From positions 1 to 32,598 of the forward strand of contig JAFTRQ010000014.1 in assembly GCA_017462125.1 (NCBI GenBank): a stretch of 32,598 nt of DNA, in the 5' to 3' direction. The notes beneath the pieces were generated by a model, which was not told the DNA's origin, searched no databases, and saw only the letters and a list, made by a program, of their open reading frames with translations. The first letter of the stretch is position 1. Every line of letters begins with the position of its first letter. This document shows positions 1 through 32,598 of the stretch, in pieces. A program made the translations under genes and the position numbers. This DNA comes from Clostridia bacterium. GTDB taxonomy: Bacteria; Bacillota_A; Clostridia; Oscillospirales; CAG-272.

Positions 1-230
1 AAAAACTCTCCGACGGCTTGGCGTGATACTCTTAACGGAGTATCACGCCAGTTCTATTCGCCTGCGGCGAGTGATATTGCTACGCAGTGGTATTTGGACT
101 TCGTCCAAGTGATATTCGCTTCGCGAGTTTCAGGGCGAATAGAATATCACTGTGAGGCATAGCCGAACAATATCACTGCCCGAAGGGCAATATCACTCTT
201 TGCGTCAGCAAAGAATATCACTTGAATAAA
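1..230. repeat. Dense hairpin repeat with GTGATATT/AATATCAC units
   Basis: Non-coding DNA built from short palindromes. A perfect 13-bp stem lies at 19-31/38-50 with a 6-nt loop. It is followed by small hairpins such as TGGACTTCGTCCA, CGCTTCGCG, GCCCGAAGGGC and CTTTGCGTCAGCAAAG. These are separated by an 8-base unit found twice as GTGATATT (71-78, 109-116) and four times in the opposite sense as AATATCAC (143-150, 169-176, 189-196, 214-221). A longer arm near 52-64 pairs, with one bulge, with about 130-143, so the whole block can fold. The first 14 bases recur inverted at 379-392. It resembles dispersed palindromic repeats of clostridial genomes. No transposase is adjacent, so a non-autonomous or REP-like element is inferred. 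Confidence 0.65.
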
Positions 231-231
231 G

Positions 232-290
232 CAGAAAAGAGGGAGCTTTACGGAAATTTACTTACGCATTACCCTCTCTTCTGTTTTTAT
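232..290 (+). terminator. Candidate rho-independent terminator
   Basis: A 12-bp stem (232-243 with 272-283, one mismatch) is followed by TTTTTAT. No gene ends immediately before it in the window, so it may serve a transcript entering from the left or belong to the repeat block. Confidence 0.45.
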
Positions 291-339
291 TGCCAGTTTC
301 GCATTTGTATGACAAATGCCTCGGGCTATACCCATACCC

Positions 340-480
340 TTACTTTATTTCTCCGATAAGAACATCACCCATTTTGCTGTCGGAGAGTTTTTCGATTAAG
401 TGGCGGCAGACTCGAATCTGCCACCGAGCGTTTGCGCGAGTGTATGGGTTCTGAGTCCTGTCACTTCGACCAAATCGAGC
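340..480 (-). repeat. Dispersed-repeat-like non-coding segment
   Basis: Read on the minus strand, this stretch gives a short pseudo-peptide (GLRTHTLAQTLGG, then, after a stop and in another frame, SKNSPTAKW). I recognise this from many spurious hypothetical proteins called over repeats in clostridial genomes, but that is from memory and unverified. It contains the hairpin CAGACTCGAATCTG and, at 379-392, an inverted copy of the first 14 bases of the window. I see no real coding sequence and no complete tRNA between 290 and 606. Confidence 0.4.
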
Positions 481-606
481 GTTCATAACCAATTTGGGTT
501 ATGGGCACTTGATTTTTCTTTGCAAAAATTTTCTTTTTTAGCTTGACATAATGAATCGCCGGCAACCGCGTTTGCTATGCTTAATAACCCATCAACCGCA
601 GGTTGA

Positions 607-655
607 TTGACTTCATGTTGATTTTGTGATATAATTCTAAAAAAGTCGGAGGTGG
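607..655 (+). promoter_or_regulatory. Promoter and ribosome binding site of the methyltransferase gene
   Basis: A -35 box TTGACT (607-612), a 17-bp spacer and a perfect -10 box TATAAT (630-635) precede a strong ribosome binding site GGAGGTGG (648-655), 4 nt before the ATG. A perfect 7-bp hairpin (591-597/601-607) ends at the -35 box. Confidence 0.8.
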
Positions 656-659
656 TAAT

Positions 660-1535
660 ATGAATGTAATATGGTCAAAATACGTGCAGGGAATAAAAAC
701 CCTTTATTGCAGTCGCAAATTGCGTTTCGATGATATTTTTGCCGCCCAATACAAAAGCTTCTTTAATTTAGACGAAAGCAAACCGTTAAAGATTCTTGAA
801 ATTGGGTGCGGTCCCGGTGCATTGGCAAGTGCTCTTCACCGTTGGTATCCCAATGCCGAAATCACGGCAATAGACCGAGATTCCGAGTTTATAAAATTCG
901 CAAAAGAAAATGAATCCGGTATCTCGTTTTTAGAAGGAGATGCTACCGCACTTCCGTTTGATGATAACACCTTCGATGTTACAATTTCCAATACGGTAAG
1001 CGAACATATCGAGCCTTCAAGGTTTTATGGAGAACAATACAGGGTCTTAAAGCAAACAGGTACTTGTTTTGTTTTATCATCAAGAAAAGGAATCAATATT
1101 CGTCCGGATTGTTTTGCTTACGACGAATTCGAAAAGAGCTTTTGGGAAAAAGTAAATCAGTTTGATAATTCAATGCAGGAATATTCTGTGTGTCAATATC
1201 CGATGAGTGAATCACAGCTGCCATTGGCTATGCAGCAATATGGGTTTCAATCTGTAGCAACAGGATATGCAACGATTGATCTTACCCCCGATGATCCTAA
1301 ATACTCGGCTGAAATGGCTCATAATATGATTAACACTATTCGTTACAGTGCCATAGAATCGCTTGAAACGGTTTTAAATACAATGCCGGAACATACTTCT
1401 GTTCAAGAAATCAGCAAAATGAAAGAAATAACGAATCAAAGATTTGATTCACGAATTCGAGACTATAATTTAGGAAAAAAATACTGGGAAACAAATTTGT
1501 CTATTATTATGATGATTCGCGGAACAAAACAGTAA
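660..1535 (+). CDS. Class I SAM-dependent methyltransferase
   Basis: A 291-aa soluble protein with a class I (Rossmann-fold) methyltransferase core. Motif I, LEIGCGPGA, is at about residues 46-54. The acidic residue after strand 2 is in AITAIDRD-type sequence (ITAIDRD). The GDATALPFDDNTFDV stretch near residues 93-107 matches motifs II and III of the Methyltransf_11 type, and NTVSEHIEP follows. The C-terminal half (about 160-291) is less typical and may set substrate choice. The start is fixed by a strong ribosome binding site and promoter. The gene stands alone, between repeat DNA and a convergent broken gene. The substrate cannot be told from the sequence; small molecules, quinones or natural products are all possible. 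Confidence 0.85.
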   Translation: MNVIWSKYVQGIKTLYCSRKLRFDDIFAAQYKSFFNLDESKPLKILEIGCGPGALASALHRWYPNAEITAIDRDSEFIKFAKENESGISFLEGDATALPFDDNTFDVTISNTVSEHIEPSRFYGEQYRVLKQTGTCFVLSSRKGINIRPDCFAYDEFEKSFWEKVNQFDNSMQEYSVCQYPMSESQLPLAMQQYGFQSVATGYATIDLTPDDPKYSAEMAHNMINTIRYSAIESLETVLNTMPEHTSVQEISKMKEITNQRFDSRIRDYNLGKKYWETNLSIIMMIRGTKQ

Positions 1536-1691
1536 AATCTATTATGAATATTCCGCCACCGGCAGTGTCGGCTCCCGATGATCGGGTGTCGGTACTGTTG
1601 TTTTTTTATTTATCACACGATGGAGAAGTTCTGTATCGCCACGCGTGCCATATGAAAACAATGCGAACATTCGCTTACCTGGAGAATCGTT

Positions 1692-1766
1692 CGGGTTATT
1701 TGTTTTATTCGAGTAACCCGATTTTATAGCAAGAAATGAAAAAAGCCTCCTTGACGGAGACTTTTT
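1692..1766. terminator. Hairpins between convergent genes (bidirectional terminator)
   Basis: Two stem-loops lie between the methyltransferase and the convergent oxidoreductase remnant. One has arms CGGGTTA/TAACCCG (1692-1698/1714-1720) followed by ATTTTAT. The other, at 1740-1766, is an A-tract, AGCCTCC, a 5-nt loop, GGAGACT and a T-tract, with a single mismatch. The A/T-flanked stem could terminate transcription from both sides. A third GC-rich hairpin, CCCGATGATCGGG, just after the methyltransferase is followed at a distance by a T-run. Confidence 0.6.
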
Positions 1767-1779
1767 AGCATCACTGAAA

Positions 1780-3098
1780 TTACCTCTTATTCCGTTCAAT
1801 GACGGTTGGCTGATCATCTGTTGCGGGATTGTCAATCAGCTCGCCGTGCTCTGTGAAGCGTGAGCCGTGGCAGGGGCAATCCCAAGAGTGCTCGGCTTTG
1901 TTGTATTTGAGGGCACAGCCAAGGTGCGGACATCGGGGCGCGGCGGGCGTAAGAAGTCCGACGGTAAACTCAAAAGCATTTACTGCAAGCTGTGGTGCAG
2001 GACGGTGCGTGAGGGGTCAAATACTGCTGCATATGGATTTGGCTTGCCCTGCACAAGGTCGCAGAGAATATCTGCGGCGACCATGGCGTTTGTCATACCC
2101 CATTTGTTAAATCCCGTTGCAACAAACACGTCGGGCGTGGATTTAGAATATTACCCTATATAAGGAATATTGTCCGGCGTCATACAATCCTGCGTTGCCC
2201 ATTTGGCGACAATCTCGGCATTCTTATAGTGCTGCTTGGCGAATTTTTCAAGCTCCTGCCAACAACCGCCCTTCTTCCCCGTGCGGTGTCCGCCACCGCC
2301 GAGAAGCAGAAGATCGCCGCAGCTACGGAGGGACAAACCCGTGTCGCATTCGTCCACGTACATTCCGCTGACGTTCTGCGCACCTTTCAGCCCAATCACG
2401 TAAGAGCGGTGCTGATAGAGCTTTAAGGGGTACAGGCCGTGCTTATTGAGTATCGGAAAATGCGTTGCGACGATCAGCTTTTTGCAGGTGATCTCGCTAT
2501 GATTGATTTTTACCTTATGCGGCATTAGCTCTACTGCTTTTGTGTGCTCGTAAATAGGCAGATCTTTAGCGATCGCATACAGGAGCTTCAATGGGTGGAG
2601 CTGTGCTTGATCTTTGACGCGCACCGCACCCGCGACAGAGAAAGGAAGCTCGTGAGCATCCGAAAGCTCTGCTTTCACACCGATACGGTTCAGGGCGGTG
2701 ACTTCCCTTTCGATTTTCTTGCGGTTATTTAAAGAATAGACGTAAGAATCCCTTGTTTCATAGTCGCAATCGATATTCTCGCAGAGTCGGGCATATTCCT
2801 TGTGTGCTTTTTTTTGTGCCTCTATATAGAGCCGCGCCTTATGCTCCCCCAAGCGGCATAGCATTTTATCGTAGATCATTCCGTGCTGCAGGGTAATCTT
2901 TGCCGTGGTGTTTTTTGTGATACCTCCACATATCTCCGCCGCCTCTGCCAACAGGCAATCAACGCCTGCGTTTTTCAGCTTATAAGCGCACAAGATTCCC
3001 GCAATCCCGCCTCCAATAATCAAAACGTCGGTACTTTTGTTTTCCTTCAGTGTATCAAACCGCACGGGTAGTGCGTCCGTTTTCCAAATTGATTCCAT
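1780..3098 (-). pseudogene. Broken FAD-dependent oxidoreductase with C-terminal Rieske domain
   Basis: The first part (3098 down to 2154) encodes a DAO-family flavoprotein with the dinucleotide motif VLIIGGGIAGI near its N terminus. In frame it meets a TAA at 2151-2153, directly after NIPYIG, and then continues in the same frame with family-typical sequence (YSKSTPDVFVATGFNKWGM) to another TAA at 1980-1982. From there a shift of frame is needed to reach an intact Rieske [2Fe-2S] domain with CPHLGC and CPCHGS, ending at 1780-1782. One nonsense codon plus one frameshift make this a pseudogene unless the assembly is wrong. The start at 3098 is chosen because GGAGGA lies 5 nt upstream. Intact homologues are roughly 480-510 aa and are thought to do redox chemistry on unknown substrates. 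Confidence 0.85.
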
Positions 3099-3268
3099 AT
3101 TTATCCTCCGAGCTTTCATATGATTAGCTTTTGCCGTTTTCATATCGGCTATACAATAAGTCGGTATCTGCTTGTCGAAAAACAACATATGTCTCAGCTT
3201 GCAGCTTTTTGTATAAGTTCACGTTTCTCTCGCGTCTGAATCCGTATGTTTTTGGCTAAGGCACTGTC

Positions 3269-3297
3269 TTGACATTTCTTTTTCGCTATGTTATAAT
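3269..3297 (+). promoter_or_regulatory. Promoter of the DUF1538-PII operon
   Basis: TTGACA (3269-3274), a 17-bp spacer and TATAAT (3292-3297) form a consensus housekeeping promoter about 60 bp before the DUF1538 start. The leader (3298-3356) is A-rich and shows no obvious riboswitch. Confidence 0.85.
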
Positions 3298-3356
3298 GAA
3301 AGTGAAGAGAAAATTAAACAAACCTGCAAGTATTAAACAAACCGAAAGAGGACGAC

Positions 3357-4952
3357 ATGAAATCGAAATTTTTACAAACGGTAAAGGAGACCTTCTATTC
3401 ATCCCTGCCGCTTGCCGTGATCATCGTTATTTGCCTATGCATAGCGCCCCTGAGCTCCGCGATGGACTATTTAAAGATCATTGTGGGCTACGTTTGCGTG
3501 GTGTTTGGACAGGCGATGTTTCTGGTGGGTCTTGAAAGCAGTATTTTGCCCATTGGACGAATGGTGGGCGGTTCATTTGCGAAATACAACAAGCTTGCCT
3601 TTGTGCTGAGCTTTGGTTTCGTCTTTGGATTGCTTGCTACGGTTGCCGAGCCTGCGCTGTCTGTGCTTGCAAAGCAGATCAGCTCGATCATGCCCTTGGT
3701 CAACACCACGCTGTTTATCTGGATCACCGGCACGGGTATTGGTATTGGCGTTGCGATCGCTCTGGTGCGTATCGTAAAGAATATCAACATCAAGTGGATC
3801 TTCGCGATCCTTTATGCGCTGGTGTTTCTGCTTGTCATATTCTCTCCCGATGAGTTTATCGCCCTTGCCTTTGACGGAAGCGGCGCAACCACGGGTGACG
3901 TTTCGGTTCCCTTTATTCTTGCGTTAGGCCTTGGTATTTCCGCTACGTTTTCTAAAAACAAAACCAACGACGACTCTCTCGGCATTATAGGAATTGCTTC
4001 GGTGGGTCCCATCGTTGCGGTGCTGATCTACGGTATCATTATCAAGGCTGTAAACGGGAATTTGCCTCCCGAAAACTACTATGATATGTCGACCGAGCGG
4101 GGGCTTGGAGATATTATCCTCGGCAACATCACCGACGTTGCGTTGGCTGTCCTGCCGATCATACTCATATCCATTCCCTTCCTCCTGCTTTTGCTCAAGC
4201 TTCCGAAAAAAACCTTTGCAACCCTGATGCTCGGTGTAATCCCCGTCTATTTTGGCTTGCTCGTATTCCTCTCGGGAATCGATTTCGGATTCGGCTTTGT
4301 GGGACAGTATATCGGTCAGATGTTTTTCGAGAGCTCTCGCCCCGAGTGGTTCAAGTGGTTGCTTTTGGCGGTTGGATTTATCCTTGGCGCGGCGATTACC
4401 GTTTCCGAGCCTGCCGTGACGGTGCTTGGCGTACAGATCGAGGATCTGACCAACGGTCACATCAAAAAAATGACCATTCGCGTCACGTTGGCGCTGGGAA
4501 TCGGTGTTGCTTCCCTTTTGTCCATACTGAAGATACTGACGGAGATCAATATCCTTTGGTTCCTCGCTCCGCTTTACGCGATCTCTATTATTATGATGAT
4601 CTTTACTCCAAAGCTTTTCGTCGGTCTCGCGTTTGATTCCGGCGGAGTTACGGGCGGCGCGCTGACCTCGGCATTCCTGACGCCCCTGACGCTCAGTATT
4701 GCGGGTGCGGTGGCAGAGGCGCGCGGCGGTGAGATGTCGATACTCACCAACGGATTCGGAATCATCTCCTTCATATCCGTCACTCCCCTGATCGCCATTC
4801 AGGCGCTGGGAATCATCTACAATATCCGTCTGAAGAAGGCAGAAAAAGAGGCGGCAGAGGAATCCTTTGAGGATCTTAAGGCTCTCGTTTCGGAGCCTGC
4901 CGCGCAGCAAGAACAAAATACCAATGAAAGCGAGGAAGGCGCGAATGAGTGA
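3357..4952 (+). CDS. DUF1538 family integral membrane protein
   Basis: A 531-aa very hydrophobic protein recognisable as DUF1538, a family of presumed transporters with no settled substrate. It is an internal duplication. AEPAL (97-101) and DGSGATTGD (173-181) in the first half are echoed by SEPAV (350-354) and DSGGVTGGA (427-435) in the second, about 253 residues later in both cases. The buried acidic and Gly/Ser-rich motifs are candidates for substrate or ion sites in a pseudo-symmetric membrane fold. About residues 490-531 form a charged cytoplasmic tail rich in Glu and Gln. Its last codons overlap the start of the first PII-like gene, and a second PII-like gene follows, so regulation of transport by PII-type proteins is a reasonable inference, comparable to AmtB-GlnK or SbtA-SbtB. 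Confidence 0.85.
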   Translation: MKSKFLQTVKETFYSSLPLAVIIVICLCIAPLSSAMDYLKIIVGYVCVVFGQAMFLVGLESSILPIGRMVGGSFAKYNKLAFVLSFGFVFGLLATVAEPALSVLAKQISSIMPLVNTTLFIWITGTGIGIGVAIALVRIVKNINIKWIFAILYALVFLLVIFSPDEFIALAFDGSGATTGDVSVPFILALGLGISATFSKNKTNDDSLGIIGIASVGPIVAVLIYGIIIKAVNGNLPPENYYDMSTERGLGDIILGNITDVALAVLPIILISIPFLLLLLKLPKKTFATLMLGVIPVYFGLLVFLSGIDFGFGFVGQYIGQMFFESSRPEWFKWLLLAVGFILGAAITVSEPAVTVLGVQIEDLTNGHIKKMTIRVTLALGIGVASLLSILKILTEINILWFLAPLYAISIIMMIFTPKLFVGLAFDSGGVTGGALTSAFLTPLTLSIAGAVAEARGGEMSILTNGFGIISFISVTPLIAIQALGIIYNIRLKKAEKEAAEESFEDLKALVSEPAAQQEQNTNESEEGANE

Positions 4953-5262
4953 TAGCCAACTCATGAGTCTGCAGTATCTGGTTGTTATTGCAGAGCAAAA
5001 GAAAAAGAATAAATTCTTATCTCTCTTAGGAGATCACGGTGCTCGCGGCATTGAGGTCGTTTACGGACACGGCTCTATGAGCCCCAGCGCGCTTGCCGCC
5101 GCGTTTGGCCTTGAAGCAGAGCAAGGAAAGGTGCTGATCACCTGCCTTATCAAGAATGAAGACGCGAAAGAGCTGATAAGAATTCTGTACCACGATTATA
5201 ATTTCAACCAGCCCAACACGGGTATCGCATTCGGCATTCCGGTTGAAGGATTGGCATTTTAA
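4945..5262 (+). CDS. PII-like (GlnB family) small regulator 1
   Basis: A 105-aa protein starting at an ATG that overlaps the end of the DUF1538 gene by 8 bp, with GAGGAAGG just upstream. It has the ferredoxin-like beta-alpha-beta pattern of the PII superfamily (YLVVIAEQ, then KVLITCLIKNEDAKELIRIL, then GIAFGIPVEGLAF). Residues GHGSMSPSALAAAFGLEAEQ fill the place of the T-loop and lack the tyrosine uridylylation site of classical GlnB/GlnK. PII proteins sense ATP/ADP, 2-oxoglutarate or other small effectors and bind transporters or enzymes. Translational overlap with the membrane protein suggests that protein is its partner. The exact PII subfamily is not certain. Confidence 0.8.
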   Translation: MSDSQLMSLQYLVVIAEQKKKNKFLSLLGDHGARGIEVVYGHGSMSPSALAAAFGLEAEQGKVLITCLIKNEDAKELIRILYHDYNFNQPNTGIAFGIPVEGLAF

Positions 5263-5362
5263 GAAGAGATCAGCGTGAAGGGTACGTTCAAGTAATAGAG
5301 AAGCGATCTTTTTCACGCGTATGCTTTGCCTTGGAGCAAAATATATGATTGTTTTTGTGTTG
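5261..5362 (+). ncRNA. Candidate structured RNA element, copy A (intercistronic)
   Basis: Lies in the 138-nt gap between the two PII-like genes. Stem 1 pairs GCGTGAA (5273-5279) with TTCACGC (5312-5318); a second small hairpin has arms 5325-5329/5336-5340. A tiny reading frame, GTG plus five codons (VKGTFK) then TAA TAG (5275-5298), starts inside stem 1. A diverged copy with the same stems and the same tiny frame occurs at 5871-5980. No known riboswitch class was recognised. It could instead be a small dispersed repeat. Confidence 0.45.
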
Positions 5363-5400
5363 CCGTGGGGTTCTCGCATGGCGGCAGAATGGAGGATTTT

Positions 5401-5724
5401 ATGAAAGAATTAAAGGCTTTATATATTATTGTAAATGCAGGATTTTCCGCTGAGGTCGTAGAGATCGCGCGCTCGCTGGGATCTACGGGAGCAACCATCA
5501 TCAACGCACGAGGCTCGGTTGCAAAGCCCAAGACCATTCTCGGTATCACCATCGATACCGAAAAGGAGATCGTGCTCAGCGTTGTAGAAAAGGACGTGGC
5601 GATCAAGATCATGGAGCAAGTCAAGGAAAAGGCAGGAGTTGGAACCGCCGCGCACGGGCTTTGCTTCTTCCTCCCCGTGGAAATGTCCACACTGACCATC
5701 CATGAGCAACAGATAGAGGAATAA
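5401..5724 (+). CDS. PII-like (GlnB family) small regulator 2
   Basis: A 107-aa protein. The start at 5401 is chosen over an upstream in-frame ATG at 5326 because GGAGG (5391-5395) sits 5 nt before it and because family similarity begins at MKELKALYIIVNAG. It shows the PII-like pattern: first strand LKALYIIVN, then ATIINARGSVAK in the T-loop region, ITIDTEKEIVLSVVEKDVA, and GLCFFLPVE near the end. It differs clearly from the first PII-like protein, so the two are probably paired sensors or a heteromer and not a recent duplication. Most likely co-transcribed with the DUF1538 gene. A strong terminator follows. Confidence 0.8.
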   Translation: MKELKALYIIVNAGFSAEVVEIARSLGSTGATIINARGSVAKPKTILGITIDTEKEIVLSVVEKDVAIKIMEQVKEKAGVGTAAHGLCFFLPVEMSTLTIHEQQIEE

Positions 5725-5775
5725 TTTTCGCAAAACCACTTACTCCGTTATCTTTGTCTGATACAGCAAAAATTG

Positions 5776-5806
5776 AGGGGCGACACGCAGTCGCCCCTGT
5801 TTTTTT
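5776..5806 (+). terminator. Rho-independent terminator of the DUF1538-PII operon
   Basis: A perfect 9-bp GC-rich stem, AGGGGCGAC (5776-5784) with GTCGCCCCT (5790-5798), a 5-nt loop and then GTTTTTTTAT. Confidence 0.93.
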
Positions 5807-5870
5807 ATATCAATACAGGACTGAACGATTCATAATAAAACAGTATCCCATCGGGTATACTAAAGCAAAA

Positions 5871-5980
5871 GCATCGGAGGTTAGCGTGAAAGTTACTTCC
5901 AACTGATAGCGGAATCATCTTTTCACGGGTGAATTTTGCCTTGTGGGCAAAATTTATCGATCATTGTTTTGCTGCCGCAA
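5871..5980 (+). ncRNA. Candidate structured RNA element, copy B
   Basis: A second version of the element at 5261-5362. Stem 1 pairs CGTGAAA (5885-5891) with TTTCACG (5921-5927). The second hairpin is stronger here: a 9-bp stem at 5932-5940/5946-5954 with a 5-nt loop. The tiny reading frame is again GTG plus five codons then two stops (VKVTSN, TGA TAG, 5886-5909), here with a good ribosome binding site GGAGG (5876-5880). The sequence between the stem arms keeps the pattern TAC-TTC-AA-T-ATAG. It is followed by the remnant of a DUF421 gene. Confidence 0.45.
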
Positions 5981-6100
5981 GACGGAGAATGGCTTGAGAA
6001 TCAACTGAAGCTGCAGGGATATACGACACCGCGGGAGATCTTCCTCGGCATCTATCGAAGAGATACCGATGCCCTTTCATTATACCCTTTGCATAATTAA
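5933..6100 (+). pseudogene. C-terminal remnant of a DUF421 (YetF-like) protein
   Basis: An open frame of about 55 codons ends at TAA (6098-6100) and reads LLPQDGEWLENQLKLQGY, then TPREIFLGIYRRDTDALSL. This resembles the C-terminal cytoplasmic part of DUF421 membrane proteins, where a short helix pair is followed by a strand such as DVFLA. The membrane domain that should precede it is absent: the frame closes at TGA (5930-5932), inside copy B of the structured element. It looks like the tail of a deleted gene. Identification rests on a short match and is moderate. Confidence 0.5.
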
Positions 6101-6104
6101 AAGC

Positions 6105-6149
6105 GGTCTGTCCTTTTTGATACAACTCAAAAAGGACAGACCTTATTTT
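6105..6149. terminator. Strong bidirectional terminator
   Basis: A perfect 16-bp stem (6105-6120 with 6127-6142), a 6-nt loop and T-rich flanks on both strands. It sits at the end of the CrtC-like gene on the minus strand and ends the long AraC-linked cluster. It also follows the DUF421 remnant on the plus strand. Confidence 0.93.
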
Positions 6150-7266
6150 ACCGATTGCTTTCTCTGTATTCTTCATCCGCACAAGCCTTGCCGAAATACA
6201 TCAGCTCCCACACAGCGGGATCGCTGACCGCTTCCACTACGGCGCCGTTTTCAATCTTTTCGATGGTTGCCTCGCCCTCAAAGCGCAGGTATCCGCCGTC
6301 AAATCCGATCAGCTTCGCCATTACGCCAAGCGGCTTGGGGAGCACGTCCACAAAGCAGGTCTTGTTAATGTCACCGTGTCGGTCGTATATGATCCTGTAT
6401 TCCTCGCCCGATTCCGTAGTGTATTCGTAGATCACCTTGTTATATACGGGCTTGCCTGTTTGCTCGTCGATATATCTGCCTTCGGGCTTGAATTTCAAGG
6501 TGTGATTGGAGTTGTCACCAAGGATCTCTCCGCCCTTTGCAAGCATAAACACGTCAAAATCCTTGTATCCGTATTTCTTCTCACCCGTGATCCAAGAGGA
6601 GATGACCTTATAGTCGCCGATCTTCGCTCTGCCCCAATACCAATGGTGCATCAGCTTCAGCATCGAAATATTGCCCCAATTGTGGTCGTGATAGCCCGAG
6701 CCCTCAAGGTGGAGCGTTTTGCCGCCGTCATACGTAACGTCAGCTACCGCCTTGCCCTCGGGAATTGCGGGAAGCCATGCGAAATAATGCTCTTCATTGT
6801 CGCCGAAAAAGATACTGCCGGTCTGCGATCTCCAGGCCCTGATCGTCCCGTCGAGCGAAAGCGTTGCGCTTATCGTCTTACCCTTGAAGACTACGTCATA
6901 GTGCTTGAGGTCGCCGCTGCAGGTGCACTCGCCAACCTTTACGTTACAGATGTCCTTGGCATAATGGCTTTCCTCTATGGTTGCATAGACCTCCTCGGAG
7001 AACTTTGTGCCGTCGGGGAGGGTCAGCTCGATGGTGGCGATCGGCTTGATCGGGCCGTTTACGCTGATCGGCATCTTTGAGTAAAATATCATTACAAGAA
7101 TGGTTCCGTCGGGATAGTGAGAGTCATAGTACCACCACTCATATTCACCGCGCTTGCCTTCCACGCGTGCGCCATCCTCCCAAAGCTCGACGCGGTCGCG
7201 CCGGAGACCCATTTTCTCGTAATGCGGATCGTCGTCGGGATGTACGGATTGTCTGATTCTGCTCAT
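6148..7266 (-). CDS. CrtC-like lipocalin-fold protein (carotenoid 1,2-hydratase / Diels-Alderase superfamily)
   Basis: A 372-aa protein without signal peptide. GEYEWWYYDSHYPDG near residues 40-54 is the EWWY signature of the CrtC/AttH lipocalin-like fold, and GSGYHDHNWG near residues 191-200 is the second hallmark of the family. Members hydrate carotenoids, cyclise tocopherol precursors or catalyse pericyclic reactions; many bacterial ones have no known role. The start has GAGGA upstream. It is last in line after the AraC-controlled redox cluster, separated from the broken dehydrogenase by 93 bp that contain a possible own -10 box. No carotenoid gene is nearby, so hydration, isomerisation or ring chemistry on the cluster's unknown substrate is more likely than carotenoid work. 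Confidence 0.8.
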   Translation of the reverse strand: MSRIRQSVHPDDDPHYEKMGLRRDRVELWEDGARVEGKRGEYEWWYYDSHYPDGTILVMIFYSKMPISVNGPIKPIATIELTLPDGTKFSEEVYATIEESHYAKDICNVKVGECTCSGDLKHYDVVFKGKTISATLSLDGTIRAWRSQTGSIFFGDNEEHYFAWLPAIPEGKAVADVTYDGGKTLHLEGSGYHDHNWGNISMLKLMHHWYWGRAKIGDYKVISSWITGEKKYGYKDFDVFMLAKGGEILGDNSNHTLKFKPEGRYIDEQTGKPVYNKVIYEYTTESGEEYRIIYDRHGDINKTCFVDVLPKPLGVMAKLIGFDGGYLRFEGEATIEKIENGAVVEAVSDPAVWELMYFGKACADEEYRESNR

Positions 7267-7316
7267 ATACCTGTCCTCTTTCCTTGTTAAAAAATGATTG
7301 GAGCCTTATTAACGGT

Positions 7317-7345
7317 ATTATAGCACGCTTTTATGAACCGAATAA
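7317..7345 (-). promoter_or_regulatory. Possible internal promoter for the CrtC-like gene
   Basis: On the minus strand a TATAAT (7322-7317) lies about 50 bp before the start, but the matching -35 (TTATTC after a 17-bp spacer) is weak. It may allow separate expression of the last gene. Confidence 0.4.
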
Positions 7346-7359
7346 TAAACGGAGGACAG

Positions 7360-8364
7360 TTATGCCATCGTTTCCAGCATTTTTTCGGTTACCTCGTATT
7401 TACAAGGCTGTCCCGATATATAGCTATTGTATTCCTCTAACATAAATTCCGCCATACGCACCTGCTCTCCCGAAAGAATGCTTCCCGCGATGTGAGGGGT
7501 CATAAAGCAATTGGGCAGGGTGTAAAACGGGTGAGAAAGCGGCGCGGGCTCGGGGTGCGTGACGTCCAACAGCGCAACCATGTCGGGACGCTCCGTAAGC
7601 ACTCTGACAAGGTCTTCCTCGATCAGCTGAGCGCCTCTGCCCGTGTTGATAAAGGTTGAATAGGGGCGCATCGAGGCAAAATGCTCATAACGAAGCATTT
7701 TCTCGGTCGCCTTTTTGTTTGCGAGGTGGTTGGAGATGACGCTACAGGACGAAAACAGCTCTTCCAGCGAGCATTTTCTCACGTTTAACCGCGCGGCTTT
7801 TTCGTCGCTCATGTAAGGGTCGAACGCAAGGACCTCAAGATCATATTGCTTAAGCAGCTCCGCTACCAGCGAGCCGATCATACCGCAACCGATCAAACCA
7901 ATCTTTTCCTTGAAGTTTCCCGGATAGGAGAGCTTGATCTTGTTTGCTTCGTCAAGTCTCTTTTGGCTCATAAGGCTTGTAAGCGTGAAAAATCCCTTGT
8001 TTGCAAGAATGATCTGCGCAACGGTATATTCCGCCACGGAAACTCCGTTTGCCGCCCACGCGCTGAACACCTTAACGCCGCAATTCAAAAACGGGCGCGC
8101 AAAAGCCTACACCGAGCCTGCCGCATAGAACAGGCACTTCAGCCTTGGAAAGTATTGTCTGATCTCCTCTTCCGAAAGAGCAGGCATTCCCCACGTGGAA
8201 AAGATGAACTCCACGTCTGCGAACCTTGCAGGGTTGGCAGCGATATCCTCTATGGAATATCGGGCATAATCCATATCCGGAACGGTCTTCATTTCTTCGA
8301 GGACGGTTTTACTGTAGACACTGCGGTAGTGCATAGCACTGTTACATAAAATAATTACCTTCAT
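7360..8364 (-). pseudogene. D-isomer-specific 2-hydroxyacid dehydrogenase interrupted by one amber codon
   Basis: The full frame would give 334 aa. Codon 86 is TAG (8107-8109), between FYAAGSV and AFARPFLNCGVKVFSAWAAN, and the frame is otherwise continuous. The NAD motif IGLIGCGMIG, the NTGRGAQLIEEDLV segment and the catalytic-His segment TPHIAGS are all present in the part after the stop. The catalytic domain is split across the stop. A single C-to-T change from CAG would explain it. It may be a recent pseudogene, a strain-level polymorphism or a sequencing error; the second part alone (starting MNCGV) lacks the N-terminal substrate domain. Intact relatives reduce 2-keto acids or oxidise 2-hydroxy acids with NAD(P). 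Confidence 0.85.
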
Positions 8365-8419
8365 TTTTCTGAGCTCCCTTTTGCTGAAAATGAGATGGAT
8401 TCGGATCGTTGACGGCGAT

Positions 8420-9175
8420 TCAGTGCTCCGCGATGATCCTCAGTGCCGCCGCCTCGGTTGACAAGGAGGACAGCATGTCGTCGGGCATAAACTCGAGCAA
8501 CAGGGTACGCGGTGCGGAAAACGGCTTGAGATATGCACGCCATTCATCAATGCCGTCATTCAGCGAAAAACGCTGTGTTCCCTTCCAATGGAATACGTGG
8601 ATATGCTCGCAATAAGGCGCGATTGCCCTTGCGATCACTTCATTCTCCTTAGCCTCCTGCCATTGAAAGGGCTGCCAATACATACGAAAACAGGGAGAGT
8701 TGACGGTCTCCATCAGAGTGAGCGTATCCTCAAGTCGCTCTGTAAAGGTCATCTTGTGACACTCCATACACAAAATCACGTCATTTTCCTCGGCGATAGC
8801 CGCGGCGCTTTTACACTGTGTCAATAAAGCCGCCCGTTCCTCTGCCGTCATATCCGCACCGCTTTTATTTCCGCACCAAAGGCGAAGAATACGGGTGCCC
8901 AATATTTTAGCGGCATCAATATACTGTGTCAGCTTTTCAATCGGAGTTTCGCCCAATCTGAAGTAGGTTCCGTAGGAGGAGCAGCAGACACCGTATTCCT
9001 TTTGCAACGCGGCGATCTGTGTCAGCTTTTCCTGATCGTCGCAGGGGGCGTGCACGTCGCTTCCCCACTCGATCTGAGAAAGTCCCGCGGACGTCATCGC
9101 CTCTAAAATCTCTGTCGGCGTATGCTTTCGGAAGGAAACCGAAACCAAGCCGAGGTTGTATTTATTCTCATTCAT
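8420..9175 (-). CDS. Sugar phosphate isomerase/epimerase-like TIM-barrel protein
   Basis: A 251-aa protein of the xylose isomerase-like TIM-barrel (AP endonuclease 2) fold. Typical strand ends are NLGLVSVSFR, GLSQIEWGSD, GTRILRLWCG, DVILCMECH and HIHVFHWKG. The acidic and His residues in these (E in EWGSD, E in CMECH, H in HIHVFHW) would bind a divalent metal. ATG at 9175 is preferred over an upstream TTG at 9199 because the latter has no ribosome binding site, though the site for the ATG is also weak (AGGA about 12 nt away). It lies 32 bp after the FucI-like gene in the same direction, so it is part of the operon. Family members isomerise or epimerise sugars, inositols or ketoses. Confidence 0.8.
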   Translation of the reverse strand: MNENKYNLGLVSVSFRKHTPTEILEAMTSAGLSQIEWGSDVHAPCDDQEKLTQIAALQKEYGVCCSSYGTYFRLGETPIEKLTQYIDAAKILGTRILRLWCGNKSGADMTAEERAALLTQCKSAAAIAEENDVILCMECHKMTFTERLEDTLTLMETVNSPCFRMYWQPFQWQEAKENEVIARAIAPYCEHIHVFHWKGTQRFSLNDGIDEWRAYLKPFSAPRTLLLEFMPDDMLSSLSTEAAALRIIAEH

Positions 9176-9207
9176 AGTCTTGATCGATCCTTTCGCCAAT
9201 AGCTTTG

Positions 9208-10470
9208 TTACAGTATCTCAAGCCCGAGCGCGTTGGCAACGTACGCAAGCTCCTGTGTCACGTCGCTGAAGACAAATATCTGATGGCAGCCCAACGCGGT
9301 TTTGATATATCTGTCGAAATCGTCGAATCTGACCTTCAGCTGTGTCCTGCAGCTGGGCTCGTAATCTCCGCAGATGCCAACGCATTTGCGGATCGTGATC
9401 TGGGACAGGTCATTTGAGATCCTGCAGGCGGTCATCTCCAAATTTTTGGGCAACTCGACCTGCGTGCTGACACCGATCCCGCTTTCGTGGTGGTTTCGAA
9501 GTATATATTCGCATTTTTCACCGTTGATAACGGTGGGAGCCGTACAATGCACGAAGTTGACCGTGCCGTCGGATTGAATATTGGGGTTTGCCATCCACAC
9601 GTTATCCTGCGCCAGCTGCTTCATAATCAGCATGGTGATCGCGCTGTCCATATCTCCCTCGCAGGAAACCACGTAGTCGGTATACGTGTTGATATAGCTG
9701 ACGCCAAGACAGGCGGTGGTGCCTGTCTTCAAAAGCTGAAAGCAAGCGATCGCCGCACCGCGGGCGTTGTATTTTTCTATCAGCTTGATCAGAGCGGCTT
9801 GCATCCTTGACGCGTTGGAAACGTCCGATGGCGTAGGCTCTGCCAAGCCGGCGGCATTCTCTGTCCATTGCTCCGCATAGCATTTGTCGTTCTGTAGGCT
9901 GTTATACAGATCAACAAGCTCGCTTTGCTCCACGTCCACGATTTCGATCCCAAGCTTTTTGCGGACAACGTCCCAATCCTTTACCGCGCTGATGACCCAA
10001 GGCTCGGTTTTCCCTATGGCAAGCAGCCTGCAGCCCCTCAACGATTCTATCGCGCCAAGCGCTCGCGTCCGCTTTTCAAGCTCCTCACGGCTGACGCACA
10101 GGTCTACGCTGTCGTGCTGACGCTTCAGCACAGCATACACGTCCATAACGGCGGGTGCCGCGTTGAGGATCAGCATTCTTTGGCTGACCTCGCCAAAGCT
10201 GTCCTTGATATATCCCGCGAGAAGCAGGATATGCCCAAAGTGACGGGCAGCCTCCAGAATTCTGGGCTGTACCGCACCCGACATCGGGATCGTGATCATC
10301 AGATCCGCCTTGTGACCGTCAAGTGCGTTTAAATCGAACGAGTCGTCAACAAGATATGCTTCCGAGCAAAGCTTGCTCAGCTCTGTCCTGACGTGCTCGA
10401 AGGCACCGTTCAACTCGTCTGTATCCGTCCAATATCTGCGTGCCGCAAAGCAGCATAAAATAACTTTCAC
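9208..10470 (-). CDS. L-fucose/L-arabinose isomerase family protein
   Basis: A 420-aa protein starting with GTG, with AGGAGA 7 nt upstream. The C-terminal half has the FucI/AraA-type core: CLGVSYINTYTDYVVSCEGD followed by an ITMLIMKQLA helix and NFVHCTAP. The CEGD acidic pair and the His in NFVHC fit the metal-binding site of this fold. The N-terminal half is an alpha/beta domain unlike that of the best-studied isomerases, so the substrate is unlikely to be plain fucose or arabinose. The neighbouring TIM-barrel isomerase, SDR and 2-hydroxyacid dehydrogenase support work on a polyhydroxylated compound. Confidence 0.75.
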   Translation of the reverse strand: MKVILCCFAARRYWTDTDELNGAFEHVRTELSKLCSEAYLVDDSFDLNALDGHKADLMITIPMSGAVQPRILEAARHFGHILLLAGYIKDSFGEVSQRMLILNAAPAVMDVYAVLKRQHDSVDLCVSREELEKRTRALGAIESLRGCRLLAIGKTEPWVISAVKDWDVVRKKLGIEIVDVEQSELVDLYNSLQNDKCYAEQWTENAAGLAEPTPSDVSNASRMQAALIKLIEKYNARGAAIACFQLLKTGTTACLGVSYINTYTDYVVSCEGDMDSAITMLIMKQLAQDNVWMANPNIQSDGTVNFVHCTAPTVINGEKCEYILRNHHESGIGVSTQVELPKNLEMTACRISNDLSQITIRKCVGICGDYEPSCRTQLKVRFDDFDRYIKTALGCHQIFVFSDVTQELAYVANALGLEIL

Positions 10471-10516
10471 ATCAGTTCTCCTTCGTATGATTCTCTCTTA
10501 TACAACCGATAAGGAT

Positions 10517-12307
10517 TTATTTTTCGGTTGCCGCGCGCTGTCTCGCCAGCAGGGTTTCAAACCAAAGCTCGGGATCCGGCATAGGAGAGACGGGCTCTAT
10601 ATACGACTTGGCACCCTGCGTCAGCGTGCGCGTTTTGCGTACTTTGCCATTGGTCTGATCGGGCATTCGGTTCACGAATGCTGAGCCGTGGGTGCCGATC
10701 TGCTCGGCTGAACAAAGCATCGCTGACAGCACCGAACGCTGTGTCAGGATCATATCGTACAGCTTGAATACCTCTGCCGTCTGAGATGCATTTTCGATAG
10801 AAATCCTTTCGAAAAAGCTGTCGCACCAAAGCTCTGTTTTGGCAAGCAAGGTTTTCATCGCGTCAATATTTCTGTCAAAATCCGCCGCGCGGCTCATCTC
10901 TGCTTGGAAATCCTCTCTGATCTGCAGCAGATCACAGCAACCGCGCTTGATGACGGGCATTTCGTAACGGGGCTCGGGACGCACAAGCGCCTGCCTTTTC
11001 GCAATATGCTCTGCCGCGCGCAGGCTACCCACCTGCGTGGAATTCAGCGCGCTGCCTCCGGGGCGGTACACGCCAAACGTGCCTGCCGCCTCTCCTGCCA
11101 CGTACAATCCGTTGACGCAGGATTGCCAATTTTCATCTACTGCCACGCCACCGTTGCAATGCTGTGCGCAAACCGCGATCTCAAGCCGCTCGCACCAAAG
11201 ATCGATGCCGTGCGACAGATAAAGCTCGATCGCGCCTGCGTTCATTTTTTTCAACCGTTCGATAGGCGTGCCAAACAGCGCGTCGGAGCGGCGAAGGTAT
11301 TCGTATGCTTCTTCGGGAAGCGTGTCAAATCCCTTTTCAAGCCCCTTGGGGTTTCGTGTAAAGTCAAGGAACACGCGGTTGCCGTTTTTGATCTCCTCGG
11401 CAACCAGAAGATCCACTCTTGACGACCCTGTTATCTTGCGCACGTCAAATGGCCACTGATATCCCTTGAGGAAGATGGCTCCCAAGGAGTCTGCTCCCAA
11501 TTTCTCATATAAAAATTCACGCTCCGTACCGTCCTTGTCCACCGAAATATATCGCGGCAAGACCTGCTGATAGGTTCCCGACAGATTCCATCTGAAGCCT
11601 GTGCTTGCGATGCCGTATTGCCACTCCTCCATATTGGAAAGCAATGCGCCCGCGTCGATGGCAAGACCTGTTGCGCCGTGCTGACTTTCGGGATAGACGG
11701 TATTTTTATATATTCCCGCAGGCCCGCCCGTACAGAGGATCACGTTCTGACAGGCAATTATACTGCATTCACCCGTAACGGTGGACACGCACGCAACTCC
11801 CGCAACGCACCCACCGTCGGTGAGTATTTTTATCACTCGCTGAAGATCAATGATCTCAATTCCCTTTTGCGACACCGATCTCTCAAGCGCCTCGGTCATA
11901 TATTTTGACGTAAGAGGGCCGCAGGATGTGGCGCGTGTTCGGGGATCGTGGTCGGTCTTATATCCCGCATATTCACCGAATTCGTTTGTGGGAAACGGAA
12001 CGCCGAGCTCCACAAGGCGCATAAAGCAACGCGTGGAATATGCCGCCTCGCAAAGCGCGTGCTCGCCCATCACGCCGCCGCCGGCATATAAGGTGTCCGC
12101 CAATTCTCTGACGCTGTCTCCGCCCGAGCCGCAAAGCGACAGCTTATAATAGGTCTGCTTGTCGCTTCCCGTATTGCGGGAGGTTCCCATCGTCCTGCCC
12201 TCTGTAAGAATGGCAATATCTCTGATTCCAAGATCATAGAGCTTGTCTGCCGCGTTAAAGCCTGCACAGCCCGTACCGATGATCAGAGTATGATATCTTT
12301 TTTTCAT
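10517..12307 (-). CDS. FAD-binding fumarate reductase/succinate dehydrogenase-type flavoprotein
   Basis: A 596-aa soluble flavoprotein. The FAD dinucleotide motif LIIGTGCAGFNAA is at residues 8-20, VILCTGGPAGIY is the second FAD-contact segment, and GLYVAGEAAGTFGVYRPGGS is the C-terminal FAD motif of the FrdA/SdhA/AprA group. A C-terminal helical domain (about residues 465-596) is present. No signal peptide, haem or FMN-binding domain is seen, unlike the extracellular flavocytochrome-type reductases. Its ATG overlaps the SDR stop codon by 4 bp (ATGA), so the two are translationally coupled. In context it probably adds or removes a carbon-carbon double bond of the pathway substrate; the electron partner is unknown. 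Confidence 0.85.
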   Translation of the reverse strand: MKKRYHTLIIGTGCAGFNAADKLYDLGIRDIAILTEGRTMGTSRNTGSDKQTYYKLSLCGSGGDSVRELADTLYAGGGVMGEHALCEAAYSTRCFMRLVELGVPFPTNEFGEYAGYKTDHDPRTRATSCGPLTSKYMTEALERSVSQKGIEIIDLQRVIKILTDGGCVAGVACVSTVTGECSIIACQNVILCTGGPAGIYKNTVYPESQHGATGLAIDAGALLSNMEEWQYGIASTGFRWNLSGTYQQVLPRYISVDKDGTEREFLYEKLGADSLGAIFLKGYQWPFDVRKITGSSRVDLLVAEEIKNGNRVFLDFTRNPKGLEKGFDTLPEEAYEYLRRSDALFGTPIERLKKMNAGAIELYLSHGIDLWCERLEIAVCAQHCNGGVAVDENWQSCVNGLYVAGEAAGTFGVYRPGGSALNSTQVGSLRAAEHIAKRQALVRPEPRYEMPVIKRGCCDLLQIREDFQAEMSRAADFDRNIDAMKTLLAKTELWCDSFFERISIENASQTAEVFKLYDMILTQRSVLSAMLCSAEQIGTHGSAFVNRMPDQTNGKVRKTRTLTQGAKSYIEPVSPMPDPELWFETLLARQRAATEK

Positions 12308-13035
12308 AGCTTTCTTATGTGCATGCCTCCGTCAAGAATAAAGGACTGTCCCGTAGCGAACCCAAAGGTTCCGTCGCAAAGCGCAACGACAGCCTTTGCG
12401 ATATCGTCGGGCATTCCCCAGCGTCCGAGAGGGATCAGACCGCCCTCGATCAGCCTGTCATACTTTTCCTTGACCGCCTCCGTCATACCGGTTGCGATGA
12501 TTCCGGGACAGATCTCGTTGACAATGATGCCCTCGCCCGCCAGCCTGTCGGCAAACAGCTTGGTGATCATGGAAACGCCTGCCTTGGAGATGCAATATTC
12601 TCCACGGCTTGTGGAGCTTGTGTATGCCGAGCAGGAGGAAATGTTGACGATCGCGCCGCCCTCCCCGTGCTTCAGCATCTCGTTTGCCACCGCTTGGGTC
12701 AGAAACAGGGTTCCCTTCGTATTGATCCCCATCACGTAATCGTAGCTTTCCTCTGTCATTTCCAGAATATCGCGGCGCACCTTGGGAGCAACGCCTGCTA
12801 CGTTGACAAGCGCGGAAATATTTCCGCGTGAAACCGCAGCCTCTACCAGCCTTGCCCGATCGGCGGCGGAGGAAATATCACCCGCGACGTAGGTAATATC
12901 CAAACCGTCAAAATCCGAAAGATCAACGTTCTCATGCCGTCCCATACCCACGACAGCATAGCCTTTTTGAGCAAGCATCAGCGCACTTGCTTTGCCGATG
13001 CCGCCAAGTATTCCCGTAACGATCGCAATTTTCAC
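12304..13035 (-). CDS. Short-chain dehydrogenase/reductase (FabG-like)
   Basis: A 243-aa classical SDR. The cofactor motif TGILGGIG is at residues 7-14, NVAG at about 78-81, the catalytic residues are Asn105, Ser134, Tyr147 and Lys151 (YCISK), and the C terminus has FATGQSFILDGG. It starts with GTG overlapping the TGA of the old yellow enzyme gene by 4 bp, and its own TGA overlaps the ATG of the FrdA-like gene, a tight three-gene block. It should interconvert an alcohol and a ketone on the pathway substrate with NAD(P). Annotation as a fatty-acid synthesis enzyme would be unsafe here, given the operon. Confidence 0.88.
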   Translation of the reverse strand: MKIAIVTGILGGIGKASALMLAQKGYAVVGMGRHENVDLSDFDGLDITYVAGDISSAADRARLVEAAVSRGNISALVNVAGVAPKVRRDILEMTEESYDYVMGINTKGTLFLTQAVANEMLKHGEGGAIVNISSCSAYTSSTSRGEYCISKAGVSMITKLFADRLAGEGIIVNEICPGIIATGMTEAVKEKYDRLIEGGLIPLGRWGMPDDIAKAVVALCDGTFGFATGQSFILDGGMHIRKL

Positions 13036-14228
13036 TTTTTGATCTCCTTGTAAAGATTTCTGTAGTATTCATGGAAGACCGCGCATCCCGAAACCCTCTT
13101 GTTTCGCATCAGCTCGGTGCATTTGGAGCAAGCAAGACAGCATTTCTTCGGATCGAAGGCTCCGTTTAAATAATCTTTATAAAACGTGGGGTAAGCCAGC
13201 CACATTCTTCCGTATCCCACAAGATCGCACACGCCCTCGCGCAACAGCTTATCAGATTGCTCCATCAGATCCTCTCTGTAGTAGGACATTCCCGAGCCGA
13301 CCACGGTCAGCGAGGGGAATCCTTCTTTAATGTGCTTCTCTACCGTAACGAATCGGGCAAGCCCCGCTTCCGCAGGCTCGGGAGCGACGTATCCGCCCTT
13401 TCTGTAGGGACGGTTGATATGGGGATTGTAATAAGGATTTCCGATGGTGACGTTCAGCATCTGAATCCCCTCCTCCACGAGTCGACCGAGCAGGAGGTCG
13501 GGCTCGGTGAAATCAAGCTCGTTATCCTCGGTGGTGCCGAATCCGTAGGGCTTGGGAACCATATCCGAAACGCTCAGGCGGGTAGTGAGAAGCATACTGT
13601 CGGGAATGACCGCCTTCACCGCCTTTACGCAATCAAGATACAGCCTTGCTCGGTTTTCAAAGCAACCGCCGTATCTTCCCTCGCGGGAGAATGCAGACAG
13701 CAGCTCTTGAAAGAGATAGCCGTGGCAGGATTTTACGTCCACTCCGTCAAAGCCCGCCTCGAGTGCAAGCTTGGCAGATTGGGCGTACTTTTCGGGAAGC
13801 GTGTCTAAATACTCATCGGAGACGATGCAATCGTCTGTAACAGCCCGCCTTTCCTCATAGAGCGGATGACGGTATGCGATCATGGGCTCGATGCTCTGTC
13901 TGCCCGAGTGGGTCAGCTGCAAAATAAAGACAGGCTCTGTTTCGCACTCCTCCTTGGCAAGTCTTCTCATTTTCTCCAAAAGACTTCTGAATTGCGGGAG
14001 ATTGTCTTCGGTAAGCATCATTTGTCTTGTGTTGGTTCGTCCCTCGGGACAAACGGCGGTTGCTTCAAACCAAATCATTCCCGCTCCGCTTTTTGCGGCT
14101 CGGGTATATTTCTCGACCGTCAGCTCACTTGGGGTGCCGTCCTCATAGCAGTCGCATCCCTCCATGGGCTGGAAAACCACGCGATTCGGAATCTCTTTTT
14201 TGCCTACGTGAATAGAAGAATTGATCAT
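13032..14228 (-). CDS. Old yellow enzyme family NADH:flavin oxidoreductase with Fe-S motif
   Basis: A 398-aa TIM-barrel FMN protein of the 2-enoate reductase type. NRVVFQPMEG, the active-site-region segment LQLTHSGRQS, GFDGVDVKSCHGYLFQELLS and GFPSLTVVGSG are recognisable. Near the C terminus Cys364, Cys367, Cys370 and Cys382 (C-x2-C-x2-C-x11-C) match the [4Fe-4S] site of dienoyl-CoA/2-enoate reductases, with one residue less between the second and third Cys than in FadH. The FAD/NAD domains of those larger enzymes are absent, so another protein must supply electrons. It is the first gene of the AraC-linked cluster, with AGAGAGG before the ATG. Likely role: reduction of an activated double bond. 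Confidence 0.87.
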   Translation of the reverse strand: MINSSIHVGKKEIPNRVVFQPMEGCDCYEDGTPSELTVEKYTRAAKSGAGMIWFEATAVCPEGRTNTRQMMLTEDNLPQFRSLLEKMRRLAKEECETEPVFILQLTHSGRQSIEPMIAYRHPLYEERRAVTDDCIVSDEYLDTLPEKYAQSAKLALEAGFDGVDVKSCHGYLFQELLSAFSREGRYGGCFENRARLYLDCVKAVKAVIPDSMLLTTRLSVSDMVPKPYGFGTTEDNELDFTEPDLLLGRLVEEGIQMLNVTIGNPYYNPHINRPYRKGGYVAPEPAEAGLARFVTVEKHIKEGFPSLTVVGSGMSYYREDLMEQSDKLLREGVCDLVGYGRMWLAYPTFYKDYLNGAFDPKKCCLACSKCTELMRNKRVSGCAVFHEYYRNLYKEIKK

Positions 14229-14260
14229 TTCAAAAACCTCTCTTACATAATTACAATTAC

Positions 14261-14339
14261 ATTATAACAGAAGATAAAGACAATTGAAATGTTTTTTCTT
14301 GCAATATATATTGCTTTTCTTGCAAAATTGTGGTAAAAT
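14261..14339. promoter_or_regulatory. Divergent promoters with 21-bp-spaced AraC-type operator repeats
   Basis: Two identical direct repeats, TTTTCTTGCAA at 14294-14304 and 14315-14325, start exactly 21 bp apart, the helical spacing used by AraC-family proteins. On the minus strand the catabolic cluster has a perfect -10 (TATAAT, 14266-14261) but a poor -35 (TTTCAA, 14289-14284), 4 bp from the first repeat, the geometry of an activator-dependent promoter. On the plus strand TTGCTT (14311-14316), 17 bp and TAAAAT (14334-14339) form the araC promoter, overlapped by the second repeat. Activation of the cluster and self-repression are inferred. Confidence 0.75.
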
Positions 14340-14361
14340 AAATTTGAAGGGAGTGATTTTT

Positions 14362-15132
14362 ATGAATGATAGCTTTCACACCGCAAGCTTTGCGTTTGAA
14401 TATCTGGAGAGCGAGATCGAAAACACCGTACTGTGGGAAAGCCATTGTCATTCGCAATACGAGCTGATCGCAGTGGTTGAGGGTCGTATCGGCATTATGA
14501 TCGAGGGGCGTAGCTATTCCCTGTCCGCAAGTCAGGCTGTGATCATTCCGCCACTCTCCTATCACACCGTTACCGCCAGCAAGAAGGGTGTTTATAAACG
14601 GGTGACCGTGCTGTTTGCCAGAGCGGCGATCCCTTCCGTTCTGGCAAGCCGCTTTACAAAGGACGGGTTTGTTACGCCGCTGTTTCGTTCCGCAAGGCTT
14701 GATGAGCTCAGAAAAATCTGTCAATCGGAGGATATCGAGCTGTATGCGCCTTTGGCGGAAAGCCTGATGATACAGACCCTGTATGAATGTATCGAGGCGG
14801 AGAGCGCGGGCATGATGACCGAAGTGGACGAGCTGTTGCATCAGATCATCTCATACGTGGACAGTCATCTTGGCGAAAAGATCAGGCTTGAGGATCTTGC
14901 CGTGCATACGGCTCGCTCGCAGTCGTCGATCTGCCATTTGTTCCGCGAGCAAATGAAAATATCCCCCAAGCAATACATCCTGCAAAAAAAGCTTGCCCTG
15001 GCGGCAACGCTGATCCGCGACGGAACACCGCCAACCGTTGCGGCAATGCGGATCGGGTACGACAATTACAGCGATTTTTATCGCATTTATCTGAAGCACG
15101 TTCAAAAAACGCCTTCCAAGGACAAAATATAG
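14362..15132 (+). CDS. AraC family transcriptional regulator
   Basis: A 256-aa regulator. ATG at 14362 is preferred over an upstream in-frame ATG at 14284 because AAGGGAG (14347-14353) precedes it and because the longer form would run through the promoter repeats. Residues 1 to about 150 form a cupin-like effector domain (SHCHSQYELIAVVEGRIGI). Residues about 160-256 form the double helix-turn-helix: IRLEDLAVHTARSQSSICHL and, second, TVAAMRIGYDNYSDFYRIY. It is divergent from the seven-gene cluster and most likely senses that pathway's substrate. The stop codon is TAG. Confidence 0.9.
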   Translation: MNDSFHTASFAFEYLESEIENTVLWESHCHSQYELIAVVEGRIGIMIEGRSYSLSASQAVIIPPLSYHTVTASKKGVYKRVTVLFARAAIPSVLASRFTKDGFVTPLFRSARLDELRKICQSEDIELYAPLAESLMIQTLYECIEAESAGMMTEVDELLHQIISYVDSHLGEKIRLEDLAVHTARSQSSICHLFREQMKISPKQYILQKKLALAATLIRDGTPPTVAAMRIGYDNYSDFYRIYLKHVQKTPSKDKI

Positions 15133-15199
15133 CAGTATTTTAAAATAAAAAAGAAAGTTAGCAGCTTTTATCAGTAAAGAATATCAGGAGGAACTCTGT

Positions 15200-15757
15200 A
15201 TGAGAAAAAATTTTGGCGCAAAGCCCATCCTTTATCCCCAACCGGTATTTATCATCGGCACTTACGACGAAAACGGTACGCCCGACGCGATGAATGCGGC
15301 TTGGGGCGGTATCAGCGAGGAGAATGAGATCTCGATCTGCATCAGCGCGGGACACAAGACCACGAAAAATATCCTTGCGCGCGGCGCGTTTACCGTCAGT
15401 ATGGCAACCATGGATCAAGTCGTCGCGTGCGATTACGTTGGTATCGTATCGGGAAACAGCGTACCCAATAAGCTTGAAAAGGCAGGCTGGCACACGGTAA
15501 AGAGCGAGTTTGTGGACGCCCCCTTGATCGCCGAGCTTCCGATGGCGGTGGAATGTAAGCTGATCGGCTACGATGAAAATTCCTGCCGTTTGGTTGGTGA
15601 GATCGTAAACGTCTGCGCGGACGAAAGCGTGCTGACCGACGGGAAGATCGACCCTGCAAAGCTTCGCCCGATCGTTTTTGACGGCGCGAATCACACCTAT
15701 CACGTGCTTGGCGAAAGGGTTGGAGACGCATTCCGTGACGGCTTGGCGCTCAAATAA
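15200..15757 (+). CDS. Flavin reductase family (FMN-binding split-barrel) protein
   Basis: A 185-aa protein of the flavin reductase-like fold: PQPVFIIGTYDENGTPDAMN and SICISAGHKTTKNI-type sequence (strand plus phosphate-binding turn), then GAFTVSMATMDQVVACDYVG and NKLEKAGW, a pattern seen in anaerobe members that bind FMN. AGGAGG (15186-15191) lies 8 nt before the ATG. It follows araC by 67 bp in the same direction, so it may be read through from araC and serve the nearby flavin enzymes, but a direct link is not shown. Other members act in general redox homeostasis or oxygen defence. Confidence 0.85.
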   Translation: MRKNFGAKPILYPQPVFIIGTYDENGTPDAMNAAWGGISEENEISICISAGHKTTKNILARGAFTVSMATMDQVVACDYVGIVSGNSVPNKLEKAGWHTVKSEFVDAPLIAELPMAVECKLIGYDENSCRLVGEIVNVCADESVLTDGKIDPAKLRPIVFDGANHTYHVLGERVGDAFRDGLALK

Positions 15758-15769
15758 AACAAACTGCCA

Positions 15770-15828
15770 AAAAGCAAGAAATCACAAGGTGCTTATCAAA
15801 AAGCCTTGTGATTTCTTGCTTTTATTAA
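15770..15828. terminator. Strong bidirectional terminator
   Basis: A perfect 20-bp stem (15770-15789 with 15804-15823), a 14-nt loop, and A/T tracts on both sides, between the convergent flavin reductase and ohrR-like genes. Confidence 0.93.
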
Positions 15829-15837
15829 GGGAGTTTA

Positions 15838-16293
15838 TTACTCGGTATCCTCATCGCTCTTCAGCGAGTCCAATACCTTATACAGTAAAGAATACAGCTG
15901 CGTTGCCTCCTGCGGATCCAGCTTGATACAGCTTGCCAACGCTGTCGGGATCGTCGATGCCTTTTCCTTCAGACTCTCGCCCGCATCCGTGATTTCAACC
16001 GTAAGCACTCTTTCATCGAAAGTGGAGCGGTGTCGGTTCACAAGTCCCTTGGCTTCGAGACTTTTGAGCACCGGCGTTAAGGTTCCCGAATCAAGATAAA
16101 GCTTTTTTCCGAGCTCCTTCACGTTGATTTTTTTCTCTTCCCAAAAAACCATCATTACAATATATTGCGTATATGTCAGTCCGATCTCATCAAGGAGAGG
16201 ACGGTATTGCTTGATGACCTGGCGGGATGCGGCATAAAGCGGGAAGCACAGTTGGTTTTTCAGCTTTAAAACGTCGTAATCAGATTGATCCAT
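15838..16293 (-). CDS. ohrR: OhrR-type MarR family organic peroxide sensor
   Basis: A 151-aa winged-helix repressor. KLKNQLCFPLYAASR near the N terminus is almost the same as Bacillus OhrR, with the reactive Cys at position 16, and KLYLDSGTLTPVLKSLEAKG is the family's DNA-recognition region. ATG at 16293 is chosen over 16320 because GGAGGTG lies just before it. OhrR is inactivated when organic peroxides oxidise the Cys, which frees its target genes. The classical target ohrA is not here; a glutathione peroxidase is directly upstream and carries an OhrR-like box. A second Cys, in SCIKLDP, could allow a disulfide mechanism, but that is speculative. Confidence 0.88.
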   Translation of the reverse strand: MDQSDYDVLKLKNQLCFPLYAASRQVIKQYRPLLDEIGLTYTQYIVMMVFWEEKKINVKELGKKLYLDSGTLTPVLKSLEAKGLVNRHRSTFDERVLTVEITDAGESLKEKASTIPTALASCIKLDPQEATQLYSLLYKVLDSLKSDEDTE

Positions 16294-16318
16294 AGGCACC
16301 TCCGAAATGTTTGGTATC

Positions 16319-16347
16319 ATTATAACACAATTTTACCGAATAATCAA
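16319..16347 (-). promoter_or_regulatory. Promoter of the ohrR-like gene
   Basis: TTGATT (16347-16342), a 17-bp spacer and a perfect TATAAT (16324-16319) lie about 26 bp before the start codon. AATTGTG next to the -10 resembles half an OhrR site, so weak autoregulation is possible. Confidence 0.75.
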
Positions 16348-16401
16348 GAGATTCCGAAATATTAACTGACAAATCAAGCTGCTCGGAGTGCTGTTGACCC
16401 G

Positions 16402-16944
16402 TTACAGAGCGGCTTTTACCGCGGAGGCAACGTCCTTCATAGGAACGGTCGGCTCAAAGCGCGCAATGATATTACCGGCTCTGTCCACAAGGATCTTGGT
16501 GAAGTTCCACTTGATAGCACCGTTATTTTTGTAATCCTTATCCATTTTTTTGACAACGCCCTTCATAACCATTGCCATCGGACCCTTACCAAACCCGTCA
16601 AACTCTGTGTTTTCGGCGATCCATTTGTAGAGCGGGATCGCGTTCTCTCCAATGACGTCTACCTTTGAAAACTGCGGAAAGGTGATTCCGAAGCGACCCG
16701 TACAGAAGGAATGGATCTCCTCATCGTTGCCGGGGGCTTGCTCTCCGAATTGATTGCAGGGGAAATCAAGAATTTCCAATCCGTCCGCCTTGTGCGCATC
16801 GTACAGCGCCTGCAGCTCGTCGTAATGCGGAGTAAAGCCGCATCCTGTCGCCGTATTCACGATCAGTAAGACCTTTCCTTGATAATCGGACAGTGAAACC
16901 TCGCTTCCATCCCGTGCCATAACCTTGAAATCATAAATACTCAT
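16402..16944 (-). CDS. Glutathione peroxidase-like thiol peroxidase
   Basis: A 180-aa GPx-family protein. ATG at 16944 is chosen over 17019 because GGAGGT lies 6 nt upstream and the family starts here (MSIYDFKVMARDG). The peroxidatic residue is Cys35 in NTATGCGFTPHY, encoded by TGC, so it is a cysteine and not a selenocysteine enzyme. Gln of FPCNQFGEQAPG and Trp of IKWNFTKIL complete the usual Cys-Gln-Trp site. No signal peptide. Most bacterial enzymes of this kind use thioredoxin instead of glutathione and reduce hydrogen and organic peroxides. Its promoter carries an OhrR-like operator, giving a sensor-effector pair with the next gene. Confidence 0.92.
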   Translation of the reverse strand: MSIYDFKVMARDGSEVSLSDYQGKVLLIVNTATGCGFTPHYDELQALYDAHKADGLEILDFPCNQFGEQAPGNDEEIHSFCTGRFGITFPQFSKVDVIGENAIPLYKWIAENTEFDGFGKGPMAMVMKGVVKKMDKDYKNNGAIKWNFTKILVDRAGNIIARFEPTVPMKDVASAVKAAL

Positions 16945-16966
16945 AACATACCTCCATAATAATAGT

Positions 16967-17019
16967 GTACAATTAAATTGAGCACAATTAATTATAACAT
17001 TTGCATAAAGGCTTGTCAA
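16967..17019 (-). promoter_or_regulatory. Peroxidase promoter with OhrR-like operator
   Basis: Consensus promoter on the minus strand: TTGACA (17019-17014), 17 bp, TATAAT (16996-16991). Immediately downstream, over the transcription start, is the palindrome CAATTAAATTG (16970-16980) within GTACAATTAAATTGAG, which matches the Bacillus OhrR operator TACAATT-A-AATTGTA except at one end. A second CAATTAATT lies at about 16985. Binding there would block transcription until OhrR is oxidised. Confidence 0.82.
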
Positions 17020-17053
17020 TAGTATTTACAAAAAAAAGAGTATGGATTCAAAT

Positions 17054-17071
17054 GCCTGTTTTTTACAGGGC
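17054..17071 (-). terminator. Possible terminator of the MarR-ADH-DegV-ALDH-YhhN operon
   Basis: Arms GCCTGT (17054-17059) and ACAGGGC (17065-17071, one bulged base) lie just after the yhhN-like stop. The T-run on the minus strand comes about 20 nt later, so the signal is weak. Confidence 0.4.
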
Positions 17072-17078
17072 TTTGTTT

Positions 17079-17783
17079 TCACTTAACAGTTTTTTTCTTT
17101 GCATCCGAAACGGCCTTGACGATCATCGAAAAAGCAAGGAGACAGAGCGCGGGATAATAGGTTCCCATACAAGCGTGGTCTGTCCAGCTCCAAAGACCGA
17201 TAAACCAATCAAAAACCAACATCAGATCAGAAAAGAAGAACAGCGCGCTGGCTGCGACGATGATCCCCGTTACAGCACTTCTTTCTCTCAAAAAATTACC
17301 TGCGGCCTTGCCGAGCATTGTGGAAATGATCAATGCATACACGATGCAAACGATACGGAAGATCGGTACGTCAAAGGTCAGGAGCGGCGAGAAGATCAGA
17401 AAGCCTGCGCCGCCGAGGAACAGAACACCGCTGATCAGATAGTCGACAGGTCTCATTTTCTGCATCAGACAATACGCGACAGCAAAGCAAACGTGACCGA
17501 TTGCAAAGGTGGCCGCGCCGATGATAAAATCATAGCCGATGAGATAATCGCCCAAAAACGCAAGAACAAGACCTGCTGCCATAGCGATATGAAATTTGCC
17601 GTCCGACAGCTTCGTTTTCAGCACGTAGACCAGATTGATCAATCCCAGCAATGCAAACGCTCCGCTGCAGATACATTTGAGCGTGAAGTCAAAGCCGTTG
17701 CTTTGATAGAAATAGTTCAGTACGAGAATGACGGTGATAAAGGCTAAATTAATTGCCAACATAATTTTTTGTGACGTTTTCAT
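17079..17783 (-). CDS. YhhN family membrane protein (lysoplasmalogenase-like)
   Basis: A 234-aa protein with about eight membrane segments. LAFLGDYLIG, SALFFFSDLMLVF and CMGTYYPALCLLAFS are the conserved polar-in-membrane motifs of YhhN proteins (GD, SD and YY-containing segments), which form the catalytic site of TMEM86B-type lysoplasmalogenases. That activity splits the vinyl-ether bond of lysoplasmalogen to give a fatty aldehyde and a glycerophospho compound. Start is 2 bp after the aldehyde dehydrogenase stop, so co-translation with an aldehyde-oxidising enzyme is likely. Not all bacterial YhhN proteins have been tested, so the activity is inferred from family and context. Confidence 0.8.
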   Translation of the reverse strand: MKTSQKIMLAINLAFITVILVLNYFYQSNGFDFTLKCICSGAFALLGLINLVYVLKTKLSDGKFHIAMAAGLVLAFLGDYLIGYDFIIGAATFAIGHVCFAVAYCLMQKMRPVDYLISGVLFLGGAGFLIFSPLLTFDVPIFRIVCIVYALIISTMLGKAAGNFLRERSAVTGIIVAASALFFFSDLMLVFDWFIGLWSWTDHACMGTYYPALCLLAFSMIVKAVSDAKKKTVK

Positions 17784-17785
17784 AT

Positions 17786-19168
17786 TTACCTCAAGAATAT
17801 ATGCAGAAGCTTTTCATACAGCTTGCTTCGATACGGCTGATAGCGCATAGGAAGATCAAGCCAGGTCTTTTTATCTACGATGGATTTGGTGTGCGAGAAG
17901 GCATCAAAGCCGTCTTTTCCGTGGTATGCGCCCATACCGCTCTCTCCAACGCCGCCAAAGCCCATAGCGCTGGTGGCAAGATGGATGACCACGTCGTTGA
18001 TACAGCCGCCGCCGTAGGACAGCTCGGTGGTGACGCGCTTGACGTGCTTTTTGTCCTTGGTGAAGAGATAAAGCGCCAACGGCTTATCCTCGGCCTTCAG
18101 CTCGTCGATCACGGTGTCGAAGTCATCAAAGGTGAGGATCGGCATGATCGGGCCGAAGATCTCCTCGCCCATAACCGCATCCGCACGGGTGACGTTGTCC
18201 ATCACGGTGGGCGCAATTTGGCAGGCTTCGGGGCTTGCTTCGCCGCCTATTACTACCTTTTTTTCGTCGATCAAACCGCAAAGCCTTGTAAAGTGCTTTT
18301 CGTTTATGATCTTGCCATAATTTTTGTTTTGCAAGGGGTTCTCGCCGTATTGCTTTTTGATCTCGGCGCAGACAGCCTTTATAAAATCATCCTTGACAGA
18401 CCTTTCGCAGAGAACGTAGTCGGGGGCAACGCAGGTTTGACCGCAGTTGAGATACTTTCCGAATACGATGCGCTTTGCGGCAAGAGCAATATTGGCGCTT
18501 TTGTCCACGATGCAGGGGCTTTTTCCTCCAAGCTCAAGAACGGCGGGAGTCAGATGCTCTGCGGTGCGGCGAAGCACCTCCTTGCCAACCGATTGACTTC
18601 CGGTGAAGAATACGAAATCGAATTTCTGATCAAGCAGTGCGGTGTTCTCCGCTCTTCCGCCGGTTACGACCGCTACGTACTCGGGGTCGAAGCATTCCTC
18701 TACGATCTTTTTTACGATCTCGCTTGTGGCGGGCGAGTAGGCGCTGGGCTTGACGATTGCAGTATTGCCTGCGCTGATGGCGTCTGCCAAAGGATCAAGC
18801 GTCAGCAGGAAGGGATAATTCCACGGGCTCATAATGAGCGTGTTTCCGTAAGGCACGGGCTGCTTAAAGCTGTGAGAATGGAACTGCGCCAGCGGTGTGG
18901 GGACGGTCTTTCTCTTCGCGAAGCGTCTTGTGTGCTTGATCATATAGCTGATCTCGGTCAGCACAAGTCCGCTTTCGCACATAAAGCCCTCGTAATGGCT
19001 TTTTCCAAGGTCTGCGGTCAACGCATCATTGATCTCGTTTTGATATTTTTTGACGGTTCTGTAAAGCTTTTTTAATTGCTCCACTCTGAATTTTACAGGG
19101 ATAGTCGCGCCGCTTCTGTAGAACCTTCTCTGCTTCTCAAGCAGATTCTGTATTTCGAGATTTGTCAT
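17786..19168 (-). CDS. Class 3 (ALDH3-type) aldehyde dehydrogenase
   Basis: A 460-aa enzyme, the length typical of ALDH3 fatty aldehyde dehydrogenases. Asn117 in SPWNYPF is the oxyanion Asn, GSQSVGKEV around residue 190 is the cofactor loop, Glu212 in LELGGKSP is the general base and Cys246 in NCGQTCVAPDY is the nucleophile. MGEEIFGPIMP and the C-terminal SGMGAYHGKDGFDAFSH-type segment are also class-3 features. The C terminus (YRSKLYEKLLHIFLR) is amphipathic and may touch the membrane, as in eukaryotic FALDH. Its place between a DegV lipid-binding protein and a lysoplasmalogenase-like protein points to long-chain aldehydes as substrate. Confidence 0.92.
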   Translation of the reverse strand: MTNLEIQNLLEKQRRFYRSGATIPVKFRVEQLKKLYRTVKKYQNEINDALTADLGKSHYEGFMCESGLVLTEISYMIKHTRRFAKRKTVPTPLAQFHSHSFKQPVPYGNTLIMSPWNYPFLLTLDPLADAISAGNTAIVKPSAYSPATSEIVKKIVEECFDPEYVAVVTGGRAENTALLDQKFDFVFFTGSQSVGKEVLRRTAEHLTPAVLELGGKSPCIVDKSANIALAAKRIVFGKYLNCGQTCVAPDYVLCERSVKDDFIKAVCAEIKKQYGENPLQNKNYGKIINEKHFTRLCGLIDEKKVVIGGEASPEACQIAPTVMDNVTRADAVMGEEIFGPIMPILTFDDFDTVIDELKAEDKPLALYLFTKDKKHVKRVTTELSYGGGCINDVVIHLATSAMGFGGVGESGMGAYHGKDGFDAFSHTKSIVDKKTWLDLPMRYQPYRSKLYEKLLHIFLR

Positions 19169-19184
19169 ATCCTTTCACCGCCTA

Positions 19185-20024
19185 TCATTCTGCTTTTTCG
19201 AAGCCTACGAGCACGCCGCCCTTTTCCGCATAAAAGCTGCAAAGCCCCTTGAGCTTGTGTATTTCGATTGACGCATCGGGAAATTTGGAGAGGATCAGCT
19301 CCTTAAGGCGCAACGCTGCCTCTTCGTTCAGACAATGCCCGATGCTGATCTTGCCCGACCGAAAGCCCTCTGCCTCAAGATCGCTGACAAGGGTCTCAAG
19401 AGAATTCTTTTCCCCTCTGCATTTGTGCTTGGGCTCAAGCGTTCCTTCACTGCTGGCTTTGCCAACGATGCATATGCCTGCGATTCCCACAAGCTTCGCA
19501 ACGATGGGAGAAACTCTGCCGTTGTTGGCAAAGGTCTTCAGGGATTTCAGCATAAACACAAGCCCTGTTCTTTTCAGATAATCCGTGATGATGTCGCAGA
19601 TCTCCTCATAGGTCTTCCCGCTTGCAATGCATTCCTCCAGCTTCTCGATTATAAGTGTCAATTCCGGGCCTGCCGAAAGCGTATCGATGACGAAAACCCG
19701 CCTTCCCTCATTCTCGGCTTCATAGATCTGCTTTGCGGAGCAGGCAGAGTTATAGCTTCCCGACAAGCCGCTTGTAATGGTGACGCAGAACACGTCGTCG
19801 GCATTTCCAAAGGCCTCAAGCCAATCGCTTGTATTGGGACAGGAGGATTTGGATTTACCCTTGTATTGATCCATAAAATCCACCATTCCGTTAACGTCCA
19901 GGGCTTCATTGTCAACAAATTCTTTTTCTGCGGTGATAATCTTCATCGGCGCATACGCAAAAGCGGTATGCTCTAAGGCAAACAGATCGCAAGAAGTGTC
20001 TGCAACAATTTTAACGGTTCTCAT
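19185..20024 (-). CDS. DegV family protein (fatty-acid-binding, FakB-like)
   Basis: A 279-aa DegV protein. VADTSCDL at the N terminus, SSCPNTSDW where the family has its TSQPS-like loop, ITSGLSGSYNSA and VIDTLSAGPE are typical two-domain DegV motifs that hold a fatty-acid carboxylate. FakB proteins hand bound fatty acids to the kinase FakA for phosphorylation and entry into phospholipid; no fakA gene lies in the window. The ATG overlaps the TGA of the alcohol dehydrogenase gene (ATGA). Placed between two aldehyde/alcohol enzymes, it may capture fatty acids made from aldehydes. Confidence 0.88.
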   Translation of the reverse strand: MRTVKIVADTSCDLFALEHTAFAYAPMKIITAEKEFVDNEALDVNGMVDFMDQYKGKSKSSCPNTSDWLEAFGNADDVFCVTITSGLSGSYNSACSAKQIYEAENEGRRVFVIDTLSAGPELTLIIEKLEECIASGKTYEEICDIITDYLKRTGLVFMLKSLKTFANNGRVSPIVAKLVGIAGICIVGKASSEGTLEPKHKCRGEKNSLETLVSDLEAEGFRSGKISIGHCLNEEAALRLKELILSKFPDASIEIHKLKGLCSFYAEKGGVLVGFEKAE

Positions 20025-21226
20025 TGGAGTCCTCCTACCTTGTAATAAAAGCCTTCCAGCTCTTTTCTTGTCATCAGCACAGGCACGGGATAAAGCGGAT
20101 TCGCTTCCTTTTCCGCATGTCTTGCCATCTCGGAAATATCTTCCGACTTGATTCCCGCAATGGTGTCGGGAATATTCATTTTTGTATTCAATGCTTTGAT
20201 CGCATTTATAAATTTCACAGCGCCGGCTTCATAGCTGTCCTCCTCGGTGCATACGCCTGCCGCTATACCGAGGCGATGCAGCTTCTTATATACAGGCTTA
20301 CCGTATGCTTCAAGAACGTAAGGCATAATGACCGCGTTGGCAAGCCCGTGAGGCGTGCCGTATCTGCCACCCAAGGAATGCGCAATGGCGTGGACGTAAC
20401 CGACGTAGGATTTTGAAAAGGCGATTCCGGCCTTGTATGCAGCAAGCAGCATGCGCTCGCGTGCTTGGTGGTCGTGCCCGTCAGCATAAGCCTTTTCTAC
20501 GTTCTCGAATACAAGGCTTGTGGCTTCAAGGGCAAGTCTTCTCGTTTCCCTTGTGGTGGAGCGGCCGATATAAGCCTCTACTGCGTGTGTTAACGCGTCG
20601 ATTCCCGTGGTGGAGGTCAGATGCGACGGTAGCGTATAGGTGAAGGTGGCGTCCAGAACCGCATAATGCGGGATCAGCGGGAAGCTCATCAAGGCATATT
20701 TGTGGTGTGTCGAGGTATCGGTAATGACTGCCGCAAGCGTTGTTTCGCTTCCCGTTCCCGCTGTGGTAGGAATGGCGATCAACGTGGGAAGTCTGCGAAG
20801 CACGCGCAAAATTCCGCCCATTTTGCCCACCGTTTTCTTCGGATATGCCACGCGCGCACCAACAGCCTTGGCGCAATCCATTGCCGAACCGCCGCCAACA
20901 GCGAACAAGGTGTCACAGCTTTGCTCGTGATAAAGCTTCAGAGCCTCTTCCACGTTATCGACGGTGGGATTGGGCTGTGTTTTGTCGTAAACCGAGTAGC
21001 GCACGCCGAGGTTTTTCAGCACGTCTTCAAGGATCGTCAGCAATCCGTTTTTTACAATGCCCGCATCGGTGACGACAAGAATCGAATGACAGCTTTCTTT
21101 TTCAAATACACGGTCAAGCTGTGCGCAGGAGGGGATCACCTGCGGCTCGCGGTAAGGGAGAATTGGCAACGCCGCGCGAAATGCGGTCTGAAAGACGCGG
21201 CAGGCCAGCTTTTTCAGTATAAACAT
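20021..21226 (-). CDS. Iron-containing (group III) alcohol dehydrogenase
   Basis: A 401-aa enzyme of the Fe-ADH superfamily. GGGSAMDCAKA at about residues 111-121 binds the dinucleotide phosphate and IPTTAGTGSE follows. The metal ligands fit Asp210 and His214 (GIDALTHAVEAY), His279 and His293 (YVHAIAHSLGG, GTPHG), with the spacing known from FucO. The first 30 residues are hydrophobic and basic, an unusual N-terminal extension. Starts 12 bp after the MarR gene and overlaps the DegV gene, so it is in the same operon. It probably reduces an aldehyde to an alcohol with NAD(P)H; in this context long-chain aldehydes are a good guess. Confidence 0.9.
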   Translation of the reverse strand: MFILKKLACRVFQTAFRAALPILPYREPQVIPSCAQLDRVFEKESCHSILVVTDAGIVKNGLLTILEDVLKNLGVRYSVYDKTQPNPTVDNVEEALKLYHEQSCDTLFAVGGGSAMDCAKAVGARVAYPKKTVGKMGGILRVLRRLPTLIAIPTTAGTGSETTLAAVITDTSTHHKYALMSFPLIPHYAVLDATFTYTLPSHLTSTTGIDALTHAVEAYIGRSTTRETRRLALEATSLVFENVEKAYADGHDHQARERMLLAAYKAGIAFSKSYVGYVHAIAHSLGGRYGTPHGLANAVIMPYVLEAYGKPVYKKLHRLGIAAGVCTEEDSYEAGAVKFINAIKALNTKMNIPDTIAGIKSEDISEMARHAEKEANPLYPVPVLMTRKELEGFYYKVGGLQ

Positions 21227-21238
21227 AGAGATTTCTTT

Positions 21239-21691
21239 TTATTCCTTTTCGTCAAGGCGTTTTACAATGGCTTCGAGACTGTTCGATATAATGCTCAGAC
21301 AGCGATAAAACTCTATACGTTCCTGTTCTGTCAGTCCAATGCTGATCTCATCGAGCACGCGATCGATCTTATCGGCGATCTTTTTGCCGACCTCCTCACC
21401 CTTCTCTGTAAGGACGAGGGGGCTTTTATATCTTTTGGCATATTTGGATTGACAGGTGAGATATCCGTTGCTCTCTAAATAATCCAGCGCGCGCGAAATT
21501 GTGGCCTTATCCTCTTCGCATCGCTCGCAAAGGTCGGTGGCTGTCAAGCCGTCCGTGGAATAAAGGTAATACAGGCAAGAGACGTGCACACTGCGCAGAT
21601 CGTATTCTGCCATTTCCTGATTTTTGATTTTTCGGATGCTTCGGCTGATCTTGGCGTTCAGAACCGTGAAGGTTTCGAATCTTTCATTCAT
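21239..21691 (-). CDS. MarR family transcriptional regulator
   Basis: A 150-aa winged-helix protein. LTATDLCERCEEDKATISRA is the helix-turn-helix, followed by DYLESNGYLTCQ and the wing RYKSPLVLTEKG. ATG at 21691 is preferred to 21739 because CGGAGA precedes it and family similarity starts at MNERFE. It is the first gene of its operon, just behind a promoter framed by two matching palindromes, so it is expected to repress itself and the four metabolic genes. The ligand could be a fatty acid, acyl-CoA or aldehyde, by analogy with lipid-responsive MarR proteins such as FabT; this is inference. Confidence 0.88.
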   Translation of the reverse strand: MNERFETFTVLNAKISRSIRKIKNQEMAEYDLRSVHVSCLYYLYSTDGLTATDLCERCEEDKATISRALDYLESNGYLTCQSKYAKRYKSPLVLTEKGEEVGKKIADKIDRVLDEISIGLTEQERIEFYRCLSIISNSLEAIVKRLDEKE

Positions 21692-21797
21692 ATAAGTCTC
21701 CGTTCTGCCGCTATGGGGATCTCCTGCTTTGCGGCACAAGTAGCTGTCGAAAATTTAGTCTGTCAGACGGGAATGCTACAGGATTAGTCCTGCGGGC

Positions 21798-21856
21798 TTG
21801 TTGACAAGTCAACAAATCTATTGCATTATACCACAAACTTGTTGAAATGTCAACAG
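21798..21856 (-). promoter_or_regulatory. MarR operon promoter bracketed by two palindromic operators
   Basis: Perfect promoter on the minus strand: TTGACA (21853-21848), 17 bp, TATAAT (21830-21825). Site 2, TGTTGA-AATG-TCAACA (21840-21855), covers the -35. Site 1, TGTTGA-CAAG-TCAACA (21799-21814, extended to 8-bp arms at 21798-21815), lies just past the -10 over the transcription start. The sites start 41 bp apart, about four helical turns. This layout suits repression by the MarR protein encoded next. Confidence 0.85.
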
Positions 21857-21974
21857 GCAAAATGGATTTTTTGTAAGACTTTTTACGGGCAACAATGACA
21901 TGATTATCGAAAAAGCTGTTCTACCGTAAGAGGAAAAAGAGCGAGAGCAATATAAAGATTGCGATATACAATAA

Positions 21975-22014
21975 ATCCCAAGGCACTCATCGAAAGCGCC
22001 TTGGGATCTTTTGC
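21975..22014 (-). terminator. Terminator of the flotillin gene
   Basis: A perfect 10-bp stem, ATCCCAAGGC (21975-21984) with GCCTTGGGAT (21998-22007), followed on the minus strand by TTTATTGT. The rest of 21857-22091 shows no gene or other clear signal. Confidence 0.8.
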
Positions 22015-22091
22015 TTTTTCCGAATTCACCCGAGGAAAATTTTGTGAGCGGCTTCCACCGCCTTGACAGCCTCGTGTGGTTCTATTGTGAA

Positions 22092-23552
22092 TTAAGCGTT
22101 GGGAAGGTCAGCTTGAACAGCACCGGTCTCTGCGATCACGGGAGCTCCGGAAGCCTGCTCCGAAGTTGCCTGCGCAGCCTTACCGCCCACGAATCCTGCA
22201 AGCATAGTTCCGATATCAATACCGGTTGATTCCTTTACGCCCTGCATGATCTGGTCTGCGCTGGTCATGACGTCACGAACGAGCTTTGTGGAGTTGCCAT
22301 CGCCGTACATAACGATCTTGTCGGTTTTTGCAAGAGGAATAGCCGCGTTCTTGACCACCTCGGGAAGCGCGGTGAGATACATTTCCAGAACGGATGCTTC
22401 TCCCATCTTCTTCTGTGCCTCAGCCTTCTTTTCGATGGCTTCAGCCTCGGCGATACCCTTAGCACGGATACCTTCAGCCTCCTGCTCCATTGCGTAACGG
22501 ATTGCCTCTGCCTCTGCCTTCTTTGCTTCTGCCGCCTTGAGAGCCTCGTACTGACGCGCGTCAGCCTCTCTCTGTCTCTTGATCAACTCAGCTTCCGCTT
22601 CTTTTTCGGTCTGATACTTCATCGCGTCCGCTTGCTTTTTGACCTCAGCCTCAAGCTCGCGTTCCTTGATGGCGATCTCCTTCTCCTTCAGCTCCGCTTC
22701 CTTTTCGCGGCGTGCAATGTCCGCGTTGGTTTTAGCGATCTCGATGATCTTACGCTGATTCTCTTCCTGAATGGAGTATGCCGCGTCTGCTTCCGCGCGT
22801 TTTGTATCTGCGCGGACCTTCATGTCTGCCTGACGGACAGCAAGCTCCGCATCCTGCTCTGCGATCTTCTTTTCCGCTTCTACCTTGATCGCGTTGGCTT
22901 CCTGCTGTGCATTTGCGGTTGCGATAGAGATATCTCTCTGTGCATTCGCCTTTGCGATCTGTGCGTTTTTACGGATCTGCTCTACGTTATCGATACCCAT
23001 GTTCTCGATGGTGCCTGCCGCGTCGGTAAAGTTCTGAATATTGAAGTTTACGACCTCAATACCCAACTTTTCCATATCGGGGATAACGTTTTGCGTGATC
23101 ATTTTCGCAACGCCCTGACGGTCCTGTACCATTTCCTTCAAGCCTACAGAGCCGACGATCTCACGCATATTACCTTCCAGCACCTGTGTTACCAGGGCAA
23201 CCATTTCCTGACGGTTTTTGCCAAGCAATGCCTCAGCCGCGCGCTTAAGAAGCTCGGGATCCGAGGAAATTTTGATGTTGGCAACACCGTCAACGGTAAC
23301 GTTGATGAACTCGTTGGTGGGAACCGCCTCTCTCGTCTTAACGTCCACCTGCATAACGCCGAGAGACAAACGGTCAACTCTCTCGAAGAACGGGATTCTC
23401 CAGCCTGCACGGCCGATCAGAATACGGCGCTTTCCAAGACCGGAAATGATGTATGCCGTGTCCGGCGGTGCCTTCAGATAACCGAAAGCGATGAACAGAA
23501 CGAGCAACAGCACTCCGCCTGCTATGATCATAGCGATTGTGATAGGGTCCAT
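22092..23552 (-). CDS. Flotillin-like SPFH domain protein
   Basis: A 486-aa scaffold protein. One membrane segment at about residues 5-28 is followed by the SPFH/PHB domain (about 29-200, with ISGLGKRRILIGRAGWRIPF and TVDGVANIKIS). Residues about 205-410 are a long Ala/Glu/Lys/Arg-rich coiled coil with the EA repeats typical of flotillins. The C-terminal part (GIDIGTMLAGFVGG) may drive oligomerisation. Flotillins organise fluid membrane domains in Firmicutes. The usual partner gene for an NfeD protein is not adjacent. It has its own consensus promoter, and GGAGGATC before the ATG. It could be renamed floT if phylogeny supports it. Confidence 0.92.
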   Translation of the reverse strand: MDPITIAMIIAGGVLLLVLFIAFGYLKAPPDTAYIISGLGKRRILIGRAGWRIPFFERVDRLSLGVMQVDVKTREAVPTNEFINVTVDGVANIKISSDPELLKRAAEALLGKNRQEMVALVTQVLEGNMREIVGSVGLKEMVQDRQGVAKMITQNVIPDMEKLGIEVVNFNIQNFTDAAGTIENMGIDNVEQIRKNAQIAKANAQRDISIATANAQQEANAIKVEAEKKIAEQDAELAVRQADMKVRADTKRAEADAAYSIQEENQRKIIEIAKTNADIARREKEAELKEKEIAIKERELEAEVKKQADAMKYQTEKEAEAELIKRQREADARQYEALKAAEAKKAEAEAIRYAMEQEAEGIRAKGIAEAEAIEKKAEAQKKMGEASVLEMYLTALPEVVKNAAIPLAKTDKIVMYGDGNSTKLVRDVMTSADQIMQGVKESTGIDIGTMLAGFVGGKAAQATSEQASGAPVIAETGAVQADLPNA

Positions 23553-23660
23553 AAAATGATCCTCCTTTTAATTGATATTTTTTAAGAAACCTGACAGCAC
23601 CGCAAACGATACACAGTCAAACGACCGCGATAAATGTTGCCTTGATTTCCTTGTGAGCAT

Positions 23661-23689
23661 ATTATACCATCAAGTGACCGTGTTGTCAA
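23661..23689 (-). promoter_or_regulatory. Promoter of the flotillin gene
   Basis: TTGACA (23689-23684), a 17-bp spacer and TATAAT (23666-23661) on the minus strand; about 110 nt of leader follow before the start codon. Confidence 0.85.
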
Positions 23690-23707
23690 GTGGTAAGAAT
23701 AAAGTTT

Positions 23708-23750
23708 GTAGGTATGCACAAAATTAAATTGCAAAATTGTGCATACCTAC
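23708..23750. terminator. Perfect 14-bp hairpin after the giant surface protein gene
   Basis: Arms GTAGGTATGCACAA (23708-23721) and TTGTGCATACCTAC (23737-23750) with a 15-nt AT-rich loop, 28 bp after the stop codon of the 1947-aa gene. The minus-strand downstream side is AAACTTTATTC, a poor U-tract, so it may be a weak terminator, an mRNA 3' stabiliser or an operator near the flotillin promoter. Confidence 0.5.
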
Positions 23751-23778
23751 CAATAAGTCTATTACAATGATGTCAAAA

Positions 23779-26700
23779 TCAATTCTCTTCGGGTTCGAGA
23801 ATCGTAAGATAACCCGATTTGGTTGTGATGTTGTAGAGATAAGTCACGTCGTTTCCGTTCTTATCAAAAACTCGCACGTTGCTCGGATCAAGCTTGTTTT
23901 CCACAACTCCGGGAGAATCGATATATCCTTGGGGATTAGCCTTCAGCGTATGACCGCTTACCAAGGAGCCTTGAGAGACCGTGACCTGGCTATTGGTCAA
24001 CGGTGTACCGTCGTCGAACTTGGTCTGAGAAGCCGAGCTGACCTCGATGAGACGCGGGTCGATCCTGATCGGTACGTATGATGTGCTGGTATTCTCGAAG
24101 GTATCGAAGATCATAACGAAATCAGCCGTGACGTCGATGCCGTTCTGATAAACCTTATAGCTTGCGAACTGATCAAGGTTCGCGTTGATGTATGCCAAGG
24201 TGAACGCTCCGGTATGAGTCATACTGATGTTCAGATCCAGCTCAAGCTTGACGCCATCCGGAATCTCAATGATCTCATAGTCCTCATTCTCAAAGGCGAG
24301 AGGTGTACCGTCGTAATACTTCTGAAGCTGATATAAGTATACGCGAATGAACTTCTGTTGGCCCGAAAATACTTGCAGAATACCGGGATTGTACAGAATG
24401 TTGTATTGATTCGTGACATCGATGCCCATGGGATCGTAAAGCGTAAAGCTTTCGATATAGCTGTAGCTTTGTCCGGGATAAAGCTGTTCACCGTAAATGC
24501 TTACGCTGTAGGTGTATCCCTGCTCAAGCAGAGCGCTGAGCACGTTGTCCGCGTCAACCTTGTTTTCGGGGTAAAGATACTTACCGTCATAGTTCTTGAA
24601 GCAGTAGGAGGGGGTGAGCGTAATGATTTCTCTGGTATCCTCGGAGCTGTCACTGCCTGTGACCTCGATCTGGATCCAGCCTACACCGTCGACGTAGACC
24701 TCAACCCATGCGTGACCGGGGGTTTTGATATCCACAAAGGTATCCTTTTTAGTTTCTACCATAAAGCCCTCGACGTATCTTGCGGGAATACCCATTGTTC
24801 GGTACAGCAGAGTTGCCGCTGTAGCGTAATGAATACAGATACCCTCTTTATACTGATCCAAGAAGGCAATTACTCGATTGCTTTCAAGATCCAGATTCGG
24901 ATTATAGTTCAGATTGTAGACAGCCGCGGTCTGCATATATTTTGCTGCCTTCAGAATAGAAGTGGGATCGGAACGGGAGAAGCCCTGCTCATCAATGATC
25001 TTTTGCAGATAAGCTCTTGTTTCATCGTCTACGTACAGATAATTATCATAAACGAACTGTCTGTACTCCGCTTCATATTCCGTATACGCTCCGAGATTGC
25101 CGCTGAGATATTCAAAGCCGTTTTTATTATTCGGGATCGAATAATAGGACATCAGGAAATCGGAGTTGATTTGGCTGTAATCAACGTCGCTTGACGGCTT
25201 TGCATAATTACCGTCCAGACCCATATAGTACGGGAGCATCGGGATCAACAGCTCCTTGACCTCTACGAAATTGATGTTTCCTTGACCGTACAGCAACGAC
25301 AGCGAGGTCAGATAATTGTAGCTGAGACCTCCGGGAAGCGTTGCGCCATAGTCTGCCGCCACTCCCCACGCGCGACCGTCGAAATCGCCATAGCTGTGCA
25401 TACGCAGGTAAACGTATCCGTTACGGTCGTTTTTGATCTTACCCACCGTCATCTCGGTGTCTGTAGGCGAAACGACTATCAGTATGCCGGGCGAGTAGGT
25501 AACGTTGCAATTCTTCGTTACGTCCTTTCCGTCGGGATCGTACAGCTTAAAGCGTGTGATCGTGCTTTCGCCTATTCCCGGGAACGTCTGCTCTCCGGAG
25601 ACCTCGACCTCGTAGGTATATCCCTGCTCCACAAGCGCGTTCAATGCATCGCCCATAATAATATTTCCGTTGGGCTTCAAAGGCATTCCGTCATAGATCT
25701 TGAATTGAGGAACGGGCATGATCTCAAACTCGCCCAATTCCAAGAGCTCATCACTGTCGCTGCCGCCGTTACCGCTGCCGCTACCGCCGCCTCCACTACA
25801 GTTTCCGTCACATACGCAATCGCCCTGACACTCGCCGGAGTTGCCGCTACCGCCGCCGTCACCTCCCGTGACCTCGACCTGGATCCAGCCCACACCGTCG
25901 ATGTAGACCTCAACCCATGCGTGTCCGGGGGTCATAATGTCGACGAAGGTATCCTTTTCTGTCTCTACCATGAAGCCCTCAACGTATCTTGCGGGTATTC
26001 CCATGGTTCGGTACAGCAGAGTTGCCGCAGTAGCATAATGGACGCATTTACCTTCCTTGTACTTATCCAGGAAGGCGATGACCTGGTTCTCCTCTACGTC
26101 GAGACGGAGGTCGTAGTTAAGATTGTACTTGGCGGCATTCTGAATATACGATGCCGCTCTGAGAATGGAGGTAGGATCGTCACGAGAGAATCCCTGCTCC
26201 TTTATGATTCCCTGCAGATATGTGCTTGTTTCGTCATCCACGTACAGGTAGTTATTATATACAAACTCTCTGTACTCCTGCTCATAGGGTGCATACTCTT
26301 CCAAATAGCCGCTGAGATAAGTAAAGCCGTTTTCGCTATCGGGAATCAGATAATAGGACATCGTGAAATCCGACTCAACGCTTCCGTAGACCGTGTCGCC
26401 GGAGGGCATCGTGTAATTGCCTTCCGTACCCATATAATATGGGATCATAGGAATCTCAAGCGCTCTGATCTCTACCGAATGAGCAGGTGCTCCATAGCCG
26501 ATCAGCGCGAAGGTGGTCAGATAGTTGTAGCTGAGACCGCCGGGGAGCGTTTTTCCGTATTCGGGCGCAGGACTCCATGCGCGACCGTTGAAATCACCGT
26601 AGTTGTATTGACGTAGATAAACGGTAGCGCTTCGGTCGTTTTTAATCTCACCGACCTTTACGGGAATCGACTCGGTTTTCTGCTCGATGACCTCCAGCGT

Positions 26701-29622
26701 ACCCTCCAGCACGCTCAGATCATAATAAGCAGACACATCCGCACCGTATCTGTCAAGGATCAATACCGAGCACAGGTTTGGTTCGGTTCCGGGGTCGGTA
26801 ATACTGCCGTAAACGTTGACAAATATCCTATCTCCGGCTCTGAGCTCACCTTCTGTGATCTTTATCGAATAATTCGGGTTGACCAAGGGCTGTCCGTCAT
26901 ATATTTTGATATCACTCTCCGAGATAATGGATATTGACGCCAACGGCTTTACCGTTAAGGTTCCAAACTCATACGTGATCTCATAGTTATAGGTCACGTC
27001 CTTCGTGCCGGATATAATTTTGACGGAGTCGTATTCAATGATATTATCGCTCGTGCCTATCTCAGTCTGCGAGCCGATGATGTTGCGCCTGAGACGGTGG
27101 TCACCGACCAACGCAACACCCAACTCACAAGAGATGGAACAGTCTCGATTGATCAGAGGCGTACCATCATACCGCTTTTCAGCGCTGTGAGAAGTGATCG
27201 TGATCGGTCGCGGCAGGACAAGAATCTCGCCCTTTTCAACCTTAATGGCATAGTTGAAGGTTACGTCTCTGCCGTTGTCGGTTATCTGAATATCCTCAAG
27301 CCAAGAATTGGAAAGCCCTGCTTCGGTTTGGCTACCCTTAACGGTAGCGGTCACCGTGTGCCCCTCTACCAAGGGATAGGGTGATTCCTCTGAAACCTTA
27401 TACGCACCGCCGTACAATGGCGTGCCGTCATAATATTTTTCGGTGTTCTCGATTGCGAGAAGGATCGGACGGGGTTCAACCTTTAACGTTCCGTAAACGT
27501 AATCGATCGCAAAGCTTTCGGTAACGTCCACACCGTCTTCGTCAAAGATCCTGATTGTCACGCGGTTTTCCACGGTTCCCACGTCTGTGATCTTAGCATA
27601 CTCCTCAATCCTGAAATCGTATATTACAAACGGACTTTCAATGTTGACCTCAGTATAGGAATGAGATTGGCCGTCATAGATCCACCAAGCGTCGTAGGTC
27701 GTAACCTTGATGGGACAGGGTGTGATCTCCAAGGTGCCATATTCGTACGAGATCTCATAATTGGCAGTTACGTTTGCTTTTGTTTCGTCATAAATCTCAA
27801 CCGCGATACGGTTTTCCACCGTTCCAACATACTTGATCTTTGCGTAGTCAATTATATTAGCGGTATGTGTATCTACGATCCCGTCGAGATCAAGCTTCCT
27901 GAAGTCATGATACTGCCCGTCATAAACCCAGGATCTGTCAAGCGTCGTGATCTTCAAGGGACGAGGAGTTATCTCAAGTGTTCCGTAAACGTATGTAATC
28001 TCGTAATTTGTCGTTACGTCAGCGCCTTGCCCGTCAAAAATTTTCAGAGAGATGCTGTTTTCCTTTACGGTTACGTCCTTGACAACGGCATATTCCGCGA
28101 TCGCTGCGGTGTGGGTTTCGACCTTGCCGTTGATCTCGATCTCGTCGTTGAAGTGAGGTTGCCCGTCGTAAACCCAAGAGCCGTCGGGAGTTGTCACCGT
28201 CATAGGACGGGGAGTGATTTCCAAAATACCGTACACGTACGTAATCTCGTAGTTGGCGGTAACGTCTGTTCCCTCTGCATTCTTCACCGATACAAACGCC
28301 TTGTTCTCGATGCTTCCAACGTCGGAGACCGTGACCTTCAGGATCGGGTTTCCTTGTGCATCCTCAATGTCGGTCAGGGGAAGAAGCTCCGCTGTGTGAT
28401 CGCTCATCAGACCAACACAGGTAAACACGTCGCTTCCGTGATCTTCGCCGTCATAGACCCAAGTGCCGCCCTCGGTGGATACGGTCAAGGGCGCGGGGTT
28501 GATCTTGATCTCGCCGTTTGTCACCGTCAACCAATAATTGAGGGTGACGTCAGCTCCCGTCTGATCAACGATGGTGAAGGCGAGGGAGTTGACGTAGGTG
28601 CCGCAATCTACAGGTGCGGCTCCCACAGGATTTGCCGTAATGCTATGTCCGACTACCAAAGCCTCGGGATCGATCTCGAAGTCGTTGCAAACAACCTCAT
28701 TTCCGTTATAGGTTGTCTCAAGGCTGCCGATCTTGATCCGGGCAGTCCTCTGCTCTACCTTCAATTCACCCGCCAAAACAGTAACGTCATATTGATGCGT
28801 CACGTTCAGGCTTCGGCCATCCATCTCATGGTAGATCGACAGCTGAGGATTGTTCTGCAATACGCCCGCCTCGCTCAACGATGGAAAGATCAACTCGAGC
28901 GCATCGTTCAGACCAAGTGTAGTGTCCTCAATGATCTCGTACGTGTCGCAGATCAGAGGATTGCTGTCGTAGACCTTGGACGCGCTGTATACGTGGATGG
29001 TCAGAGGACGCTTCAAAAAGCTGACCGTACTTGTGATCGCTTCAATGTCATAAGCCTGCGTAACGTCCTCTCCGCTCTCACTTACGATCTGAATCATACT
29101 CAAATCGGGTGTTGCTCGGGTGCTGGCTTGACTAAGGTCTTCAAACGTATAACCCGTGGAGACCAAAAGGTCTCCGTAGCAAAGAGGATCCGACACAACG
29201 GTAGGCGCGTCGCCGAACACGATGCTCTCCTCAGCGATTCGGACAGCTAATGGCTTTTTCAGAATAGTAAACGCACTTTCTTTGCCATATCTGTCATTAC
29301 CAAAGGACGATTCTCCCACTGCACGCACCAAATAATCTCCGGGAAGCGTAGGCTTGCTGTCGCTCCACTCCTCGCCGTCCGCGCTTTTGTACTGATACCG
29401 TACCTCACTTAAAAACGCGCTTGCCGTACAGTCGTAAGAGTCACCGTAGGTCACCTGGGACGGGCATTCCACCCTGCTTGTCAAGCCTTTTGTGGCAAGC
29501 AAGGTGGTCGATACCGCCACCACAGCTCCCGTTATGGAAAGGATCAGCACAAGGTGCTTGACGATCTTTGCCATAATCGAGGCGATCCTTTGGATCTTCT
29601 TTAGATAATTATCGTATAACAT
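23779..29622 (-). CDS. Giant surface protein: YDG/MBG-like repeats with two transglutaminase-like domains
   Basis: A 1947-aa protein. A membrane anchor or uncleaved signal lies at about residues 21-44. It is followed by about ten tandem Ig-like repeats of 80-90 aa up to residue 980, each with a YDG-type motif (KVYDS, WVYDG, KIYDG) and ending in DVT-x-NY then a GTLEITPRP-like strand. Two transglutaminase-like modules follow, about 985-1255 and 1392-1655, with Cys1193/His1234 and Cys1596/His1637 in KEGxCxHYATAATLLYR and TPGHAWVEVY contexts; the third triad position is Glu (1250, 1653) where Asp is usual. A Gly/Ser/Cys linker (1253-1290; Cys1265, 1269, 1271, 1275) and a YDG repeat sit between them; three more repeats end the protein. 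No LPXTG sorting motif. Likely cell-surface adhesion, crosslinking or peptidase role. Confidence 0.88.
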   Translation of the reverse strand: MLYDNYLKKIQRIASIMAKIVKHLVLILSITGAVVAVSTTLLATKGLTSRVECPSQVTYGDSYDCTASAFLSEVRYQYKSADGEEWSDSKPTLPGDYLVRAVGESSFGNDRYGKESAFTILKKPLAVRIAEESIVFGDAPTVVSDPLCYGDLLVSTGYTFEDLSQASTRATPDLSMIQIVSESGEDVTQAYDIEAITSTVSFLKRPLTIHVYSASKVYDSNPLICDTYEIIEDTTLGLNDALELIFPSLSEAGVLQNNPQLSIYHEMDGRSLNVTHQYDVTVLAGELKVEQRTARIKIGSLETTYNGNEVVCNDFEIDPEALVVGHSITANPVGAAPVDCGTYVNSLAFTIVDQTGADVTLNYWLTVTNGEIKINPAPLTVSTEGGTWVYDGEDHGSDVFTCVGLMSDHTAELLPLTDIEDAQGNPILKVTVSDVGSIENKAFVSVKNAEGTDVTANYEITYVYGILEITPRPMTVTTPDGSWVYDGQPHFNDEIEINGKVETHTAAIAEYAVVKDVTVKENSISLKIFDGQGADVTTNYEITYVYGTLEITPRPLKITTLDRSWVYDGQYHDFRKLDLDGIVDTHTANIIDYAKIKYVGTVENRIAVEIYDETKANVTANYEISYEYGTLEITPCPIKVTTYDAWWIYDGQSHSYTEVNIESPFVIYDFRIEEYAKITDVGTVENRVTIRIFDEDGVDVTESFAIDYVYGTLKVEPRPILLAIENTEKYYDGTPLYGGAYKVSEESPYPLVEGHTVTATVKGSQTEAGLSNSWLEDIQITDNGRDVTFNYAIKVEKGEILVLPRPITITSHSAEKRYDGTPLINRDCSISCELGVALVGDHRLRRNIIGSQTEIGTSDNIIEYDSVKIISGTKDVTYNYEITYEFGTLTVKPLASISIISESDIKIYDGQPLVNPNYSIKITEGELRAGDRIFVNVYGSITDPGTEPNLCSVLILDRYGADVSAYYDLSVLEGTLEVIEQKTESIPVKVGEIKNDRSATVYLRQYNYGDFNGRAWSPAPEYGKTLPGGLSYNYLTTFALIGYGAPAHSVEIRALEIPMIPYYMGTEGNYTMPSGDTVYGSVESDFTMSYYLIPDSENGFTYLSGYLEEYAPYEQEYREFVYNNYLYVDDETSTYLQGIIKEQGFSRDDPTSILRAASYIQNAAKYNLNYDLRLDVEENQVIAFLDKYKEGKCVHYATAATLLYRTMGIPARYVEGFMVETEKDTFVDIMTPGHAWVEVYIDGVGWIQVEVTGGDGGGSGNSGECQGDCVCDGNCSGGGGSGSGNGGSDSDELLELGEFEIMPVPQFKIYDGMPLKPNGNIIMGDALNALVEQGYTYEVEVSGEQTFPGIGESTITRFKLYDPDGKDVTKNCNVTYSPGILIVVSPTDTEMTVGKIKNDRNGYVYLRMHSYGDFDGRAWGVAADYGATLPGGLSYNYLTSLSLLYGQGNINFVEVKELLIPMLPYYMGLDGNYAKPSSDVDYSQINSDFLMSYYSIPNNKNGFEYLSGNLGAYTEYEAEYRQFVYDNYLYVDDETRAYLQKIIDEQGFSRSDPTSILKAAKYMQTAAVYNLNYNPNLDLESNRVIAFLDQYKEGICIHYATAATLLYRTMGIPARYVEGFMVETKKDTFVDIKTPGHAWVEVYVDGVGWIQIEVTGSDSSEDTREIITLTPSYCFKNYDGKYLYPENKVDADNVLSALLEQGYTYSVSIYGEQLYPGQSYSYIESFTLYDPMGIDVTNQYNILYNPGILQVFSGQQKFIRVYLYQLQKYYDGTPLAFENEDYEIIEIPDGVKLELDLNISMTHTGAFTLAYINANLDQFASYKVYQNGIDVTADFVMIFDTFENTSTSYVPIRIDPRLIEVSSASQTKFDDGTPLTNSQVTVSQGSLVSGHTLKANPQGYIDSPGVVENKLDPSNVRVFDKNGNDVTYLYNITTKSGYLTILEPEEN

Positions 29623-29646
29623 AATGATTGATACCTTTGATTTTGG

Positions 29647-32358
29647 TTATGATGCTGTGACTCTCAGCTTACCGGGTTGCATTTCGATCGCATAATTGGA
29701 GGTCACGTCGACACCGTTGGCGTCAAGAATGCGAACCGATTGGATCAAGTTTTCGCTTCGGCCGATTTCGGTCTGCGAGCCCGCAACGACCCAGGAAACC
29801 ACGGTGTGACCCTGAAGGAGACTACCCTCGGTCAGAGTGCATTCGTTGCAGATAAGAGGTGTTCCGTCGTACTTCTTTGTGGCGTCGCCCGCCTTGAAGG
29901 TGATCGGGATAGCCTCCACCGCCACGGTTCCGGTGATTTTATTGACATAATAAATATCGGTCACGTCGTTATGCCTGCTATCGTATATACGAACGGTATA
30001 GGAATTGTTCTGCAGACCAACGTTCACGTTAGCGGTAGACGTTATCTTATAGTAATCCCCTTCTCTCAGCTCTCCACCCGAAAGGTAACCGGTCTTGAAG
30101 GGTTGACCGTTGTAGGTCACCGTATAGCTGGGGCTTGTGAATTGCACAACGTGGGAATATACGTGTATCTTTCCGGGCTTCAGCGTCAGCTTGAAAGCGT
30201 TTGTTACGTCATTGCCCATAGAATCGAAGATTGTGATTGCCCTGATGCTGCTTTCGGAAACACCGACTTCAATCTGTTCACCGGAGATAGCGACCTTATA
30301 TGAATAACCCATTTTTGCAAGGTCAGAGAAGCCGTTCAGCTCGTATTTGGGATACAAAGGGGTACCGTCATACATCTTTTGTACGGTAACGGGATAGAGT
30401 GTCAATTCCTTTTTGGGATAGGTTTCGTTTCCTCCGGGCACAGTACTGCCGTCACCGTTTTCGTCTTCTGTTTCTTCGTCCGAGTCATTTCCGGAGCTGC
30501 TGGTGCCGTCACCGGAGCAGGTACCGTCGCAATCACCTTCACAGGAACCGTCGCAGAAGCCTCCTCCCGCGCCGGGAGAAAGATTGCCCGACATTCCGGG
30601 GGCAGATCCGGTAACCTCGACCTGGATCCAACCGATACCGTCTACGTATACCTCTACCCAGGCGTGGAGCTTGTCGGACGTTACGTCGACCCACTGATTC
30701 TCCACGGTTTCGGCAAGAGCTCCCACGGTATATCTGGCAGGAATGCCCAAGGCTCTGTAGAGCAGAGTTGCCGCTGTGGCATAATGGCGGCAGACACCCT
30801 CCTTATACTGATCAAGAAACGCAATCGCAATATTGTCGCTTTCTTCCAGGGCGGGGTCAAATTTCAGATTGTATGTTGCCGCATTTTTGATATAGAGGGC
30901 TACTTTGTTAATAATGTCGGGATCCTGATTTGAAAATCCCTGCGCCTTGATGATGGTGCGCATATATGCTCGGGTTTGTGAGTCAATGGTCCGATAATTG
31001 CTGTAAACAAAGGTCCGATAGCTCTTTTCAAATGCCGTATAGGGCGTTTCGGCATATATGATGCTGTCGTCGTACTTGAAGAACTTTACCGAGTAGCCGT
31101 CCTTGCCGTCTCCTGTGCTTAACGTGTCATCCTTTTGTATGCTGTCTGTGGCGGGAGATAAATAATAAGGCATTGCATATGGCTGGGAATGCGTAACGAT
31201 CTCTGCCTGATACGTCTCTGCGTTCGTAAGGGCAAAGGCGAAGGCTGTCAGATAGGATGCAGCATATTTGTCATTGATAAGAGGCTCGTAAACAGGAGCA
31301 GCATTCCATCCGGTACCCGTATAGTCTCCATAGCTTTGCGTACGCAGGTACATAATGCCGTTCGTGTTTGCAAAGACCGAATATATAACGCTGTCCTGAT
31401 TTCCGCTGCCGGATCCTCCGCCGACGGAGCCGCCACCGCCGCCTCCACCGCTTTCTCCGCTACCCTCAGCCGTCAGCTCGTCTGTTACGGTGAGCACACC
31501 CTCGTTGAGGATGATCTGGTAATTGTCCATAACGTCTTGACCAAGCTTGTCAAGAACCTGTACGGAAGAGATCGTGTTATCAGCCTTACCAATCTCGAGA
31601 ATGGAGCCTGTGACCTGCACAAGTATCTGATGTCCCTCGAGGGGATCGTTTGAAAGAGTATACGAATCAGCTGTCAAGGGCTCTCCGTCGTATGCCTTCA
31701 GCGCGCTTGCGGATGTGACCACGACGGTAATCGGATCAACGCGCAAAATGCCCTCTTTGTAGATGATCTGATAGTTACGTGTGACGTCCTTTCCATCCGC
31801 GTCGAAGATGTTGACCTCTTCAATGGTATTGGTTGCAGTTCCCGCATTTGTGATCTTACCGCTGACGGTGATATCGGCAGTATGACCTGTTACGAGTCCC
31901 TTGTGCTCCGAGGAAAGCGTGTATTTGTTGTTTTTCAAGGGGGTGCCGTCATAGATCTTTTCGGCATCCTCCGACGAGATCACGATCACACGGGGATTCA
32001 CCTTCAAGGATCCGAAATTATAGGTGATATCATAATCGGACGTAACGTCGGCTCCGAGCTCATCAAAAATCGTGATCTCGATAGCGTTTGCGCTTTCGCC
32101 TACAAGAGTCTGTGATCCCTTGAATTCAATTTCGAGCGTATGGCCGTCCTTCAGCTTTCCGCTGGAGAGATCCCACTTATGGTTGGTCAGCGGAGTACCG
32201 TCGTAAACGGCCTCCAAGCTTTCGGTGGTGAAGGTCAATTTCACCTGCTTTACGCTGACCACTCCGCTGAGGATCAAGCCTGCCATAACGGCGAGGAAAA
32301 AGAGGACGCCGACCATCAGGGAGCATAATATATTTATAAGTTTTGTTTTTTTCAACAT
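29647..32358 (-). CDS. Surface protein: YDG/MBG-like repeats with one transglutaminase-like domain
   Basis: A 903-aa shorter relative of the next gene, 24 bp upstream of it and surely co-transcribed. A membrane segment lies at about residues 9-33. Three YDG repeats follow (YDGTPLTN at 52-59, YDGTPLKN at 136-143, YDGEPLTA at 223-230), then a Gly/Ser linker (297-320) and a transglutaminase-like module (about 325-585; Cys523, His565, Glu581 instead of Asp). Next is a Cys/acidic linker with Cys602, 606, 610 and 614 spaced exactly C-x3-C-x3-C-x3-C, and three final repeats ending in KYDGTPLIC. No sorting signal at the C terminus, so retention would be by the N-terminal anchor. The ATG lacks a good ribosome binding site; a short leader reading frame sits just upstream. 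Confidence 0.87.
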   Translation of the reverse strand: MLKKTKLINILCSLMVGVLFFLAVMAGLILSGVVSVKQVKLTFTTESLEAVYDGTPLTNHKWDLSSGKLKDGHTLEIEFKGSQTLVGESANAIEITIFDELGADVTSDYDITYNFGSLKVNPRVIVISSEDAEKIYDGTPLKNNKYTLSSEHKGLVTGHTADITVSGKITNAGTATNTIEEVNIFDADGKDVTRNYQIIYKEGILRVDPITVVVTSASALKAYDGEPLTADSYTLSNDPLEGHQILVQVTGSILEIGKADNTISSVQVLDKLGQDVMDNYQIILNEGVLTVTDELTAEGSGESGGGGGGGSVGGGSGSGNQDSVIYSVFANTNGIMYLRTQSYGDYTGTGWNAAPVYEPLINDKYAASYLTAFAFALTNAETYQAEIVTHSQPYAMPYYLSPATDSIQKDDTLSTGDGKDGYSVKFFKYDDSIIYAETPYTAFEKSYRTFVYSNYRTIDSQTRAYMRTIIKAQGFSNQDPDIINKVALYIKNAATYNLKFDPALEESDNIAIAFLDQYKEGVCRHYATAATLLYRALGIPARYTVGALAETVENQWVDVTSDKLHAWVEVYVDGIGWIQVEVTGSAPGMSGNLSPGAGGGFCDGSCEGDCDGTCSGDGTSSSGNDSDEETEDENGDGSTVPGGNETYPKKELTLYPVTVQKMYDGTPLYPKYELNGFSDLAKMGYSYKVAISGEQIEVGVSESSIRAITIFDSMGNDVTNAFKLTLKPGKIHVYSHVVQFTSPSYTVTYNGQPFKTGYLSGGELREGDYYKITSTANVNVGLQNNSYTVRIYDSRHNDVTDIYYVNKITGTVAVEAIPITFKAGDATKKYDGTPLICNECTLTEGSLLQGHTVVSWVVAGSQTEIGRSENLIQSVRILDANGVDVTSNYAIEMQPGKLRVTAS

Positions 32359-32369
32359 AATCGTAGCAA

Positions 32370-32421
32370 ATACGGGTAGATGCTCATCCTTGGGAACGGA
32401 TGAGCATACACCGTATCCTTT
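32370..32421 (-). promoter_or_regulatory. Leader hairpin and seven-codon leader reading frame before the surface protein genes
   Basis: A perfect 10-bp stem (32380-32389 with 32398-32407) is extended by a 6-bp stem (32370-32375 with 32411-32416). On the minus strand AAAGGA (32421-32416), 8 nt, then ATG starts a short frame MLIRSQG with TGA (32407-32384). Its start codon lies in the stem. It could control translation of the 903-aa protein, whose own ribosome binding site is poor. Confidence 0.4.
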
Positions 32422-32460
32422 CTGTGATTTCAGGCTGCAGCTTGCAGACGGTTGAAAGGC

Positions 32461-32598
32461 TTACGCATTTCTCTGCAATCTGTGGATATAGTCGATACAG
32501 AGGGACATTTTACCGTCGCCGAAGAGCTCGTCGATAAAGGCGATAAGACCCTCGGCAGAGTTACGGAGATAGATGGGGTTCTGCGTCTCCAGCTTACG
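32461..32598 (-). CDS. C-terminal end of an unidentified protein (partial)
   Basis: The frame is open from the window edge to TAA (32461-32463), giving 45 residues that end in LFGDGKMSLCIDYIHRLQ and a few basic residues. Composition and absence of stops suggest a real gene continuing beyond the window. I do not recognise the family. It ends 102 bp before the 903-aa surface protein and may be in the same operon; in related clusters MoxR-type ATPases and DUF58 proteins accompany transglutaminase-like proteins, but nothing here shows that. Confidence 0.6.
   Translation of the reverse strand, partial: RKLETQNPIYLRNSAEGLIAFIDELFGDGKMSLCIDYIHRLQRNA

Follow-up and report, generated by a model that had tools for sequence, protein, structure and literature searches.

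A MarR-associated operon of a Clostridia bacterium with a conserved alcohol and aldehyde dehydrogenase core and exchangeable acyl-chain partner genes

The locus described here raises the question of which task could bring a MarR-type regulator, two dehydrogenases, a predicted fatty-acid-binding protein and a membrane protein of the lysoplasmalogenase family together in one operon. It is located in a window of 32,598 nt, i.e. the whole stretch of DNA that was analysed, from contig JAFTRQ010000014.1 (assembly GCA_017462125.1) of a gut-type Clostridia bacterium (Bacillota_A; Oscillospirales; CAG-272). The original prediction placed plasmalogens at the centre of this operon. Plasmalogen breakdown and recycling by anaerobic bacteria appear to be scarcely described; in a review on bacterial plasmalogens from 2022 (PMC9702350), the terms "degradation", "turnover", "catabol-" and "lysoplasmalogenase" each have 0 occurrences in the main text, and a literature search revealed no description of such an operon. 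The component families are known; their arrangement in this form was not found in the literature searched.

In the direction of transcription, the operon encodes a MarR-family regulator (150 aa; 21239..21691; PF12802/PF01047), an iron-dependent alcohol dehydrogenase (Fe-ADH, 401 aa; 20021..21226), a DegV-family protein, which is a FakB3-like predicted fatty-acid-binding subunit (279 aa; 19185..20024; PF02645), an ALDH3-type aldehyde dehydrogenase (ALDH, 460 aa; 17786..19168), assigned by Pfam and solved relatives and non-acylating by family, and a YhhN-family membrane protein (lysoplasmalogenase family, 234 aa; 17079..17783; PF07947). All Pfam scores are above the cut-off (MarR_2 32.7, Fe-ADH 147, DegV 163.6, Aldedh 294 and YhhN 80.3 bits, the last with a cut-off of 25.6 bits). 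As had been claimed, these are five intact minus-strand genes with ATG starts, and their coordinates agree; going from the MarR to the YhhN gene, the first junction is a gap of 12 bp, the second a 4-bp overlap (ATGA), and gaps of 16 bp and then 2 bp follow, and the five genes look like one transcription unit. The comparison set comprised 80 related loci with codon-scored gene calls, 79 of which were used for counts of gene places (L060, which has no ALDH gene call, was left out). The gene order is not unique to this genome, as one other locus among the 80, L030, carries the identical five-gene order.

The operon is preceded by a TTGACA-17-TATAAT promoter on the minus strand (21825..21853), which matches the consensus at 12 of 12 positions, bearing out its earlier description as perfect, and which has an extended -10 element (TG before the -10 box). 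Overlooked in the first reading were two copies of the palindrome motif TTGTTGAnnnnTCAACAA on this promoter, which are found at the same position in relatives. The first operator-like palindrome, CTGTTGACATTTCAACAA (21839..21856, minus strand), overlaps the -35 box, and the second, TTGTTGACTTGTCAACAA (21798..21815, minus strand), is located just 3' of the -10 box, 41 bp from the first. With up to 2 mismatches allowed, the whole window contains only these two matches, compared to a chance expectation of 0.20 on average and of at least two in 1 of 100 shuffles. Palindromes are kept upstream of the ALDH gene in 25 of the 80 related loci, 18 times as pairs, as opposed to 6 other palindrome sites across the 1.24 Mb of these loci. 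The exact motif is present in 9 of 13 genomes searched and occurs solely at this operon in 7 of these 9; a wide MarR regulon was not found by exact motif matching in the 13 genomes. One exact-motif site in G008 falls within a called coding gene, and an extra motif pair at a contig end in G129, whose last 80 bases are identical to the L011 locus, was counted as the same locus. The 79 related loci contain 22 MarR genes that were found, and all but one of these sit in the gene chain of the ALDH, upstream of it. From the palindromic sites at its own promoter and their conservation in relatives we infer that MarR is probably an autorepressor, and the operon is apparently self-regulated.

The conserved and commonest core of the related operons is the pair of Fe-ADH and ALDH3-type ALDH. 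The ADH is encoded upstream of or fused to the ALDH in 48 of the 80 loci, 47 times directly (including five fusions) and in L030 with DegV in between; it was not found beside the ALDH in 32 loci, two of which keep short ADH pieces. The five fusions form one protein of about 840-870 aa each, in which they resemble the bifunctional aldehyde-alcohol dehydrogenase AdhE, but their order is reversed (ADH first) and their ALDH is of the ALDH3 type and not acylating, AdhE presumably having an acylating ALDH in first position. The Fe-ADH shows a conserved N-terminal segment ending LPYR.P, and its candidate metal ligands D210, H214, H279 and H293, which we assume from FucO spacing, are invariant in 44 rows. 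The best solved relative of the ALDH is 6k0z (449 bits), which we take to be AldH of S. aureus; human fatty aldehyde dehydrogenase (FALDH, ALDH3A2; 4qgk) is second with 398 bits, and dimeric NADP-preferring/class 3 ALDHs reach 380-387 bits. C246 and E212, presumably the catalytic Cys and Glu, are conserved in at least 98% of 84 rows, and the C-terminal tail looks amphipathic. The ALDH thus stands closest to ALDH3-type enzymes, with which it has family, length and catalytic residues in common, and FALDH as second-best solved relative supports its earlier assignment as a candidate fatty-aldehyde enzyme of this type. In contrast to ALDH3/FALDH enzymes, the ALDH of this type is paired with an Fe-ADH and fused to it in five loci. 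Both the ALDH3 and the Fe-ADH families accept many substrates.

Around this core, proteins of acyl-chain metabolism are exchangeable partners. The solved relatives of the DegV protein are 3fdj/5uxy (E 1.2e-70), which are named only as DegV family, and then FakB3 of S. pneumoniae (6cng, E 4.5e-64), its closest functionally named relative, in line with the predicted FakB-like identity; it scores below the NCBIfam FakB1 equivalog (56 vs 350 bits). Unlike in the FakAB fatty acid kinase, this subunit is encoded within an aldehyde operon. DegV was not found beside the ALDH in 70 of the 80 loci, and all 10 DegV genes found in 79 loci lie in the gene chain of the ALDH. They fall into two or more subfamilies, which differ in the side of the ALDH that they occupy, FakB3-like in the window and FakB1-like elsewhere. 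FakA-like genes are present in 40 of the 50 relative genomes searched for PlsA and FakA (loci L001-L049 and L055), including 8 of 8 with DegV-bearing loci, a co-occurrence which is not significant (p=0.18). The gene chain of the ALDH also contains a PlsC-type acyltransferase in L006 and L001, a C45 hydrolase in cluster c7 (L008, L011, L026, L040 and L057, of which L011 and L057 were scanned) and a YbgC/FadM-type thioesterase in L052, and the C45 hydrolases or the thioesterase occupy the place of YhhN in other loci. Chance neighbourhood was rejected for DegV (9 of 10 genes within the 186 of 962 gene places that count as operon slots, p ~3e-6) and for YhhN (11 of 12 genes at +1, p ~7e-12), although these p values are too small, since the rows share ancestry and the DegV and YhhN profiles derive for the most part from the very genes being counted. 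On the ALDH tree (quick method, SH-aLRT only, hand-set state labels), changes number at least 10 for YhhN presence, 10 for DegV and 2 for ADH-ALDH fusion; gain and loss are not separable on it because 35 of its 81 forks are open.

The repeated joining of such acyl-chain proteins (two FakB types, PlsC, C45 hydrolase and thioesterase) speaks against a general defence against aldehydes and electrophiles of any origin, i.e. diet, lipid peroxidation or fermentation, in which YhhN and DegV would be accessory and plasmalogen irrelevant, and so does the rank of FALDH among the relatives of the ALDH. This explanation, which we consider rather unlikely, draws on the fact that most ADH-ALDH loci lack YhhN and that the best named NCBIfam models, both below cut-off, are benzaldehyde dehydrogenase for the ALDH and lactaldehyde reductase for the Fe-ADH. 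It would also fit with the mostly conserved MarR cysteines (C55 is kept in 19 of 24 rows, C58 in 21) and with an OYE-type enoate reductase that accompanies the ALDH or YhhN in L024, L025, L127 and L113. In L113 (genome G097, without ALDH match), the same MarR type and operator precede an OYE-aconitase X operon, which the aldehyde-disposal reading favoured below leaves without explanation. The BilQ/BilR bilirubin reductase locus provides the best NCBIfam matches both of the window MarR (BilQ) and of the L127 OYE (bilirubin reductase), each far below cut-off; as the window operon has no OYE, this is a family resemblance only. Finally, a GPx/OhrR-like unit, which would suit a defence function, is next in the window, but it is preceded by its own promoter (12 of 12; 16991..17019, minus strand) and did not turn up within five genes of the ALDH, in either direction, in other loci, and is therefore placed outside the operon.

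YhhN is the partner on which the plasmalogen link depends. Of 12 YhhN genes found in 79 loci, 11 are located exactly at +1 of the ALDH on the same strand. Like L. pneumophila YhhN, M. tuberculosis Rv1401 and human TMEM86A/B, the YhhN protein belongs to PF07947 and has eight predicted helices, in its case in an AlphaFold model (mean pLDDT 93.9), and its invariant residues (K, G-D, H, S-D, Y) appear to follow one another as they do in those proteins. K36, G78, D79, H97, S185, D186 and Y209 are invariant in 31 rows and would correspond by order and spacing to seven of the eight proposed catalytic residues of TMEM86A (K43, G81, D82, H104, G182, S189, D190 and Y213). The counterpart of G182, matched likewise, is A178, and G182 is not reported among the positions whose change left <10% activity. 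Residues at which a change lowers the activity of TMEM86A/B appear for the most part conserved in YhhN. It differs from these lysoplasmalogenases in lying 2 bp behind an ALDH under one MarR; the word "operon" is absent from the main text of the study describing them (PMC9052158). In that study, the family members from human, M. tuberculosis and L. pneumophila are reported to be lysoplasmalogenases that resemble one another in their properties, which argues against an action of YhhN on another lysolipid or amphiphile and a salvage of host or dietary lipids, e.g. N-acyl amines where a C45 hydrolase replaces YhhN, as does the apparent residue conservation. The replacement of YhhN in other loci would favour such an activity, as would M. 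tuberculosis, which has a lysoplasmalogenase and no plasmalogens (PMC9052158), and the lack of a PlsA-like match in 9 of 20 YhhN genomes of one set; we judge it improbable.

The place of plasmalogen as the centre of the operon could not be maintained, considering the ADH-ALDH core, the 69 of 80 loci in which YhhN was not found beside the ALDH and the lack of a significant YhhN-PlsA excess. All five families occur together in L030, and YhhN directly follows the ALDH in 11 of 80 loci; in most of the loci neither YhhN nor DegV was found beside the ALDH. In an order-wide sample of 345 genomes, a subset of a larger group, YhhN and ALDH share 15 genomes and adjoin in only 3, with 3 of 64 YhhN copies adjoining an ALDH. 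(The YhhN tree, made by the same quick method with SH-aLRT only, left out rows shorter than 180 aa, the truncated L005 among them, and labels L092 'other' though it is behind an ALDH piece.) The suggested search for plasmalogen synthesis genes, run in relatives, did detect PlsA-like (PF09989) genes in 37 of 50 genomes, with sizes matching PlsA/PlsR (1019+449 aa; 1412 aa), but no significant excess with YhhN, neither in these genomes (10 of 11 YhhN-operon genomes vs 27 of 39, p=0.25) nor in another set (11 of 20 vs 67 of 96, slightly negative, p=0.20), and we rejected co-occurrence as proof of the link. PlsA/PlsR would make the proposed substrate and are not part of the operon, which contains no phospholipase for making lysoplasmalogen. 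A link to plasmalogens is thus plausible, though not proven.

The frequent PlsA-like genes could also point in the opposite direction, i.e. to a supply of fatty aldehyde or alcohol for the synthesis or remodelling of ether lipids or plasmalogens, with YhhN trimming the excess, and in older feeding work plasmalogen synthesis is reported to have used long-chain aldehydes, not alcohols (PMC9702350). This is highly improbable in our view. The PlsA/PlsR vinyl ether is reported to come from reduction of the acyl ester of a diacyl lipid (PMC9702350), so that free aldehyde would not be needed; the ALDH, being of the non-acylating ALDH3 type, is expected to oxidise; and the neighbouring FakB fits fatty acid as the product.

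On balance, we therefore regard it as probable that the operon serves a MarR-controlled, autorepressed disposal of long-chain aldehydes coupled to acyl-chain salvage, with the lysoplasmalogenase as one optional aldehyde source. MarR would occupy the palindromes flanking the -10 box and keep the operon off until a lipid or aldehyde signal relieves repression. YhhN, judging by its family, might release a fatty aldehyde from lysoplasmalogen that stems from vinyl-ether lipids of the cell itself or from ingested ones. Using NAD(P)+, the ALDH would convert this aldehyde to fatty acid, and the Fe-ADH would turn it into fatty alcohol or might oxidise the alcohol; adjacent or fused, the two enzymes could dismute aldehyde without net redox cost. 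The FakB3-like DegV protein may take up the fatty acid and pass it to FakA for phosphorylation and entry into phospholipid. Across relatives, both the source (YhhN, C45 hydrolase, thioesterase) and the sink (FakB3-like, FakB1-like, PlsC acyltransferase) would be exchangeable. More tentatively, and as a possibility about which we have some doubt, the loci might represent a type of operon by which anaerobic Firmicutes recycle acyl chains in a modular fashion, with one MarR, twin operators, a redox-neutral ADH and ALDH3 dismutase, which is sometimes fused, and swappable, lineage-specific sources (lysoplasmalogenase, C45 amidase, thioesterase) and acceptors (FakB3-like, FakB1-like, PlsC).

By placing a protein of the lysoplasmalogenase family immediately after a dehydrogenase of the fatty-aldehyde type and a protein of the FakB type, the operon offers a concrete pathway that can be tested, and the twin palindromes offer a reporter for the signal which the cell senses. 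The exchangeable partner genes make substrates predictable from the operon context. Should the modular reading be true, its YhhN-bearing form would constitute the first bacterial pathway dedicated to returning the vinyl-ether chain of plasmalogens to phospholipid.

All five minus-strand genes of the original prediction (17079..21856), encoding a MarR regulator, an iron-dependent alcohol dehydrogenase (Fe-ADH), a DegV protein, an ALDH3-type aldehyde dehydrogenase (ALDH) and a YhhN protein, are intact and joined as described, by 12 bp, a 4-bp overlap, 16 bp and 2 bp, and their products all exceed the Pfam cut-offs. The promoter that had been called perfect (21853-21825, minus strand) indeed matches at 12 of 12 positions, with a TG ahead of the -10 box. 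Two copies of a palindrome, TTGTTGAnnnnTCAACAA, which the prediction had missed, sit on this promoter: one (21839-21856, minus strand) covers the -35 box and the other (21798-21815, minus strand) lies just beyond the -10 box; nowhere else does the window match it with up to two mismatches (mean expected by chance, 0.20).

The surroundings of the operon were also inspected. A GPx-type gene, starting 134 bp past YhhN, and an OhrR-like MarR gene lie behind a further 12/12 promoter (15838-17019, minus strand), and in the other loci no such genes turned up among the five nearest to ALDH. The minus-strand run at 6148-14228 encodes an OYE, an SDR, a FAD_binding_2 protein, a 420-aa protein without Pfam match, a TIM-barrel protein, a 2-hydroxyacid dehydrogenase and an AsqO/Diels-Alderase-like protein; together with a divergent AraC regulator and flavin reductase (14362-15757, plus strand) it looks like a catabolic operon. 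The region 23779-32358 (minus strand) encodes a repeat protein of 1947 aa, in whose translation two stretches look transglutaminase-like, and, after it, a 903-aa protein containing a Transglut_core domain.

Related loci (L numbers) were collected by searching with ALDH in the genome_contigs collection, which is described as covering 84,980 species genomes; at least 596 stretches matched, at least 587 encode a relative, and we retained the 80 best loci. Most of these are labelled as Clostridia, Lachnospiraceae or Oscillospiraceae bins sampled from animal gut; L046, L060 and L078 are the three isolates, and a few bins labelled as other phyla, e.g. L029, L037, L041, L048 and L058, may represent transfers or mis-binning. 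Since many loci end at contig edges, the counts of genes neighbouring ALDH are lower bounds. The gene order is not unique to the window, as L030 has all five genes in an identical order. Fe-ADH precedes ALDH in 48 of the 80 loci, 47 times directly and in L030 with DegV in between, and short ADH pieces only were found in L001 and L009. In five loci both enzymes form one open frame with Fe-ADH N-terminal and the ALDH3-type ALDH C-terminal (L033:8765-11368, L047:8765-11374, L054:8801-11377, L063:4937-7528 and L064:8759-11377), which is the reverse of the domain order of AdhE.

In 25 of the 80 loci (18 with paired sites), palindrome sites (up to two mismatches) were found in the 3.6 kb upstream of ALDH; the 1.24 Mb of the same loci hold only 6 further sites elsewhere. 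They head the ALDH-containing gene chain even where MarR is only 26-37% identical or was not called in the chain (L002, L006, L008, L021, L026, L031 and L046). The exact motif is present in nine of 13 whole genomes of relatives (G numbers) and was not found by whole-genome search in G002, G005, G006 and G034; in seven it is confined to the ALDH operon, if we include G129, whose extra motif at a contig end was taken as the same locus. The single exact motif of G008 falls inside a gene called as coding. In G097 the motif precedes a MarR that is of the same type and 61% identical; this MarR heads an OYE-aconitase X operon, to which YhhN is convergent. Among 79 loci, 21 of the 22 MarR genes found lie in the chain upstream of ALDH, at 21 loci. 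The palindrome is distributed as would be expected for a local autorepressor, with MarR as its putative binder. Of the cysteines C55 and C58 (CERC) in the window MarR (21239-21691, minus strand), the first is conserved in 19 and the second in 21 of 24 rows; redox or metal sensing by these cysteines is possible.

An OYE-type oxidoreductase and a two-part aconitase X also stand beside ALDH or YhhN in four loci, in sets that are mutually 86-91% identical: L113:6627-10895 (minus strand), headed by the same MarR type and the same palindrome, L127:8726-12534, L024:1-2797, in which the contig start cuts OYE, and L025:9239-13038 (all three plus strand).

The best solved relatives of ALDH are 6k0z (449 bits) and the human fatty aldehyde dehydrogenase 4qgk (398 bits); across 84 rows, C246 and E212 are each at least 98% conserved. 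Fe-ADH is closest to alcohol dehydrogenase 2 (3owo), and 44 rows show no variation at its candidate ligands D210, H214, H279 and H293 or in part of its N-terminal segment (R10, Q13, A19, P21, L23-R26, P28). Both this segment and the tail of ALDH appear amphipathic, as would be fitting for membrane-bound substrates. For DegV, the best solved relatives are 3fdj/5uxy, named DegV family only, and FakB3 (6cng), which in S. pneumoniae serves the uptake of polyunsaturated fatty acids according to PMC7773995. The 79 loci in which ALDH was called yielded 10 DegV genes, every one of them in the ALDH chain: five FakB3-like ones upstream of ALDH (L006, L014, L016, L022 and L030), four of FakB1-like type downstream (L012 by NCBIfam score; L038, L044 and L068 by alignment) and one upstream in L054. 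On the ALDH tree (84 rows), the presence of DegV requires at least 10 changes, and so does that of YhhN.

Chains without YhhN or the FakB3-like DegV can carry other lipid genes, and L006 has one beside that DegV, a PlsC-type acyltransferase between DegV and ALDH. A glycosyltransferase family 8 protein, PlsC and a CrtO-type acyltransferase take the place of Fe-ADH and DegV in L001 (2564-5757), where a 28-codon ADH piece remains ahead of ALDH; C45 acyltransferase/hydrolases form cluster c7 in L008, L011, L026, L040 and L057 (two of the five scanned), and the L052 chain includes a YbgC/FadM-type thioesterase. That acyl-chain proteins are repeatedly joined to the ADH-ALDH core is our main argument for a long-chain aldehyde substrate. 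We lean, with modest confidence, towards fatty-aldehyde salvage as the role of the operon; that it provides a general aldehyde defence appears rather unlikely to us.

YhhN was modelled with eight helices (mean pLDDT 93.9), and all 31 rows share K36, G78, D79, H97, S185, D186 and Y209. Changes at the counterpart residues of human TMEM86A/B, matched by order and spacing only, lower activity according to PMC11994398, except that the glycine of the G-D pair tolerated alanine. In 11 of the 80 loci, YhhN comes directly after ALDH and in the same orientation (L001-L005, L014, L030, L031, L039, L045 and L055; L005 is cut by the contig end); no tractable cultured relative carrying YhhN was identified. 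In a quick tree of 27 rows, with some long branches, the YhhNs encoded behind ALDH cluster with a few neighbours and are separate from the majority of YhhNs found elsewhere in related genomes. The proposed conserved co-occurrence holds in part: the arrangement recurs, but YhhN is a minority partner.

No significant link between YhhN and plasmalogen synthesis genes emerged in relatives. PlsA-like (PF09989) genes are present in 37 of 50 genomes of related loci, and their excess in genomes with YhhN after ALDH does not reach significance (10/11 vs 27/39, p=0.25; genome completeness not given); the one such genome without a match, G006, has no FakA match either. The PlsA-like genes inspected in G001 (1019 + 449 aa, the 449-aa frame without Pfam match) and G004 (1412 aa) come close to the 4.2-4.3 kb given for plsA-plsR and one-gene plsA in PMC12838417. 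Among 116 relatives of G001, PlsA-like genes are no more frequent in YhhN carriers than in non-carriers (11/20 vs 67/96, p=0.20), and YhhN adjoins ALDH in five (G001, G030, G034, G048 and G077). Across 345 genomes of the order, with 64 YhhN copies and 71 ALDH3-type matches (at least 37% identity), both occur together in 15 and are adjacent in three (G001, G077 and G202). From these PlsA-like and adjacency counts we conclude that YhhN is a genuine partner of the operon, though a minority one, and that plasmalogen is one input at most.

Among the matches listed from open-licence literature, no such operon is described in titles and abstract beginnings, which is not proof of novelty; the parts belong to known families, and their arrangement is new as far as could be seen. 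In the salvage that we favour, MarR would repress the operon until a lipid or aldehyde lifts repression, YhhN would release aldehyde from lysoplasmalogen, ALDH would produce fatty acid and Fe-ADH would make or consume fatty alcohol; both enzymes, paired or fused, could dismute aldehyde, and DegV would hand the fatty acid to FakA.
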